Part shown: one piece after another, positions 1 to 64,000 of the stretch
How positions within the stretch are numbered: position 1 is the stretch's first letter
How the letters are laid out: every line of letters starts with the position of its first letter
Source of the DNA: Myxococcus stipitatus
GTDB lineage: Bacteria > Myxococcota > Myxococcia > Myxococcales > Myxococcaceae
Direction: 5' to 3'
Assembly: GCF_021412625.1 (NCBI RefSeq)
Contig: NZ_JAKCFI010000008.1
Location: 62,001-126,000, forward strand
Length of the DNA: 64,000 nt
Position numbers and translations under genes: made by a program
Notes under the pieces: model-generated
Told to the model about the DNA's origin: nothing
The model's input: only the letters and a program-made list of their open reading frames with translations
The model's database searches: none

Positions 1-29
1 ATGTTCAGCCCGTAGTCGCTGAAGTCCAA

Positions 30-57
30 GGAGGAAGGGAGTCCGCTCCCTTCCTCC
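30..57 (+). terminator. Perfect 12-bp hairpin, probable terminator of an upstream gene
   Basis: Arms GGAGGAAGGGAG (30-41) and CTCCCTTCCTCC (46-57) pair perfectly around a TCCG tetraloop. No T-run follows on either side, which is true of most strong hairpins in this window. It lies just after the left edge, where a plus-strand gene could end at the TAG at 13-15 or the TGA at 20-22, so it probably terminates a gene lying mostly outside the window. It could also serve the minus-strand gene ending at 160. Confidence 0.6.
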
Positions 58-159
58 CTCGCGAGCACGCAACCCGCTGCCAGTGCCGCGCCCCCTTCGG
101 ACCCGCCGCTCCCACAGGCGGCTCGAGCGGCGGCCCTCGTTGACGAAGCCGCGGAGACG

Positions 160-579
160 TCAGGGGGTCGCGGGGGCTCGCGCCGTGAGGTCATCGCTCT
201 CGCAGCCGCGCACACCATCCCTGCCCAGGCTCCACAGCTCCACCGTGCCCCCTTCGTTCGAGTAGCCGTAGGGCCGGTTCCACGGGTCGATGGGCACCAA
301 CTCCAGGGCTTTGACGTCCACCAGGGACTGCAGCCCCTCCTCGGTCGTCGGGAAGCGGCCCATCTTCCACCGGTAGAGCTTCAGCGCGCTCCGGAAGTTC
401 TTCAGGTCGAGTTCCGCGCGGCTCCGCCGGGCCGACTCCAGCTTGGGGACGACCACAGCGAATACATTCACCCCACAGCAGGACAACAGGGACAGGGTCA
501 GCACCAACGCCCAGGAGAACTTCTTCGACCACCTCGGGGACGCTTGGGGAAGCTGTGGGGAGACGACGGGTTCATTCAT
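160..579 (-). CDS. GspG-like (type II secretion pseudopilin-type) protein without a prepilin cleavage site
   Basis: About 139 residues. An N-terminal membrane segment (roughly residues 23-45) is followed by a globular part with hallmarks of the GspG C-terminal domain: an amphipathic helix rich in LKNFRSALKLYRW, then GRFPTTEEGLQSLV, VPIDPWNRPYGY and WSLGRDGVRG. Classical GspG has a short leader and a G/FTLIE prepilin peptidase site; none is present here, so the protein is probably an uncleaved inner-membrane GspG relative rather than a true pseudopilin. The ATG at 579 is preferred over the one at 597, which adds only six residues. No other type II secretion gene is adjacent. Confidence 0.8.
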   Translation of the reverse strand: MNEPVVSPQLPQASPRWSKKFSWALVLTLSLLSCCGVNVFAVVVPKLESARRSRAELDLKNFRSALKLYRWKMGRFPTTEEGLQSLVDVKALELVPIDPWNRPYGYSNEGGTVELWSLGRDGVRGCESDDLTARAPATP

Positions 580-886
580 GGCCGGCGCGCATTTCAAACC
601 CCATGCCCGCTCGGCCCACGAGGAGCCATGACCTGCTCACGCCCGAGGACGCGCCATCTCGTCAGGAGCGGGACCTGGAGCCACGCCGGATTGGCAACGC
701 GCGCAACGCCACAGCGCGGACGCCGTCGACCGCGCCTCGCGCTACCCTGGAGGAAGCGCCCGGCCGCCTCGAAGCAACAGGAACCGGGCGCAGTCCTCTT
801 CTTTCATCGCGAAGGCATATCGGAAGCCGTTGCCCACCCAGGGAGGCCGCGAGGACGGTCCACCTGACCGTCCTCACCTCCTCGGA

Positions 887-2758
887 CTACAACGGCCCGA
901 GCTGGGGAATGGCGGACGCGCGGTTGAAGGTGTTGGTCCCGCCGTCGTAGATGAAGAACCTCACGCGGGCGCTGCCCTGGGAGTCGTCCTCGATCTGGAT
1001 GATATCCGCCCTACCATCGCCGGTGACATCCGCCGCGTGGAAGGCCAGGGCCGCCGTGGGCGCTCCGAAGAGGTTCGTCGTGGCGTAGGCACTCACGAAC
1101 GCGCTCCCATTCCAGCGCCAGAGAAGCACGTCCAGGTACCCTTCATTGGCCCACAATTGAATCAGGTCCGGGACGCCATCGAGGTTGGTATCCCCCACCA
1201 GCCAGTCCAACGCGCCTGCTCCCGCGGGCATGATGCCGCTCCACGTCGTCGTGAACTGCGTCCCCCCCACGTTCTTGTGCACGCGCAGCTCCAGCTGCCC
1301 TCCCACGTCTCGTGCCTGCACGATGTCCGTCCGGCCGTCCTGGTCCAGGTCGATGGCGAAGAACCTCGAGGCCGCGACGGCTCCCTGGATGCCCGCGCCG
1401 TTGACGTAGGCATGCTCATACGCCGTCCCCGCCGCATTCGCCTTGTAGACCAGGATGCCCACGGCCCCATTGTCGTTCCACACCTGGAAGATGTCCGTCT
1501 TCCCGTCCGCGTTCACGTCCCCCGTCAGCCACTCCACCGCCCCCATCCCCGTCGACATCGGCGTCGTCGACACCGTCTGGTAGAAGTTGTTCGCGGTCGC
1601 TCCGTGAACCTTGATCTGCAACTGGTTCGTGTTCACCGGCGCCAGCTCCGCGATGTCCGTCCGCCCGTCCGCGTTCACGTCGACCGCGAGGTACTTGAAC
1701 GCCTGCAGGCTTCCCTGGAGCGGGAACGAGCTGACATGCTGATAGTTGTTCCCGCTGGCATTCCAGACGATGACCTCGACGGTGCCGCTGTTGTTCCAGA
1801 GTTGGAGGATGTCCTCCTTGGCATCAGCGTTGGCGTGCCCCGTCAACCACCCCAACGCGCCCACCCCACCCGTGGTGTTGGTGATCCATGCGGCGCCGTT
1901 CTGGGAGAGGGACGAATTGACGTGGAAGCTGAGCTGTCCCTGTTTGTCCCGCAGGTAGACGGCGTCCGGGCGACCATCCGCGTTCATGTCCACGAGCGGC
2001 AACAACCGGCTCTTCATCCCCTGGTACCAGGCGGAAGGCCCATACACGGACTGGGCACCCAGGATGTCGAGCCGGCTCAGGCGGCCCGACGAGTTGTTGG
2101 TGTAGTTGCAGTAGTTCATGATCGAATCACGGTCGAGCACCGTGTACTTCGGCCCTGACGCGGGCGCGCCAGACTGGCAGGCCGTGCCATCCGGGAGCCG
2201 GAGCGGGTCATCGTCACGATCCTGCTCGTGATGGAACCCCAGGGTATGGCCGAACTCGTGGACGGTGAGGTAGTCGAACCGGCCGCTCGGCGTGTTCTCA
2301 CCCACGACGATTCCCCAGCTGAATCCCCCATTCGCCCAGTTGGAGAGAGCGTGCATCCCTTCGTCCGCCGACCCGTCCCCATTCCTGTTCGGATTGGCGG
2401 CATCGATATCGAGACGGGCTCGGACATAGGAGAGGTTGAACTGCGGCTCGGTCAACGGGTTCGGGCAGTCGATGAACTCCGTGAACTGGACGTTGGCGTA
2501 GCGCTCCCAGGTATCGCGGAGGAGCCTGCGGACTCGCTCCTTCTGTAGAAGGGCCCCGGACGTCGTCCAGCACATGGGCACCACACCTCCACGAGACGTC
2601 CAGGTGATGACCCCTGTCGCGGAATACAATCCATCGCTTCGAGAGGTCGTCGCATCCGAGGGCGGCGGCTGGGTGGACGGAGCGGGGTCGCAGGCGAGCA
2701 GGAGCCCGCTCGCGACGATGAGGAATCGGTTGGAGACTCGAACCGGAGATGGAGTCAT
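887..2758 (-). CDS. Astacin-like (M12A) zinc metalloprotease lipoprotein with FG-GAP/VCBS repeats
   Basis: 623 residues. The start at 2758 is chosen because it gives a lipoprotein signal with lipobox LLAC (Cys23). The catalytic domain carries the astacin zinc motif HEFGHTLGFHHEQDR beginning at His167 and a Met-turn SIMNY, so it should be a zinc endopeptidase at the cell surface or outer membrane. The C-terminal half has six or seven repeats of about 60 residues, each with a calcium-binding-type DxNxDGxxD loop (for example DVNADGRTD, DLDQDGRTD, DVTGDGRAD), consistent with a beta-propeller for substrate or surface binding. Secreted protease/propeller fusions are common in predatory myxobacteria. 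The substrate is unknown. Confidence 0.88.
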   Translation of the reverse strand: MTPSPVRVSNRFLIVASGLLLACDPAPSTQPPPSDATTSRSDGLYSATGVITWTSRGGVVPMCWTTSGALLQKERVRRLLRDTWERYANVQFTEFIDCPNPLTEPQFNLSYVRARLDIDAANPNRNGDGSADEGMHALSNWANGGFSWGIVVGENTPSGRFDYLTVHEFGHTLGFHHEQDRDDDPLRLPDGTACQSGAPASGPKYTVLDRDSIMNYCNYTNNSSGRLSRLDILGAQSVYGPSAWYQGMKSRLLPLVDMNADGRPDAVYLRDKQGQLSFHVNSSLSQNGAAWITNTTGGVGALGWLTGHANADAKEDILQLWNNSGTVEVIVWNASGNNYQHVSSFPLQGSLQAFKYLAVDVNADGRTDIAELAPVNTNQLQIKVHGATANNFYQTVSTTPMSTGMGAVEWLTGDVNADGKTDIFQVWNDNGAVGILVYKANAAGTAYEHAYVNGAGIQGAVAASRFFAIDLDQDGRTDIVQARDVGGQLELRVHKNVGGTQFTTTWSGIMPAGAGALDWLVGDTNLDGVPDLIQLWANEGYLDVLLWRWNGSAFVSAYATTNLFGAPTAALAFHAADVTGDGRADIIQIEDDSQGSARVRFFIYDGGTNTFNRASAIPQLGPL

Positions 2759-2955
2759 GACGGCTGTCTTCTCTTGGGTGGACGTCGGGTCTGGGGGGCG
2801 AGCGCTGACCGACCCCGCGGCGCCGAGGCGGCCTCCGCCTCGGTCCGCATCGCGTCCGTAGCGCCGAGAGCGTGACGAGAGCGTGACGCGCGCGGGCACG
2901 CGGTTCATGCTCGGAGAACCCCGCGTATGGGTTGCGGGGGGTGGCTCGACTCGGG

Positions 2956-4011
2956 CTACGTCGGTCGCGGCTTGGGAGACCGCGCCCGCGCCCGCTCGAC
3001 GCGGACGAGCAGCTCCGGGTCCGCGAGCCGCCGCGCGATGGCCTCGGCCCGAGACAGCGTGCTCGCGTCATCAGGCGAGCCCTGGATGCGCGCGAGCATC
3101 AGCAGGCCCATCACGCGCAAACGCACGTAGCCACCATCGCCGGCGTGCTCGCAGGCCCGTCGCGCCGCTTCGAGCGCGGCCTCCCGCTCGCCGCGCTGAT
3201 GGAGGCCGAACGCCAGCCCCGCGTCGCGGCGGTAGCTGGCGAAGGGATGGACGTCGTCGGTCGGCAGGGCGCGGTACAGCGCGAGCGCCCGCGCGAAGTC
3301 GCCGCGCCGGTTGGCGTCATAGGCCGCGTGGTCGACCAGGCGGGCCTCGAAGCACGCGGCGTCCGCGGGCTCCAGCTGCGCGCGCGAGGTGTCCAGCAGC
3401 CGCCGCGCCTGCTCCAGGTGCGGACGCGCCGCGGCCACCGCGCGCTCCACGTTCGGCTCCAGGCGGGTCAGCAGATAGCTGGTCGCGAGGTGATGCTCCA
3501 ATCGCGCCGCCGGCGCGTCCGCGAGCGCCGCCGCGCTCTCCAGCAGCGGCTGGGCCTCCGTGAAGGCCCGCCTGCGCAGCGCCACGCCCGCCAGCCCCAG
3601 GAGGATCCAGACGCGCGCCCTCGACTCGGAGAGGGGCGGACGCTCCCACAACCGCAGCTGGTCGATACAGAGCGGGATGGGCAGGTCCCCGAAGGGGCTG
3701 TGGTACGTCCCCATCCAGCGGGCCTGGGCCTCGACGCTCGCGGGCACGCCGAACACGCGCAGGAGCCGCTGGCCGATGAGGCCCCCGTCGCGCTGCGCTC
3801 GTCCGCGCAGGCGCCGAAGCGCCCGCTCCACGGAGGTCACCTCCTCCGCCAGCCCCCGCTCGACGAGCTTCCAGGCGACGGCGGTGAGCGTGCCATGCTC
3901 CGACACCAGGGCCTCGAGGTAGTCGGCCCACGTGTAGCCCACGGGGGCCTGCGCCTCGCCCGCGCGGTGTCCGGTTTTCTGTCCGTTCCGGCGGGACCGC
4001 CCCGGTGCCAT
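2956..4011 (-). CDS. Helical-repeat (TPR-like) protein of unknown function
   Basis: 351 residues, no signal peptide or membrane segment, so probably cytoplasmic. The N-terminal 100 residues look like a small all-helical domain (TWADYLEALVSEHGTLTAVAW, then VERALRRLRGR). The rest is alanine-, arginine- and leucine-rich helical repeats typical of degenerate TPRs. It is divergent from the phosphoesterase starting at 4047, only 35 bp away, so the two promoters must overlap or lie inside the opposing genes, or the true start is further in. No catalytic motif was recognised. Confidence 0.7.
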   Translation of the reverse strand: MAPGRSRRNGQKTGHRAGEAQAPVGYTWADYLEALVSEHGTLTAVAWKLVERGLAEEVTSVERALRRLRGRAQRDGGLIGQRLLRVFGVPASVEAQARWMGTYHSPFGDLPIPLCIDQLRLWERPPLSESRARVWILLGLAGVALRRRAFTEAQPLLESAAALADAPAARLEHHLATSYLLTRLEPNVERAVAAARPHLEQARRLLDTSRAQLEPADAACFEARLVDHAAYDANRRGDFARALALYRALPTDDVHPFASYRRDAGLAFGLHQRGEREAALEAARRACEHAGDGGYVRLRVMGLLMLARIQGSPDDASTLSRAEAIARRLADPELLVRVERARARSPKPRPT

Positions 4012-4046
4012 CGTGTCGTCAGCCTCGCCTCGAAAGGACGCGCGCC

Positions 4047-4976
4047 ATGCGCCTGCTGCTCATCTCCGACACCCATGGACATCTCGACATCATCGAGCGG
4101 CTCGCGAAGGAGTCCCGGGCCGACGCAGTCTTGCACGCGGGCGACTTCGGCTTCTACGACGGCGGCAGCGCGGACCGCATCGAATCGCGCGAGCTGTTCC
4201 TCCGCGTGGTGCACTCGACGCTGCCCGACGACGTGAAGCAGCGGGCCAAGAAGCTGAAGGGCGACGCGATGCGGGTCTTCATCCGGGAAAACCTCCCCCT
4301 CTCCGACCTGGGCGGGTGGCTGGACTCCGGCCGGGGGTTCTCCCTGCCCACGTTCGCGGTGTGGGGCAACCACGAGGACGGCGCCGTGGTCTCCGCGCTC
4401 CTGTCGGGGCAGCGGCGCGTCCCCAACCTGACGCTGCTGGGGACGGCGACGTGCGGTCCCTTCCGCTTCTTCGGCCTGGGGGGAAACCTCCTCCCGGAGC
4501 TGCTGGGGGAGAACGCGCCGCTCGATGGAGGACGCGGGAAGGTCCTCACGACGGAGCGGGAGGTGTCGGCGCTGCTCGACTCCGCGCCGCCGAGGGCTCC
4601 GGGAGAGGTCCGCGTGCTCGTCACGCACGTGAGCCCCGGCAAGGAGCCGGTGGTCGGGCTGCTCGCGCAGGCCCTGGACGTGGACCTCACCGTCTCCGGC
4701 CACATGGGCTCTCCCTACGGCTGTGTCTGGGATGACTTCGCGGTGCGCGGCCCCACCGAGGCCGAGAACCGGCTGGCCACCGCCATGGCGGCGCTCCCGG
4801 AGGCCCTGCGGGCACGCCTCTCCCCGCCCACCTCCGGCGAGGGCCGCGCCCGCTGGTACCGGGGCACCTTCCACGTCAACCTCCCGGACGCGCCGGATGG
4901 CCACGCCGTGGTCGAGCTGGTGGACGGGCGCGTGAGGCTGGAGACGGTGTCCGCCGGGCTCCCCGTGCGGCCATGA
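4047..4976 (+). CDS. Calcineurin-type metallophosphoesterase
   Basis: 309 residues, cytoplasmic. The metal-binding signature is clear: DTHGH near the N-terminus (Asp7-His9), then GDFGF, GNHED, and later THVSPGK and SGHMGS histidines. The ATG at 4047 is preferred to the upstream one at 4005 because it has an AAAGGA ribosome site nearby and begins immediately with the beta-strand MRLLLISDTHG. The gene probably encodes a di-metal phosphodiesterase or phosphatase; the substrate cannot be predicted. The neighbours do not suggest a pathway. Confidence 0.85.
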   Translation: MRLLLISDTHGHLDIIERLAKESRADAVLHAGDFGFYDGGSADRIESRELFLRVVHSTLPDDVKQRAKKLKGDAMRVFIRENLPLSDLGGWLDSGRGFSLPTFAVWGNHEDGAVVSALLSGQRRVPNLTLLGTATCGPFRFFGLGGNLLPELLGENAPLDGGRGKVLTTEREVSALLDSAPPRAPGEVRVLVTHVSPGKEPVVGLLAQALDVDLTVSGHMGSPYGCVWDDFAVRGPTEAENRLATAMAALPEALRARLSPPTSGEGRARWYRGTFHVNLPDAPDGHAVVELVDGRVRLETVSAGLPVRP

Positions 4977-5269
4977 CAGCGGCGAGTTCCAATCATCGAC
5001 GTCTGGGATGGGGCGTGCCCGACCCGTGGGTAGGCCCTGTTGGAAAGTCGATGAGAGGAATTCGGAGGTAACGAATCGGGCCGATGGCGTCTGGGGTGCA
5101 ACCAGAAGGTCCTATGCCCCCATCCGATGCCTGGCCGCCGTGCGTCTCCGTCGCCTTGGATGAGACTTCATCCGAGCGAGGTGTCTCCATCCTGGAGGTG
5201 CCTGTCCTCGCCGTGCCCGTTCCTGTGCTAGAGCGCAAAGCGCTGTCGAGGGAGGGGCGTACACCGCTG

Positions 5270-5812
5270 ATGAGCGTCGTACTGGAAAAGCAGAATGCCG
5301 GCGACCTCGCCGAGGAGCACCGGCCCTGGCTCATGCGCCGGGCGCTGAAGCTCTGCCGCAACGAGGCCGACGCGGAGGACCTGGTCCAGGACGCCATCAC
5401 CCGCTTCCTGGCGCATTGCAAGCCCCTGCGGCGTCTGCCTGACAGCGAGGAGAGTGGGCGACTGCTCGCCCGGATCCTCGCCAATGCGTTCACCGACCAG
5501 TGTCGACGGCACAAGGTGCGGGAGCGCAACGCCCACGACCCGGCGCTCGGCGAGCGGCTCCACGCCGTGCCGCGCGCGCTGGAGCCCTCTCCCATGGAGT
5601 CGGTGACTTCCGAGCAGATCAGTGACGTACTGCGCGACTTCAGCCCCTTGGACCGGCAGACCTACAAGCTCCACTCCGAAGGGGAGAACTACGAGGAGAT
5701 CGCCCGTCGCTGTGGCGGGACTCCCGGAGCCGCGCGCACCCGAGTGTCCAAGATGCTCCCGAAGATTCGCGCGAAGCTGGTCGCCCTGCTAACCGCGGGG
5801 AGGAACGAATGA
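5270..5812 (+). CDS. RNA polymerase sigma factor, sigma70 family (ECF-like)
   Basis: 180 residues with the two regions expected of an extracytoplasmic-function sigma factor: region 2 (RRALKLCRNEADAEDLVQDAITRFL) and region 4 (LDRQTYKLHSEGENYEEIARRCG, followed by the recognition helix GAARTRVSKMLPKIR). The ATG at 5270 is chosen because GGAGGGG lies 12 bases upstream and the in-frame extension back to 5084 is proline-rich and unlike the family. Its stop overlaps the next start by four bases (ATGA), so it is translationally coupled to the anti-sigma/CHAT gene, which is the usual sigma/anti-sigma arrangement. Confidence 0.9.
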   Translation: MSVVLEKQNAGDLAEEHRPWLMRRALKLCRNEADAEDLVQDAITRFLAHCKPLRRLPDSEESGRLLARILANAFTDQCRRHKVRERNAHDPALGERLHAVPRALEPSPMESVTSEQISDVLRDFSPLDRQTYKLHSEGENYEEIARRCGGTPGAARTRVSKMLPKIRAKLVALLTAGRNE

Positions 5813-8802
5813 CCCGCCCCTGTGACAACGTCGAACTGTTCGTCGGCGGCGCGCTGCCTCCCGAGGAGGCCGAGGCGTTCCGTCAGCACCTCCCCGACTG
5901 CGAGAAGTGTCAGCAGGCGATCTCCGCCCAGCTGGAGCTCGAGTTCCTGGCGAAGGAGGTCCTCGAGGACGTCCCGGAGGTGGCCGCCCCGAAGCCGACC
6001 GCCCAGGTGATTCCCCTCTGGCGCCGGCCCGCGGCGCGCACGCTCCTGGCCTTCGCGGCGGGGTTGCTGGTCACCATCGCGGCGGTGCGCCTGCTTCCCG
6101 GGAACACCCCGAGCAAGAGCCCCCATGTCGCCGCCGAGGTCCAGGAGCGATGGCTGGAGGCCCGGCTGCCGTTGGCCGAGGCGGACATCCACCGACCCTA
6201 TGTGCCCCCGAGTCGGACGATGTCGGGGGGACCCGGCACCTCGCGGCCCCCGCCGTCCCGAACCGCGGTTCCCGATTCACCGCTGGCGCAGGCCGTCGAT
6301 GTCCTGTCGCGCAACGACTCGCGGCTCGTGGCGACGGCGCTCGACACGCTGAACCCGGTCGCGGAGTCCGCGGAGAAGAAGGTCGCCCGCTCCGCCGCGA
6401 TGCTCATCCAGGGTGAGTTCGAGCAGGCGCTCACCTCGGCGGACGCGGCGCTGGCCTTGAACCCCACGATGCCGCAAGCGCTCTGGAACCGTGGGCTCGC
6501 ACTCGAAGGGCTCGCGCTCTACGAGCAGGCGGCCGAATCCTTCCGGCGGGTGGCGGCCCTGAACGAGCCCGGTTGGGCGGAGGAGGCCAGGCGCAGGGCG
6601 GACAAGCTCGAGCAGTCCTCCCAGGATGCCTATGAGACCTGGAAGAAGATGGACGCCGCCGGGAAGGCCCTCCTCGATGTGGGCCCCAAGGACCTGCCTG
6701 GTGACTTCCCCTTCTTCGCCTACGCGCGCCTCTACTTCTACGACGCCGTGCGGTCGGCCCCCAGCCGCGAGCGTGTCCTGGCCTTGATGGACCTCGCCAC
6801 CCGACTGGATGACCGAGCGCGCAGAGGGAACATCCTCCAGGACTATGTGCGTCAGGTCGCGGCCTCGGATTTCACCCTCCGCGCCCCCCTTGCGCGGCAA
6901 TACGCGGACCTGGTCCACGCGCCCTGGAAGAAGGTCCCCACACCCGTGCACTCACCGGAGTGGCAACGGGACTTCGTGAAGAGGCTCCGGGCTTCGAATG
7001 ACTCCGACATCCTGCTGGGAACCCTCGTCCTCCTGGATCAACTCCAGGAGGATTTCGCGCTTCTGGAACGAGCCGCGGCGAAGGACCCCTGGTTCGCGCT
7101 GATGTTGGCGCATCAGCGGGCGCTGACACCCCTCAAGGCCAGGCTCGACCAGTGGAAGAAGCAGCAACTCGTCGACGAGGCGCTCTCGGTTCTGCTCGGT
7201 GCCTTCCAACGGAATTGCCAGTCCCCGGGGCTGGAGTTCCGCTGCATCCGGCTCGACCTCACGCTGTCGGATCTCTACTTCAGACGGAAGCAACTGCCCG
7301 AGGCGCGTAAGCACGCGATGCAGGGCCTGCAGCTCGCCCGGAAGCACCATGACTGGGGGACGGCCGGCCAGTTGCTGGTACAGGTCGCACAGGCATCGAG
7401 AATCGCCCACGACGCCACCCAGCATGCCCGCGCCTACTACTTCGAGTACATGGCGTACTCGGCGCGCGACGGAGACAAGGCCGCGAGAGCCGCGCGTCGC
7501 CTCGTCTACCAGCACCTCGCCGACATCGCCTGGAACGAGCTGCGCATCGAGGAGGCGCGCCGTGACATCGACGACGCGCTGGCGACCGGGCTGCCTCTCT
7601 CCGCTAGCGGCGCGTTCACCTTGTCGGACCTCGCGAGGCTCGAGAGCAGGGTGGGAGACGTAGACCACCTGCGGCAAGTCCTGAAGGAACAGCAGGATGG
7701 TGATGAACGGCTCCTCGCCGAGTACTCACTTGGCCGGTTCCTCTTCGAGCACAACGAATCCGAGGGGCGCGACATCCTGGAGCGCCTCATCCGCCCCAGG
7801 AAGAACTCCACCGGCGACACGGAGCAGCGGGTCCGGACCTACAGCTTCACCTCGCTCCTCTTCGAGGCGGGGAAGCGGGGCGCCTTCGACGAGGTCCGCA
7901 AGCTCTTCGCCGAGGAGCGTGAGGGCCCTCTTCCGGAGCGCTGCCTGTTGGTCGCGACCGTGGATTCGGAGCGGACGCTGCTGATGGCCCGTGGAGCCGA
8001 GGGTGATTGGGTGAACACGTATACGGACACCCGGCGAGAGTCCTTGAAGGCAGACCTCGGCGGCCTCGTGCCCGAGGCGCTGTTGGCTCCGCTGCGAGGC
8101 TGCGCCCAGGTCGATGTGCTGGCGAGACCTCCACTCCATGGTCGGTCGGGATTGCTCCCTGGCGACATCGCCTGGAGCTACCTGACCCGACAGACCCTGG
8201 CACGCACGCCCCGGAAACCGGACCGACGGCCCCTGCACCTCATCGTCTCCGACGTGACCATCGACGACCCCCGCTACGGTCGCCTCAATCCCTGGCAACC
8301 GGAGTTCGGGCCGGACGAGGAGCCCCTGTTGCTCAAGCACGCCGACGCGACTCCCTCCGGGGTCATCAAGGCGATGCGGACCGCCTCCGAGATCGACCTG
8401 GTGACCCACGGCGACCTCGACCTGCCCGTCAGCAGCGCCTATCTCAAGCTCGCGACGGAGCATGGCCAGTCCACGCTGACCCTCTCGATGTTGCAGAACC
8501 TCCAGCTCCAGGAGGCGCCATTCATAGTCCTGGCGGCCTGCCGTGCCGCCCACACGACCTACGCCACGCACGAGGGGGGTTCGGGATTCCCGACGGTCCT
8601 CATCGAACAGGGGGCGAGGGGAGTGCTCGCGGCGACAGTGGAGATCACCGACCTGGAGGCCAACCAGTTCTTCAACGCCATCCGAGCGCGCATCCGCCAA
8701 GGCACTCCTCCCGCCATCGCCCTGAGGGACGAGCGCCGGGAGTGGCTGACGAAGCACCCGGACAAGAACCACTGGCTCAAGAGCGTCCTGTTGTTCGAAT
8801 GA
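5809..8802 (+). CDS. Membrane anti-sigma zinc-finger / TPR-like / CHAT protease fusion protein
   Basis: 997 residues in three parts. Residues 1-60 form a zinc-binding anti-sigma motif (His27-x3-Cys31-x2-Cys34). A single membrane segment at about 78-96 follows. Residues 150-750 are helical repeats, including a recognisable TPR (ALALNPTMPQALWNRGLALEG). The C-terminal 200 residues form a CHAT (caspase-like) domain with the expected dyad, His867 in DLVTHGDLD and Cys911 in VLAACRAAH. The zinc finger would sit in the cytoplasm and the protease outside the inner membrane. The 4-bp overlap with the sigma gene makes this its probable regulator. Release of sigma by CHAT-triggered proteolysis is an inference. 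Confidence 0.9.
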   Translation: MTRPCDNVELFVGGALPPEEAEAFRQHLPDCEKCQQAISAQLELEFLAKEVLEDVPEVAAPKPTAQVIPLWRRPAARTLLAFAAGLLVTIAAVRLLPGNTPSKSPHVAAEVQERWLEARLPLAEADIHRPYVPPSRTMSGGPGTSRPPPSRTAVPDSPLAQAVDVLSRNDSRLVATALDTLNPVAESAEKKVARSAAMLIQGEFEQALTSADAALALNPTMPQALWNRGLALEGLALYEQAAESFRRVAALNEPGWAEEARRRADKLEQSSQDAYETWKKMDAAGKALLDVGPKDLPGDFPFFAYARLYFYDAVRSAPSRERVLALMDLATRLDDRARRGNILQDYVRQVAASDFTLRAPLARQYADLVHAPWKKVPTPVHSPEWQRDFVKRLRASNDSDILLGTLVLLDQLQEDFALLERAAAKDPWFALMLAHQRALTPLKARLDQWKKQQLVDEALSVLLGAFQRNCQSPGLEFRCIRLDLTLSDLYFRRKQLPEARKHAMQGLQLARKHHDWGTAGQLLVQVAQASRIAHDATQHARAYYFEYMAYSARDGDKAARAARRLVYQHLADIAWNELRIEEARRDIDDALATGLPLSASGAFTLSDLARLESRVGDVDHLRQVLKEQQDGDERLLAEYSLGRFLFEHNESEGRDILERLIRPRKNSTGDTEQRVRTYSFTSLLFEAGKRGAFDEVRKLFAEEREGPLPERCLLVATVDSERTLLMARGAEGDWVNTYTDTRRESLKADLGGLVPEALLAPLRGCAQVDVLARPPLHGRSGLLPGDIAWSYLTRQTLARTPRKPDRRPLHLIVSDVTIDDPRYGRLNPWQPEFGPDEEPLLLKHADATPSGVIKAMRTASEIDLVTHGDLDLPVSSAYLKLATEHGQSTLTLSMLQNLQLQEAPFIVLAACRAAHTTYATHEGGSGFPTVLIEQGARGVLAATVEITDLEANQFFNAIRARIRQGTPPAIALRDERREWLTKHPDKNHWLKSVLLFE

Positions 8803-8898
8803 CTGCGGAGGTGGCGGGAGCGAGGTAACACCGCCGACGCATCACGTCCTCTCGCGTGGGTGAACGCTGAATCCCATCCACCCGAGAGGAGCCCCCAC

Positions 8899-9573
8899 GT
8901 GAGCACGCCCCCGCTGCCGGTCTATGACCTCGAGACTCCGCCCCAGGAGTCCTTCTGGAAGAACGCGAGCACGTCCGCCCGCCGCGTCTTCGTCGTTCCC
9001 GTCACGCCGTCATCCACCTTCGTCGCCTTCGGCACGCGCTGGCCGGCCGCGCTCGTGGAGGTGTGCTTCGTCGCTCAAGGCCGAGTGGACGAGCACCTGG
9101 GTGACTTCGTCGCCCGCATGACGCGCGAAGAGGCGCAGGTGGAGCTGTGCCTGTGGCCACCGCTCCCCCGGGAGCTGATCGAGCAGTTCGCCGAGATTCC
9201 CCCCTACGAGGGTCACGAGTACGAGCCGCCCTCGGGAACCCCCATCCGGGGCGCGACGACGACGAGCAACGTCGAGTCCTACTCCCGGCTGAGGGGAACG
9301 CCGCTCTGGGGGAACCAGGACGTGTCTTCTCGCTACACGTGCCTCGCGCCGCTGGGCGACCCGCTGATGTTCCTCGCCATCGGCTACGACAAGGTCACGA
9401 AGACCGTCGCCTTCGCGGCGAAGGGCTCGGTGGTGGAGGACCTGGGAGACCTCATCACGCAGGTCGTGGCGGAACAGTCCTTCGTGGAGCTGCGCTGGAT
9501 GGCGCCGCTCTCCTTCGACGTCCTCAGCCCGTACGTCGATCCCTTCACGCCGCCCCCGCAGCCTACCGTCTGA
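8899..9573 (+). CDS. Protein of two tandem copies of an unknown ~80-residue domain, in the CHAT cluster
   Basis: 224 residues from a GTG start at 8899, which has GAGAGGA just upstream; an ATG at 8860 would add 13 residues without a ribosome site. No signal peptide or membrane segment. The sequence is an internal duplication: VCFVAQGRVDEHLGDFVARM with VELCLWPPL in the first half aligns with VAFAAKGSVVEDLGDLITQV with VELRWMAPL in the second. The fold and function are unknown. It lies 96 bp after the CHAT gene and 13 bp before the second caspase-like gene, so an adaptor or substrate role is possible but unproven. Confidence 0.75.
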   Translation: MSTPPLPVYDLETPPQESFWKNASTSARRVFVVPVTPSSTFVAFGTRWPAALVEVCFVAQGRVDEHLGDFVARMTREEAQVELCLWPPLPRELIEQFAEIPPYEGHEYEPPSGTPIRGATTTSNVESYSRLRGTPLWGNQDVSSRYTCLAPLGDPLMFLAIGYDKVTKTVAFAAKGSVVEDLGDLITQVVAEQSFVELRWMAPLSFDVLSPYVDPFTPPPQPTV

Positions 9574-9586
9574 GGAGGGGCGAGCC

Positions 9587-11017
9587 ATGGCCATCGAACT
9601 GCTGCTGTCGCATGCGGACACGCATGCGCCTGTCCTGGAGACAGGGCTCGAAGCCGAATCGCTCCGCGCCATCGCCTCCGTCCCATTGAGCCGTACCAGA
9701 CGCTCGCGGTACCTGCGCTCGACGGGCAACCAGAATGACCTGCGCGAGCAACGCTGGGGCCTCGTCGTCCCCGAGGGTGAGGAAGGACAACGCCTGCTGG
9801 ACCTCATCGCGCCGCTCCGGGAGCTGCGCGAGCGGGAACAAGGTGGACACTCCGCCCAGGTGTACAGGGTCCGCCGGGGAATGGACCGCGAGGCCGCCCA
9901 TCGGTGGCTGGAGAAGACCTTCGAGTGCGAACAGGTCGAGGAGGAGGACCGTCCTCGCTATCTGCTCATCCTGGGGGATCTGGACACGGTCTCTCTCGAG
10001 TTGCAGGAGGTGCTGTCCATCGTCGCGCTGGTGGGGCGCCTCGTGTTTCCCACCGACGACGGCTACCGGGCCTATGTGGCCAAGGTGCTGCGCTGGGCCG
10101 AGCACCCTTCGGCGGCGAGACGGGCACACCCGCTCTTCTACACGGCGCGAGACGGGAGCGCGGCGGCGAGGCTGGGGCACGACCTGCTGATGAAACCCTG
10201 TGCCGAAATGGCGTTGGAGCGCCCGGAGACGCGGCGTCGCCACATGGAGCCGCCCGTGTCCTGCGTCGAGACAGGCGAAGGGACGGGCACGGCGGTGGAG
10301 CGATTCCTGCGATTCGCCTCCGAGGCCACGCCCTCGGTGCTGCTCTCGCTGAGCCATGGCCTGGGCCCGCCCTCCAGCGGAAACTGGGCATCCATCGAGC
10401 AGCAACGGGCCTTGCAGGGAGCCCTCGTCCTCGCGCGTGGCCAGGTGCTGACCTCCGAGGCCGTCGCGGACGTGCCGTTCCTGCCAGGGGGCGTCTGGTT
10501 CGGTCTCGCCTGCTTCAGCGCGGGAACACCCGCGCACAGCCTCTTTGCTCCGTGGCTCCAGGAGCTGCCGGAGCTCAACGCGACGGTGGCGCGATTCGCA
10601 CAGACCTCGCACCACGGGCCGGATGGGCAGCCTTTCATCGCCGCGCTACCTCAGGCCGCGCTCGCGAACCCAGAGGGCCCGCTCGCCGTGGTGGGACACA
10701 TCGACCTCGCCTGGACCACCAGCTTCAGCCAGCAGGGCAGCTCGCGTCACAAGAAGTTCCGGAACCTCATCGAGGCGATATGCCAACGGAGCCGGGTGGG
10801 GGCCGCCCTGACGTACCTGCTCGCCCCGGCCAACCGACTGGAGCGCTGGCAGGCCGCGAGCGCCCAAGACGCGTCCAAGGCAAAGAAGGCGCAGCGGCGC
10901 GCGCGAACCAGTGACTCGGACCTGGCCTTCCGCTGGCTCCAGTACCACGACCTCGCCAGCTACGTGCTCCTGGGCGACCCCGCGGTCCACCTGCCGTTGG
11001 TCGCTCCTCCGCCCTGA
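9587..11017 (+). CDS. Caspase-fold (clan CD, C25/CHAT-like) cysteine protease candidate
   Basis: 476 residues, apparently cytoplasmic. The C-terminal half shows a clan CD layout: a hydrophobic strand ending in His257 (VLLSLSHGLG), a second strand ending in Cys309 (VWFGLACFSAGTP), then a GHIDLAW strand. The 52-residue His-Cys spacing fits CHAT and gingipain-type folds. The N-terminal 230 residues have no recognised domain. The start has an adjacent GAGGGGCGAGCC ribosome site and follows the previous gene by 13 bp. Two different caspase-fold proteins in one operon suggests a proteolytic cascade or a paired sensor and effector. It could instead be an inactive scaffold. Confidence 0.72.
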   Translation: MAIELLLSHADTHAPVLETGLEAESLRAIASVPLSRTRRSRYLRSTGNQNDLREQRWGLVVPEGEEGQRLLDLIAPLRELREREQGGHSAQVYRVRRGMDREAAHRWLEKTFECEQVEEEDRPRYLLILGDLDTVSLELQEVLSIVALVGRLVFPTDDGYRAYVAKVLRWAEHPSAARRAHPLFYTARDGSAAARLGHDLLMKPCAEMALERPETRRRHMEPPVSCVETGEGTGTAVERFLRFASEATPSVLLSLSHGLGPPSSGNWASIEQQRALQGALVLARGQVLTSEAVADVPFLPGGVWFGLACFSAGTPAHSLFAPWLQELPELNATVARFAQTSHHGPDGQPFIAALPQAALANPEGPLAVVGHIDLAWTTSFSQQGSSRHKKFRNLIEAICQRSRVGAALTYLLAPANRLERWQAASAQDASKAKKAQRRARTSDSDLAFRWLQYHDLASYVLLGDPAVHLPLVAPPP

Positions 11018-11055
11018 TGTCTCGCATCCGAGGGGACGCGGAAAGGAAGGCTGCC

Positions 11056-13014
11056 ATGTCGAAGCACCGACGTCGCCGGGCCGCCGCCATCGTCTTCGTG
11101 ATGGTCGTGCTGACCTTCTCACTCACGCATGACTCCCACCGTGTCCCCTCGGGCGCCGCAAAGCACTCCACCAGTGGCGCTCGGAGCGAAGCTACCGACG
11201 CCCGCCACGCGCCGCCACCTCGCGCGGCCCAGCTGCTTCCAGATGCCTCGGTGTCCCAGCCCTCGATGTGGCTACGGGGCCGGGTCGTCTCGGCCCGAAC
11301 CGGGCTGGGCATCCCCGCCGCCACCCTCATCATCCTCCGACAGGGCAGGGCCGAAGCCATCCAGAGCACCACCACGGGGGACTTCGAGTTCGCGCCGCCA
11401 ATGCCCGGTGACTACGCCATCGTCGGTGCCTCGCACCCTGACTTCCAGCCCTTCGCGCCCGCCCATGGAAGCGATGGCATGCACTTCCAGTTCGAGCCAG
11501 GCACATCCTTCACGAACGTCACCGTCGTGCTCGCCCCACTCCTCTTCTGTGAGGGCATCGTGAGGGACGCGCAGGAACGCCCGGTGCCACGCGCGAAGGT
11601 CCACATCCTATCCACCGGTCGATGGGACCCGGCCAGCGCGCCGGCACAGCGAACCTTCGAGACCGACGACACGGGCCGCTTCCGCATCCCGCTGATTCCA
11701 GACGCCCTGATTCAAGCGGAGGCAGGGCAGGCTCACTCCCAAGTCGAGTGCCTGTGTCCCATCACCGAATGCCCTCTCCAACTCGACGTGAGCGACACCA
11801 CGCCTCCCGCGAACCTCCTCTACATCGAGGGAACCGTGCTCGACCTGCGCGGCAACCCCCTCCCCGACATCCACGTCAGCGCCACGGGGGCTGGCCTCCG
11901 CCGGGCGCGGGAGGACAACGAGCCCCCCATCAATGACGGTGGCATCGACGAAGAGCTGCTCAGCATGCTCCTGGAGATAGGCACACGCGATGAGGCCATC
12001 ACCGATGACGACGGCCACTTCGCAATCGGCCCGCTGGAGAACGAGTCCTACGACGTCTACATCTCCACGACACCCGAGGCCGTGGTCACCGTGGAGGCCG
12101 GCACCCGAGGCGTCGTCCTCGTCCTCCCCGACACAGGGCGCATCCGAGGCCATGTCTTCGCCGAGGACGACGACACCCCCGTCACGCGCTTCTCGTTCGA
12201 GGTCGAGAAGTACCGCTCCAACGGCGAGCTCGCCTGGGGACGGCTCAAGGACAGCTTCCGGCGGCGAGGCACGCTCCATGACGCCACGGGCGCCTTCGAG
12301 TTCCGCAACCTCGTCCCCGGCAGGTATCGCATCCACGTGGCGGCCCTCGGCTTCTCCGCCTCCACCCAGACCGTCGCCGTGAATACCGGCGAGACACTTC
12401 GACTCACCTTCGCGCTGAAGCGAGCCATGCCCCTCCGTGGCGTCGTCACGGACGCGGAGACCGGACGCCCCATGAGCGGCGCCATTATCGCGGCCTGGAA
12501 GGCCATGGGCGCGGGAGACTGGTACGAGGTCATGGAGATGAGCACGGTCAGCACCCATCCGCTCCTGGCGCGTACCTCCGCGGATGGCTCGTTCGAGCTG
12601 GCCTCTGGAGGCGAACCGCTCTGGGTGAGCCATGAGGGCTACAACGCGTGGGTCCTGCGAGAGTCCCCGCGTCCCGACCACGTCCTGCGGATCGCGCTCT
12701 CCCCTCGCAAGGCCGGACAGCCACCCGTCGAGGAATACGGCGGCGTGGGCATCGCCTATGCGCGGGCCCCCGGGCGCAACGACGCCTGGGTCGTCCAGCA
12801 AGTGCTCGAGGGGAGCCCCGCGGAGCGCGCGGGCATCGCCACCGGAGACCTCCTCCTCGCCGTCGACGACCTCCCCGCCATCGGCGCGGAGCTGATGCAG
12901 GTCATCGAACGAGTCCGTGGAGAACCCGGGACCCGAGTCCGCCTGCGCTTCTCCAGCGCGCACACAGGCCGCGAGTACGACGCCGTGCTCACACGGGCCC
13001 GGCTCCCGGAGTGA
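11056..13014 (+). CDS. Secreted carboxypeptidase-regulatory-like domain protein with C-terminal PDZ domain
   Basis: 652 residues. The ATG at 11056 is preferred because AAAGGAAGG lies six bases upstream and the product starts with a basic signal-anchor (KHRRRRAAAIVFVMVVLTF). Several beta-sandwich carboxypeptidase-regulatory-like modules follow, recognisable by TGxFxF and GxYxI patterns (TTTGDFEFAPPMPGDYAI, DATGAFEFRNLVPGRYRI). The last 90 residues are a PDZ domain (GVGIAYAR, then VLEGSPAERAGIATGDLLLAVDD). It is probably a periplasmic or surface binding protein and last gene of the CHAT cluster, 38 bp after its neighbour. No protease triad is seen, so the PDZ is likely for binding. Confidence 0.82.
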   Translation: MSKHRRRRAAAIVFVMVVLTFSLTHDSHRVPSGAAKHSTSGARSEATDARHAPPPRAAQLLPDASVSQPSMWLRGRVVSARTGLGIPAATLIILRQGRAEAIQSTTTGDFEFAPPMPGDYAIVGASHPDFQPFAPAHGSDGMHFQFEPGTSFTNVTVVLAPLLFCEGIVRDAQERPVPRAKVHILSTGRWDPASAPAQRTFETDDTGRFRIPLIPDALIQAEAGQAHSQVECLCPITECPLQLDVSDTTPPANLLYIEGTVLDLRGNPLPDIHVSATGAGLRRAREDNEPPINDGGIDEELLSMLLEIGTRDEAITDDDGHFAIGPLENESYDVYISTTPEAVVTVEAGTRGVVLVLPDTGRIRGHVFAEDDDTPVTRFSFEVEKYRSNGELAWGRLKDSFRRRGTLHDATGAFEFRNLVPGRYRIHVAALGFSASTQTVAVNTGETLRLTFALKRAMPLRGVVTDAETGRPMSGAIIAAWKAMGAGDWYEVMEMSTVSTHPLLARTSADGSFELASGGEPLWVSHEGYNAWVLRESPRPDHVLRIALSPRKAGQPPVEEYGGVGIAYARAPGRNDAWVVQQVLEGSPAERAGIATGDLLLAVDDLPAIGAELMQVIERVRGEPGTRVRLRFSSAHTGREYDAVLTRARLPE

Positions 13015-13029
13015 CCGCTCCCGCGTGCT

Positions 13030-15045
13030 TCAATTCCGCTTCGAGTCACTCTCGGCATCTCTCGCCGCCGCTGCCACCGCCGCCGCCGCTGCCGCCACCT
13101 CGCGGGGCCCCTCCAGCTTCTCCAGATGCTCCAGCAGGTCGAGGGCCTCCAGCAGCGCCATGAAGCACCGATTGTGCGCGGGGTTCGCGTAGTAGCGCGC
13201 GACGTCCCGGAAGTATCTGCACAGCAGGCTCGTTTCATCGAACGAGTGCTTCAGGAATCCGAACAAGAGCCCGCGAGCCTGATGGATGGGGATGGCCGTG
13301 TCCCAGAGGGCCCTGGACACGCGCTGGAGCGATGCCGCGAACTTCGTCGCCCGTCCATCCAGGGCGGGATAGAAGGTCCTCCCGCTCTTCGCCTGGGGAC
13401 CCTTCATGTACAGGAAGGGTCGGCCCCGCCCGAAGGCCAGCGGCGCGCTCCCTTCCCCCTCGAAGATGCAAGGCAGGTCCCCATAGGTGAAGCAGTAGTT
13501 GAACAGGGATTGTCGCGCCGGGCCCACAACGAGCACGAGCACCTCGTTCCCCGCCGCCTCCAGCTCGGTCGCGAGGAACCGATTGGCGTCCGTCGCCGAA
13601 TTGAAGTCCGGCATCTTCGCGACCCCGACGGACCAGTATCCCTCCCGCGCCAGCCGGCTCCGGAGTCCCACCTCGTCGATCGACGATTGGAAGACCACGA
13701 TGACCGCTGGCTTGCGCCGCTGTTCGCAGATGGAGACCATCGTCGAATAGCGATAGAGAATCTCCGCGGAGTGGTCCTCCTTCAGGCTCAGGTTCTTCGC
13801 GAGCCCATACACCCCCGCGTAGTGATAGTGACCGCTGGACAACACGGCGAAGAGACAGAGCTGGTTGTGCGTCCTCCGAGGCCACAGCAGTCGCTGCTGC
13901 TGCGAGAGGGTATGGGTCGCGAGGACGTCGTCCGAAACCGGCGTCGCCCAGCCCGTCGTGGTGCCGCCGAGCAATTGGTGGCACTCCGCGAAGGTCCTCG
14001 GGACGTGTGGCGGCAGATACGCCATCTCGGAGAAGCCATCGACCTGCCTCAGGAGGTCGACTCCCCGTGCGCGGATGGCGGGGTTGGGGTCGTTCCACAG
14101 CTCGGCGGTCGACATGAGATAGAGCATCGGCCGGCTGGGCGTGCTCAGCTCCTCGAAGCGATAGGGCTGGAGCGCGACGAAGCAATTGACCCCCATCGCC
14201 TTCGCGGGTTCGTCGAGCGCCTCGTTGTCATTGTTGTCGAAGCCTCCAGTCAGACAGAGCGGGAGGCGCTCGGTCTCGGGGTCGAAGTCTTCCCTCTCGA
14301 CCCACGTGACCGCCGGGTCCCGGTCGATCCACGGGAACATGCCCCGGAGGTCCTCCACCAGCTCCCTCCTGGCCACGACGATCTGGAACTCGCCCCGGTA
14401 GCCGATCGACCTCAACGTGTAGAGGACGTTGAGGGTGTTCGTCTGGTGGCCGTAGTTGATCGACTCCTCGATGTAGACCCGAATCCTCGGCAGCGTCCGC
14501 AAGAACGCCATCAGCCGGGGAGGAGGAGGCTGCCCGCCGTAGGCAACGACCATCGGGGCATTCACGCCGGCCCCCGCCGCGCTGGCGGTCGCGCCCCCTG
14601 TCGCCACGGGGAGCGCGCCGGAGACCAACGCCGATGCCCCGAACATCTCCAGGGGAGACAAGGACCGGCGCTCCTTGAACTCCAGTTGGGGCGGAGGGCT
14701 CGAGCTCCCATGCGACGCGCTCGCGGAGCGCTTCCCGTCCCGCTCCAGCATGAGCGCATGGACCGTCGAGTCCATGCCGCTGCCGCCAGGGGCGAACATC
14801 GCGTCCATGAAGGGGCGCGGCGCGGGGAGAAGCGGCACCGGCGCGGCGAGCAATGGCATGGGCGCGGCGAGCCTCGGGGCCGCAACCCTGGGGGCAGCGA
14901 CAGGCGGGAGTGGAGCCACCACGGGTGCACGCCGGGCCCGGGCGCCACCCGCCCTGCCGACCTGGGGCCCCGCCTCACATCGACACTCCACCACCCGCTT
15001 GTGACACCGTCGGCAGAACATGGCTTCACGCAAAGCATGAGCCAT
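13030..15045 (-). CDS. Zinc-knuckle plus Pro/Ala linker plus GT-B-like domain protein, function unknown
   Basis: 671 residues. The start contains a compact metal-binding pattern CRRCH-x6-CRC, followed by about 50 residues of repetitive Pro/Ala/Leu linker. From about residue 180 the protein looks globular: IRVYIEESINYGHQTNTLN, with alternating strands and helices, and FEGEGSAPLAFGRGRPFLYM near the C-terminus, which resembles the donor-nucleotide loop of GT-B glycosyltransferases. The tail ends in an alanine run. The ATG at 15045 is chosen; a TTG at 15072 and an ATG at 15021 are alternatives and none has a good ribosome site. It converges on the CHAT cluster with 15 bp between stops. The glycosyltransferase assignment is tentative. 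Confidence 0.7.
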   Translation of the reverse strand: MAHALREAMFCRRCHKRVVECRCEAGPQVGRAGGARARRAPVVAPLPPVAAPRVAAPRLAAPMPLLAAPVPLLPAPRPFMDAMFAPGGSGMDSTVHALMLERDGKRSASASHGSSSPPPQLEFKERRSLSPLEMFGASALVSGALPVATGGATASAAGAGVNAPMVVAYGGQPPPPRLMAFLRTLPRIRVYIEESINYGHQTNTLNVLYTLRSIGYRGEFQIVVARRELVEDLRGMFPWIDRDPAVTWVEREDFDPETERLPLCLTGGFDNNDNEALDEPAKAMGVNCFVALQPYRFEELSTPSRPMLYLMSTAELWNDPNPAIRARGVDLLRQVDGFSEMAYLPPHVPRTFAECHQLLGGTTTGWATPVSDDVLATHTLSQQQRLLWPRRTHNQLCLFAVLSSGHYHYAGVYGLAKNLSLKEDHSAEILYRYSTMVSICEQRRKPAVIVVFQSSIDEVGLRSRLAREGYWSVGVAKMPDFNSATDANRFLATELEAAGNEVLVLVVGPARQSLFNYCFTYGDLPCIFEGEGSAPLAFGRGRPFLYMKGPQAKSGRTFYPALDGRATKFAASLQRVSRALWDTAIPIHQARGLLFGFLKHSFDETSLLCRYFRDVARYYANPAHNRCFMALLEALDLLEHLEKLEGPREVAAAAAAVAAAARDAESDSKRN

Positions 15046-15154
15046 GCCAAGCTGTGAAACACTCTCCGTCAAGGCCAGACGCGATGTATCACCTGGCCTC
15101 CAACTGTCTCGGCGGGACGCAACCGCGTTACGGGAGGACGCACCGCCCCTGGCG

Positions 15155-16780
15155 TCACTCGCTCCGAGCCGCCCCCGCGCCGGGCGTCAGCGCCAGCGCG
15201 TGGATGGCCTCCGCGAGCATGCGCGTGCCCGCGTCCAGGCTCTCCAGGGAGATGGACTCGTCGGGGGCGTGGCCGGAGTACTCCTCGCCCGGGAAGCCGG
15301 GGCCGAAGTCCACGGCCTTGGGGAACAGGCGCGCGTAGGTCCCACCGCGCACGGAGGTGGGCTTCGCGTCCGGCGCGTTCCGGTGGCGCTTGTAGATGTC
15401 GAGCAGCGTGGTGACGAGCGGCCCGGAGGTATCCGCCACGTGCGCGTCGCCCACGTAGCGCTGGCCGCCCTCCTTCACGCGTCCGCCCGTGTCCCGCGCC
15501 ACGCTCGCGGCGGCCTTGTCCAGGGCGGCGTTGAACGTCGCCGCGTCCTGTCCCCGCGGCCGGCGCATGTTGACGCCCAGGCTCACCTTCCCGTCCGCCA
15601 CGCGCAGCACCGTGGGCGCGACGATGAGCGGCCCCATCAACCCGTCGTCCTGGTACGCCAGCTCCAGCTTCTTGCCGAAGTGGTCATCCGCGAACCGCGT
15701 GGCCAGCACGCGCAGCATCGCCGCGATGCCGTCGTCCTCCAATGGCAGACGCGCCGCCACGGCGGACAGCGCCCACAGCGCGTTGTGTCCCTCGTCGGCG
15801 ATGGAGGCATGCACCGCCTTGCCGTGCGCGGTCAGCACCACCGCGTCGCCGTCGCGCTTCACGTCGGCCTGGAGCGAGGGGCGCGCCATGCGCTCCTCCG
15901 CGATGGCGTCGCGCACGGCGGCCTCGGCCTGCTCGGGCGTGCGCCCCGCCACGGAGACGAGCCTCAGCGTCGCCGTCCCGGGCACCTGCGTGAGGAACTC
16001 CCCGCCCTTGACGTCCACCGCGCGCAGCGTGGCCGCCGCGCCCTTCACCGGCGCGCCCACGGGCGCCTCCAACGTCCACGCGACGAAGCCGGACTGCGCG
16101 GCCACCACCGGATAGCCGGAGTCGACCGAGATGACGTGCGTGGCCTTCGGCTCCGTCTGCGCGTACTTCGTCATGCCCGCCCAGTCGCTCTCCTCGCCGT
16201 TGCCGACGATGACGAGCACCTTCCCCTGGGGCTTCAGGCCGAGCTGCCTCGCGAAGTCGAGCGCCACCAGCGCGGACGCGAGCGGCCCCTTGTCGTCCTC
16301 CACGCCCCGGCCGTAGAGCCGGCCCTCCTGGACATAGGGCTCGAACGGCGGGCGCTTCCACTCGTGGGCGGGCGCGGGCACCACGTCGCCGTGGAACACC
16401 AGCCCCAGCCCCGGCGGGCCCTCGCCCCAGGCCAGCTCGAACACCTCGCCCCCGCCCACCGAGCGGTACGCCATGCCGTGCGCCTTCGCCCACTTCTGGA
16501 GGAAGCGCCCCATGGCGGCGACCTCCGGATTCTTCCCGGCGGGGACCTCGCTGCTCACCGTCTTGAAGCGCACCAGCTCCTGGGTCAGCGCCACCACCTC
16601 GTCCAGGGCGCAGGCGCGGACATAGGCGGCGTAGCGGTCCAGCGGGGAGGCGCCCTTCATCGCCTGCTCGGAGAAGCGGGCGGCGCGGGCCCTGGGCGCG
16701 CCCTGGCAACGGGCGTCCGACCCGGCGAGCGCGAGCGAGGGAATGGCACAGACGAGAGCGGCGGCGATGGGGAGGCGCAT
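15155..16780 (-). CDS. Exported M20-family dipeptidase (PepV-like)
   Basis: 541 residues. The start at 16780 gives a clean Sec signal peptide ending in SLALA; the in-frame upstream ATG lacks one. Metal ligands of the M20 family are visible in order: HGDVV, the bridging aspartate in GRGVEDDKGP, the catalytic GNGEESDW pair, the aspartate in SVDSGYP, and the C-terminal histidine in EYSGHAPDES. A lid domain is inserted between the two catalytic halves, as in PepV/Sapep. It probably hydrolyses dipeptides in the periplasm. It is divergent from msrA. Confidence 0.88.
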   Translation of the reverse strand: MRLPIAAALVCAIPSLALAGSDARCQGAPRARAARFSEQAMKGASPLDRYAAYVRACALDEVVALTQELVRFKTVSSEVPAGKNPEVAAMGRFLQKWAKAHGMAYRSVGGGEVFELAWGEGPPGLGLVFHGDVVPAPAHEWKRPPFEPYVQEGRLYGRGVEDDKGPLASALVALDFARQLGLKPQGKVLVIVGNGEESDWAGMTKYAQTEPKATHVISVDSGYPVVAAQSGFVAWTLEAPVGAPVKGAAATLRAVDVKGGEFLTQVPGTATLRLVSVAGRTPEQAEAAVRDAIAEERMARPSLQADVKRDGDAVVLTAHGKAVHASIADEGHNALWALSAVAARLPLEDDGIAAMLRVLATRFADDHFGKKLELAYQDDGLMGPLIVAPTVLRVADGKVSLGVNMRRPRGQDAATFNAALDKAAASVARDTGGRVKEGGQRYVGDAHVADTSGPLVTTLLDIYKRHRNAPDAKPTSVRGGTYARLFPKAVDFGPGFPGEEYSGHAPDESISLESLDAGTRMLAEAIHALALTPGAGAARSE

Positions 16781-16915
16781 GGCGGTGGGAGACCCTGGTT
16801 CAGCGGAGCAGGCCACCCTACCCGGTGACGCGTCGGTGGGTCATCGTGTCGCCCGGTCGGCGGCCCGCTCCTTCCGGGGGTGAAACCTGGAGGGGAGGCG
16901 GCTATTCCTAATGCC

Positions 16916-17572
<657 letters not shown>

Positions 17573-17968
17573 GCCACGGGGGCGCGCGACGCGCCCCCTC
17601 CTCGACCTCGCCCGGGCGCCTCGTGCCCCTGGGCTCGAAGGGCGGCGGCTCCTCGCGAAGCAGCCCCAGGCGGACGGGCCCGGCGCGACAGCTCGCGCGG
17701 CCCCCTCGCGTCGCTCACCGCATGCGCATGCCCGCACCCCACCGGCAACGCGACGCGGCACCCACCCCCCAGGCGCCAATCCTGTCTTCCAGTGCGAACA
17801 AGGTTTGGACGACTTACCGCGTTATCAGACCTTGGTTTGACTTTATTCTTCGTCCGAAGAAATAGAATCCGGCGTTGAAAGGAAAGGACCGCTCGGACAC
17901 GGCCTCGTCTCGCGACGTGCCGGCATTCCCCCTCCCCCACTTTCTCCAGCGGTCCGCTTTTCAATTCC
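17573..17968. promoter_or_regulatory. 396-bp spacer with an AT-rich promoter-like island before the GH3 gene
   Basis: The first 200 bp are GC-rich and appear empty. From about 17790 to 17880 the base composition turns AT-rich, which stands out here. It contains TTGACT (17837-17842), TAGAAT (17863-17868) and between them the palindrome TTCTTCGTCCGAAGAA (17846-17861). The 20-bp spacing between the hexamers is long for sigma70, so the exact promoter is uncertain, but the palindrome is well placed to be an operator for the glycosidase gene at 17969. Confidence 0.4.
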
Positions 17969-22432
<4,464 letters not shown>

Positions 22433-22452
22433 CGGCGAGGCGATGACACACG

Positions 22453-22489
22453 GGAGGGCGGCCGGGACGTGGACATCCGGCCGCCCTCC
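22453..22489 (+). terminator. 13-bp stem hairpin after the GH3 gene
   Basis: Arms GGAGGGCGGCCGG (22453-22465) and CCGGCCGCCCTCC (22477-22489) are perfectly complementary with an 11-base loop, 20 bp after the glycosidase stop codon. There is no T-tract. Confidence 0.65.
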
Positions 22490-22712
22490 TGGAGCCGCGG
22501 GTCCTCCGCGACGCCGGCCCGCACGGACGCCGTGGCAATGTCACGGGAGACCTCGGGTCGTCACGCGCCCCATCGAAGCCTCGTGAGTGGGACCTCGTCG
22601 CGAGCGGAGACAGGGCGCCCCTCTCTTCCGTTCGAGGGGAATGACGCGCGTTGCGCCCGCGCGCTCCTGACAACCTGACATGCCAGCGCGTCATGCACGC
22701 GCTCCGCGTCCG

Positions 22713-22727
22713 GGACACACCGTCACG
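22713..22727 (+). promoter_or_regulatory. Possible activator half-site upstream of the first PDZ gene
   Basis: GGACA-N4-GTCACG reproduces the right half of the 30-bp palindrome at 24700-24729 and lies about 55 to 70 bp upstream of the sigma54 promoter of the first PDZ gene. The left half of the palindrome is poorly conserved here, so this is only a candidate. The rest of the 404-bp spacer (22433-22836) contains the terminator above and no recognisable gene. Confidence 0.3.
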
Positions 22728-22781
22728 ACCTCACCGCTGGCGCGACGCATCGCCAGACGAGGCCATGCCCTCAGCCATCCG

Positions 22782-22797
22782 TGGCACCGTGATTGCT
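22782..22797 (+). promoter_or_regulatory. Sigma54 (-24/-12) promoter of the first GspC-like PDZ gene
   Basis: TGGCACCGTGATTGCT matches the sigma54 consensus TGGCACG-N4-TTGCW at all positions but one, with the invariant GG (22783-22784) and GC (22795-22796) ten bases apart. Transcription should begin near 22808, giving a leader of about 28 bases that contains ACAGGAGG just before the ATG at 22837. Confidence 0.7.
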
Positions 22798-22836
22798 CTG
22801 CCTCGCGCCGCCCCATCGAGGGACAGGAGGCAGGAC

Positions 22837-23703
22837 ATGGTGAGGACGCTTCTCCAGAAACACTTCTGGCTGCTGGGCTGTACCTTCCTGCTGGCCGCGG
22901 CGTTCATCGCCGCGCGCACCGTCCATGTCATCACCGAGGACTCGCTCGCCCCACCCACGCCCCGCTGGAACGACACGCCGCGAGGCGCCTCCCGACCCGA
23001 CGCCATCGCCACGCGCCCTCCTCCGCGCGTCGAGGCGCTGTCGCGACTGCTCGGCGTCTCGGCCCAGGCCGCGACCCCGAGCCCCACCACCACCACGCTC
23101 CCCCGCAGCGGACGTCGCGCGCGCCTGCTGGGCACGCTGACCTCTCGCGAAACCACCTGGTCGCTCGCCTCCATCCAGGACCTCGACACCCAGCGCGTGC
23201 GCAGCGTCCGCGTGGGTGACGCGCTCAGCGACGCCCGGGTCGTCGTCATCGAGCGCGAGCGCGTCATCGTCAGGGTCGACGGACGCGAGGAGGTCATCGA
23301 CCTCCAGCCCCCCACGCAGGCGCCCGTCGTCGCCGCCTCCTCCACGGGAGACACGAGCGGTGACGACATCCGACGCCTCGGAGAGAACGCCTACGAAATC
23401 CCAGGCCGCTTCCTGGACCTCGCCCGCTTCGCCGAGACACCCGCGCTCCAGCAGATCCGCATCATCCCCGCCGCCAGGGACGGCAAGCCCCAGGGCTTCA
23501 AGCTCTTCTCCATCCGCCAAGGCTCGCCCTACGAGAAGGCGGGCCTCCAGAACGGTGACATCCTCCAGCGCGTCAACGGCATGAGCCTGGACTCCCCGGA
23601 GAAGGCCCTCGAGGTCATCACCCTGCTCAAGAGCCAACGCCACCTCGAGCTGGAGCTCGAACGCGGTGGCACCGTCATCCGCAAGACGTACGAGGTTCGC
23701 TGA
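22837..23703 (+). CDS. GspC-like inner-membrane protein with HR-type and PDZ domains (paralogue 1)
   Basis: 288 residues. The ATG at 22837 has AGGAGG seven bases upstream. A single membrane anchor (about 8-28) is followed by a Pro-rich stretch, an HR-like domain (ARLLGTLTSRETTWSLASIQD, VRSVRVGDAL, VIERERVIVRV) and a C-terminal PDZ domain (IRIIPAARDGKPQGFKLFSI, GSPYEKAGLQNGDILQRVNG). This is the architecture of type II secretion GspC, which links the inner-membrane platform to the secretin, but no gsp operon is near. It is expressed from a sigma54 promoter and has a shorter paralogue 1.2 kb downstream. A stand-alone periplasmic adaptor is as likely as a true secretion part. Confidence 0.8.
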   Translation: MVRTLLQKHFWLLGCTFLLAAAFIAARTVHVITEDSLAPPTPRWNDTPRGASRPDAIATRPPPRVEALSRLLGVSAQAATPSPTTTTLPRSGRRARLLGTLTSRETTWSLASIQDLDTQRVRSVRVGDALSDARVVVIERERVIVRVDGREEVIDLQPPTQAPVVAASSTGDTSGDDIRRLGENAYEIPGRFLDLARFAETPALQQIRIIPAARDGKPQGFKLFSIRQGSPYEKAGLQNGDILQRVNGMSLDSPEKALEVITLLKSQRHLELELERGGTVIRKTYEVR

Positions 23704-23712
23704 GGCCCGGGC

Positions 23713-24585
23713 TCACTTCACCGCGTCGTCCGCCGTGGCCGAGCCGGAGTCGGGCGCGGCCTCCGAGGACGCTTCCTCCCGCGACGCCTTCTCTGCTTCC
23801 TCGAAACGCACGACCCGACGCGCCATGAATGCGTCGACCGCCCTTTCCTCCGCGTTGTACGTCGGCTCCTCCATGTCCCGCGCCCACCGGCCGCTGTCCC
23901 CACGGTGCGAATAGCCCCACCAGAAGCTCCGCCCCAGGAGCCCCACGAAGGCCTCCTCCATGGGGAAGTGGTGCTCCATCGCGGCCTCCAGCACCTCCAG
24001 CAGCCGCACGCGGTCCTCCTCGCTCACTCTGTTCATCTGCTCCCAGTACAGGGTGAGGACCCGGATGGCCGGCACCTCGTCGTGGCTCGACGTGGCCGAG
24101 ACGACGATCGACTCGAAGCCCATCGCATCGAGCTTCGCCCGGACGTTCTCCTCCACGGCCTCGTCCTCGAGGTGGGTCTTGAAGTGGTCCAGGAAGGCGC
24201 TGGAGCGGCGCGGCGCCTCGACAGGAGCCGAGTCGCTCGCGGACTCGGAAGCACTGAGAACCCTCCCCATCACCAGGTTCGACATGGGAAAGCAGAAGCA
24301 GCACAGCGACAGCGCGCCCATGGGAATCAGCAGTCCCATGCGGTGGACCCAAGGCACTGAAGGGACCGGGCCGACCTCCGACGGGGGCACCTCCGTGTAC
24401 AGGTTGCACCGCGTGCAGGTCCGGGCGTACTTCAACGCGTACGAGAAGAGCGGAAACCAGAAGACGTGCCCCACGCGGTAGGTGTGCGTGAAGCGGTGCG
24501 GCGTCTCCTGGTGGCAATCCCCGCACGTCGCCAGGCGCGTCCCCAGCTCGTGCTCCTGGTGCGAACTCCCATAGATGATGAACAT
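23713..24585 (-). CDS. Zinc-ribbon membrane protein of unknown function
   Basis: 290 residues starting at 24585, where GGAG lies upstream; longer in-frame extensions look non-coding. The N-terminus has a four-cysteine zinc ribbon split by about 35 residues (CGDCH and CTRCN) with aromatic residues between (GHVFWFPLFSYALKY). One or two hydrophobic segments follow (LLIPMGALSLCCFCFPMSNLVMG region), then a charged C-terminal domain of about 200 residues of unknown fold ending in an acidic tail. The gene converges on the first PDZ gene (9 bp between stops) and is divergent from the second. Confidence 0.72.
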   Translation of the reverse strand: MFIIYGSSHQEHELGTRLATCGDCHQETPHRFTHTYRVGHVFWFPLFSYALKYARTCTRCNLYTEVPPSEVGPVPSVPWVHRMGLLIPMGALSLCCFCFPMSNLVMGRVLSASESASDSAPVEAPRRSSAFLDHFKTHLEDEAVEENVRAKLDAMGFESIVVSATSSHDEVPAIRVLTLYWEQMNRVSEEDRVRLLEVLEAAMEHHFPMEEAFVGLLGRSFWWGYSHRGDSGRWARDMEEPTYNAEERAVDAFMARRVVRFEEAEKASREEASSEAAPDSGSATADDAVK

Positions 24586-24699
24586 GGCCTGCTCCGCGGC
24601 GGCGAGGACAGCGTCCCCCCAGTCTTCACAAAACGCCCCTCGGAGCGACCTGTCGCATCGGATACGGCCTTGGCCACCTCGCCAGGCCTCCCACGGGGT

Positions 24700-24729
24700 C
24701 GTGACAAGCTGTCCGGACAGCCTGTCACG
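24700..24729. promoter_or_regulatory. 30-bp palindrome in the divergent spacer
   Basis: The left arm (24700-24714, starting CGTGACA and ending CTGTCC) pairs with the right arm (24715-24729, starting GGACAG and ending TGTCACG) in 14 of 15 positions, with no loop. It lies about 100 to 130 bp upstream of the sigma54 promoter at 24828, a typical distance for a bacterial enhancer-binding protein, and about 115 bp upstream of the opposing zinc-ribbon gene. It could control both. The rest of this 300-bp spacer holds only the sigma54 promoter and ribosome sites. Confidence 0.6.
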
Positions 24730-24827
24730 GGCGAATCCCTCTCCCCTGCCAACGTCGGCATGGCGCCCCTGCCCGCCGCGCCCCCGCACACCGCGCCACC
24801 GGGGAACGTCACTCGGAGAAGGCACCC

Positions 24828-24843
24828 TGGCACCGTGCTTGCT
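24828..24843 (+). promoter_or_regulatory. Sigma54 (-24/-12) promoter of the second GspC-like PDZ gene
   Basis: TGGCACCGTGCTTGCT is identical to the promoter at 22782 except for one base in the variable spacer. GG (24829-24830) and GC (24841-24842) are ten bases apart. Expected transcription start is near 24854, 32 bases before the ATG. Confidence 0.7.
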
Positions 24844-24885
24844 CATGCCTCCAGTCACCCCCGAGCGGGGGAGGAGACACGAACC

Positions 24886-25395
24886 ATGACGAGTTGCTCG
24901 ATTCGCAAGCAGGTCTGGCTGTGGGGCAGTGCCTTCATCCTGGCGGGCGCGCCATTCACCACGCTCGCCAGTCCTCCGGAGCCGCGACAGGGCGATCCGG
25001 AGCCGCGACAGGGCCCTCCGGCCCCTCGCGCCATCTCCCATGTCCCCGAGGACCTCGAGGTGAAGACAACGGGCGAGAACACCTACGAGGTGCGCCCCAA
25101 CCCGAACGCGAAGCACGAGACGACGTGCACCCAGCCCCGCGACGCGCGCATCGTCCCCGCCTTCAAGGACGGCAAGGCCGTGGGCTTCAAGCTCTTCTCC
25201 GTGCGCCCCGGCTCCCTCTACACGAAGCTCGGCTTGCAGGAGCGAGACATCATCCAGCGCGTCAACGGAATCCCGCTCGACTCACCGGAGCGGTCGCTGG
25301 AGGCCTACGCGCAGCTCGACACCGCCACGCGCGTGGAGGTGGACATCGACCGCGGCGGCACGGTCATCCACAAGACGTATGACGTGGTGAGGTGA
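24886..25395 (+). CDS. Short exported PDZ protein, paralogue of the GspC-like gene (paralogue 2)
   Basis: 169 residues. The ATG at 24886 has GGGGGAGGAG upstream. The signal or anchor (about 9-28) is followed by a small tandem repeat (PEPRQGDPEPRQGPP), then a domain closely matching the C-terminal third of the protein at 22837: TGENTYEVRPN, RIVPAFKDGKAVGFKLFSVRPGS, GLQERDIIQRVNGIPLDSPE and RGGTVIHKTYDV. The HR-like domain of paralogue 1 is absent. It shares a near-identical sigma54 promoter with paralogue 1, so the two are probably co-expressed and could compete for or bridge the same partner. Confidence 0.78.
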   Translation: MTSCSIRKQVWLWGSAFILAGAPFTTLASPPEPRQGDPEPRQGPPAPRAISHVPEDLEVKTTGENTYEVRPNPNAKHETTCTQPRDARIVPAFKDGKAVGFKLFSVRPGSLYTKLGLQERDIIQRVNGIPLDSPERSLEAYAQLDTATRVEVDIDRGGTVIHKTYDVVR

Positions 25396-25418
25396 GTCGC
25401 GAGGAGACGTCCCGGAGA

Positions 25419-25454
25419 CGGGGACGCTCGCGCCGAGCGCCCACACCGTCCCCG
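25419..25454. terminator. Nested hairpin between convergent genes
   Basis: Outer arms CGGGGAC (25419-25425) and GTCCCCG (25448-25454) enclose a second stem GCTCG/CGAGC (25426-25430 and 25434-25438). It sits in the 72-bp gap between two convergent stop codons and could terminate both genes. Confidence 0.45.
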
Positions 25455-25467
25455 GGCACACCGGGGC

Positions 25468-26190
25468 TCAGCCCAGGTTGTGGAAGACGCGCTGCACGTC
25501 GTCGTCCTGCTCCAGCGAGTCCACCAGCTCGAGGACCTCGTTGGCCTTGTCCTCGGGCAGCTCGATGAGGTTCTCCGCGATGTACTCGGAGTCGGCGGAG
25601 ATGGGCGTCAGGCCCTTGGCCTCGATGGCGGCCTGGAGCTTGCCGAAGTCGGCGAAGTCGCAGCGGATGATGAGCTGCTTCTCACCCTTCTCGCCCGTGC
25701 CCTCGCCCATCTCCTGGAGGCCATGGTCGATGAGCTCCAGCTCCAGCTCCTCCTGGTTGATGCCCTCCGGGTTGAGCCGGAAGACGCCCATGCGCTTGAA
25801 CATGAAGGCCACGCTGCCGGTGTTGCCCATGTTCCCGGAGTACTTGTTGAAGTGCATGCGCACGTTGGCCACGGTGCGCACGACGTTGTCCGTGGCCGTC
25901 TCCACCAGCAGCGCGATGCCGTGGGGGGCATAGCCTTCGTAGAGGACGATTTCGTACTGGGTGGCCGTCTGGCCGCTGGCGCGCTTGATGGCCGCCTCGA
26001 CCTTGTCCTTCGGCATGTTCGCGGCGCGCGCGTTCTGGAGCACCCGGCGCAGCGTGGAGTTCGAGTCCGGATTGGGCCCGCCGGCCTTCACCGCGATGGC
26101 GATGTCCTTGCTGATGCGCGTGAAGACCTTCGCCATCTTGTTCCAGCGGGCCATCATCGTGGCCTTGCGTGTCTCGAAAATGCGTCCCAT
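25468..26190 (-). CDS. YebC/PmpR family regulator
   Basis: 240 residues, full length for the family. Conserved blocks are present in order: [72 protein letters not shown] and [16 protein letters not shown], with an acidic C-terminus. YebC proteins are cytoplasmic and act in transcriptional control or relief of ribosome stalling at difficult peptide sequences, depending on subfamily. It appears to be a single gene, preceded by a 222-bp spacer and ending at a shared hairpin. Confidence 0.93.
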
Positions 26191-26412
26191 TGGCTTGGTG
26201 CGACTCGGAAGTGGAGTGAGAGAGGAGCGCCGGAGGCGCCCGGAATGAAGAGGGGGTTGCCTGCTCGAAAGGGCTGCGCGCCAATGTAGCGCAACTCGGG
26301 TGGGGCGCCCGCGCTCGAAGTGCGGGGCGTCGGCACCTGCCCGAGGGGAGACCCGAGGACTCGGAGGGCGGCGGCCGCCGGGCCTGCTCGCCAGTCAGCC
26401 GGCGGGAGGGGA

Positions 26413-26805
26413 CTAGCGGGCCTGGTGGACCTGCTGCGCCGCGGGCGACAGGCTGTTGGCGCCGGTGCCCTGCTCGCCGCTGGCGAAGGCGCGCTCCAGG
26501 TGGGCGTCGATCTGCCCCACCGCCATCAGCCCCGCCATCCGGAAGTCGGAGATGAACGACCAGAGGGGGTACTTGAAGCTGGCGGGCTTGTTGCGCTCGA
26601 TGAAGAAGTGGCTGAACCACGCGAACCCGTAGGCGGCCACCAGGGCGGCGGGGACCAGGGCGGCGCGGCCCGTCACGATGGCGGCGATGCCCGTCGCCAC
26701 GCCCAGGCTGGTGCCCACGAAGTGGAACCGGCGCGTGATGGGCAACGAGTGCTCGCGCAGGTAGAACGGCCAGAACTCGGCATAGGTCTGGATGGGCTTG
26801 GGCAT
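26413..26805 (-). CDS. Mpo1-like (DUF962) membrane protein
   Basis: 130 residues starting at MPKPIQTYAEF. The family signature is clear: FWPFYLREHSLPITRRFHFVGT, two membrane segments, then HFFIERNKPASFKYPLWSFISDFRM. The yeast relative Mpo1 is an Fe(II)-dependent dioxygenase that alpha-oxidises 2-hydroxy fatty acids, and its histidines (HS, HF, HFFIE) are present here. A role in lipid turnover is plausible but not shown. It is divergent from the gene at 27020. Confidence 0.88.
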   Translation of the reverse strand: MPKPIQTYAEFWPFYLREHSLPITRRFHFVGTSLGVATGIAAIVTGRAALVPAALVAAYGFAWFSHFFIERNKPASFKYPLWSFISDFRMAGLMAVGQIDAHLERAFASGEQGTGANSLSPAAQQVHQAR

Positions 26806-27019
26806 GGAAGAAGTTGTGTCCAGGCGGGCACTCGGCGTCAACCCACTCCAGGTCGTACTGTGTAGGTACGCGCCGGCCGCCGCCCCGGGGGACAGGCGGA
26901 CGGGCAGCCAGCGCCCGACTCCTCGCCGTCCAGCGCCACGCGCAATTTCCGACGCCCGGTCGGGTCGCGGCGCCAGGAGCCTGCGTTATCTCCGAGGGTC
27001 GTGGGAGACTCGGCGGCGA

Positions 27020-28120
27020 ATGACGGACTGGATTCCGAAGCCGAACCCCCAGGTGGACCTGCGGTCCCTGGTGCTCAGCCCGGAGGAGGGCTTCGTGCTC
27101 TCCCGCCTGGACGGCGCCACCGCCGCCCGGAACCTGCCAGCCCTCACCGGCCTGCCCGTCGAGCGGCTCCAGGGCATCCTCACCCGGCTCGTCTCCCAGG
27201 GAGCCCTGCTGCCCGCCGCGGATGGCGCCATCCCGCCCCCCCCGGGCGCCCCGCCCCCCGCCGCGAAGGCCGCCGGCCACCCCCGCCACGCGCCCTTGGA
27301 CGACCTGTCCTCGTCCGACCCGCTGCCCCTCGACCTGGGGGAGGGCGCGGAGGCGACCGACGTCCCGGAGGACGACGCGGAGCCCGAGCCCGCCGAGGAC
27401 GTGCCCGAGGTCGCGCTCGGCAACTTCCGCCAGCTCTTCGAGACGCGGCTGCACCCCCAGCCGGAGGACCAGCGGGCCGCGCAGGCGCGCGCCGCGGAGG
27501 ACCCGGAGCTGTCCGCGTTCTGCTTCGACCCGGTGCCCGCGGTCATCAAGGCGGTGTTGGAGAACCCTCGCGCGGGGCTGGCGCACGCGCGGCTCATCGC
27601 GCGCAACCACCGCAACCCCGTGGGCCTGGAGGCGCTCTGCGCGCGCGCGGCCTTCGCGGCGGACCTGGGCGTGCGGCGCTGGCTGGTGCGCAACCCGCAG
27701 CTGCCCGCCGGGCTGTTCCGCCGGCTGTGGAGCGCGCGGCGGCTGATGGAGCTGCACAAGGTGACGATCGACCGCGACGTGCCCGAGTCCACGCGGCGCT
27801 CGGCGCGCGAGGTGCTCCGCCAGCGCTTCACCACGGGCCCCTCCGAGGAGAAGGTGGAGCTCATCCTCAACACCGAGGGCCGCGCGCTGGGAGCGCTGCT
27901 CGGCCTGTCGGTGGACGGGAAGACGACGTCGCTGTTGTGCGGACGCACGTACCGCTCGCCGCTGCTCATCCAGAACCTCGCGCGTTGGAGCGCGGCGCCG
28001 CCGGCCCTCGTCGCGCACCTCTTGAAGCAGGAGGCGGTGCGCCGCCAGCCCCAGCTGCGGATGATGCTCACGCGCCACCCCAACGCCCCCGCGGACGTGA
28101 AGCGCGGCGGCGGCGCCTGA
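27020..28120 (+). CDS. Protein with N-terminal winged-helix-like domain and helical repeats, function unknown
   Basis: 366 residues, cytoplasmic. The first 60 residues (EEGFVLSRLDGATAARNLPALTGL, VERLQGILTRLVSQGALL) resemble the small helical domain attached to many myxobacterial regulatory and motility-associated proteins. A Pro-rich and then acidic linker (about 65-140) leads to a C-terminal region of helical repeats with RNPQLPAGLFRRLW, LIARNHRNP and LTRHPNAP motifs. No enzyme signature was found. The gene converges with the methyltransferase gene, one base between stops. Confidence 0.68.
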   Translation: MTDWIPKPNPQVDLRSLVLSPEEGFVLSRLDGATAARNLPALTGLPVERLQGILTRLVSQGALLPAADGAIPPPPGAPPPAAKAAGHPRHAPLDDLSSSDPLPLDLGEGAEATDVPEDDAEPEPAEDVPEVALGNFRQLFETRLHPQPEDQRAAQARAAEDPELSAFCFDPVPAVIKAVLENPRAGLAHARLIARNHRNPVGLEALCARAAFAADLGVRRWLVRNPQLPAGLFRRLWSARRLMELHKVTIDRDVPESTRRSAREVLRQRFTTGPSEEKVELILNTEGRALGALLGLSVDGKTTSLLCGRTYRSPLLIQNLARWSAAPPALVAHLLKQEAVRRQPQLRMMLTRHPNAPADVKRGGGA

Positions 28121-28121
28121 C

Positions 28122-28892
28122 TCAGGGCCGGCGCGCGGTGAGCAGCGGCTGGTGGAAGCCCGTCTCCTCGGGCGAGTGCCACCGCGTGTCCACCAGCCCC
28201 GCGCGCGCGAGGGCGCGCTCCACCTCCACGCGTTGGAGGGCGCGGTAGACGCCGGTGTGCTCGGTGGTCTGCCAGCCGCCCGCCTCCGGACGGAGGATGA
28301 ACTGGTGCACGGTGTACGTGCGCCCGTCGGCGGCCCAGTCCCAGAGCTGGAAGAGGATGCGGCGCCCCTCGGGCGCGTCGAGCACCCGCTCCGACGTGAA
28401 GCGCGGCTGCTGCGCCATCAACGTGTCGTAGTCGCGCACGCTCAACGCGAGCAGCCCGCCGGACACCAGCCGCGAGGCCATGGCCCGCGCGGCGGCGTCC
28501 AGGTCCTCGTCGGTGAGCAGGTGGGGCACCGCGTTGTCGAGCGCGAGCACGACGTGGAAGCCTCCCGCCACCTGCTCGTCCAGCGTGCGCATGTCCGCGA
28601 CGCCGGTGGTGAGGGTGACGCCCAGGGCGCGCGCCTCGCGCTCGGCGCGGGCCACGGCGGCGGGACTCAGGTCGGTGGCGTGGACGACATAGCCGCGCCC
28701 GGCGAGCCCCAGCGCCTGCGTCCCGATGCCACACGCGCAGTCGAGCACGCGCCGAGGAGGCGGCGCCTCGCAGCGGCGCAGCAGGGCATCCAACACGGCG
28801 CCCTGCCGCTCCACGGCCTGGGCCCAGTTGGCGAAGAGCAGGTGGTACTCCTCGGCCAGCCCCTCGTAGAAGTCCAGCACGGACCCGCTCAT
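28122..28892 (-). CDS. Class I SAM-dependent methyltransferase
   Basis: 256 residues. The SAM-binding glycine motif VLDCACGIGTQALGLA is followed by the acidic strand-2 end VHATDLSPAAV, then VVLALDNAVPHLLTDED. The substrate is not predictable, but the sequence resembles glycine/sarcosine-type and small-molecule methyltransferases. It is the second gene of a pair, 25 bp after the thioesterase, so the two are probably co-transcribed. Confidence 0.88.
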   Translation of the reverse strand: MSGSVLDFYEGLAEEYHLLFANWAQAVERQGAVLDALLRRCEAPPPRRVLDCACGIGTQALGLAGRGYVVHATDLSPAAVARAEREARALGVTLTTGVADMRTLDEQVAGGFHVVLALDNAVPHLLTDEDLDAAARAMASRLVSGGLLALSVRDYDTLMAQQPRFTSERVLDAPEGRRILFQLWDWAADGRTYTVHQFILRPEAGGWQTTEHTGVYRALQRVEVERALARAGLVDTRWHSPEETGFHQPLLTARRP

Positions 28893-28917
28893 GCGCGCCG
28901 CCCCCCGCTCCAGCGGC

Positions 28918-29379
28918 TCATGTCGAGAACGACCGGCCCTCGAGCGCCTCGATGGCGGCGCGCACCGGCGCGGGGACGGGCACCTTCTCGTTCGTGGCGT
29001 AGCGCAGGGACACGATGACGGCGTTGCCGCGCGTGTAGACCACCCCGTCATCCGCCCCCGCCACCACGTGCTCCAGGGTGATGGACGAGGTGCCGATGCG
29101 CGTGACGCGCGCGCCGGCCACCAACTGGACAGGGAAGACGACGGGCCGGAGGTAGTCCGCCTCCGTGTGGGCGAGGATGGGGCCGATGCCGCCCGGCAGC
29201 CGCTCCTCCCCCGTCCCCGAGGGGTTGGTGAGGCCGATGCGCGCGAGGTAGGCGATGCGGGCGGACTCGAACCAGGTGAAGGTCCGGGCGTTGTTCGCGT
29301 GGCCGAACGCGTCCATTTCACTCCAGTGCAGGGTGAAGGGCACGACGACGGGGAAGTCCTTGAGCACGGAGTCCGACAT
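28918..29379 (-). CDS. Acyl-CoA thioesterase, hotdog fold (4-hydroxybenzoyl-CoA thioesterase family)
   Basis: 153 residues. The motif LHWSEMDAFGHANNARTFTWFESARIAYL is the catalytic aspartate-helix region of the 4HBT/YbgC hotdog family, written here only as an identifier of the first 60 residues. The start at 29379 gives the usual family length. It hydrolyses acyl-CoA thioesters of unknown chain length and is co-directional with the methyltransferase. A 98-bp divergent spacer separates it from the cupin gene. Confidence 0.88.
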   Translation of the reverse strand: MSDSVLKDFPVVVPFTLHWSEMDAFGHANNARTFTWFESARIAYLARIGLTNPSGTGEERLPGGIGPILAHTEADYLRPVVFPVQLVAGARVTRIGTSSITLEHVVAGADDGVVYTRGNAVIVSLRYATNEKVPVPAPVRAAIEALEGRSFST

Positions 29380-29477
29380 GGCGCCCAGGGTGCCCCAGGC
29401 CGCGCCTCGTGGGAACGAAGAACGCCGCCCGCCTGTCCTCCAGCCGAGGGCCGCCGTCGTGATAATCCAACAACCCC

Positions 29478-30134
29478 ATGAGTCCACGACTCCTGAAATC
29501 CGTGCTCGCGGCCGGGGGGCTCGGCCTCGCCGGGCCCGCGCTGGCCCGTGAGCCCGCCGCGCACCAGGAGTCCACGGCCGCCCCGCCAGGGCAGGCCGGG
29601 CCTCGCGCCGCGGAGCCCGCCTCGACCTCGTCGGGACACGCGGGCGCCCGGACCCCTCCCGCGACATCGAGCCAGGGTGGAGCGCCCGCCGCGCGGACGC
29701 CACCGACGGCCGGGGCCGAGCCCCCCAAGGCGCCATCCGCCGTGCGCTATCGCGTCTCCACCGACGAAGCGCCCCGGCACGTCATCGCCGGGGGCAAGGG
29801 CCGGGCGACGCTGCTGCTCAACCCCTCGACGGGGGCCACCGCCGCGTCGGTGACGCTGCTGGAGTTGCAGCCCGGCGGCGAGGTGCCCGAGCACACGCAC
29901 GACACGAGCGCGGAGATTCTCTACATCCAGGACGGCGCGGCGGACATGGTGGTGTCGGGCCAGTCGCTGCGCGTGGGCCAGGGCGACGCGGTCTACATCC
30001 CCGCGGGGGCGAAGCATTCGGCGCGCGTGGTGACGCCGGGCGCGACGTTCAAGGCCGTGCAGGTCTACGCGGGCCCCGGGCCCGAGCAACGCTTCACGCA
30101 GGGACCGAGGGAGAACACGCCTCATGGCAGGTGA
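29478..30134 (+). CDS. Exported cupin-domain protein
   Basis: 218 residues. A Sec signal peptide (MSPRLLKSVLAAGGLGLAGPALA) is followed by about 55 residues of Pro/Ala-rich linker, then a single cupin_2 barrel with metal-ligand-like histidines in GGEVPEHTHDTSAEILYI and the second motif VYIPAGAKHSARVV. It is probably a periplasmic metal-binding or sensing protein; no specific enzyme activity can be assigned. Its end overlaps the following gene by 11 bp, implying one transcript. Confidence 0.82.
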   Translation: MSPRLLKSVLAAGGLGLAGPALAREPAAHQESTAAPPGQAGPRAAEPASTSSGHAGARTPPATSSQGGAPAARTPPTAGAEPPKAPSAVRYRVSTDEAPRHVIAGGKGRATLLLNPSTGATAASVTLLELQPGGEVPEHTHDTSAEILYIQDGAADMVVSGQSLRVGQGDAVYIPAGAKHSARVVTPGATFKAVQVYAGPGPEQRFTQGPRENTPHGR

Positions 30135-31971
30135 GCGGGACGGGGTGGCGCGGACGAAGGAGACGGATTCACCGCCGCGCGAGGAGACGCCCCCGGCTGG
30201 GCGCGCCTGGGTGGTGGGCTCGCGCAACGAGACGGCGCTCATCTCCGACAGCGGCACGGCGACGCGGCCCCAGAAGCACGCGGGCATGGTGCGCTGGCTG
30301 CATCCCGCGCAGCTGCTGCGCACGGGGCTGGACGCGCTGGTCGCGGCGGTGTTCGGCGCGCGCGCGGACCACCGGCTCATCGAGGCGGTGGTGCGTCCGC
30401 AGGAGCCCTACTTCGACTACTCCCAGGAGACGCCGCCGGAGGGCGACTTCTGGCTGGATTACGTGGCGGACACGGGAGACGGCTGGGACTCGACGTACAC
30501 GGTGGCGCGGCTGCTCGCCCTGCCCCGGCTCCAGCTGCCCGTGCGGGGGCAGCCCCGGGCGGGCACGCACGACACGCAGCGCGGGCGCGTGCTCGTGTTC
30601 GGCGGTGACGGCGTGTATCCGGGCGCCAGCCGCGAGGTCTACGAAGAGCGCCTGGTGCAGCCGTACGAGGCGGCCATGCGGCGCACGACGCCGCCCAGCC
30701 CGGACCTGTTCATGATTCCGGGCAACCACGACTGGTACGACGGCCTGTCCGCCTTCATGCGGCTGTTCTGCGCGAACCGGTGGATCGCCGGGCGCCGGAC
30801 GCGGCAGAGCCGCAGCTACTTCGCGCTGAAGCTGCCGCACCGTTGGTGGCTCGTCGGCACGGACGTGCAGCTCAACAGCGACATCGACGTGCCGCAGGTG
30901 GAGTACTTCCGTCAGGTGGCCGAGCACATGGGCCCGGACGACCGCGTCATCCTGTGCAACGCGGAGCCGGCGTGGATCCTCGCGGCGACGCAGCGGCGCA
31001 AGGGCAGCTACCTGGAGAACAACCTGGAGTACCTCCAGGAGAAGGTGCTCGGCCGGCGCATCAGCCTCTTCCTCGCGGGAGACCTGCACCACTACCGGCG
31101 GCACGAGGACGCGGCGGGCCGGCAGAAAATCACGGCGGGCGGCGGCGGCGCGTTCCTGCACCCCACGCACGCGCCCAAGGCGCACGTGCTGCGCGACGGC
31201 TACAAGCTGCAGAAGAGCTTCCCGGACGAGCGCACGTCGCGAGGTTTGGCGCGCAAGAACCTGTGGCTCATCCGCTACAGCCCGCTGTTCGGGTTGATGA
31301 CGGGCGCGCTGTACCTGCTGCTCGCGTTGGCGGCCTACGCGGAGGTGGGCTCGCTGGGCGTGTCCCGGCTGGGCGACGTGGTGATGGCGGTGGCCAACAG
31401 CATGGTGAGCCGCCCGTGGACGCTGGTGCTGGGCATGGCCACCATCGGCGGGCTCATCGGGCTGGCGGACGCGGCGTTCGGCAAGTGGCGATGGCTGGCC
31501 GGTACGCTGCATGGCGTCGCCCACATCCTCGCGGCGTTCTTCGTCGCGTGGGGTGGCACCTATCTCGCGGTGAGCGGCCTGCGCATCTGTCCCGAGCTGA
31601 CAGCGGACGGGCTGTCCTGCACGGGAGGCTGGTCGCATCTGGCGGGCAAGTTCCTGGTGTCGTCCGCGCTCACCTTCCTGGGCGGCTTCCTGGTGGGCCC
31701 CTTCGTGATGGGCATCTACCTGTGGCTGAGCGTCAACGTGTTCGGCGTGCACTCCAACGAGGCGTTCATCTCGCTGGCGCTCCCGGACTGGAAGAACTTC
31801 CTGCGCCTGCACATCGATGGGACAGGGCGCCTCACCGTGTACCCGGTGGGCATCGAGCGCGTGCCCCGGAAGTGGAAGCAGGTCCACGCCGGGCCCTACG
31901 CGCCCGCCTACGAACCCGATGACCGGAAGGCCACGCCCCCCGCGCTCATCGAGCCCCCCATCCGGCTGTAG
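30124..31971 (+). CDS. Membrane-anchored calcineurin-type metallophosphoesterase
   Basis: 615 residues. The phosphoesterase core in the first two thirds includes GGDGVYPGAS, IPGNHDWYDGL and a FLAGDLHHYRRH histidine cluster. The usual first metal motif DxH seems replaced by the VFGGDGVYP region. The C-terminal 200 residues contain at least four membrane segments (LFGLMTGALYLLLALAAY, LVLGMATIGGLIGLA, and others), which is unusual for this family. Overlap with the exported cupin gene suggests a joint envelope function. The substrate is unknown. Confidence 0.83.
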   Translation: MAGERDGVARTKETDSPPREETPPAGRAWVVGSRNETALISDSGTATRPQKHAGMVRWLHPAQLLRTGLDALVAAVFGARADHRLIEAVVRPQEPYFDYSQETPPEGDFWLDYVADTGDGWDSTYTVARLLALPRLQLPVRGQPRAGTHDTQRGRVLVFGGDGVYPGASREVYEERLVQPYEAAMRRTTPPSPDLFMIPGNHDWYDGLSAFMRLFCANRWIAGRRTRQSRSYFALKLPHRWWLVGTDVQLNSDIDVPQVEYFRQVAEHMGPDDRVILCNAEPAWILAATQRRKGSYLENNLEYLQEKVLGRRISLFLAGDLHHYRRHEDAAGRQKITAGGGGAFLHPTHAPKAHVLRDGYKLQKSFPDERTSRGLARKNLWLIRYSPLFGLMTGALYLLLALAAYAEVGSLGVSRLGDVVMAVANSMVSRPWTLVLGMATIGGLIGLADAAFGKWRWLAGTLHGVAHILAAFFVAWGGTYLAVSGLRICPELTADGLSCTGGWSHLAGKFLVSSALTFLGGFLVGPFVMGIYLWLSVNVFGVHSNEAFISLALPDWKNFLRLHIDGTGRLTVYPVGIERVPRKWKQVHAGPYAPAYEPDDRKATPPALIEPPIRL

Positions 31972-32144
31972 AGGCCGCGCCGGGCCCGCCCGAGAAGCCG
32001 GGCTGTCCTCCCGCGACGTGCCGCCTCCGAACAGCGGGCGTCCCAGAACCGGTCACCCTCCCGGGGCCACCTGAGCCATGAGACAGTCCCCCCAGGGACT
32101 TGCCGCTCCACGGGCTTGGCACGCGATTGGCTTTGGGACCCCGC

Positions 32145-34577
32145 ATGGCCTCATTCCTCCAGGACCTCCGTTACGGCCTCCGCGCCCTGCGGCGCAGCCC
32201 CGGCTTCACGGTGGCGACCGTATTGGCGCTGGCGTTCGGCATCGGCGCGAACACGACGTTGTTCAGCGTGGTGAGCGCGCTGCTGCTGCGTCCGCTGCCC
32301 CTCCCCCAGGCCGAACGCATCGTGTCCGTGTGGGGCCAGGATTCGACCGACCCGAACCAGAGCGCGGGACTGTCGCGCCCGGACGCGGAGGACCTGCGTC
32401 AGCACGTGAAGTCCTTCTCCGCCTTCGCCGCCTTCGACACGGGCGGCAGCACGCTGTCCGGGCCGGACATGGACCCCGAGCGCGTGGAGGTGGCCTCGGT
32501 GGGCGAGGACTTCTTCCGCGTCGCGGGAGTCGAGCCCCTGCTCGGCCGCGTGCCCTCCGCGGAGGAGCACGTGCCCAACGGCCCTCGCGCGGTGGTGCTC
32601 TCGTATTCCACCTGGATGAACCGCTTCGGCGGAGACCGGGGAGTGCTGGAGCGCTCGCTGGAGCTGGACGGCGAGCGGTTCGCCGTGGTGGGCGTCATGC
32701 CCGAGGGCTTCGACTTCCCCCGCGAGGGCGCGCGCTCGGGCTTCGTCGCGTTGTGGTTGCCCCTCGCCTCGGACACCTTCTTCCGCGCCAACTGGGAGGT
32801 CCGCGGGGCGCACCTGTACTCCGCGGTGGCGAGGCTGGCGCCCGGGGCGACGGTGGAGGGCGCGCGGACGGAGGCCCAGGCGCTGATGGCGTCGCTGGCG
32901 CGGCAGTATCCGGAGACCAATGTCCGCTCCAGCGTCAGCGTGGTCGGCTTGCAGGAGCGGCTGTCGGAGACCACGCGCCGGCCGGCCCTGCTGCTGCTGG
33001 GCGCGGTGGTGTTGCTGCTGCTCATCGCGTGCGTGAACGTGGCGCAGCTGCTGCTGGCGCGCGCGCTCGTGCGGCAGCAGGAGTTCGCGGTGCGCACGGC
33101 GCTGGGCGCGGGGCGGGGCTCGCTGGTGAAGCAGTTGCTGGCGGAGGGCTCGCTGCTGGCGTTCTCGGGAGGAGCGCTCGGGTTGCTCCTGGGAGCCTGG
33201 GGCACGGATGCGCTCAACGCGATGCTGCCGCAGTCCGTGCGCCAGGTGCAGGCGGTGCGGGTGGACGGGCTGGCGCTCGCGTACACGTTCGGGCTGGCGG
33301 TGGCGGTGGCGCTGTTGTGCGGGCTGGCGCCGCTGGGGACGGCGATGAAGGCCAGCCTGGGTGGGCTGCTCCAGAGCACGCGCGGCACGAGCGTGGGCCG
33401 GGCGGCGATGCGCTGGCGCGCGGTGCTGGTGTCGACGCAGGTGGCGCTCGCGCTGGTGTTGCTGGTGGGCGCGGGACTGCTGGTGCGGAGCGCGCAGCGG
33501 CTGGCGGTGGTGGACCCGGGGTATCGGGCGCAGGGCGTGACGGTGCTGCGGATGAACCTGCCGGGCGTGCGCTACCAGGGCAAGGACATGGCGCCCTTCT
33601 ACAATCGCCTGTTGGAGCGCGTGCGCGCGCTGGCCGGGGTGGAGTCCGCGGCCTACGTGGCGCCGGGCGTGGTGTCGGGCGGGGGCCTCTCGCTGACGCT
33701 GGACATCCCGGAGCGGCCGACGTCGCCGGGAGAGAAGCAGGTGACGGGGTTCCGCGCGATGAGCGACGGGGCCTTCTCCACGCTGGGCATCCGGTTGAAG
33801 CAGGGGCGTGAGTTCACGGCCCAGGACACCGCCGAGTCCGCCGCCGTGGTGGTGGTGAACGAGGCGTTCGCGAAGCGCTACTTCCCGGGAGAGGAGGCCA
33901 TCGGCCGCCACGTCATCATCGGCTACGACGCGCCGAAGCCGCGTCAGGTGGTGGGCGTGGTGAGCGACATCCGGGCGCGGGCGCTGGACCGGTCCGCGGA
34001 GCCGGAGCTCTACGCGCCGATGACGCAGACGCCCTGGCCGGCGGCGTCCTTCATGGTGCGCAGCGCGCTGCCGCCGGAGACGGTGGCCCGCGCGGTGAAG
34101 GCGGAGCTGAAGCAGCTCGATTCGCAGCTGTCGATGGCGCCCACGGAGACGCTGGAGCGGAGCCTGGAGAAGTCCGTGGCGGACCGGAGCTTCCAGCGGG
34201 TGTTGCTGCTGGCGTTCTCGCTGGCGGCGGTGGCGTTGGCCTCGCTGGGCATCTACGGCCTGATGGCCTACAGCGTGGCGCAGCGCCGACGCGAGCTGGG
34301 CATCCGGCTGGCGCTGGGCGCGATGCCGGACGACGTGGTGCGGCTGGTGATGCGGCAGGCGCTGCGGATGTGCGCGGTGGGGCTGGGCATCGGCCTGGTG
34401 CTGGCCTACCTGCTGTCGCGCGTGCTGGAGGGCCTGCTGTACGACGTGAGCGCCACCGACCCGATGACCTTCGTCGCGGTGCCCGCGCTCCTGCTCGCGG
34501 TGGTGGCCCTGGCCAGCTGGCTGCCCGCGCGCCGGGCCTCGAAGGTGTCACCCGGCATCGCGCTGTCGGCGGAGTAG
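32145..34577 (+). CDS. ADOP-type ABC transporter permease (MacB/FtsX family)
   Basis: 810 residues. It begins at 32145 with MASFLQDLRYGLRALRRSPGF, the typical ADOP N-terminus, and ends with SWLPARRASKVSPGIALS. Two MacB periplasmic-core-like regions alternate with two FtsX permease domains, for eight membrane segments in total. Such duplicated permeases are widespread in Acidobacteria and Myxococcota and often lack a linked ATPase; none is linked here. It probably handles lipoprotein or peptide export with an ATPase encoded elsewhere. No strong ribosome site. Confidence 0.88.
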   Translation: MASFLQDLRYGLRALRRSPGFTVATVLALAFGIGANTTLFSVVSALLLRPLPLPQAERIVSVWGQDSTDPNQSAGLSRPDAEDLRQHVKSFSAFAAFDTGGSTLSGPDMDPERVEVASVGEDFFRVAGVEPLLGRVPSAEEHVPNGPRAVVLSYSTWMNRFGGDRGVLERSLELDGERFAVVGVMPEGFDFPREGARSGFVALWLPLASDTFFRANWEVRGAHLYSAVARLAPGATVEGARTEAQALMASLARQYPETNVRSSVSVVGLQERLSETTRRPALLLLGAVVLLLLIACVNVAQLLLARALVRQQEFAVRTALGAGRGSLVKQLLAEGSLLAFSGGALGLLLGAWGTDALNAMLPQSVRQVQAVRVDGLALAYTFGLAVAVALLCGLAPLGTAMKASLGGLLQSTRGTSVGRAAMRWRAVLVSTQVALALVLLVGAGLLVRSAQRLAVVDPGYRAQGVTVLRMNLPGVRYQGKDMAPFYNRLLERVRALAGVESAAYVAPGVVSGGGLSLTLDIPERPTSPGEKQVTGFRAMSDGAFSTLGIRLKQGREFTAQDTAESAAVVVVNEAFAKRYFPGEEAIGRHVIIGYDAPKPRQVVGVVSDIRARALDRSAEPELYAPMTQTPWPAASFMVRSALPPETVARAVKAELKQLDSQLSMAPTETLERSLEKSVADRSFQRVLLLAFSLAAVALASLGIYGLMAYSVAQRRRELGIRLALGAMPDDVVRLVMRQALRMCAVGLGIGLVLAYLLSRVLEGLLYDVSATDPMTFVAVPALLLAVVALASWLPARRASKVSPGIALSAE

Positions 34578-34604
34578 CGGGCGGCGGGTCGGCTGGCGCA
34601 ATCC

Positions 34605-34985
34605 TCAGTCGTCGAGGGTCTCCAGCCCGCCCCACTCGCCGTGGACATCGGCCTCCCAGCCCTTCCGGCGCCACGCGCCCATGCGCCACTCGAGCGAGAG
34701 GAAGCAGCTGCCCTCTTCCGCGACGCGTCGCTTGTCGACGAAGAAGAACACGAGCGCCCAGACGGAAAGGTCTCCGGAGTCGACACGGGTCGCCTGAAGC
34801 TTCACGACGAGGTCGAACGAGAGCCCCGTCTGGGATGGGGCCCCCAGGCTCCCTTCAAGCGTCCACGACGCCGCATCAGGAGCGACGCTCTCACTCCCCT
34901 CGACCATGCTCAGTGGACAACCGAGGAACCTCGATAGCTCCTGGATCCACCCGACATGCTCCGCCCATCGGTCCCCAGTCTTCAT
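34605..34985 (-). CDS. Putative immunity protein (SitI-like) for the adjacent toxin
   Basis: 126 residues, acidic, no signal peptide. The ATG at 34985 has GAGG about nine bases upstream; longer extensions would overlap the toxin gene. It lies 31 bp downstream of the toxin-like gene on the same strand, the standard position of SitI immunity genes. The sequence (WIQELSRFLGCPLSMVEGSE, VWALVFFFVDKRR, WRRKGWEADVHGEWGG) matches no family I can name. Function is inferred from context only. Confidence 0.55.
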   Translation of the reverse strand: MKTGDRWAEHVGWIQELSRFLGCPLSMVEGSESVAPDAASWTLEGSLGAPSQTGLSFDLVVKLQATRVDSGDLSVWALVFFFVDKRRVAEEGSCFLSLEWRMGAWRRKGWEADVHGEWGGLETLDD

Positions 34986-35016
34986 TGCTCGTATCCTCGC
35001 ACTCTCCGACCACGAC

Positions 35017-36699
35017 TCAACGAATCTTCTCGTAGGGTCCTCCACCTGGCTCAGGATTGGCAGGCTTACCGGTCCCTCTTGGAATGGGTCGACCCCGAGC
35101 ATCCTTCGTCGCGAGCACACCAAAGGCAGTGATGACCCGAGTGGGCTGACCTTGCTCTGTCACGACCGTGGTTCCGTCTCGATGATAGTGGTCGACCGGC
35201 CGGCCATTGGCATTCGTTCCACGATGCACGGTGGTCCGCGAGTCATTGATGATATCGGCAATGTCCTGCCGGCCGACACCATGCGCATCCGGATGCCCTG
35301 GGCGCCCATCTGGGCCAAATGGCCGCGCTCCTTTGATGTCCTTGGCATCGATGCGACCCTCTCCACCCGAGCTGGCCCTCGCCGCAGGTGCTCGAGATGG
35401 CTCACCTCCTGAACGCCTCGAGTCCCTGACGGAGAGCATCGCCTGTCGGGCCCTTGGAACGCTCCCTCCCGCCTCGTGAAGCGCCAAGGCCCCTGCCTCG
35501 CCCCACTCAGCGACGAGGAGCCCCGCTTCCCTGCGTGCCCGCAGATACCGTCCCAACTCACGCAGGGCTTCCCCGCCGAGCCGCGCCTCGATGCGGTCCA
35601 CGATGCCCTTCAGAGTCCTCGAATCGAGCGCGCCACTCCAACGCCCCTCCGCTCCGCGGCCCGCGGTTCGCGCGTCACCGGGCACACGTCCCCGTCTCCC
35701 TCCCACGTACAAGCCGACGAAGAGCGCCGCCGGAACAAGCTCCCGTGTCGCCTGCTCATACTGGCCCTGGCTCAGCGAGGCCACGCCTTGCCCCGTTCCG
35801 ACGACCAGATAGAAGAACCCCAGGGGCACACCAAAGGTAAGGGAATCAAAGCTCCCGATGACCATTCTGGTGGGCGCATAGCGCTCCATCATGAGCAACC
35901 GCTCTACGTCATGGAGCGCCCGCGCATAGGGGGGTGGTAGTTGCGCCCGCTTCGCGCTGAAGTCGACGTACCCGGTCTCCGCGACCATGGGAATGGTCGC
36001 CAGGGCATCTCGCCCCGCGCGGCCCAACCCTCGCAACACATCACTGGCGCGCTCTGCTCGCTCGACCTGCGCCTCGACCTTCGTCCCGCGTCTGCGCAGC
36101 TCTTCGCGAACAGCGGGCATCCTTGCCAGTGTTTCAGCGAGCTGTTTGTCACGAGCCAGGAGCCGGACGATCTCCTCGACCTCATCGTCGAACGCGACAT
36201 GGAGGATGAAGAGCGAAAAGACCTCCGCGAAAGGGACTCCATATCGCTCCGTGGCCCAGACGATGAACGACGCCCGCTTGCGATTGAGTATCTCCGCGGG
36301 CTTCGCGCCAAGCGGTCCCAGGGCCCCCAATCGGATCGCCGTCCAGTCATCCATCGCCTCGATGAGACGTGGCATGTCCAATCGGGCCTGAAGCGCGACG
36401 AACTCAGCGGGCGAGGCACACCTCAGAAAGGGGGCCAGCAGTTGCTCCCTGGCTTCGGAGCCATCCGGCCATCCGCTGGGAAGGCTCGCACCACAAGGAG
36501 CCACGAGGGAATGAGCGACGCCCCCCTCTGGCTCTTCTTCTGGCGACCACCTCCCACCCGCGACGGGTGACGCTCGGGACCAGGCCCCATCACTGCCTAC
36601 CCACCCCTCGGAAGGCCCCCTCCATGAGCCAGTGTCCACCACGCCTTGTCGCGTGGAGGCTCGGTCGTGGAGCAGGCGGCCACGAGAATGGCCCCACAA
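35017..36699 (-). CDS. SitA-like (SitA5-type) polymorphic toxin body, out of frame with its lipoprotein leader
   Basis: 560 codons from a possible TTG start. The central region, with a hydrophobic hairpin (FGVPLGFFYLVVGTGQGVASL, then QGQYEQATRELVPAALFVGLYVGGRR), is typical of myxobacterial SitA lipoprotein toxins delivered between kin by TraAB outer-membrane exchange. The C-terminal 100 residues form the toxin module: DAHGVGRQDIADIINDS, VHRGTN, DHYHRDGTTVVTEQGQP and RVITAFG, resembling BECR-fold ribonucleases. The signal peptide and lipobox are encoded just upstream in another frame, so the gene is either frameshifted, a pseudogene, or carries a sequencing error. A putative immunity gene follows. 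Confidence 0.7.
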   Translation of the reverse strand: MWGHSRGRLLHDRASTRQGVVDTGSWRGPSEGWVGSDGAWSRASPVAGGRWSPEEEPEGGVAHSLVAPCGASLPSGWPDGSEAREQLLAPFLRCASPAEFVALQARLDMPRLIEAMDDWTAIRLGALGPLGAKPAEILNRKRASFIVWATERYGVPFAEVFSLFILHVAFDDEVEEIVRLLARDKQLAETLARMPAVREELRRRGTKVEAQVERAERASDVLRGLGRAGRDALATIPMVAETGYVDFSAKRAQLPPPYARALHDVERLLMMERYAPTRMVIGSFDSLTFGVPLGFFYLVVGTGQGVASLSQGQYEQATRELVPAALFVGLYVGGRRGRVPGDARTAGRGAEGRWSGALDSRTLKGIVDRIEARLGGEALRELGRYLRARREAGLLVAEWGEAGALALHEAGGSVPRARQAMLSVRDSRRSGGEPSRAPAARASSGGEGRIDAKDIKGARPFGPDGRPGHPDAHGVGRQDIADIINDSRTTVHRGTNANGRPVDHYHRDGTTVVTEQGQPTRVITAFGVLATKDARGRPIPRGTGKPANPEPGGGPYEKIR

Positions 36700-36740
36700 A
36701 GGAGCAACAGTCCGCGCTCCTGACGGTCAGCACGCATCAT
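36597..36740 (-). pseudogene. Lipoprotein signal leader of the SitA-like toxin, cut off by a frameshift
   Basis: The ATG pair at 36740/36737, preceded by AGGAGCTGCGGAGGGG, opens a 47-residue reading frame that starts with a perfect lipoprotein signal (lipobox LVAAC, Cys23) and then reads STTEPPRDKAWW before stopping at 36597. The toxin body continues in the next frame. A single extra base, for example in the run of five G at 36616-36620 on the minus strand, would join the two. The true position of the change is not determinable from this sequence alone. Confidence 0.6.
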
Positions 36741-36900
36741 CCCCTCCGCAGCTCCTATCCGACTGACGCCTGTTAGCCAGGATTTGCGGGGAGCATCCTC
36801 GATGCTTCCGACATTCCGCCCTTGGAGGCCTGGCGAAAGCGCCCTGGGTTCACGACCGAGCCGGGCCCCGCTCGCCCGCACCCCTTCCCCGAGGGCCGAG

Positions 36901-36928
36901 TTGACTCCCGCACCGCCTGGAGTAAATC
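36901..36928 (+). promoter_or_regulatory. Candidate promoter of the tetR-emrBA operon (possible leaderless mRNA)
   Basis: TTGACT (36901-36906) matches the -35 hexamer at five of six positions; TAAATC (36923-36928), 16 bp later, is a weak -10. Transcription would begin close to the tetR ATG at 36941, and there is no ribosome site within ten bases of that codon, so the mRNA may be leaderless. Confidence 0.4.
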
Positions 36929-36940
36929 TTCCTTCAAGAA

Positions 36941-37561
36941 ATGAATCCGGATTCAAAATCTGAGGCGCCCGTCAAAAGGCTCCGCTCCCGACTGAAGGAG
37001 GCCACGGCGGACGCCATCCTGGCGGCGGCGGCGGCGGTGTTCGTCCGGGATGGCCTGCACGCGGCGAAGATGGAGGCCATCGCCGAGCAGGCGGGCGTGT
37101 CCGTGGGGACGCTCTACAACCACTTCACGGACCGGGCCGCGCTCCTCGAGGCGCTGGGCGCCCGGCGCCGCGAGGTGCTCCTGGAGCGCCTGGACGCCGC
37201 CCTGGGGCCCACGCGGGACCAGCCCGCGTCCACGCAGCTGCGCGCCTTCGTCACCGCCATCTTCGACCACGTCGCCGAACGCGACGCCTTCGTGCGCATG
37301 CTCATGCAGCTGCCCGAGGACGAGTCGCGCCGCCAGAACAAGAGCCGCGTCATCGCCGAGATGCGCCGCCGGCTCGACGCCATCTTCGACCACGGCATCC
37401 GCTCCGGCGCCTTCCGCCCCGAGGGCCGCGCCCTCTACCCCACCCTGCTCATGGGCATGGTGCGCGGCGCGCTCGACCGCATCCGCGCCGAGGACCCCAC
37501 CCCACCGCGGGCCTGGGGCGAGGAGCTCCTCGGCGTCTTCCTCAAGGGAATCGAGGTGTAG
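36941..37561 (+). CDS. TetR/AcrR family transcriptional repressor of the efflux operon
   Basis: 206 residues. The N-terminal helix-turn-helix is typical (ILAAAAAVFVRDGLHAAKMEAIAEQAGVSVGTLYNHF), shown here only to identify residues 24-60. The C-terminal ligand domain is less conserved. It is followed by an EmrB-type transporter seven bases after its stop codon and an EmrA-type adaptor, so it most likely represses this multidrug exporter and responds to its substrate. The start codon lies on the likely operator. Confidence 0.92.
   Translation: MNPDSKSEAPVKRLRSRLKEATADAILAAAAAVFVRDGLHAAKMEAIAEQAGVSVGTLYNHFTDRAALLEALGARRREVLLERLDAALGPTRDQPASTQLRAFVTAIFDHVAERDAFVRMLMQLPEDESRRQNKSRVIAEMRRRLDAIFDHGIRSGAFRPEGRALYPTLLMGMVRGALDRIRAEDPTPPRAWGEELLGVFLKGIEV
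36942..36955. promoter_or_regulatory. 14-bp perfect palindrome on the tetR start codon, likely TetR operator
   Basis: TGAATCCGGATTCA is a perfect inverted repeat and overlaps the second base of the tetR start codon. TetR-family regulators commonly bind dyads of the TGAAT-N4-ATTCA type next to their own genes. Its position right at the inferred transcription start suggests autorepression of the efflux operon. Confidence 0.6.
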
Positions 37562-37567
37562 CCCACC

Positions 37568-39202
37568 ATGGAGTCCACCGACGCATCAACGCAAGCCCTG
37601 GCGGCACCCGCTCCCAGGGCCTCCGTGAACAACAAGTGGCTGGTCACCCTGTCGGTGACCTTCGGCACGCTGATGGGCGCCATCGACTCGTCCATCGTCA
37701 ACGTCGCCCTGCCCCAGATTCGCGGCGCCGTGGGCGCCACCGTCCAGGAAATCACCTGGGCCACCACCGGCTTCGTCATCGCCACCGTCATGGTGATGCC
37801 GCTCACCGGCTTCCTCGGGCGCCTCTTCGGACAGAAGCGCGTCTACCTCGCCTGCCTCGTCCTCTTCGTCGCCGGCTCCTTCCTGTGCGGCCTCGCGTGG
37901 AACCTGCCCACCCTGGTCCTCTTCCGCTTCCTCCAGGGCCTGGGCGCCGGCGCGCTCCAACCCACCGAACAGGCCATCCTCCGGCAGACCTTCTCCCGCG
38001 AGGAGCAGGGCACCGCCATGGCCATCTTCGCCATGGCCGTCATGGTGGGTCCCGCCATCGGCCCCACGCTCGGCGGCTACATCGTCGACAACTGGCACTG
38101 GTCGTGGATCTTCTTCATCAACGTGCCGGTGGGCATCCTCGGCTTCTTCATGGTCGCGCGCTTCGTCCACGAGGACGAGCAGCTGCGCGCCTCCGCGCGC
38201 AAGGAGGCGCAGCTCCAGCGCCGCCACATGGACTGGTCCGGCATCGTCCTGTTGTGCATGGGCCTGGCCCTGCTCCAGTACGTCCTCGAGGAGGGTCAGG
38301 CGGATGACTGGTTCCAGTCCCCGCTCATCGTCGCCTGCTCCATCGTCGCCGGCACCTGCCTCATCGCCTTCGTCATCCGTGAGCTGACCGCGCCCGTCCC
38401 CGCCGTCAACCTGCGCCTGTTCAAGGACCCGGTGTTCGCCTCCGGCACGCTGCTCAACGCGCTGGTGTTCGCGGTGCTCATGGCGAGCATGTTCCTGTTG
38501 CCCGTGTTCATGCAGGAGCTGCTCGGCTTCACCGCCACCCAGTCCGGCATGGCGCTGATGCCGCGCACGCTGGTGATGCTGGTGTGCATGCCCTTCGTCG
38601 GCCGGCTCTACCGGATGGTGCCCGCGCGGGTGCTGGTGGCCGCGGGCATCGTGTTCGCGGGCTTCGGCGCCTTCGAGATGAGCCACTTCTCCCTGGAGAC
38701 GGGCGCGCGCGACATCATCCGCGCCATCATGTTGCAGGGCGTGGGCTTCAGCCTGATGTTCGTGCCGCTCAGCGCCACCGCGCTCGCCAACATCCCCCGC
38801 GAGCGCATGGCGGACGCCACGGGCCTCAACTCCCTCCTGCGCCAGATTGGCGGCTCCATGGGGCTGGCCATCTTCACCACGCTCCTGTCGCGCTACTCCC
38901 TCCAGGCCAAGGCCGCCATCGCGGCGCACCTCAACCCGGAGCGGCTGGAGGTCGCCAGCCGCGTCGGGCTGATGGAGAAGGGGCTGATGCAGCGCGGCCT
39001 GGACCAGGCCAGCGCGCACCTGGCCAGCCTCCAGATGATGGTGGGCACGGTGACGCGCCAGGGGATGGTGCTCGCCTTCGACAAGCTGTTCGTGCTCGCG
39101 GCGCTGATGTTCGTGGTGGTGCTGCCGCTCATCTACTTCCTCAAGGCCGCGCCCAGCGGCGGGGGCTCCGGCGAGAAGCCCCACATCGACGTGGAGATCT
39201 GA
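37568..39202 (+). CDS. DHA2-family MFS multidrug efflux transporter (EmrB/QacA type)
   Basis: 544 residues with about 14 membrane segments, the DHA2 count. Motif C-like MVGPAIGPTLGGYIVD and the early motif IDSSIVNVALPQI are present, as is GRLFGQKRVY (motif A). It is an inner-membrane proton antiporter that works with the membrane-fusion protein encoded three bases downstream. Co-directional and nearly contiguous with tetR. Confidence 0.93.
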   Translation: MESTDASTQALAAPAPRASVNNKWLVTLSVTFGTLMGAIDSSIVNVALPQIRGAVGATVQEITWATTGFVIATVMVMPLTGFLGRLFGQKRVYLACLVLFVAGSFLCGLAWNLPTLVLFRFLQGLGAGALQPTEQAILRQTFSREEQGTAMAIFAMAVMVGPAIGPTLGGYIVDNWHWSWIFFINVPVGILGFFMVARFVHEDEQLRASARKEAQLQRRHMDWSGIVLLCMGLALLQYVLEEGQADDWFQSPLIVACSIVAGTCLIAFVIRELTAPVPAVNLRLFKDPVFASGTLLNALVFAVLMASMFLLPVFMQELLGFTATQSGMALMPRTLVMLVCMPFVGRLYRMVPARVLVAAGIVFAGFGAFEMSHFSLETGARDIIRAIMLQGVGFSLMFVPLSATALANIPRERMADATGLNSLLRQIGGSMGLAIFTTLLSRYSLQAKAAIAAHLNPERLEVASRVGLMEKGLMQRGLDQASAHLASLQMMVGTVTRQGMVLAFDKLFVLAALMFVVVLPLIYFLKAAPSGGGSGEKPHIDVEI

Positions 39203-39205
39203 CCC

Positions 39206-40432
39206 ATGGCAACGACAGCGCCCCAACTCGTTCCGGAATCGACGCCCGCGCCCGCCGAGACGGCCCAGGCGAAGCGCGGCAAGAAGGGCTTCGTCATCCT
39301 CGGCGCCGCGGTGGCCGCGCTGCTCGCGCTCATCGGCGGCTTCAAGGTCATCACCGCGGGGCAGGAGACCACCGACGACGCCCAGGTGGAGGCGGACGTG
39401 GTGCCGCTGGCCGCGCGCGTCTCCGGCCCCGTCATCCAGGTGGCCGTGGCGGACAACGCCACCGTGCACCAGGGGGACCTGCTGCTGCGCATCGACCCGC
39501 GCCCCTACGAGGCCCGCGTGAAGCAGGCGGAGGCGGAGCTGGAGTCCGCGCGCGCCCAGGCCGCGGCGGCGGACGCCCAGGCCACGGTGGCGGCGGCGGG
39601 CGCCAAGGGCGGGCTGACCTCCGCGAAGGCGCTCGTGTCCACCAGCGCGGCGGCCGTCGGCGGCGCCCAGGCCCAGGTGGCCAGCGCCCGCGCGGCGCTC
39701 ACGCGCGCGGAGGCCCAGGCCCGCAAGGCCGTGCTGGACCTGGAGCGCGCCCGGGGCCTGCGCGAGCAGAACGTCGTCTCCCAGAGCGCGCTCGACGACG
39801 CGCAGACGGCCCACGACACCGCGCAGGCCGCGCTGGAGGGCGCCCGCGCGCAGCTCACCGTGGCGGAGGAGGCCCGGCGCACGGCGGAGAGCAAGGTGGC
39901 GGAGGCCCAGGGCCAGCTCGACGTGAGCGCCCCCATCGACGAGAAGATCGCCGCCGCCCAGGCCAGCGCCGCGCTGGCGCACGCCCGGGTGAAGGGCGCG
40001 GAGGCCGCGCTGGAGCAGGCGAGGCTCCAGTTGGAGGACACGCGCGTCGTCGCCCCCTCGGACGGCCAGGTGTCCAAGCTGTCCGTGCACCCGGGCCAGC
40101 TGCTCTCCCCGGGCCAGTCCGTGGCGGAGCTGGTGCCGCTCACCACCTACGTGGTGGCCAACTTCAAGGAGACGCAGGTGGGCCACATGCAGCCCGGCCA
40201 GCGCGTGGACGTGAAGCTGGACGCCTACTCCGGCGAGGAGCTGGAGGGCACGGTGGAGAGCCTGTCCGGCGGCACCGGGGCGCGCTTCTCGCTGCTGCCC
40301 CCGGACAACGCCTCCGGCAACTTCGTGAAGGTGGTGCAGCGCGTGCCCGTGCGCATCGCCTGGAGCCACCCGCCCCGGAACCTGGCCCTGCGCGTGGGCC
40401 TGTCCGCCGAGGTCACCGTCCACACGCGGTAG
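39206..40432 (+). CDS. HlyD/EmrA-type membrane-fusion protein
   Basis: 408 residues. One N-terminal membrane anchor (GFVILGAAVAALLALIGGF) precedes a biotinyl-lipoyl domain (VVPLAARVSGPVIQVAVADNA, LLRIDPRPYEARVKQAE), a long alanine-rich coiled coil (about 110-270) and a beta-barrel part (VVAPSDGQVSKLSVHPGQLL). It bridges the EmrB transporter to an outer-membrane channel, which is not encoded here. It ends 22 bp from the convergent MocR gene. Confidence 0.92.
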   Translation: MATTAPQLVPESTPAPAETAQAKRGKKGFVILGAAVAALLALIGGFKVITAGQETTDDAQVEADVVPLAARVSGPVIQVAVADNATVHQGDLLLRIDPRPYEARVKQAEAELESARAQAAAADAQATVAAAGAKGGLTSAKALVSTSAAAVGGAQAQVASARAALTRAEAQARKAVLDLERARGLREQNVVSQSALDDAQTAHDTAQAALEGARAQLTVAEEARRTAESKVAEAQGQLDVSAPIDEKIAAAQASAALAHARVKGAEAALEQARLQLEDTRVVAPSDGQVSKLSVHPGQLLSPGQSVAELVPLTTYVVANFKETQVGHMQPGQRVDVKLDAYSGEELEGTVESLSGGTGARFSLLPPDNASGNFVKVVQRVPVRIAWSHPPRNLALRVGLSAEVTVHTR

Positions 40433-40454
40433 CAATCGCGGGGCGCGCGGCCCG

Positions 40455-41891
40455 TCACGACAGGCTGCGCGCCAGGCACCCCAGCGTGGACATGGCGCCC
40501 TCGAGGCGGGGCGACCACGGGTGTCCGCAGCTCAGGCGGATGCAGTGGCGGTAGGAGTCCGGCCGAGGCGAGAAGATGGGCCCGGGCGCGATGCTGATGC
40601 CCGCCTCCAGCGCGCGGGCGTGCAGCGCCAGCGAGTCCACCTGTCGAGGCAGCTCCACCCACAGCAGCGAGCTGCCCGAGGGCCGCGCCACCCGCGTGCC
40701 CTCCGGGAAGAACTCCGCCACCGCGTCCGCCATGCGCTCCACCTGGGACGCGAGCGCCCGCCGCAGCGCGCGCAGGTGCCGGTCGTAGCCGCCCTCCTCC
40801 AGGAAACGCGCGATGGCCAGCGGCGGCAGCGAGGGCGACGCCACGGTGTGCGCGAACTTGAGCAGCTCCAGCCGCTCGCGCCACCGGCCCGGCGCCGCGT
40901 AGCCCACGCGGAAGCCCGGCGCGAGCGTCTTGGAGAACGAGCCGCACAACAGCACGTTGCCCGTGGTGTCGAAGGACTTGCACGTGCGGGGGCGCTCCGG
41001 GCCGAAGTGCAGGTCTCCGTAGATGTCGTCCTCGATGAGGGGGATGCCCTTCGCCTCCAGCATCTCCACCAGCCGCCGCCGGTTCGCCTCCGGCATGCAG
41101 CTGCTCACCGGGTTGCTGAAGCTGGGCACCACCAGCACGGCGGCCACGCGGCGGCGCTCCACCGCGACCTCCAGCGCGTCCAGCTCCATGCCATGGCGCG
41201 GGCTGCACGGAATCTCCAGCACGCGCAGCCCCAGCGACTCGATGGCCTGGAGCGTGCCGTAATACGCGGGGGATTCGATGGCGATGGTGTCCCCGGGCCG
41301 CGCCACCGCGAGCAGGCACAGGTGGATGGCCTCCGCCGCGCCCACGGTGATGATGAAGTCGTCCGGCGACAGCGCCCCGCCCCAGTCGAGCGAGCGCCGC
41401 GCCAGCTGCAGCCGCAGCTCGGGACACCCCGGAGGCGGGTCGTACAGGAGCCCCTTCTCCTGGCACTCGCGGGTGAGCGTGTTCAGCTCGCGGAACAGCC
41501 GCCGCGTGGGCAGCAGCTCCGGCGAGGGCCACGCGCCGCCCAGCTGGACGATGCGCGGGTCCTGCATCGCCCGATAGACGTGGGCCACCAGCGCGCTGAC
41601 GGTGACGGGCGTGGCGGCCGGCGCGGGGCGCGTCACCAGGGGCTCGGCCAGCCGGGGCCGCTCGCGGCGGCGCACGTAGTGTCCGGACTGGGGGCGCGTC
41701 TCGATGAGGCCCACCGACTCCAGGTGCATGTACGCCTGGAGCACCGTGGAGATGCTCACCCGCTCACGCAGGCTGAGCTGGCGCACGGACGGCAGCCTGT
41801 CCCCCGCGCGAAGCGTGCCCGCGTCGATGGCGTCCTTCAGCCGGTCGGCCACCTGCTCGTACAGCTTCGGTCGATGCGCCAGCGCGCCCAT
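40455..41891 (-). CDS. MocR-type transcriptional regulator (GntR DNA-binding domain fused to aminotransferase)
   Basis: 478 residues. The start at 41891 is supported by GGGGAGG upstream. The first 75 residues form a GntR winged helix (YEQVADRLKDAIDAGTLRAGD, LPSVRQLS, STVLQAYMHLESVGLIE). The remainder is a fold-type I aminotransferase domain with the PLP lysine in CGSFSKTLAPGFRVGY and the GAAEAIHLCLLAVARPGD nucleotide-cofactor region. MocR proteins sense amino acids, pyridoxal phosphate or related ligands. It is divergent from the DUF2917 gene, an arrangement common for these regulators and their targets. Confidence 0.9.
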   Translation of the reverse strand: MGALAHRPKLYEQVADRLKDAIDAGTLRAGDRLPSVRQLSLRERVSISTVLQAYMHLESVGLIETRPQSGHYVRRRERPRLAEPLVTRPAPAATPVTVSALVAHVYRAMQDPRIVQLGGAWPSPELLPTRRLFRELNTLTRECQEKGLLYDPPPGCPELRLQLARRSLDWGGALSPDDFIITVGAAEAIHLCLLAVARPGDTIAIESPAYYGTLQAIESLGLRVLEIPCSPRHGMELDALEVAVERRRVAAVLVVPSFSNPVSSCMPEANRRRLVEMLEAKGIPLIEDDIYGDLHFGPERPRTCKSFDTTGNVLLCGSFSKTLAPGFRVGYAAPGRWRERLELLKFAHTVASPSLPPLAIARFLEEGGYDRHLRALRRALASQVERMADAVAEFFPEGTRVARPSGSSLLWVELPRQVDSLALHARALEAGISIAPGPIFSPRPDSYRHCIRLSCGHPWSPRLEGAMSTLGCLARSLS

Positions 41892-42087
41892 GCCGCCTCC
41901 CCGGGGAACCTCCACCGATGACCCCTATCGCTAATGGCCTCCCCACGCGTTTCACAGATACACCTGCCCGCGCCGGGGACCAGCACAGTTTCTCTCGTGT
42001 TCACTGTACCGGTCACAATGTCAGTTCGCTGCATCTGTTCCGTTCCCTCTCTGGAGCGCATGGTCCACGCCAGGAGGTCATGAGGTC
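41892..42087. promoter_or_regulatory. Divergent promoter region between mocR-type and DUF2917 genes
   Basis: This 196-bp spacer is less GC-rich than its surroundings and contains ACTGTACCGGTCACAATG (42003-42020), an imperfect dyad around ACCGGT that could be a MocR binding site. No clear -35/-10 pair could be picked for either gene. Confidence 0.3.
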
Positions 42088-42402
42088 ATGGAGCGGGCGT
42101 CATCTCTCACGAAGCGCGGGTGGTGGAGCACGAGGTGGGAGCAGCAGAAGCGGGAGGAGCCCCGCGAGCACGCGTCGGGGTGCGTGAGGCTGCTCCAGGG
42201 CGCGGTGTGGAGCCAGCGGTTGCTCGGCACGGAGGGCCTGTCGCTCACCTGCGCCGAGGGGCTGCTGTGGCTCACCTTCGAGGGCGACCCGAGGGACTAC
42301 GTGCTGGAGCCCGGCGTCACGGTGCGGCTGGCGCGGGCGGGGCACGTGGTGGCGCAGGCGTTGCGGCCCTCTCGGCTGCGGGTCGTGGCCCCTCCGGAGT
42401 GA
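42088..42402 (+). CDS. DUF2917 domain protein
   Basis: 104 residues. The domain runs from about residue 30 to the end: CVRLLQGAVWSQRLLG, LSLTCAEGLLWLTFEGDPRDYVLEPG and VRLARAGHVVAQAL. DUF2917 proteins have a small cupin-like beta fold and are frequently found next to MocR/GntR regulators, as here. Function unknown. The 172-bp spacer after it holds a palindrome (42439-42452). Confidence 0.85.
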   Translation: MERASSLTKRGWWSTRWEQQKREEPREHASGCVRLLQGAVWSQRLLGTEGLSLTCAEGLLWLTFEGDPRDYVLEPGVTVRLARAGHVVAQALRPSRLRVVAPPE

Positions 42403-42438
42403 TGGCACGCTCCGGTGACGCGACACGGTGCCTGGCGG

Positions 42439-42452
42439 CACGTGGCCACGTG
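42439..42452. promoter_or_regulatory. 14-bp perfect palindrome upstream of the nitronate monooxygenase gene
   Basis: CACGTGGCCACGTG is a perfect inverted repeat built from two CACGTG elements, 123 bp before the ATG at 42575. It may be an operator. In a genome this GC-rich, short palindromes also arise by chance. Confidence 0.3.
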
Positions 42453-42574
42453 AACATCGCCCGTCCTCCCGGTGTCGAGGTGTATCCGCCAACCAACAAC
42501 CTACCCCGGGGGGCTTCGTCGTCACGCGCGGAAGGGGCCTAGTCAGCGAGGCATCTCCTTTCCCGGAGCGCGTC

Positions 42575-43543
42575 ATGAAGACTCGGTTCACGGAACGCTT
42601 CCAACTGAAGTACCCCATCGTCTGCGCCCCCATGGCGATGGTCGCCGGAGGTGCCCTGGCGGGAGCGGTCAGCCGCGCGGGCGGGCTGGGCTTGATTGGA
42701 GGCGGCTATGGAGATCCGGAGTGGATCGCCCAGGAGCACGCCAACGCGGGGGGTGCGCCCGTGGGCGGCGGGCTCATCACCTGGATGCTCGAGAAGAACC
42801 CCGCCATCCTGGACGCGGCGCTGACACACCGACCGCGCGCCTTCATGTTGTCCTTCGGAGATCCCCGTCCCCATGCCGCGAAGGTCAAGGCCTCCGGCGC
42901 GGCCCTGCTATGCCAGATTCAACACCTCGGTCAGCTCGACCAGGCGCTGGAGGCGGGGGCGGAAGTCATCGTCGCGCAGAGCGGCGAGGCGGGTGGACAC
43001 GGGATGACCAACCGGTCCACCCTCACCTTCGTCCCCGAGGTCGCCGACATCCTCGCGAAGCGCTCGCCCGACACGCTGTTGCTCGCCGCCGGAGGCGTGG
43101 CCGATGGGCGCGGGTTGGCGGCGGTGCTGGCGATGGGCGCGGACGGCGCGCTGGTGGGCTCCCGCCTGTGGGCCAGCCGCGAGTCGCTGGCCCACGAGAA
43201 CTCCAAGGCCATGGCCGTCAGGCTGACCGGCGACGACACCGACCGCTCCATCGTCTTCGACATCCTGCGGGAGAAGGACTGGCCTCCCGGCTACACCTTC
43301 CGTGCACTCAAGAACAAGATGACCGAGCGCTGGTCGGGACGGGAGGACGAGCTGCTCGCCGTCGTGGAGGAGGAGCGCGCCACCTACCACGCCGCGATGG
43401 CCGCCGGCGACTACACCATCGGCCACAGCACCTGCGGACAGGTCGCCGGCTTGATACGGGACATTCCCAGCGCGGCGGAGATTCTTGAACAGATGGGCAG
43501 ACAAGCGGCCGAGGTGCTCGCACGGCTGGCCGGACCTATCTAA
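42575..43543 (+). CDS. Nitronate monooxygenase-type flavoprotein
   Basis: 322 residues. The TIM-barrel FMN-binding features are visible: YPIVCAPMAMVAGGALAGAVS, GGLGLIGGGYG, AQSGEAGGHG (catalytic histidine in the GGH motif), LLAAGGVADGRGL and GADGALVGSRLW. It oxidises propionate-3-nitronate or other alkyl nitronates. The start at 42575 has GGAG upstream; the in-frame extension to 42428 is not conserved-looking. It is followed by the alpha/beta hydrolase 50 bp later. Confidence 0.92.
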   Translation: MKTRFTERFQLKYPIVCAPMAMVAGGALAGAVSRAGGLGLIGGGYGDPEWIAQEHANAGGAPVGGGLITWMLEKNPAILDAALTHRPRAFMLSFGDPRPHAAKVKASGAALLCQIQHLGQLDQALEAGAEVIVAQSGEAGGHGMTNRSTLTFVPEVADILAKRSPDTLLLAAGGVADGRGLAAVLAMGADGALVGSRLWASRESLAHENSKAMAVRLTGDDTDRSIVFDILREKDWPPGYTFRALKNKMTERWSGREDELLAVVEEERATYHAAMAAGDYTIGHSTCGQVAGLIRDIPSAAEILEQMGRQAAEVLARLAGPI

Positions 43544-43593
43544 GCCCTCGCCGGGCGGAACTCGCTGTGAGCCCCGCCCCGCGCGGAGGGCTC

Positions 43594-44580
43594 ATGGTTC
43601 ACAAGGGCAAGTTGCTGACGGGGCTGGGACTGGTGGGGACTATCGCCTTCGCCCTGGGGTTCCGGAAGGACCGCCCCGCGAGGGAAGTCGAGGCACGGCG
43701 CGCGCCAGCGCCGCCCTCGCGGTTCATCGACGTCAACGGGGTGCGCACGCACTATCGCGACCAGGGCCAGGGCCCCGTCATCGTGCTGCTGCACGGCTCC
43801 AACGCGTCGCTGCACACCTGGAACGGCTGGGTGGAGGCGCTGTCGCCCCACTACCGGGTCATCACGGCGGACGTGCCCGGCCAGGGCGCCACCGGACCCG
43901 ACCCCATGCACCGCTACCGCTTCGAGGACGAGGTCGCCTGGCTGGATGCGTTCGTGCGCCAGCTCGGGCTGGAGCGCTTCACGCTCGGCGGCAACTCGAT
44001 GGGGGGCGGCATCTCCTGGCGCTACACCCTGCTCCACCCGGAGAAGGTGGAGCGGCTCATCCTCGTGAGCGCCTACGGCCTGCCCCGCGACGAGCACCTG
44101 CCCATCTACCTGCGCTTCTACGCGGTGCCCGGCCTGCGCCGCGTGGTGCGGTGGTACGCGCCCCGCTTCATGGTGCGACGGGCCGTGGAGGCGACGTATG
44201 GCGATCCGCGGCGCGTCACCCAGGCCAAGGTGGACCTCTACGAGGACATCCTCCTGCGCGAGGGGAACCGAGAGGCCACCTGGCGACGCTTCGCCGCCCA
44301 TGAGGACGACGACATGGAACAGCGGCTGGGGGAGATCCAGGTCCCCACCCTCATCCTCTGGGGCAGCGACGACACGTGGATCCTCCCCAAGTACGCGGAG
44401 AAGTTCCACTCCGCCATCCCCGACACCCGGCTGGTGATCTTCGACGGGCTGGGCCACGTCCTCATGGAGGAGGACCCGGCCAAGACGGTGGCCGTCGTCC
44501 AGGAGTTCCTCCGAGACACCGAGCCGGCCCACGCTGGCCGGCCCACCACCGCCTACGCCGATCTCCACCGGGAAGGCTAG
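43594..44580 (+). CDS. Membrane-anchored alpha/beta hydrolase
   Basis: 328 residues. The ATG at 43594 has GGAGGG three bases upstream and is preferred over a GTG at 43567. An N-terminal hydrophobic anchor (LLTGLGLVGTIAFALGF) precedes a complete hydrolase fold: oxyanion LLHGSNAS, nucleophile GGNSMGGG, acid WGSDDTW and base GLGHVLMEED. The substrate is unknown; a lipid or ester hydrolase is likely. Its stop overlaps the convergent gene by four bases. Confidence 0.88.
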   Translation: MVHKGKLLTGLGLVGTIAFALGFRKDRPAREVEARRAPAPPSRFIDVNGVRTHYRDQGQGPVIVLLHGSNASLHTWNGWVEALSPHYRVITADVPGQGATGPDPMHRYRFEDEVAWLDAFVRQLGLERFTLGGNSMGGGISWRYTLLHPEKVERLILVSAYGLPRDEHLPIYLRFYAVPGLRRVVRWYAPRFMVRRAVEATYGDPRRVTQAKVDLYEDILLREGNREATWRRFAAHEDDDMEQRLGEIQVPTLILWGSDDTWILPKYAEKFHSAIPDTRLVIFDGLGHVLMEEDPAKTVAVVQEFLRDTEPAHAGRPTTAYADLHREG

Positions 44581-45008
44581 CGACCCAAGGGGCCCGCGAG
44601 GAACCTCGCGACGGCCCGCGCCTGCTTGCGATTGCGCTTGGTGTCCACGGCCCGGCTGATGTCGCGCGGCACCTTGCTCAGGGTCTTCAAGCTGTCGCTC
44701 ATCGCCTTGCCGGTGTTGCGCATCACGTCCCGCAGCGCCCCATCCTTCTTCTTCTCCGCCGAGCGCTGCTCCTCCTTGCGATAGGTGCGCAGCCCGTCGG
44801 AGACGGCCGCGGAGAGGTGCTCCAGGGCCCGGCTCACGTTGTCGTGGCCCCGATCCAAGTTCTTCAGCCCCTTGCTCGACTTGCGCTTGCGCTTGCCCGG
44901 GAAGGTCTGCTCCACCGCCACTCCGGAGGCCACCATCTGCCCCCCCGCGGTGGCGCGCTCCACCGTCACATCCGTCTCGGTGATGCCTTCCTTGCCTTGA
45001 ATGCTCAT
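44577..45008 (-). CDS. Small basic protein, function unknown
   Basis: 143 residues, strongly basic (PGKRKRKSSKGLKNLDRG, KRNRKQARAVARFL), no signal peptide. It lies 30 bp downstream of the small protein at 45039 on the same strand and shares a short LKNL-K/D-RG element with it. DNA-, RNA- or membrane-surface binding is plausible from charge alone; no family was recognised. Confidence 0.6.
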   Translation of the reverse strand: MSIQGKEGITETDVTVERATAGGQMVASGVAVEQTFPGKRKRKSSKGLKNLDRGHDNVSRALEHLSAAVSDGLRTYRKEEQRSAEKKKDGALRDVMRNTGKAMSDSLKTLSKVPRDISRAVDTKRNRKQARAVARFLAGPLGR

Positions 45009-45038
45009 GGTCGGGGTTCCTTGTCTTCTTCTACGGGT

Positions 45039-45305
45039 TCACGGCATGAAGGGAGGGAGGAAGGGCAGCGACAGCCCGTTGCGGCTCTTGCGCCTCTTCT
45101 TCTCGTAGAGGAAGACGACCGGGACGAGCTGCTTGCCCGCGATGTCGTTCCCCATCCTCGCCTGGATTTCGTTCAGGGCCTCGTTCACCTCGAGCATCAG
45201 CGAACCCTTGCCGCGCTTGAGGTTCTTGAGCTTCTTTCGCTGCTGCTTGCCCAGGTCGATGACGAGGGGAAGAGAGCTGAGCAGGTATTGTTGTTCGACT
45301 GCCAT
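45039..45305 (-). CDS. Small basic protein resembling DUF6200-type proteins
   Basis: 88 residues. The pattern PLVIDLGKQQRKKLKNLKRGKGSLM followed by VVFLYEKKRRK resembles small proteins annotated DUF6200, recalled here rather than searched. Function unknown. It lies 49 bp after the UbiB-like gene and could be the tail of the biosynthetic operon. Confidence 0.6.
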   Translation of the reverse strand: MAVEQQYLLSSLPLVIDLGKQQRKKLKNLKRGKGSLMLEVNEALNEIQARMGNDIAGKQLVPVVFLYEKKRRKSRNGLSLPFLPPFMP

Positions 45306-45354
45306 GTGGTGTGCTCCTTGCGAGGTTCCATGTGGCGCGCCCCGGGTGGCGCGG

Positions 45355-47352
45355 TCAGAGCGCGGTGCGTGTGCCCGCCTCCCGGTCCTTGTCGGAGAGT
45401 CGGAAGCTGAGTCCCCGGAGCGTCACCACCACGGCGACGGCGACGGCCCCCAGGAACAAGGGGTTGAGGAACGTCTGGCTCCACGCGGAGCCCGACAGCA
45501 GCTCCGCGCCGAGGGCCTCCCGCGCGCTTCGACCCTGTCGGGTGACGCCCAGCAGGGCCGCGACGCAGCGGACCGCCAGCGCGCCCACCAACAGCCAGGC
45601 CCCGGCCCGCAGCAGCTGGGACAACACGAAGGAGAGCAGCCGCTCCGTCACCGCGAAGCGGTAGGTGGACGAGTCGAGGAAGCGCTGGAGCCGGTAGAAG
45701 CCCGTCACGGCCGCCTCGTAGAACTGTTCGTAGCGGATGAACGAGCGGTCCTCGGTGAGGTTGGCCAACCGCTTCTCCAACCTCCGGCGCATCCGCCGCC
45801 CGAGCTGGACCTCGTATCGGCGGTACTCGCGGTAGTGGTCGATGCGCGGGTCCAACCGCGCCGCCAGGCTGTCGGACAGCATGGTGGAGCGAATCATCCG
45901 CAGGGTGTTCAGGTTCATCGGCACCCGGTACTCCTGGGCCAGCTTGAAGAAGCCGATCCACAGGTTGGCGGACGTGCGCTCCCACCAGCGCGAGGTGCGG
46001 CTCTTGTTGGCGTACAGGTCCTGCCAGAAGATGCCCTCCAGCTTGCGGGAGAACTCCTCCACGTCCACGGAAGGCAGCGGCTCCAGCAACGCCAGCACCG
46101 CGGCCACCATGCGGCCGACATCCTCGTTCGCCTGCGCGTCGGCGATCTCCCGCCACACCCGCCGCTCGCGCGCGGTGAAGGCGCCGCAGGAGCCGAAGTC
46201 GATGAGCACCAGCTTGCTGTCCGGCTGGACCACCACGTTCGCCGGGTGGAGGTCCGCGTGGAAGAAGAGGCCCTCCTGCGCGCACAGGCGGGCAATCTTC
46301 AGCAGCCTGCGCGCCACCTTGCGCGGGACGATGCCCAGCTCGGCCAGCCGGCGCAGTCCCTCCTCGTCCTGGCGCTCGGCCGCGGAGATGAGGTCCTTGA
46401 GCCAGACACCGGAGACGAACTCAGAGACCAGCACCTCGTGGTTGGAGAGGTCGCCGTAGACGCCCGGCGAGCGCGCGAAGCGCTGCCCCAGCCGGCGCAT
46501 CCGGTCCTGGAAGAGCTCCGTGTAGCGGGCCTCGCGGACGAAATCGAGCTCCTCGTAGAGCATGGTGCTCAGCTCGTAGAGAAGCTGGCGCGAATAGCCG
46601 GGCGGGATGAGCCACAGCTCCGCGAGCCAGAGGATCCACCCCAGCGCGCGCATGTCCGCGGCGAAGAGCGCCCCCACCCCAGGCCGGCGGACCTTCACCG
46701 CCACCCGCTCCCCGCCATGGAGCACGCCCCGGTAGACACACGCGACCGACCCGGAGCCGACCGGCTCCTCGCTCAGCTCGGCGAACACCTCCTGGAGCGG
46801 ACGGCGGACGGCCCGCTCCACCAGCACCCTCACCTGCGTGAAGGGGATGGGCGGCGCGGCGTCCAGCATCTTCTCCAGCTCCTGGGCCACCGGGTACGGC
46901 AACAAGTCGACCCGGATGGCCAGTTGCTGGCCCAGCTTTATCCACGTCCCTCCGGCCCGCTCGATGAGCCGCCGCAGGTGCACGGCCCGCGACTGGAGCG
47001 AGTCGCGCCGCCGGAGGATGTCCCCGGCGATTCTCACCAGGAGCCAGAGCGCGCCGAAGAGCCAGACGCCGAGCTGGAGCAACGTCCGCCCGATGCCGGC
47101 GCGGTACACCTCCGCCTCCCGCACCTGGGGCGTGGGCGGCGCGTCCCGGGCTCGCGCCCGGAGCACCTGCCCCAGCTCCCGCGCGGCCTCGACGCGCGAG
47201 GGGTGTGCCTCGCGCTCGCGCTCGCGCCAGCGTCGGAGCGCGGCCTCCACTCTGCGCTCGCGCGGGTCTGGCGGAGCGCCCGCCGTGGGCGCCCCCGCCT
47301 CGCCCGGCCGCGGCTGCTCCGCCGGTGACTCGACCTTCCGGAGCGTGCTCAC
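45355..47352 (-). CDS. UbiB/ABC1/AarF-family atypical kinase
   Basis: 665 residues. The family markers are present: the KxGQ motif in GGTWIKLGQQLAIRVD, the alanine-type nucleotide loop PVGSGSVACVYRGVL, AVKVRRPGV, and the catalytic HADLHPANVVV and VLIDFGSCGAF. Two or more C-terminal membrane segments anchor it. UbiB proteins support lipid-soluble quinone or isoprenoid metabolism. A 4-bp overlap with the carrier-protein gene places it in the biosynthetic operon, which is an unusual context and suggests a lipophilic product or substrate. Confidence 0.9.
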   Translation of the reverse strand: MSTLRKVESPAEQPRPGEAGAPTAGAPPDPRERRVEAALRRWREREREAHPSRVEAARELGQVLRARARDAPPTPQVREAEVYRAGIGRTLLQLGVWLFGALWLLVRIAGDILRRRDSLQSRAVHLRRLIERAGGTWIKLGQQLAIRVDLLPYPVAQELEKMLDAAPPIPFTQVRVLVERAVRRPLQEVFAELSEEPVGSGSVACVYRGVLHGGERVAVKVRRPGVGALFAADMRALGWILWLAELWLIPPGYSRQLLYELSTMLYEELDFVREARYTELFQDRMRRLGQRFARSPGVYGDLSNHEVLVSEFVSGVWLKDLISAAERQDEEGLRRLAELGIVPRKVARRLLKIARLCAQEGLFFHADLHPANVVVQPDSKLVLIDFGSCGAFTARERRVWREIADAQANEDVGRMVAAVLALLEPLPSVDVEEFSRKLEGIFWQDLYANKSRTSRWWERTSANLWIGFFKLAQEYRVPMNLNTLRMIRSTMLSDSLAARLDPRIDHYREYRRYEVQLGRRMRRRLEKRLANLTEDRSFIRYEQFYEAAVTGFYRLQRFLDSSTYRFAVTERLLSFVLSQLLRAGAWLLVGALAVRCVAALLGVTRQGRSAREALGAELLSGSAWSQTFLNPLFLGAVAVAVVVTLRGLSFRLSDKDREAGTRTAL

Positions 47353-47615
47353 GCCGCGGCGCCGCGCAGGGACAGGGACGAGACGGTGGACTCCAGCGTC
47401 GCGGGGGAGTGAAACGTCTCCGCGGTGAGGAGCTCGTCCGGAAAGGAGATGTCGAAGGCGCCCTCGAGCGCCAGCATCAGGTTGATGGCGCTCATCGAAT
47501 CCAGCCCCATCTCGCTGAGCGGGCGAGACATCTCCACGGGCTCGCCAGGCGCCACCCGGGGCAGGAACTCGCGCAGCACCTCGACGAGCCGGGTCCTCAT
47601 CTCTTCTGTCGTCAT
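47349..47615 (-). CDS. Acyl carrier protein
   Basis: 88 residues from MTTEEMRTRL. The phosphopantetheine serine is in SEMGLDSMSAINLMLALE. It overlaps both neighbours by four bases, so translation is coupled with the decarboxylase and the UbiB-like kinase. It should carry the acyl or aminoacyl group loaded by the adjacent AMP-ligase. Confidence 0.93.
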   Translation of the reverse strand: MTTEEMRTRLVEVLREFLPRVAPGEPVEMSRPLSEMGLDSMSAINLMLALEGAFDISFPDELLTAETFHSPATLESTVSSLSLRGAAA

Positions 47616-48892
47616 CGTGCGTCCTCCCAGCCAGGCGGCCGCGCGGGGGCGGGCCGCTCGTACAGCGCGTGCCCCCAGCGCAGCCGGTACACCGCGGTCA
47701 CCTCGCCCTCCCGGTGCACCAGCTCCACCGGCGGCGGGCGACTCAAGAAGCCTGTGAGACTGGCGGTCAGCCCGTAGGCGCCGACATTGGGGATGAAGAC
47801 CCGGTCTCCCGGCCGCAGCGGCGGCAGGGCGACATTGCGCGCGAAGCAGTCCAGCGGCGTGCACAGCGGCCCCACCACGTTGACCTCCTCGAGCGCGCCC
47901 GACACCGGCTCCGCGCGCGCGACCCCCACGCCCACCAACGGCACCCTCCCGAGCCCGGACATCCCGCCCAGATGATGGATGCCGCTGTCGAGGACGACGT
48001 AGCGCTTGCCCTTGGAGCGCTTGACGTCCACCACCGTCGCCCAGAGCGTCCCAGAGGAGCCACACAGCCACCTGCCAGACTCGAACCAGAGCGCGGCGGA
48101 CGCGGTCCGCTCGCGGCTGGCGGACAACAGCGCGAGCGGCTCGCGCAAGGTGGACACGTCCAGGCCCGCGCCCGCGGCGGCGAAGGGCCAGGGGAAGCCG
48201 CCCCCCACGTCCATGACCTGGAAGCGTGTCCCCAGGACCTCTGAGAGCGACTCGCCCACCGCGAGCGCCTGGCGCACCGCCGCGAGCAGGGAGTTCGCGT
48301 CCGTCAACTGCGTTCCCTGATACACGTGCAGCCCCATCAGCTCGACATGCCCCAGCGCGGCCAGCCGCGCCCGGCCGTCGACCAGGTCCGCCTCGTCGAA
48401 GCCGAACTGGCTGCTCACCCCGCTCATCGCCAACCGGGCCACCGGGGGCGCGCTCGGGTTGACCCGCAGGAGCACCCGGGCGCGCAGCCGCGCCGCCCGC
48501 GCGACGCGGTCGATGCGCTCCAGGTCCGGCCACGACTCGGCGGAGAAGCCCGTCACGCCGGCGGCCAGCGCCGCGTGGACCTCCTCCGCGCTCTTGCCCG
48601 GCCCCGTATAGAGCACGCGCTCGGGTGGGAAGCCGGCCTCGAGCGCCACCGCCAGCTCCCCCGGCGACGACACCTCCGCGTCACACCCGAGCCGCTGGAG
48701 CAGCCGGGCGATGTCCGGCAACGGATTGGCCTTGAGCGAGAACAGCAGCCGGCTGCCCTCCGGCAGCGCGGCTCGCAGCTCCAGGGCGCGCCGCTCCACC
48801 TCGCCCGAATCATAGACATACAAGGGCGAGCCGTACGTCTCCAGCCACGCCGCGGCCCGCGCCGCCTCCCGGGCCAGGACCGGCGCGCTCAT
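47612..48892 (-). CDS. PLP-dependent decarboxylase, fold type III (ornithine/DAP decarboxylase family)
   Basis: 426 residues starting at 48892. The PLP lysine lies in LFSLKANPLPDIARLL, with HVYQGTQL, the phosphate-binding MDVGGGFPWP, the active-site GPLCTPLDCFARN and NVGAYGLTAS. It decarboxylates an amino acid, possibly in a carrier-bound form. Sequence order and gene context resemble the decarboxylase of exosortase A polysaccharide loci. It overlaps the ligase and carrier-protein genes by four bases on each side. Confidence 0.92.
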   Translation of the reverse strand: MSAPVLAREAARAAAWLETYGSPLYVYDSGEVERRALELRAALPEGSRLLFSLKANPLPDIARLLQRLGCDAEVSSPGELAVALEAGFPPERVLYTGPGKSAEEVHAALAAGVTGFSAESWPDLERIDRVARAARLRARVLLRVNPSAPPVARLAMSGVSSQFGFDEADLVDGRARLAALGHVELMGLHVYQGTQLTDANSLLAAVRQALAVGESLSEVLGTRFQVMDVGGGFPWPFAAAGAGLDVSTLREPLALLSASRERTASAALWFESGRWLCGSSGTLWATVVDVKRSKGKRYVVLDSGIHHLGGMSGLGRVPLVGVGVARAEPVSGALEEVNVVGPLCTPLDCFARNVALPPLRPGDRVFIPNVGAYGLTASLTGFLSRPPPVELVHREGEVTAVYRLRWGHALYERPAPARPPGWEDAR

Positions 48893-50433
48893 GACCGCCC
48901 CCCTCGCTCCACCCAGGTGGACAGCGCGGCGCGGTCCAGCTTCCCGTTGGGAGTCCGGGGCAGCTCCGGCACCCAGTGCACCCGGTCCGGCACCTTGTGG
49001 GCCTCCAGTCGACTGGCGAGCGCGTCGAGCACGCCCGCTTCCCGTCCCGGTGGCGCGTCCGGCCCTCCCGTCGCGGTGACGAACAGGTGCAGCCGGTCCG
49101 AGTCCGCCTCCTGCACCACGCCCGCCTCGGCCACGCCAGGCAGCGCGCAGGCCACGTCCTCGATTTCCAGCGGGTGCAGGCGGAAGCCCCGGCGCTTGAG
49201 GAGGAAGTCCTTGCGGCCCACGAACTGGAGGAAGCCCTCCGCGTCCATGCGGAACAGGTCGCCGGAGTACAGCACCCGGCCCAGCCCCCGCGGATGGAGC
49301 CGGTAGCGCAGCGCGGTCTCCTCCGGCGCCCCCCAGTACCCCAGCGCGACGTGGCGGCCCTGGATGACCAGCTCCCCCACCTCCCCGGGCGGCAGCTCGC
49401 GGCCCTCCTCGTCGAGAATCATCGCCTCCGTGCCGGGCAGCGCGCGCCCCACCGACCCCGGATGCGCCTCCACCTCCTCGGGAAGGAGGATGGAGACGCG
49501 CTTGCATTCGGTCAGTCCATACATCGGGAACACCGCGACGCCCGGCAGCCGCTGGCGCAGCAAGGCCACGTGGCCGGACGGGAGGTGGGCGCCGGTGTTG
49601 GTGAGCGCGCGCAGCCGGAGTCCTCCCGCGCCCCTCCGCTCCAGCAGCTTGAGCAGCGCCGCGAAGAGGGTGGGGACACCGGGCAGGACGGTGACGCGCT
49701 GACGCTCCAGCGTGGTGACCAGCGCCGGGCCCGCCAGCTCCGCTCCGCCGACGAAGACGGTTGCCCCCACCTGCGCGGCGAGGAATACCTGATACAGCCC
49801 GTAGTCGAAGGAGAGCGGGAGGAAGACGCCCACCACGTCCTCGCGCGTGTACTGGAGCCGCGCCTGGATGGCGGCGACCACGAACAGGATGTTGTCGTGG
49901 CTGAGCGTCACCCCACGCGGCGCGCCCGTGGAGCCGGAGGTGTAGACGAGGCAGACGGGGTCCACGTCCACGCCCGTGAACGGCGGACACTCGGCCCGCC
50001 CGGTCTCCAATATCCGCTCCAGGCCGTGGCCGGTGGCGGGCACCGCGCCGCCGCCCACCCAGACGATGGGCACACCCTCGAAGGCGGAGGCCAGGTGCGC
50101 GGTGCTCTCGTCCAGGAAGGCGACGGCGGGAGTCACCTGCGCGAGGATCCTCCGCAGCCCCGCCTCGCGCAGCCCGCCGTGCAGCACGGTGAAGGCCCCG
50201 CCGATGCGCGCCGTCGCGAACGCGGCCAGCGCCACCTCCACGCGGTTGCGGGTGAGGATGACGGCGCGGTCTCCTCGCCGCAGGCCCTGGCCCGCGAGCC
50301 ACCCACCGAGGCGGCGGCTGGCGGACGCCAGCTCGACGTAGGTGAAGCAGGTCCGCTCGTCCCGGAGGAACGGGCGGTCCCCATGCAGGCGCGCGGCGTC
50401 GTCCAGCAGGCTGCCGAGGTGTCGCGGGTCCAT
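48889..50433 (-). CDS. AMP-forming acyl/aminoacyl ligase
   Basis: 514 residues. All adenylation motifs are present: CLVYTSGSTGAPRGVTLSH, PMYGLTECKR, VLYSGDLFRMDAEGFLQFVGRKD and the catalytic lysine in RTPNGKLDR. It most likely adenylates an acid and loads it on the carrier protein encoded two genes later. Its stop overlaps the decarboxylase start, and it follows the fusion gene by 15 bp. The substrate is unknown. Confidence 0.93.
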   Translation of the reverse strand: MDPRHLGSLLDDAARLHGDRPFLRDERTCFTYVELASASRRLGGWLAGQGLRRGDRAVILTRNRVEVALAAFATARIGGAFTVLHGGLREAGLRRILAQVTPAVAFLDESTAHLASAFEGVPIVWVGGGAVPATGHGLERILETGRAECPPFTGVDVDPVCLVYTSGSTGAPRGVTLSHDNILFVVAAIQARLQYTREDVVGVFLPLSFDYGLYQVFLAAQVGATVFVGGAELAGPALVTTLERQRVTVLPGVPTLFAALLKLLERRGAGGLRLRALTNTGAHLPSGHVALLRQRLPGVAVFPMYGLTECKRVSILLPEEVEAHPGSVGRALPGTEAMILDEEGRELPPGEVGELVIQGRHVALGYWGAPEETALRYRLHPRGLGRVLYSGDLFRMDAEGFLQFVGRKDFLLKRRGFRLHPLEIEDVACALPGVAEAGVVQEADSDRLHLFVTATGGPDAPPGREAGVLDALASRLEAHKVPDRVHWVPELPRTPNGKLDRAALSTWVERGGRS

Positions 50434-50448
50434 GAGAGGCGCGCTCCG

Positions 50449-53373
50449 TCAGGCCAGCCGGTCGTCGGTGAAGATCTCCTTCTTCACCATGAACCGCGTC
50501 GTCTTGGACAGGATGCGCTCGTTGAAGGCGATGCGCTCCGGGTGGGCGAGCAGCTCGTTGCGCAGCTTCAACGGCTCGGGCAACCCGACGTCCTTGTAGA
50601 TTTCCGGGTTGTAGAACTTCTGCATCGACGTGAGCATGAAGCGCTTGAGCGCGCGCTCCACGTCCCGCAACCGCTCCACGCCGTGCCGGGCCCTCAGGCC
50701 CTGGTGGAGCCGCTCGATGTTCAGCCGCCCGTAGGTGATGTGGCGCGTCTCGTCCGAGTGGTGCAGCCGGTTGATTTCACGCACGAACGGCGGCAGCCGC
50801 GCGTCCTTGCCCATCTGGCTGTTGTAGATATCGACGATCTCCTCGAACACCAGCACCGTGGCGAACGCCAGGAACTCCTTGATGTCTGGCTCGGGGAAGG
50901 CGTCGTAACGGATGCGGCGGTCCTTGTATATCTTTCCGCCGTACGTCAGGCAGAACCGCGAGAAGTACCACATGTGCTCGTTCTCCTCGAGCACCAGGTG
51001 GTGGAGGTACTCCGAGGACTGCTCGTAGCCGGGGGTGTGCATCCGGCTGATCATCTCCGTGAGCAGCTCGCGGATGCCCGTCACGTTCAGGCTGAAGAAG
51101 TTGATGCACTCCCACTTGCTGAGCGCCAGCAATTGCCGGGGCGTCAGCTTCTCCGCCCAGGGCGTGCCATGCACGGACAGCAGCTCCGGGCTCATCCAGT
51201 GCTGGTCCTCCGGCAGCGACTTCTCCCAGACCAGGTCCCGGAAGGGATTGGACGGGTCGGCGTTGGAGAGCTGGATGAGCCGGTCGAGGGTGCGGGAGAA
51301 CCCCTCCTCGCTCGTCGGCTCCACCGGACGGGCTCGGGACGGCGCCTGCTGAACGAATTCCTCGATCATGGTGGCAATCCCTTCGTCATAGAAATGGGAG
51401 AAGTGGTCGGCGGACGGGTGGAGGACGGTCCGAGCGTCGGCGAGACGGCGAGCGAGCGAGGCCACCTGGTCCGGATGCGAGATGAGGTCCGCGCCCCCGC
51501 CGTGGACGAGCACCGGCTGCTTCACCGAGGACGTCCACGCGTCGTCGCGCTCGCGGAACAGCGCGCAGACCATGTGCGCGTAGCGGAAGAGGCTGGTGGG
51601 GGAGCGGAACGGAACGCTCGTCATGTAGAGCAGGTGCGGGTCCGTGGACGTGAGGACGCTGGCCACCACCTTGCGGTCCTCGCTCTGGGGCGCGCCGCTG
51701 GCGGTGTCGCCCCCGAAGATGAGCTTGCAGTAGCGCTCCGCCACGCGTGGGTTCGCGGCGATCTGGGGAAAGAGCCGCCGCAGGTTCTTCTCGAACGCGG
51801 TGAGCGGGTGGTCCGGCGCGGGCGGCAGGGACACCGTCCCATTGAGGATGACCCCTCGCGCGAAGCGCGCCGGGTGCTCGGCGAGGGCCCGCAGGGCCAC
51901 CTGCGCGCCGCTGCTCCAGCCCACCACCGCCTCCACCCGTTGGATTCCCAGCCGGTCGAGGACGGCGATCAAGTCCTCCACGTGCACCCCGGAGTCGCAG
52001 CGGGCGGGGTCGAAGTCCGGCGTCGGCGTGGGCAGCCAGCGGGTGTTCCACGTCACCACGCGCCAGCGCTGGGCCAGCCGCTGCGCGAGTGGCGCCAGGA
52101 ACTCCTCCGGCATCGCGTACGCGTTGCACAGGACCAGCACCGGGTGGGACGGGTCCCCGCGTGTGAAGGCACACACCTCCGCGCCGTCGGCCGCGCGCAC
52201 CTGGACCGGGGTGAAGGTGTCGCCGGAGCGCTCCCGCGCCAGCTCCGCGAGGAAGCTGGCCAGATAGACATCCAGGTCCGCGAAGGTGAGCGGGGGGTGC
52301 GGTGGGAGGGCGCGGGCGAAGCGCTTCGGGTTCAGGCCATAGCTGGCATAGAAGGCCCCGCGCAGGTCGAAGAGCTCCTCGATGGGCGTCGCCTCCGTCT
52401 CGCGCCGGGTGGTGAAGCGCAGGATGGGCAGCTCGAGGATGGTGGCGAGCTTGTCGACCAGCCCCGCGGCCGGCAGCTCCACGGGCCCCACCAGGTGGTG
52501 GAAGGGCCCACCCTCGAAGCCCGTGGCGCTCAGCCGGAGCATGTCCTGCACCACGTGGTCCACCGGGACCAGGTTGATGCCCGCGCCCTCGTCGCCCAGC
52601 ACCCGCAGCGGGTCCGTGACCTGGGCCAGCCCGTCTCGCAGCCGGTACAGCTCCCGGACGAAACCGTAGAGCCCGAACCGCGTCCCACCGCTGCGCCGGG
52701 TGGCGCTGGGGCCGACGATGACCGAGGGACGCAGGATGCTGTAGTCCCGCCCCTCCTCCGCGCACAGGCGCGCGACGTCCCGCTCCGCCTCCGCCTTGCT
52801 CTCCTCGTAGTAGTTGTTGAAGGCGCCGTCTCCCGGCGCCTCCGGGTGCGCCGCCTCCGGTATCACCCCTCGCCGGGTCCCCGCGGTGTAGGCCGTGGAG
52901 ACGTAGATGAAGCGGCGAGCCCCCGCGCGCGACGCGACGGCCAGGACGTTCCGCGTCCCCACGCAATTGTGCGCATGTATCTTCCGGCGGTGGCGGTCCT
53001 CGTACGACAGGCTCGCCGCCGAATGCCAGACTTCATCGAGCCGCGCCTCGGCGAGCAATGTCAGCTCATCCGGGGAGAGCCCACAGTGTGGCAGGGTGAT
53101 GTCACCTTTCAAACACGTGACCCGCTCCTCGAAGGCGTCCACGGGGACGGGGACGTCATACGACGCCGCGCTGAGGGCGAGTGACTCCAGGAGTCGGGCC
53201 CGCGCCTGCTCCGTGGACTTGCCTCGGACGAGGGCGTAGACGTGCCCGCCGCCCATCAACCGCCAGAGGAGGAAGTGGCTGCCCAGGAACCCCGTGCCTC
53301 CCGTGAGGAACAACCGCGTGGGACGAACCGCGCGTTCGCCGAGTTCAAAAGGGTTTCCGTAGGATGCGCTCAA
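50449..53373 (-). CDS. Three-domain fusion: thioester-reductase-like SDR, alpha/beta hydrolase, AurF-like diiron oxygenase
   Basis: 974 residues from a TTG start at 53373. Residues 20-340 are a thioester-reductase-type SDR: TGGTGFLG (24-31), YVSTAY, Tyr189-x3-Lys193. Residues 385-650 are an alpha/beta hydrolase with the nucleophile Ser487 in GWSSG and a late HFSHF histidine. Residues 690-960 form a helical diiron domain with two (D/E)ExxH motifs, E796-E797-N-E-H800 and D874-E875-T-R-H878, as in AurF-type N-oxygenases. It should reduce or release a carrier-bound intermediate and oxidise an amine or C-H bond. First gene of the operon. Confidence 0.86.
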   Translation of the reverse strand: MSASYGNPFELGERAVRPTRLFLTGGTGFLGSHFLLWRLMGGGHVYALVRGKSTEQARARLLESLALSAASYDVPVPVDAFEERVTCLKGDITLPHCGLSPDELTLLAEARLDEVWHSAASLSYEDRHRRKIHAHNCVGTRNVLAVASRAGARRFIYVSTAYTAGTRRGVIPEAAHPEAPGDGAFNNYYEESKAEAERDVARLCAEEGRDYSILRPSVIVGPSATRRSGGTRFGLYGFVRELYRLRDGLAQVTDPLRVLGDEGAGINLVPVDHVVQDMLRLSATGFEGGPFHHLVGPVELPAAGLVDKLATILELPILRFTTRRETEATPIEELFDLRGAFYASYGLNPKRFARALPPHPPLTFADLDVYLASFLAELARERSGDTFTPVQVRAADGAEVCAFTRGDPSHPVLVLCNAYAMPEEFLAPLAQRLAQRWRVVTWNTRWLPTPTPDFDPARCDSGVHVEDLIAVLDRLGIQRVEAVVGWSSGAQVALRALAEHPARFARGVILNGTVSLPPAPDHPLTAFEKNLRRLFPQIAANPRVAERYCKLIFGGDTASGAPQSEDRKVVASVLTSTDPHLLYMTSVPFRSPTSLFRYAHMVCALFRERDDAWTSSVKQPVLVHGGGADLISHPDQVASLARRLADARTVLHPSADHFSHFYDEGIATMIEEFVQQAPSRARPVEPTSEEGFSRTLDRLIQLSNADPSNPFRDLVWEKSLPEDQHWMSPELLSVHGTPWAEKLTPRQLLALSKWECINFFSLNVTGIRELLTEMISRMHTPGYEQSSEYLHHLVLEENEHMWYFSRFCLTYGGKIYKDRRIRYDAFPEPDIKEFLAFATVLVFEEIVDIYNSQMGKDARLPPFVREINRLHHSDETRHITYGRLNIERLHQGLRARHGVERLRDVERALKRFMLTSMQKFYNPEIYKDVGLPEPLKLRNELLAHPERIAFNERILSKTTRFMVKKEIFTDDRLA

Positions 53374-53415
53374 GGCCAGTCCCCCCCGGGGGTGGTCGCC
53401 ACTGCGGGCTGAAAC

Positions 53416-53444
53416 ACATTACCCACCAGGTCAGCACCCGTCAA
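53416..53444 (-). promoter_or_regulatory. Promoter of the biosynthetic operon
   Basis: On the minus strand, TTGACG (53444-53439) and TAATGT (53421-53416) are separated by exactly 17 bp. Transcription would begin near 53409, 36 bases before the TTG start, and GGGGGGA serves as ribosome site. The 226-bp spacer is notably AT-rich (AAAGAAAAACAACACTG) compared with the genes. Confidence 0.5.
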
Positions 53445-53599
53445 AGAAAAACAACACTGTGAGACATTCCAACAACGACACTCCGGGACGATTTGTCTAT
53501 TCATTCCCGGACATCGGGCGGCACTCCCGGACAGGGCACGAAGGACCCGGGCTCCGCCGGCGCCAGCACCTCCCGGAATGGACAGACATCATCCGCGCT

Positions 53600-54550
53600 T
53601 CACGTGGACAGTCGGGCTTCGTCCACTCCGCGACGCGTGCCGTGCGCCCCGAGCACGAACACCGCGCCCACGGCGAGCAGCACCAGCGACAGCAGCGGGC
53701 CGCTCTCGAATTGATACGAAAACGGCAGATTCGGGTCGGGCTCGCGGAACCACTGCCCCAGCGCGGAGCCCACGCCGGTCAGGACGAAGAACAGTCCGGT
53801 GGGCATCCCCACCGCGCGCGTCCACGCGCGTCCGCGAAGCAGCAGCAAGAACACGAACGGCGCCAGCCCCTCCAGCACGGCCTGGTAGAGCAACACCGGG
53901 TGACGTGGTGGGAGGACGCGTGCGAGCTCCTCCCCGAGGGACGGCACCTCTCGCGCCAGCTTCACCACCTCATGGCCGGGCGCGCCCGCCAGCTCGCCCA
54001 GCGCGAGCGTGGGCGTGGCCACGGGCTGGAAGCCCGGCGTGCCCAGCTCCGCGGGGAAGCGCAGCGCCCACGGCACGTCCGACACCCGTCCCACGGGCGC
54101 GCCCTCGGTGAACACCGCGAGGTGCCCGAGCAACAGCCCCAGGGGCGCGAGCACCGCCAACGCGTCCATCACCTCCAACCAGGGACGCTGGCGCTCCCGC
54201 GCGTGGTACGCCGCGTAGAGCGTCACGCCCAGGATGGCCCCCAGCAGGGACATCCCGGCCTGCTGGAACCCGCCGAGGAGGGTGCCGTCCTGGGAGGCGC
54301 CGTCCCACTGGTGCAGCAGCATGTCCCCCGCGCGGCCTCCCAGCATCACGCCGAAGAGGCCCGCGAAGAGGACGAAGCCCGCCACCTCCTCCCTCGCGAA
54401 GGGTCCCTCGCCGCGAGCGGCGCGCCGTCGCAGGAGGACGAACGCGAGCAGCAGCCCCACGAGGCACGCGGCTCCCGTCCAGCGCAGGGAGAGCGACTCG
54501 GAGAGGTGGAACACCTGGGGACTCAGCGAGTGGAGGAGCTGGGAGTGCAC
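53600..54550 (-). CDS. Degenerate Lgt-like (prolipoprotein diacylglyceryl transferase family) membrane protein
   Basis: 316 residues with about seven membrane segments from a GTG start at 54550 (GAGG upstream). The overall pattern is Lgt: SLSLRWTGAACLVGLLLA, GGRAGDMLLH, HPVLLYQAV and the FREPD motif. Key residues of the active enzyme are missing: the histidine of the FHGG motif is replaced (GMSLLGA) and the GRxGN-type arginine and asparagine region reads GHLAVFTEG. It is probably catalytically inactive or has changed function. It ends an operon of two small exported proteins and may act on or export them. Confidence 0.8.
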   Translation of the reverse strand: MHSQLLHSLSPQVFHLSESLSLRWTGAACLVGLLLAFVLLRRRAARGEGPFAREEVAGFVLFAGLFGVMLGGRAGDMLLHQWDGASQDGTLLGGFQQAGMSLLGAILGVTLYAAYHARERQRPWLEVMDALAVLAPLGLLLGHLAVFTEGAPVGRVSDVPWALRFPAELGTPGFQPVATPTLALGELAGAPGHEVVKLAREVPSLGEELARVLPPRHPVLLYQAVLEGLAPFVFLLLLRGRAWTRAVGMPTGLFFVLTGVGSALGQWFREPDPNLPFSYQFESGPLLSLVLLAVGAVFVLGAHGTRRGVDEARLST

Positions 54551-54573
54551 GGAGCCCTCGGCGGGGAAGCCGG

Positions 54574-54948
54574 CTACTTGAAGAAGTCCTCGGCGGCGAT
54601 GGTCGTCGGCGAGGTGCCCACCATCTTCCGGAAGGCGAGCGTGTAGGAGCTGTTGGAGTTGCTGATGACCTGGTAGCGGAAGCCATCCAGCTTCCCGTCC
54701 GCGCGCAGCCGCTCCCAGTCCGCGCCGTTGATGCGGATGGTAGGGGCCGCCCCGCAGCAGTTGTACGTCACGTCCCGGGTGATGACCCCGGAGCTGAAGG
54801 TGATGGTCACGCAGCTCTGCTCATAGAGCCCCAGGGCGACCGTGGCGGCGCCCTGGTTCATCGTCTTGATGCAGTCCTCCGCGCCCTGCGCCGTGCCCTG
54901 CGCCAGACACAACCCGACCAGACAGACACCCGCGGCAAGCTTCTTCAT
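54574..54948 (-). CDS. Small exported protein with conserved cysteines, function unknown
   Basis: 124 residues with a Sec signal peptide ending AQGA. The mature part has four cysteines (EDCIK, QSCVT, YNCCGAA), suggesting disulphides, and a beta-rich pattern. The start at 54948 has GAGGAGAG upstream. It precedes the Lgt-like gene by 23 bp. No family recognised. Confidence 0.72.
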   Translation of the reverse strand: MKKLAAGVCLVGLCLAQGTAQGAEDCIKTMNQGAATVALGLYEQSCVTITFSSGVITRDVTYNCCGAAPTIRINGADWERLRADGKLDGFRYQVISNSNSSYTLAFRKMVGTSPTTIAAEDFFK

Positions 54949-54980
54949 GTGGTTCTCTCCTCGAGCAATCCCAGACAGGG

Positions 54981-55220
54981 CTACAGCGCGGGCGCCTTCT
55001 CCGAGGCGATGGCCTTCGTTTCCGCCTTCTTGTGCTTCGGCTGCTTCTTCGCCTCCTTGTCCTCCTTGTCCTCCTCCACCTTCAGCAACTTGGCCTCCTG
55101 GGCCTTCGGGTCCTTCGCGGTGGCGGCCGGGGGCTCCTTGGCCGGAGGCGGGGTCTTCGTGTCGGAGGCGAAGGCCGACGACGCGAGGCACACGAGGCAC
55201 AACGTCACCCAAGGCTTCAT
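54981..55220 (-). CDS. Very small exported Lys/Glu-rich protein
   Basis: 79 residues. The start at 55220 has AAAGGAG nine bases upstream and opens a signal peptide (KPWVTLCLVCLASSAFAS). The mature 60 residues are low-complexity and charged (KVEEDKEDKEAKKQPKHKK), probably disordered. It is first in a three-gene run with the 124-residue protein and the Lgt-like protein. Function unknown. Confidence 0.6.
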   Translation of the reverse strand: MKPWVTLCLVCLASSAFASDTKTPPPAKEPPAATAKDPKAQEAKLLKVEEDKEDKEAKKQPKHKKAETKAIASEKAPAL

Positions 55221-55373
55221 GGGAACGGCTCCTTTGTGGATGCGGACCTGGGCCCTCGCACGACTCATCGTCACGAACGCGCTGGAGGTGCCCAGGCGGG
55301 TACTGTCTCCGCCTTCCGTGCGTCAGGACAATCGCCCTATCCGGCGAACACGTGTTGATGCGCCAACACCGCC

Positions 55374-55754
55374 CTACCGCGCGGCGCGCTTCAACTGAAG
55401 GGCGAAAGGCATGCAGGTGGTGTCACCCGCGGAGAGCGGCACCTCCAACGTTCCGTCGTACAGGACGGGGCGCTGCCCTCGGGCCGTCACCTCCGGCAGG
55501 ATGGTGATGTGCATGCCCACCGCCAGGCGCTTGCGCGTCTCGTCCGCGAAGGCCGGTCTGGAGAAGTGGAGGTCGAGTTCGTACCGCTGCTGTTCCTCGT
55601 TCGCGCGGAAGCTCGCGCGCTCCACGAGCAATACCTCGTCCAGCTTCTTCAGGACCTGGGGAACGAACTCCACCTGGAAGGTCCCCTCCAGGGCCTGGAT
55701 GACATCCTCGGTGCTCTTGAGCGTGCTGGGGTCGATGGAGATATCGAGCGCCAT
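55374..55754 (-). CDS. Small protein of unknown function
   Basis: 126 residues, no signal peptide, mixed alpha/beta (STEDVIQALEGTFQVEFVPQVLKKLD, YELDLHFSRP, GMHITILPEV). The ATG at 55754 has GAGGTGG upstream. It is divergent from the SGHYxP protein gene by 202 bp, so the two may share regulation. No family recognised. Confidence 0.65.
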   Translation of the reverse strand: MALDISIDPSTLKSTEDVIQALEGTFQVEFVPQVLKKLDEVLLVERASFRANEEQQRYELDLHFSRPAFADETRKRLAVGMHITILPEVTARGQRPVLYDGTLEVPLSAGDTTCMPFALQLKRAAR

Positions 55755-55956
55755 GTTCCACCTCGAGCGGGGAGTGTCACGAACGGATAGCGCGGGCCCT
55801 CCCGCCCCCGCCTCGCCCCCCGGGGCAGGTGCGTCCAATCCGCGACACCCACGGGCCCTCGAGCACCGCCCTACCTCGCTCATCCGGCGGAATCCCTCTC
55901 ACGGGACCCGGCGGAGCATCCACCGTATCGTCGACCTCTCACCCGGAGGTCAGCCC

Positions 55957-56742
55957 ATGCACATCGTGACGCAAGCCCCCCGCCAGGACGCCGGCCCTGG
56001 TGCCGTCCAGGCCAAGGCACGCACGGGCCCGGGGCGGACCGCCCCCGGAGCGGGGCCTGGTGCAACGCCAGACACGCGCCAATCACAGTGCTCCGGCGCG
56101 GCGTATCTCGAGCTACCAGCGGATGATGGACGCGAGCCCTCGGGTCGCGTCGCTCCAGCGCAAGGCGGCCTCCGCGAGCCCTCCCCCGTCGTCCAGCGGA
56201 TGCGCATCACCAGCGGCGACATCGACGAGAGCGCGGAGGAGGTCTGGCAGCAGGTGGAGCTGCTCCTCGATGACAAGGACCCGACCGAGATTCCCAACGT
56301 GGACATCCTGGACGGCCCCGAGGACCTCGCTCGGGATGGCTATTACGCGTACGCCTACCGCGCCAGCGACGGGAACGTGGCCATCACCCACACGGGGCTG
56401 GACCCGAACACGAACAACGCCGTGGCCCACAGCTACCTGGCGTCGGGCGGAGACGTGTACGCGGCTGGGATGCTGCACGCGAAGGGCGGCCAGGTGGACC
56501 ATGCGGACTCCGCCTCCGGTCACTACAGACCCGACCCCTCGTACTATCTGGACTGGCGGACCTGCGACGTCGAGAGCACCTCTGGCGCGAGCCTCGAATA
56601 TCTCAAGGGCGAGCTGGAGTCCCAGGCGCTCGCCTCGCCGGACATGCGCGTGACGCCCTTCCGGCACCCGGGGCTCACGAAGGAGATGATCGACTGCCAG
56701 ATGAACCGGCAGACCCTGTCCAACCCCTTCGGCAAGCGCTGA
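55957..56742 (+). CDS. Protein with plant IQM-like HS...AAG...SGHYRP motif, possible effector
   Basis: 261 residues. The ATG at 55957 has GGAGGT six bases upstream. The first 85 residues are Pro/Gly/Ala-rich and look disordered, ending PVVQRM, a sequence often seen before the core of contractile-injection-associated proteins. The core has His158-Ser159, then VYAAGM (169-172 region) and Ser187-Gly-His-Tyr-Arg-Pro192. This HS/AAG/SGHYxP layout is the C-terminal signature of plant calmodulin-binding IQM proteins and of scattered bacterial proteins. Function unknown; an injected or surface effector is a guess. Confidence 0.65.
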   Translation: MHIVTQAPRQDAGPGAVQAKARTGPGRTAPGAGPGATPDTRQSQCSGAAYLELPADDGREPSGRVAPAQGGLREPSPVVQRMRITSGDIDESAEEVWQQVELLLDDKDPTEIPNVDILDGPEDLARDGYYAYAYRASDGNVAITHTGLDPNTNNAVAHSYLASGGDVYAAGMLHAKGGQVDHADSASGHYRPDPSYYLDWRTCDVESTSGASLEYLKGELESQALASPDMRVTPFRHPGLTKEMIDCQMNRQTLSNPFGKR

Positions 56743-56789
56743 CGACCGCGCCGCCACCACGACGTCTCATGACAGGGATTGCGGGCGGA

Positions 56790-56813
56790 GCGCGTGGAAG
56801 GCCTCACACGCGC
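56790..56813. terminator. Hairpin between convergent genes
   Basis: GCGCGTG (56790-56796) pairs with CACGCGC (56807-56813) around a ten-base loop in the 90-bp gap between two convergent stops. It could terminate either gene. Confidence 0.4.
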
Positions 56814-56832
56814 CCCGGCCCCCGCGGCTTCG

Positions 56833-57828
56833 TCACGCCACCGTGAGGACTTCGGCGCCCTGCTCGGTGACGAGCAGCGTGTGCTCGAACTGCGCGCTGC
56901 GGCTGCCGTCCGCGGTGACGGCCGTCCAACCGTCATCCCACGTGCGGTGGCCCCAGCCGCCGAGGTTGATCATCGGCTCGACGGTGAAAATCATGCCCGG
57001 CTGCATGACGGTGTCGGCGTCCGGCTCGTAGTAGTGCGGAATCTGGAGGGACGTGTGGAACGTCTCGCCGATGCCGTGGCCGCAGTAGGCGCGCACCACG
57101 CTCATGCCATTCTGGGTGGCATGCGCCTCGATGGCGCGGCCGATGTCGCTGATGGGGCGGCCGGGCTTCACCGCGGCGATGCCCACGTCCAGGCACTCGC
57201 GGGTCACCTTCACCAACCGCTGGCTCTCCGCGTCCACGTTGCCCACGAAGTACGTCGCCGAGCAATCCCCGTGCACGCCATCCAGGTAGATGGTGATGTC
57301 GAGGTTGACGATGTCGCCGTCCTCCAGCGCGCGGCTGTCCGGGATGCCGTGGCAGATGACCTCGTTGACGGAGGTGCACAGCGACTTGGGGAAGCCGTGG
57401 TAGTTGAGCGTGCTCGGGTAGCCGCCCCGACGGATGTACGCCTCGTGGGTGATGGCATCCAGTTCGTCGGTGGTGATGCCCGGGCGCACGTGGGACGCGA
57501 CCTCCTGGAGCACCTCCGCGGCGGCCTTGCAGGCGCGGCGCATGCGGGCGATGACGTCCGGGGAGCGGATCTCCGAATCGCTGACGCGACGCTGCGGCCG
57601 GCCCGTGAGCGCGTAGTCCGGCCGGGGGATGTTCATCGGCACGTCGCGGCGGGGGCTGATGACGCCCGGGCGGATGCCCTTGCGAGCGACCTCCGGGCCC
57701 TTCTTGCGCGCCTCGACGGCGTCGGCGCCCCGGTGGCACTTCTTGTACTTGGTGCCGCTGCCGCACCAGCAGGCGTCATTGGGCCCGGGGAGGACGGCGG
57801 GGGCGGAGCGGGGAACGGCGGTGGTCAT
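56833..57828 (-). CDS. map: Type I methionine aminopeptidase with N-terminal SEC-C zinc motif
   Basis: 331 residues. Residues 17-33 are a SEC-C metal motif (NDACWCGSGTKYKKCH). The catalytic domain from about residue 75 has all ligands: NLDITIYLDGVHGDCSAT (two Asp), GHGIGETFH (His), FTVEPMIN (Glu) and FEHTLLV (Glu). It removes initiator methionine; SEC-C probably assists ribosome or nascent-chain binding. Its start overlaps the small helix-turn-helix gene by four bases, so expression is coupled. Confidence 0.93.
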   Translation of the reverse strand: MTTAVPRSAPAVLPGPNDACWCGSGTKYKKCHRGADAVEARKKGPEVARKGIRPGVISPRRDVPMNIPRPDYALTGRPQRRVSDSEIRSPDVIARMRRACKAAAEVLQEVASHVRPGITTDELDAITHEAYIRRGGYPSTLNYHGFPKSLCTSVNEVICHGIPDSRALEDGDIVNLDITIYLDGVHGDCSATYFVGNVDAESQRLVKVTRECLDVGIAAVKPGRPISDIGRAIEAHATQNGMSVVRAYCGHGIGETFHTSLQIPHYYEPDADTVMQPGMIFTVEPMINLGGWGHRTWDDGWTAVTADGSRSAQFEHTLLVTEQGAEVLTVA

Positions 57829-58046
57829 CGCTCACCTCCCACCAGCGAAGCGTCCGGCCTGCGGGCGAGCAGCCAGCGCATCACCTGGGGGCGCAGCCAC
57901 AAGCGCGGTCGCCCGGTCCCCAGGTCCAGCACGGGGCGCGGCATGTCCGGATAGCGGCGCAGGTAGGTGCTGACGCTGTTGGCGTGACGGAGCTGGAGCA
58001 GCCCCGCCACCCCCTGGGCGTCGATGAGGTCTTCGGTCTTCACCAT
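57825..58046 (-). CDS. Small helix-turn-helix DNA-binding protein (AlpA/excisionase-like fold)
   Basis: 73 residues from 58046; an ATG at 58055 is also possible and neither has a good ribosome site. The pattern LIDAQGVAGLLQLRHANSVSTYLRRYPDMPRPVLDLGTGRP, identified as residues 6-46, matches small winged helix proteins of the AlpA/MerR-like type. It is coupled to map through an ATGA overlap. An inverted repeat in its promoter (58063-58080) may be its own operator. Confidence 0.7.
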   Translation of the reverse strand: MVKTEDLIDAQGVAGLLQLRHANSVSTYLRRYPDMPRPVLDLGTGRPRLWLRPQVMRWLLARRPDASLVGGER

Positions 58047-58062
58047 GGGACACATAGGAGGT

Positions 58063-58080
58063 TGTCTATACCCTTAGACA
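58063..58080. promoter_or_regulatory. Inverted repeat TGTCTA-N6-TAGACA upstream of the HTH-map pair
   Basis: Perfect six-base arms (58063-58068 and 58075-58080) flank an AT-rich centre containing a TATA-like element, eight bases upstream of the ATG at 58055. In position and form it is a good candidate operator for the adjacent helix-turn-helix protein. Confidence 0.5.
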
Positions 58081-58135
58081 TGCGTCGGCGCACGGGTTCT
58101 TTCCAGGTCGCCCGCCTGGAGGCCGGGAGGGCTCA

Positions 58136-58153
58136 CTCCACGACTTCGTGGAG
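58136..58153 (-). terminator. Hairpin after the lipoprotein gene
   Basis: CTCCACGA (58136-58143) and TCGTGGAG (58146-58153) form a tight stem 72 bp past the stop codon of the minus-strand gene at 58225. Confidence 0.4.
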
Positions 58154-58224
58154 CATCTCCCCGACGTGCTGGGCCCGGGGGCGCTCTCCGTCATCGCCGG
58201 CGGGGGCGAGCGCCGAGGCCGGCC

Positions 58225-59100
58225 TCAGGGCTCCGGACACTCCACGTAGGCGTCCGGGCTCCCGGGAGACTCACGGCGATAGCACAGGCGATACGTGCGC
58301 TTCTTCGTCCTGGACCCAGGCTCGTAGATGCGGCCATCCCGCGAGGACTTCGCGGAGCGGGCCCACTCACGCACCGACTCCTGGACCTCCAGCTCGCGAG
58401 GAAACCCCGCCCCCACGACGGAGACCTTCGCCGTCGACTCGCGGCGGCGCTCGCCCCTGAAGATGCCCCACTTCACGGAGGCGATGGAGCGCAGCGCGCC
58501 CGCCTGCCATTCCCAGTACGACAGCTCCTCGACCGACTGGAGGTTCGTCGTGACGCGCAGGACCTGTCGCACCGGGTCGGTGAGGTTCTCGACGGTGACC
58601 TCGGTGGAGAAGCGACCGGGCTCGGCCAGCCCGGGCAGGAACGGCAGCGGGATGGCGCAGAAGGTGTCCGCCGCGCCCGACGGGTGCAGCACGACGCCCT
58701 CCAGCAACGTCTCCTCGCCGCACACCGTCCCCCGGGCCACGAGGAGGAGGTCCTCCGAGTCCACGGACAGGACGCGCGCGCGAATGAGCTCCAGCCGCGC
58801 CGAAGCGGGCACGGTCGCCTCGCGGCACGCCTTCGCCTCGAGGGGGCCCCCCAGGTGCACGGACTGGAGCAGCGCGCGCAGCGCGGGAGTCGACTTCTCC
58901 GCCGCCACCTGTCTCGCCAGCACCTCCGGCACCGCCTTCACGCGCCGGGCGGACGGACACTCCACCGTCGAGCGCACCTCGGGCGCGGCGAGCTCGCGAA
59001 CCTGTCGACCGGAGGCGGAGGGCGGGGGCTCCGCGAGGACTTCCCGCGCGCAGCCCAGCAGAGCCAGGAGCGCGATACGACGAAGGGGATGGGCAAGCAC
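58225..59100 (-). CDS. Exported or lipoprotein-type protein of unknown function
   Basis: 291 residues from a GTG at 59100 with GAGGGAGAGG upstream; a longer version to 59262 lacks a signal. The N-terminus (LRRIALLALLGC) resembles a lipobox, but a Sec cleavage after VLA is also possible. The mature protein is soluble and beta-rich, with paired cysteines (TVECPS, EAKACREA, GTVCGEE, TFCAIP, YRLCYRR). No family was recognised. It is a single gene between DksA-like and HTH genes. Confidence 0.68.
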   Translation of the reverse strand: MLAHPLRRIALLALLGCAREVLAEPPPSASGRQVRELAAPEVRSTVECPSARRVKAVPEVLARQVAAEKSTPALRALLQSVHLGGPLEAKACREATVPASARLELIRARVLSVDSEDLLLVARGTVCGEETLLEGVVLHPSGAADTFCAIPLPFLPGLAEPGRFSTEVTVENLTDPVRQVLRVTTNLQSVEELSYWEWQAGALRSIASVKWGIFRGERRRESTAKVSVVGAGFPRELEVQESVREWARSAKSSRDGRIYEPGSRTKKRTYRLCYRRESPGSPDAYVECPEP

Positions 59101-59168
59101 GTGGCGCGGCCTCTCCCTCTCCAACGACCCCACCGGCAATCTGTCGCGCGCGTGTGACGACGCGCCCG

Positions 59169-59495
59169 TCACCGGTCCAGCGCGGCGCAGGTGATGCAGT
59201 GCCGGGCCTCCGGCACCGCGCGCAGCCGGTGTCGCCCGATGGCGCCGCCGCACCGCTCGCACCGCCCGAACGCGCCCCGGTCGATGCGCGCGAGCGCCGC
59301 TTCGATGTCCCGCAGCTCGCGCAGGTCCGCCTCCGCCAGCTCCGGGTCCACCGCCTCCGGACCGTCCGTCGCCGCGCGAGCCCCCGCGCGAAGCCGGTCG
59401 CCTCGCAACCTCAGGGCCTCTCGGGCCTCACGCGCCAGACTGTCCATGTTCGCCTCCCGCGACCCCGCCCCGGGCGCATGATGCGTCGCGGACAT
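59169..59495 (-). CDS. TraR/DksA-family C4 zinc-finger protein
   Basis: 108 residues. The C-terminal zinc finger CERC-GG...HCITC is the DksA/TraR type, preceded by the helical region ELRDIEAALARIDRGAFG. The ATG at 59495 has GGAGGAG upstream. Members bind the RNA polymerase secondary channel, but the acidic tip of DksA's coiled coil is not evident, so a more limited or different role is likely. Confidence 0.85.
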   Translation of the reverse strand: MSATHHAPGAGSREANMDSLAREAREALRLRGDRLRAGARAATDGPEAVDPELAEADLRELRDIEAALARIDRGAFGRCERCGGAIGRHRLRAVPEARHCITCAALDR

Positions 59496-59659
59496 CGCGA
59501 CACTCCTCCGTGGGAGCAAACGACGGGTTTCAGGAAGCATGCCATGGGTCGCCCTGGCCTCCTGGCGCCCCGGGCGCGCAAGCCTTGCGGAGCCCTGTCG
59601 GCGCCCCGCAGTGCTTGCGGCCTCCGTCGCGGGCGGTGCGCCGCGTCACCGCCAGCCCC

Positions 59660-61072
59660 TCACGAACGCCTGTCCTCGTACCAGGCATTCATCCCATCGA
59701 CGGCCCGGTCCACATCCGCAATCGTGTTGTAGATGTGCGGGCACAGACGGAACGTCTTGTCGTCTCCGGAGCCCGCGACGCGGTAGCGCGGGTCCTCGTA
59801 GAGCCAGTCGTACAGCGTCTTCTCGCGGTGCTCCTTCGGCGCCTCCACGCGCACCACGCCCCAGCTGCGCGCGGGGTCGCTCGGCGTGACGAGCCTCCAG
59901 CGGCTCCCCGTCTGCAGGAGCCGCGACATGAGGTGCTGCGCGAGCTGGGCGATGCGCTCGTAGGGCCTGCGCGGTTGCAGCGCCGTCCACATCTTCTGGG
60001 TGAGGTCGAGCGCGATGATGTTCACGTCGTCGCGCTGGCCGATGAGCTCGAACCTCAGCGCGTTCTCCGGCAGCTCCCGGTACGGCACGATGACGATGCG
60101 GTAGTCGTACCCGTAGATGCTCGGCATGAAGTTGCGGGCCTTCTCCTTGCGCATGAAGAGGATGCCCGTCTCCTTGGGCCCCAGGAACCACTTGTGGGCG
60201 CTGGAGACGAGGCTGTGGCAGTACGCGTTCGCCAGGTTGAGCGGGCGCGCGCCCCAGGCCATCGTCCCGTCGATGTGGACATGACAGTCCGGCCGGTTCG
60301 TCTTCACGTGTTCCCAGATGGCGCGCATCACCGGCTCGGGCATGCGGAAGCCATTGCTGTTGGCCGTCTCCGTGTACGTCACGAAGCGCGTGCGCGCGGT
60401 GATTCGACTGATGAAGGCCGCCGCGATGTCCGCCTCCGAGGCGTTCGTCGGGAAGGACACCTCCTCCACCTTGAAGGGCGTCGGGCCGCCGGGCCACTCG
60501 GCGCGCATCCTCCAGGCCTCGCGGTTGGTGGGATGGTTCTCCGCCCACATCACCACCGTGTCGTTCCCGTCCGCGCTCCAGCCCCGGAAGCCGCGGTTGA
60601 TGGCGTTGTTCGCCTCCGTGGCGTTGCGCACGATGGCGAGGTCGTTGGGGTCGCTCAGGCCCAGGCCCAAGGCCAGGCTCTTGCGCGTCCGCTCCAGCTG
60701 GAGCACCCGCTCGCCCTGGGCGGTGCGCATCTGCTGCGAGACGTTGAGGTTGTATTCGAGGCGCAGCTCGTTGAGCGATTCGATGAGCGCCGTGGGCTCC
60801 GGGCAGAGGTTCGCGGCGTTCATGGGGGTGACGCGCTCGGCGGGCGCGACCGTGGCGAAGCCGAACTCCCGCTGGAACGCCGTCCAGTACGCCTCGTCCG
60901 TCTTCTTCGACGGCGCGCGGACGGACTCGAAGAAGCGGTTCAGCCGGTCCGTCAGCGAGCGGCACCGCGCCTGGGAGAGGAGCCCCACGTCGGACAGCGG
61001 CGCGAGGAGGGAACGACAGTCGAGGGACTCGTCCGTGCTGGCGACCACTGTGGTGTCGGGGGCTTTGAACAT
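59660..61072 (-). CDS. Class V PLP-dependent aminotransferase (isopenicillin-N epimerase-like)
   Basis: 470 residues. The PLP lysine is in SSAHKWFLGPKETG, with HIDGTMAWGARP upstream (aspartate of the cofactor site) and TEANNAINRGFRGW near the N-terminus. The family includes cysteine desulphurases, kynureninases and isopenicillin-N epimerases; the wide spacing and lack of a desulphurase cysteine loop favour the epimerase-like group. It stands alone, with a hairpin 85 to 110 bp upstream. Substrate unknown. Confidence 0.85.
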   Translation of the reverse strand: MFKAPDTTVVASTDESLDCRSLLAPLSDVGLLSQARCRSLTDRLNRFFESVRAPSKKTDEAYWTAFQREFGFATVAPAERVTPMNAANLCPEPTALIESLNELRLEYNLNVSQQMRTAQGERVLQLERTRKSLALGLGLSDPNDLAIVRNATEANNAINRGFRGWSADGNDTVVMWAENHPTNREAWRMRAEWPGGPTPFKVEEVSFPTNASEADIAAAFISRITARTRFVTYTETANSNGFRMPEPVMRAIWEHVKTNRPDCHVHIDGTMAWGARPLNLANAYCHSLVSSAHKWFLGPKETGILFMRKEKARNFMPSIYGYDYRIVIVPYRELPENALRFELIGQRDDVNIIALDLTQKMWTALQPRRPYERIAQLAQHLMSRLLQTGSRWRLVTPSDPARSWGVVRVEAPKEHREKTLYDWLYEDPRYRVAGSGDDKTFRLCPHIYNTIADVDRAVDGMNAWYEDRRS

Positions 61073-61156
61073 GGGGCGCTCCGAGAGGGGTGGGGTTGGC
61101 CACCGTGCGCCCGCCCCGGACTCCGGGACATGCCCCCATGGGGCAACACTCCGGTC

Positions 61157-61181
61157 GGGGACCGGACACATGCCGGTCCCC
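61157..61181 (-). terminator. 9-bp stem hairpin between minus-strand genes
   Basis: GGGGACCGG (61157-61165) and CCGGTCCCC (61173-61181) pair perfectly with a seven-base loop, 17 bp after the stop of the small gene at 61198. It likely separates that gene from the aminotransferase gene. Confidence 0.55.
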
Positions 61182-61197
61182 AACCCGGGAGTCTTCC

Positions 61198-61443
61198 TCA
61201 CCCCGGGGCGTCGTAGGCCCGCCCGTCGAAGGAGGGGCGAGCCATGATGTCCCGAGCGAGCCGGTCGGCCCAGGCCTGGCCCTCGCGGGCATACGCCTGG
61301 GCCTCCTCCGCCGTGAGCCGCACGCGCACCGCGCTCATCGCGAAGCCACCCACGACGACCTCGATGACGAGCGCGCCATCCGCCGCCCGCAACAGGCGGT
61401 AGAGCAGCGGACTGACGTACAGCACCTGCTCCTCGCTGCTCAT
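61198..61443 (-). CDS. Small protein of unknown function
   Basis: 81 residues, no signal peptide. A beta-strand part (QVLYVSPLLYRLLRAADGALVIEVVVGGFAMSAVRVRL, positions 6-43) leads to an amphipathic helix (TAEEAQAYAREGQAWADRLA). It lies 33 bp after the lipoprotein gene on the same strand and may be co-transcribed. No family recognised. Confidence 0.58.
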   Translation of the reverse strand: MSSEEQVLYVSPLLYRLLRAADGALVIEVVVGGFAMSAVRVRLTAEEAQAYAREGQAWADRLARDIMARPSFDGRAYDAPG

Positions 61444-61476
61444 GTCACGCGCCCTTCGGACCCCGCGCGGGCCCGC

Positions 61477-62103
61477 TCACGGAATCTCCGCGACCGTCGC
61501 CTGGGGCACCGGTGCGTTGATGACCATGATTTCCGGCACGCCACCGGAGGTGTAGCCCCCGAACTTGAAACAGTCCGTGTCCTGCTCGGTCTGACACTTC
61601 CAGACGCCCGGGTCGCTATCCACCGGCAGCCTCGCGCACGCGCCCGCGGCGTTCAGGTCCAGCGTCATCATCCGCAGCGGCCCCTCGAAGTTCTTCGCCG
61701 GCAGCCCCAGCGCCTGGCCCAGCACCGCCGGGTCATGCGTGGCGCCCGTCGTCGCCTTCTTCACCGCCTCGTGGATGACGCCCGAAGGCGCGGCGAACAG
61801 ATAGCAGGCGCTGTCATTGCAACGGCCGAAGTTCTTCGCCCCCGCCTGCACCACGTACTGCTGGTACTGCGACTCCTTCATCAGCCACGACACCTTCCCG
61901 TCCGGGAAGTTCTTGGCCAGGTGCTGCGCGATGCTCCACGGGTTGGCGCGCTGGTCGGCCTCCTTGGAGATGGCCTCCTGTGCCGCGTCACAGACCTGCG
62001 CGACGGGCGTCGTCGGCTCCGAAGGGGTGGGCGTCGGGACGGCATGCCTGCAACCAACCACGAACAGCGCGCTGACCAACAGACCACGGACCATCCAAGT
62101 CAT
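61477..62103 (-). CDS. Lipoprotein of unknown function
   Basis: 208 residues with a lipoprotein signal (MVRGLLVSALFVVGC, Cys18). A Pro/Thr-rich spacer follows, then a soluble domain with five further cysteines (AQVCDAAQE, GRCNDSACY, GACARLP, WKCQTEQDTDCFK). Signal, cysteines and size suggest an envelope protein; no family recognised. It has GAGG upstream of the start and a divergent 206-bp spacer to the nucleotidase gene. Confidence 0.7.
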   Translation of the reverse strand: MTWMVRGLLVSALFVVGCRHAVPTPTPSEPTTPVAQVCDAAQEAISKEADQRANPWSIAQHLAKNFPDGKVSWLMKESQYQQYVVQAGAKNFGRCNDSACYLFAAPSGVIHEAVKKATTGATHDPAVLGQALGLPAKNFEGPLRMMTLDLNAAGACARLPVDSDPGVWKCQTEQDTDCFKFGGYTSGGVPEIMVINAPVPQATVAEIP

Positions 62104-62131
62104 GGTAGGGACCTCGTTTCCTGGGTTGATG

Positions 62132-62143
62132 GGGTGCGCACCC
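62132..62143. promoter_or_regulatory. 12-bp palindrome in the divergent promoter region
   Basis: GGGTGCGCACCC lies 28 bp upstream of the lipoprotein start and within the 206-bp spacer shared with the nucleotidase gene. A TAATCT just after it could be a -10 element on the plus strand, but no -35 at a suitable distance is seen. Confidence 0.25.
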
Positions 62144-62309
62144 TAATCTAGAAGAGCCCGGCTTCTGACAATCAGCGTGGTGAAGCTGTCACTGGCCCAC
62201 ACTCCGGAGGCGGAGAGGGGCCAGGTGCGTCGCCAGGGCGTGTCGCGGACGCGGGGCCCGCACTGGGGCATCGACTTTTCGCGCGGGACGGGGCAAGCCA
62301 GGGGGCCAC

Positions 62310-63809
62310 ATGCGTCCGCCATTCTCCGGTCCCCCGCCCGAGCGGGGCCTGTTCTGCAACCGCACCCTCAACCTGCGCGCCATCAAGGCGGTGGGTTACG
62401 ACATGGATTACACGCTCATCCACTACCGCGTGGAGGCGTGGGAGCGTCGCGCGTACGAGCACATCCGCGACCGGCTGGTGGAGCAGGGCTGGCCCGTGGG
62501 CGAGCTCCAGTTCGACCCGGCGCTCGCCATCCGTGGCCTCATCATCGACACGGAGAAGGGCAACCTGCTCAAGGCCAACCGCTTCGGCTTCGTGAAGAAG
62601 GCGCTGCACGGCACGCGCTCCATGGAGTTCGACGCCCAGCGCGACGAGTACGCGCACACGGTCATCGACCTGCACGAGCGGCGGTGGGTGTTCCTCAACA
62701 CGCTGTTCTCGTTGTCGGAGGCGTGCATCTACGCGCAGCTGGTGGACCGGCTCGACGCGGGCGTGCTGCCCGGCCCCATGGGCTACGCGGACCTCTACGA
62801 GCACGTGCGCAAGAACCTGGACGCCACGCACATGCAGGGCCGGCTCAAGGCGGAGATCATCGCCGACCCGGAGCGCTACGTGCTGGACGACCCGGAGACG
62901 CCGCTGGCGCTGCTCGACCAGCGCAACGCGGGCAAGAAGCTGCTGCTCATCACCAACAGCGAGTGGGCCTACACCGAGCCCATGATGCACTTCGCCTTCG
63001 ACAAGCACCTGCCGGACGGCATGACGTGGCGGCAGCTGTTCGACGTGGTCATCGTGTCCGCGCGCAAGCCGGAGTTCTTCACCACGCGCTCGGCGCTGTT
63101 CGAGGTGGTGGAGACCAACGGAGAGGCGCTGCTGCGTCCGCACTCCGGGCCGTTCAAGCCCGGCACGCCGTACTTCGGCGGCAGCGCGCTGGAGCTGGAG
63201 CGGCACCTGGGCGTCAGCGGCGACGAGGTGCTCTACGTCGGCGACCACATGTTCGGCGACGTGCACGTGTCGAAGAGCGCGCTGCGCTGGCGCACGGCGC
63301 TCATCCTGCGGGAGCTGGAGGACGAGGTGCGCGCCATCGCCGCCTTCCGGCCCACGGAGGCCCGGCTGGCCGAGCGCATGGTGCTCAAGGAGCGGATGGA
63401 GTGGGAGAGCTGCCAGCTGAGGCTGGAGCTGCAGCGGCGGCGGGCGGCCTACGGGCCGCGCTCGGACACGCCCCCGGAGGCGGACCTGGTGGCCCGGCTG
63501 TCGGAGCTGCGTGAGTCGCTGGAGGCGCTCGACGCGGAGCTGGGCCCCATGGCCCGCGCCGCCACGGAGCTGTCCAACCCCATCTGGGGCCTGCTCACCC
63601 GCGCCGGCAACGACAAGAGCCACCTGGCCCGGCAGGTGGAGCGCTACGCGGACATCTACACGTCGCGCGTCTCCAACTTCCTGTTCGCCACGCCGTTCGT
63701 CTACCTGCGCAGCCCGCGCGGCAGCCTGCCGCACGACCCGAGCCTGCCCGGAGGCACGCCCGTCTTCCCCGCCGCGGACAGCGGCGGCGGCATGGCGGAC
63801 GCGGAGTAG
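62310..63809 (+). CDS. HAD-family 5'-nucleotidase (IMP/GMP-specific type)
   Basis: 499 residues. The HAD nucleophile motif is VGYDMDYTLIHY, followed by LLITNSEWAYTEPMM (motif II), ARKPEFF (motif III) and YVGDHMFGDV (motif IV aspartates). These, with the length of about 500, match the NT5C2-like cytosolic IMP/GMP 5'-nucleotidase family, which hydrolyses purine monophosphates in the cytoplasm. The start has AGGGGG upstream. A hairpin follows the stop. Confidence 0.9.
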   Translation: MRPPFSGPPPERGLFCNRTLNLRAIKAVGYDMDYTLIHYRVEAWERRAYEHIRDRLVEQGWPVGELQFDPALAIRGLIIDTEKGNLLKANRFGFVKKALHGTRSMEFDAQRDEYAHTVIDLHERRWVFLNTLFSLSEACIYAQLVDRLDAGVLPGPMGYADLYEHVRKNLDATHMQGRLKAEIIADPERYVLDDPETPLALLDQRNAGKKLLLITNSEWAYTEPMMHFAFDKHLPDGMTWRQLFDVVIVSARKPEFFTTRSALFEVVETNGEALLRPHSGPFKPGTPYFGGSALELERHLGVSGDEVLYVGDHMFGDVHVSKSALRWRTALILRELEDEVRAIAAFRPTEARLAERMVLKERMEWESCQLRLELQRRRAAYGPRSDTPPEADLVARLSELRESLEALDAELGPMARAATELSNPIWGLLTRAGNDKSHLARQVERYADIYTSRVSNFLFATPFVYLRSPRGSLPHDPSLPGGTPVFPAADSGGGMADAE

Positions 63810-63832
63810 CTCCCGGCGTCCGCTCCGAGGGA

Positions 63833-63860
63833 GGCGCCGTCACGCGATGCGGACGGCGCC
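63833..63860 (+). terminator. 9-bp stem hairpin after the nucleotidase gene
   Basis: GGCGCCGTC (63833-63841) and GACGGCGCC (63852-63860) pair perfectly with a ten-base loop, 24 bp after the stop. The remaining bases to the window end show no supported gene. Confidence 0.55.
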
Positions 63861-64000
63861 CCTTCGCGGCGTCGGTGGAGCACCCTCGCGCGACGGGGTG
63901 AGCCGCTCCGGAGCGCCTGGAGGTCCGGAGGCACGTGGGTGGAGACGCCGTCCTCCTCTGGCCCCCGGAGACGTGGTCGCGCGTCGCGTGGCCCCCCGCG

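Follow-up and report, generated by a model that had tools for sequence, protein, structure and literature searches.

What a compact operon with a ligase, a PLP decarboxylase and a carrier protein would make next to a reductase, a hydrolase and a diiron oxygenase is the question raised by positions 45355-53373 of the window, a stretch of 64,000 nucleotides of Myxococcus stipitatus DNA. On sequence comparison we propose, with a probability of roughly 55%, that the operon belongs to a mobile biosynthetic module in which an acidic amino acid, while bound to the carrier, is turned into a small N-oxygenated metabolite.

Gene layout and inheritance of the block

All five minus-strand genes of the operon lie where the sequence-only reading had placed them, with a 15-bp gap between the fusion and ligase genes and 4-bp overlaps at the next three junctions. 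Family searches returned the same domain assignments (fusion oxidoreductase, AMP-ligase, PLP decarboxylase, carrier and UbiB-type protein). The unit is wider than the five genes of that reading, which had missed the DUF6200 and DUF6312 genes and the convergent genes of a nitronate-monooxygenase-family (NMO) protein and a second hydrolase. The nine genes are as follows.

50449-53373, minus strand: three-domain fusion of an NAD_binding_4 reductase, an alpha/beta hydrolase and an AurF-family diiron oxygenase (Pfam; TTG start)
48889-50433, minus strand: AMP-forming ligase (PF00501/PF13193)
47612-48892, minus strand: PLP fold-type-III decarboxylase (PF02784/PF00278)
47349-47615, minus strand: stand-alone acyl or aminoacyl carrier protein (PF00550, 38.2 bits), phosphopantetheine site LGLDSM by alignment
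45355-47352, minus strand: UbiB/ABC1-family atypical kinase-like membrane protein (PF03109, 166 bits), with KLGQ, HADLHP and DFG read in the sequence
45039-45305, minus strand: DUF6200 small protein (PF19702, 49.3 bits)
44577-45008, minus strand: DUF6312 small basic protein (PF19831, 40.3 bits)
43567-44580, plus strand: second alpha/beta hydrolase (PF00561, 120 bits)
42575-43543, plus strand: NMO-family flavoprotein (PF03060, 120.9 bits; cut-off 28)

The second hydrolase gene converges with the DUF6312 gene and their 3' ends overlap by 4 bp. The carrier corresponds to the last 88 codons of a 394-aa ORF listed at 47349-48533, which was rejected as one gene and read as the carrier gene with an out-of-frame extension. 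Also rejected were an ORF at 48553-48819, for which no family matched and which sits out of frame within the decarboxylase gene, and a minus-strand ORF at 43540-44568, a shadow of the plus-strand hydrolase and not a downstream gene of the operon. For the NMO gene, the ATG at 42575 was preferred as the start to that of a longer GTG ORF from 42428.

The block at 42575-53373 was found in 5 of 27 sampled Myxococcus genomes, the source genome counted. Gene order and the three-domain fusion are kept in the four other carriers, one of whose contigs stops within the decarboxylase, and the arrangement is therefore not due to chance. NMO orthologues occur in exactly the same five genomes as the oxygenase, and the DNA common to the carriers stops at the NMO gene. 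The second hydrolase recurs, at 65-67% identity, in the three other Myxococcus loci whose retrieved sequence reaches it. The flanks of the block in the window differ from those in the relatives compared, indicating that the module moves as one unit. In addition, Okeania, Roholtiella and Marinobacter have inherited the oxygenase, ligase and decarboxylase together, with an NRPS in place of the reductase; the module spans four genera and three phyla. We refer to the gene set common to these loci as the quartet. Among the loci counted, L010/L033 and L009/L032 each stand for a single genome that entered once. In the trees of the oxygenase, the ligase and the decarboxylase the quartet sequences form a single supported clade each time, and the three trees agree on its main split, the sequences of the latter two trees being drawn from outside the exosortase-locus trio.

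The ligase, decarboxylase and carrier

The best solved relative of the ligase in the PDB set is 3wvn (286 bits), which we take to be VinN. The ligase residues D210, K311 and R312 align with 3wvn and presumably form a pocket for an acidic amino acid. Of 18 enzymes aligned, 12 have both K and R, comprising all eight quartet ligases, all three other trio or pair ligases (one adjoining a methylaspartate mutase) and a Sinorhizobium ligase; none of the five NRPS-type adenylation enzymes has the pair, nor does a more distant family member, an Azospirillum ligase. The Sinorhizobium ligase has no decarboxylase match within 7 kb, so the K/R pair is not a strict sign of decarboxylation. The top PDB match of the decarboxylase is BtrK with 220 bits, a lead of 68 bits over the best diaminopimelate decarboxylase (152 bits). 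Its motifs SLKANP and GPLC presumably hold the PLP lysine and the catalytic cysteine, respectively.

The operon shows the VinN/VinO/VinL-type layout, namely an AMP-ligase with an acidic-type pocket, an adjacent fold-type-III PLP decarboxylase and a stand-alone carrier. Passages of a published account describe VinN-VinO-VinL and FlvN as a precedent in which an acidic amino acid is loaded and then decarboxylated on the carrier (PMC11284099). The same enzyme families with the D/K/R pocket are found in VinN-VinO-VinL and FlvN (vicenistatin and fluvirucin macrolactams) and in BtrK-BtrI (butirosin), where a stand-alone carrier receives an amino-dicarboxylic acid from the ligase and holds it during decarboxylation by the PLP enzyme. 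Unlike these systems, the block lacks a polyketide synthase, an aminoacyl-protecting ligase and an acyltransferase, and it adds an N-oxygenase-type domain, a thioester reductase and an NMO.

Sequence alone is compatible with either aspartate or glutamate as the acid. Glutamate would give a GABA unit on the carrier, as in butirosin BtrK/BtrI, and a C4 homologue of the N-oxygenated product. The PDB entry name of BtrK, L-glutamyl-[BtrI acyl-carrier protein] decarboxylase, speaks for this substrate, as the nearest solved decarboxylase works on a glutamyl carrier. However, the ligase is nearest to 3wvn, the D/K/R residues are also present in the ligase adjoining methylaspartate mutase, and the butirosin ligase presumably belongs to another fold class than the operon ligase, making glutamate unlikely in our view.

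The sequence-only reading had called the trio exosortase-type. TIGR03098 and TIGR03099 are indeed the best-scoring NCBIfam models for the ligase and decarboxylase, but the scores of 336.2 and 276.3 bits are far below the cut-offs of 592.35 and 478.45, so that name is just the nearest curated one and did not hold up. The plasmid pair adjoining methylaspartate mutase scores similarly low (273 against 592 and 260 against 478). The exosortase A-associated enzymes share the superfamilies of the operon ligase and decarboxylase, and the trio appears better read as VinN/VinO/VinL- and BtrK-like. The sequence-only reading was right that exosortase and sugar genes are missing: PF09721 matches none of the five Myxococcus genomes with the operon, and the block has no sugar genes. 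The exosortase search works, as PF09721 matched 4 of the 10 genomes searched. Linkage of an exosortase to the locus in relatives was looked for and not found, the exosortase matches of Okeania, Roholtiella and Marinobacter being on contigs other than those of the quartet. Four exosortase-locus stretches of the L013 and L014 genomes, taken as a source of a true exosortase-type ligase for comparison, gave no tblastn match to the ligase or decarboxylase at 1e-6. Given the low model scores and the missing exosortase and sugar genes, we regard it as very improbable that the operon serves, as the exosortase A trio does, to decorate polysaccharides or lipids. The two model names point that way, as does the location of the Azospirillum ligase in a glycosyltransferase locus, but that enzyme lacks the D/K pair.

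The oxygenase, reductase and NMO-family proteins

The oxygenase domain covers residues 693-962 of the fusion and matches PF11583 with 109.5 bits (cut-off 29.6). A sequence profile of this domain recovered neither AurF nor CmlI in the PDB set. However, the best of five structure models (mean pLDDT from 81.6 down to 51.8) gave Z scores of 18.9 to CmlI and 18.3 to AurF, with the next other protein at 13.6. The Foldseek match to the AurF/CmlI type is modest (E 2.4e-4, TM about 0.6), and the structural alignment with the two has an identity of only 12-13%. The comparison of the predicted fold settles the family of the domain as AurF/CmlI-like. In the alignment, which is without an Agrobacterium row (that sequence is included in the oxygenase tree), all six metal ligands and a seventh histidine are present; the latter is called characteristic of N-oxygenases in part of a published account (PMC12154687).

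A carrier-like ORF adjoins the oxygenase gene in 12 of 13 lineages of the near clade, to which the window oxygenase belongs, versus none of four distant-clade loci, and an NMO gene lies nearby in 4 of 13 versus none of four. The NMO counts come from annotation and from tblastn at 1e-3. Flanks of 10-12 kb were inspected for the plasmid loci of the near clade, and flanks of 7 kb and then 12 kb for the distant four, the result being unchanged. The distant four leave out L075, a distant oxygenase in an unannotated record, and further matches outside the counts are the plasmid records H6/H76 (second Agrobacterium record), H79 (second Pseudonocardia record), H82, H84 and H85 as well as Photobacterium H12. 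Distant-clade oxygenases without carriers have the metal ligands too, so these are not proof of a carrier-bound substrate.

A rather unlikely alternative is that the domain functionalizes C-H bonds of a carrier-bound acyl chain as a hydroxylase, desaturase or CylC-like halogenase. CylC-type halogenases, which have low similarity to N-oxygenases, often adjoin ligase and ACP genes, and of 95 classified clusters from cyanobacteria that contain CylC homologues, 3 include an NMO, as excerpts of one study report (PMC8406957). Against this stand the seventh histidine, the lead of AurF and CmlI by about 5 Z units over the other matches listed (no CylC structure was among these, so the lead does not bear on CylC itself), and the partner genes, which would supply an amine.

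In the same fusion, Pfam places the thioester-reductase-like NAD_binding_4 domain at residues 23-277 and the hydrolase at residues 413-662. The reductase has the Rossmann motif TGGTGFLG and YEESK (YxxxK), and the hydrolase has the nucleophile motif GWSSG. The best solved relative of the reductase is MxaA (67.6 bits), and its score of 99 bits against TIGR01746 stays below the cut-off of 213. NAD_binding_4 reductase genes also accompany this oxygenase in two unrelated genomes, L085 and L037. Two near-clade SDR genes were considered as reductases and left uncounted, namely that of Agrobacterium, with Epimerase as its best match and NAD_binding_4 matching weakly, and that of Tistrella, a short-chain dehydrogenase.

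The NMO-family protein might instead be a FabK-like enoyl reductase or a quinone reductase unrelated to nitronate, which we regard as possible but doubtful. Among structures, FabK (115 bits) outscores a putative nitroalkane dioxygenase (94) and PA1024 (79), and the best NCBIfam model is TIGR03151 FabK, though at 141 far under its cut-off of 453. On the other hand, the gene belongs to the same block as the operon and moves with it, dehydratase-type families are absent among the Pfam matches of the block's proteins, three other lineages pair the oxygenase with an NMO gene, and among 40 plasmid homologues listed out of 167 records, 33 bear the record annotation nitronate monooxygenase. In the NRPS versions of the quartet (Okeania, Roholtiella and Marinobacter) no NMO match was found.

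Proposed pathway and related systems

Based on the observed gene content, motifs, homologies and shared inheritance, we propose a pathway for the N-oxygenated metabolite. The ligase would activate an amino-dicarboxylic acid (most likely L-aspartate) by adenylating its side-chain carboxylate, and would load it onto the stand-alone carrier. The PLP decarboxylase would then strip the alpha-carboxylate on the carrier to give beta-alanyl-ACP, and the diiron domain would oxidise the freed amine to a hydroxylamine and further to an oxime or a nitronate/nitro group. The reductase domain would free the acyl group as an aldehyde or alcohol, with the hydrolase domain of the fusion as a proofreader or an alternative release enzyme. 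Fifth, the NMO-family flavoenzyme and the second hydrolase may take the nitronate, or the product after its release, as substrate for denitrification or self-protection. The UbiB-like, DUF6200 and DUF6312 proteins might, as a guess, assist at the membrane. We infer the first four steps in kind, as well as the substrate, the order of the second and third steps, the oxidation level, the form of release and the fifth step. The carrier-based logic of loading, modification, oxidation and reductive release, put forward by the sequence-only reading, remains the likeliest. For its "lipophilic" product direct support is absent, the sole hint being the UbiB-like membrane protein, which scores 193.6 bits against TIGR01982 (cut-off 487.55) and falls in the wider ABC1 family PF03109.

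More tentatively, aspartate could be converted to a carrier-bound nitro or nitronate compound of the 3-nitropropanoyl-ACP class, followed by reductive release as a nitro aldehyde or alcohol, or by denitrification by the block's own NMO. If so, the Cy-A-T-TE synthetase of the cyanobacteria and Marinobacter would join that C3 unit to cysteine, and carrier-bound nitronate chemistry would no longer be confined to glycine but would also cover an acidic amino acid after its decarboxylation.

Glycine-nitronate pathways are reportedly the subject of He and Ryan (2021). The likeness, compared by the title of that paper alone, is that relatives of the window oxygenase occur with a carrier and several with an NMO. 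In the cassettes of such relatives found here an aaRS-like gene stands beside the carrier, whereas here the amine would come from on-carrier decarboxylation; no tRNA-synthetase family, and hence no aaRS-like loading ligase, was found among the Pfam matches of the nine genes. With the NMO genes of the aaRS-type cassettes, which cluster together, the window NMO shares just 26-33% identity; it belongs to a different subgroup. In enteromycin/akazaoxime-type biosynthesis, a diiron oxygenase acts on a carrier-bound amino acid, according to part of one report (PMC9967187). The Ham/Pvf systems (valdiazen and fragin) are described, in the sections available of two papers, as A-T-R systems for loading and reductive release in which an AurF-family N-oxygenase works on the amino acid while it is tethered, and HamC/HamD thus provide a precedent for N-oxidation on a carrier with release by a reductase (PMC5878181, PMC11659414). 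Unlike this block, Ham/Pvf hold valine on one NRPS-like protein and have no decarboxylase; the other ham genes (cupin, heme-oxygenase-like and cyclase) have no counterpart among the block's Pfam matches.

A literature search of partial coverage found no product for this module and nothing for DUF6312. The module would unite two kinds of chemistry that have each been characterised, the decarboxylation of acidic amino acids on a carrier and the N-oxidation of amines bound to one. It would offer a short route, open to testing, to building blocks with an aliphatic nitro or oxime group. "Exosortase-type" ligase-decarboxylase genes would thereby gain a use beyond polysaccharide loci. The DUF6200, DUF6312 and UbiB-like proteins gain a genetic context within metabolite clusters, and a profile search for DUF6312 in the phylum of the window gave matches in 10 of 193 genomes.

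A nine-gene block and its site in the genome

The sequence-only reading described a five-gene biosynthetic operon, which our analysis confirmed and extended to a nine-gene block with DUF6200, DUF6312, a nitronate-monooxygenase-family (NMO) gene and a second hydrolase.

Genes of the block
53373-50449, minus strand: three-domain fusion (NAD_binding_4, 132 bits; alpha/beta hydrolase, 43 bits; AurF PF11583, 110 bits)
50433-48889, minus strand: ligase
48892-47612, minus strand: decarboxylase
47615-47349, minus strand: carrier
47352-45355, minus strand: UbiB-like protein
45305-45039, minus strand: DUF6200 protein
45008-44577, minus strand: DUF6312 protein
43567-44580, plus strand: hydrolase, its 3' end 4 bp into DUF6312
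42575-43543, plus strand: NMO-family gene, facing the minus-strand genes

The fusion carries the reductase, alpha/beta hydrolase and AurF domains in that order. The minus-strand junctions are, in order, a 15 bp gap, three 4-bp overlaps and gaps of 49 and 30 bp, and 23 bp separate the NMO-family gene from the hydrolase. The source genome comprises 10.1 Mb in 47 contigs, the window being 62001-126000 of contig 8, with a uniform G+C of 0.68-0.73 in 4-kb steps. The same operon was found in Myxococcus eversor and, as far as its contig extends, in M. llanfairpwllgwyngyllgogerychwyrndrobwllllantysiliogogogochensis. Searching 96 genomes of the family with a five-row profile (E <= 1e-30) revealed the diiron domain in five, all of the window's genus (5/27 there, own included), and the NMO gene occurs in exactly the same 5/27 (E <= 1e-50). 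The gene order is constant in the complete loci (the window and genomes G056, G061 and G071); in G062 the block is spread across two contigs, the second of which holds the NMO and DUF6312 genes.

Comparison of window positions 30000-64000 with the other Myxococcus loci (blastn, E <= 1e-20) confined the similarity to a stretch from 42562-42575 through 53338-53382, whereas the other loci have additional flanking DNA in common among themselves. In a tblastn search (1e-10) with 16 ORFs from the flanks of the window, only ORFs overlapping the block had a match in those loci. Therefore, within the 8-20 kb compared, the block including the NMO and hydrolase genes lies at a different site in the window than in its relatives, and was moved or retained as a single unit. 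What speaks for one unit is the common boundary, which is sharp; since the block was moved or kept as a whole, finding NMO and oxygenase in the same genomes does not test their co-occurrence independently.

Immediately upstream of the operon (53600-54550, minus strand) lies a homologue of prolipoprotein diacylglyceryl transferase (99/119 bits for TIGR00544; above cut-off for PF01790) that was not found in the relatives' loci. At 36941-41915, consecutive genes for a TetR regulator, an MFS exporter and an HlyD-like membrane fusion protein, possibly an efflux unit near the operon, are followed on the opposite strand by a GntR/aminotransferase-type regulator. The M. eversor stretch L009 has a second, partial NMO-like stretch (19847-20211) between NMO and hydrolase. 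Elsewhere in the window, plus-strand genes encode a 1487-aa protein that combines glycosyl hydrolase family 3 and F5/8 type C domains (17969-22432) and a 997-aa CHAT-domain protein (5809-8802).

The ligase, decarboxylase and carrier trio

The trio had been assigned to the exosortase type, which the curated models did not bear out. The best NCBIfam models, TIGR03098 for the ligase (336/592 bits) and TIGR03099 for the decarboxylase (276/478 bits), score below their cut-offs, and exosortase PF09721 has no match in the five operon-bearing Myxococcus genomes. Exosortase matches do occur in the genomes of Okeania, Roholtiella and Marinobacter, all on contigs other than that of their trio, so that no exosortase linked to the locus was found in relatives. 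Similar scores (273/592 and 260/478) were obtained for a Kitasatospora plasmid pair that is probably of vicenistatin type, as it adjoins a methylaspartate mutase; the Marinobacter pair and one Streptomyces pair likewise fall below both cut-offs, and a Sinorhizobium ligase comes closer to that of TIGR03098 (468/592).

Among solved structures the decarboxylase is closest to BtrK (220 bits), named L-glutamyl-[BtrI acyl-carrier protein] decarboxylase in the PDB, followed by diaminopimelate decarboxylase (152 bits). The ligase is closest to 3wvn (286 bits), which we take to be VinN. Aligned with 3wvn, the window ligase retains the SFDYG aspartate and the TECKR lysine-arginine pair, presumably substrate-binding residues of VinN. 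In an alignment of 18 enzymes, K and R occur together in 12: all eight ligases of quartets (the trio plus the diiron oxygenase), all three that have some other decarboxylase as partner, and a Sinorhizobium ligase for which no decarboxylase match lies within 7 kb. None of the five NRPS-type adenylation enzymes has the pair, nor does the Azospirillum ligase of a polysaccharide locus. According to PMC11284099, VinN loads 3-methylaspartate onto VinL, VinO then decarboxylates it on the carrier, and the substrate of FlvN is Asp. The ligase comparison favours Asp over Glu as the probable substrate; the decarboxylase is compatible with either. Two Streptomyces plasmid stretches (L070 and L082), neither with a diiron oxygenase match, carry trios with the same D/K/R pocket adjoining acyl-CoA dehydrogenase genes, a further use of the trio.

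The quartet also occurs in Okeania, Roholtiella and Marinobacter, with identities to the window of 52-54% (oxygenase), 44-49% (ligase) and 48-49% (decarboxylase). Its members form a single group in the oxygenase tree (99/98, a Nostoc plasmid inside), the ligase tree (99/98) and the decarboxylase tree (100/99; just ten rows, three of them outsiders). All three trees split Myxococcus from the other three genera; the ligase and decarboxylase trees pair Okeania with Roholtiella as sisters, an order that the oxygenase tree does not settle. This agreement argues that the quartet was inherited together. In place of the release genes, Okeania, Roholtiella and Marinobacter have a 1337-1348-aa condensation-adenylation-carrier-thioesterase synthetase (L011 14061-18077, L012 4894-8907 and L013 13907-17953, respectively). 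Its condensation domains contain DLLFLDGSS, DLLFLDGTS or DLMLFDGSA, which we take as the heterocyclisation pattern, and its adenylation motifs presumably resemble those for cysteine; the predicted product is a thiazoline bearing the quartet's acyl unit. Because the synthetase replaces the release genes, this unit looks like a building block that can be handed on or, in Myxococcus, released by reduction. Among sampled genomes the quartet proved rare: it was found in 1/386 of the Roholtiella phylum and 1/398 of the Marinobacter phylum, in each case the starting genome itself. Two more genomes of the former (G343 and G124) and one of the latter (G585) hold only a relative of the aminoacyl-tRNA-synthetase-like (aaRS-like) type. 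Adjoining the quartet in Roholtiella (L012 9086-9910) and Marinobacter (L013 17866-18780) is a conserved 274-304-aa protein with a hydrophobic start (a signal peptide by eye) and no Pfam match in either.

The diiron domain and its neighbours

A tree of 20 diiron proteins placed the window in a near clade, split 100/100 from four distant plasmid proteins. The window has all seven ligands (E in WE; E and H of EENEH; E of FEEIVD; H, E and H of HHSDETRH), as do 18 of 19 other aligned rows; the 19th, Agrobacterium, has the same motifs in its sequence. Since the distant clade also has all seven, they mark the family and not the substrate. A preprint (PMC12154687) describes six ligands as family-wide and the seventh, a His, as characteristic of N-oxygenases, and gives nitroso, nitro and nitronate as products. 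The five AlphaFold models built from five sequences ranged in pLDDT from 51.8 to 81.6, and the best superposed on CmlI with Z 18.9 over 248 residues at 3.3 Å and on AurF with Z 18.3, the next other protein reaching 13.6; AurF was also the top Foldseek match (E 2.4e-4). Sequence identity to CmlI and AurF is no more than 12-13%, and neither was found when PDB sequences were searched with a profile.

Thirteen near-clade lineages were compared: Myxococcus, Okeania, Roholtiella, Marinobacter, the Nostoc plasmid, Tistrella, two Streptomyces plasmids, Agrobacterium, Azospirillum, G343, G124 and G585. Twelve of them have a stand-alone carrier-like ORF close by, recognised with graded support: from Pfam, annotation or clear resemblance to the window carrier in seven (Myxococcus, Okeania, Roholtiella, Marinobacter, two Streptomyces and Azospirillum), from similarity to those seven in Tistrella and Agrobacterium, and from length and motif only in G343, G124 and G585 (the last with one weak match). 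The Tistrella, Agrobacterium, G343 and G585 ORFs gave no Pfam match. The one lineage without such an ORF, Nostoc, carries a fragment of an NRPS. An aaRS-like gene follows in 7/13 (Tistrella, two Streptomyces, Agrobacterium, G343, G124 and G585), NMO in 4/13 (Myxococcus, Tistrella, one Streptomyces and Agrobacterium), and a reductase with NAD_binding_4 as best Pfam family in 3/13 (Myxococcus, G343 and G585). In the distant clade, none of the four annotated loci has a carrier, NMO or aaRS-like gene (annotation and tblastn 1e-3, 12-kb flanks).

In G585 (L085) and G343 (L037) the diiron oxygenase stands in one run with a carrier-like ORF, an aaRS-like gene, a NAD_binding_4 reductase and a small protein weakly similar to ferritin-like proteins (rubrerythrin or COQ7), a further pairing of a near-clade oxygenase with a reductase. 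The Agrobacterium oxygenase-NMO-aaRS-like run includes an FlK-type gene of the fluoroacetyl-CoA-specific thioesterase family (L067 12716-13099).

Proposed mechanism and possible helper genes

The simplest reading that uses every well-identified gene is aspartate loading, decarboxylation, N-oxidation and reductive release. The ligase would load aspartate via its side chain onto the carrier, and on-carrier decarboxylation would give beta-alanyl-ACP, whose nitrogen the fused diiron domain would oxidise. Decarboxylation is expected to precede oxidation, because a free amine is required. The fused reductase would then release the product; that reductase and oxygenase are one protein suggests a direct hand-over of the oxidised and reactive acyl group to release. 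The NMO protein might destroy nitronate to nitrite and a carbonyl, or protect the cell. The sequence-only reading, an acid loaded on the carrier, oxidised and reductively released, was right in outline, its exosortase link excepted, and is made more precise here. PMC9967187 describes a diiron oxygenase proposed to turn the amine of carrier-bound glycine into an aldoxime or, when a methyltransferase takes part, into an O-methyl nitronate. A second precedent is HamC with HamD (A-T-R): in PMC5878181 and PMC11659414, tethered valine is oxidised and a reductase domain then releases the product.

The NMO assignment is safe at family level (PF03060, 121/28 bits) but only putative as to function: FabK structures outscore NMO structures, and the protein is 26-33% identical to the NMOs of the aaRS-type cassettes. 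At five further loci of the family (G070, G072, elsewhere in G061, G036 and G014), relatives of the DUF6200, DUF6312 and UbiB-like genes again lie together, arranged as DUF6200-DUF6312-UbiB. In three of these, covered by 20-kb stretches (L055-L057; triplet at about 8000-10500 in each), a downstream frame of about 2470-2490 codons has NRPS-like adenylation-domain similarity, which ties the triplet to metabolite clusters rather than to the N-oxidation chemistry of the window. The other stretches with these genes are L049, L054 and L058, the last with no UbiB match adjoining the pair. The kinase motifs of the L055 UbiB-like protein look degenerate by eye. As a guess, the UbiB-like, DUF6200 and DUF6312 proteins may resemble the UbiB-UbiJ-UbiK helper set.
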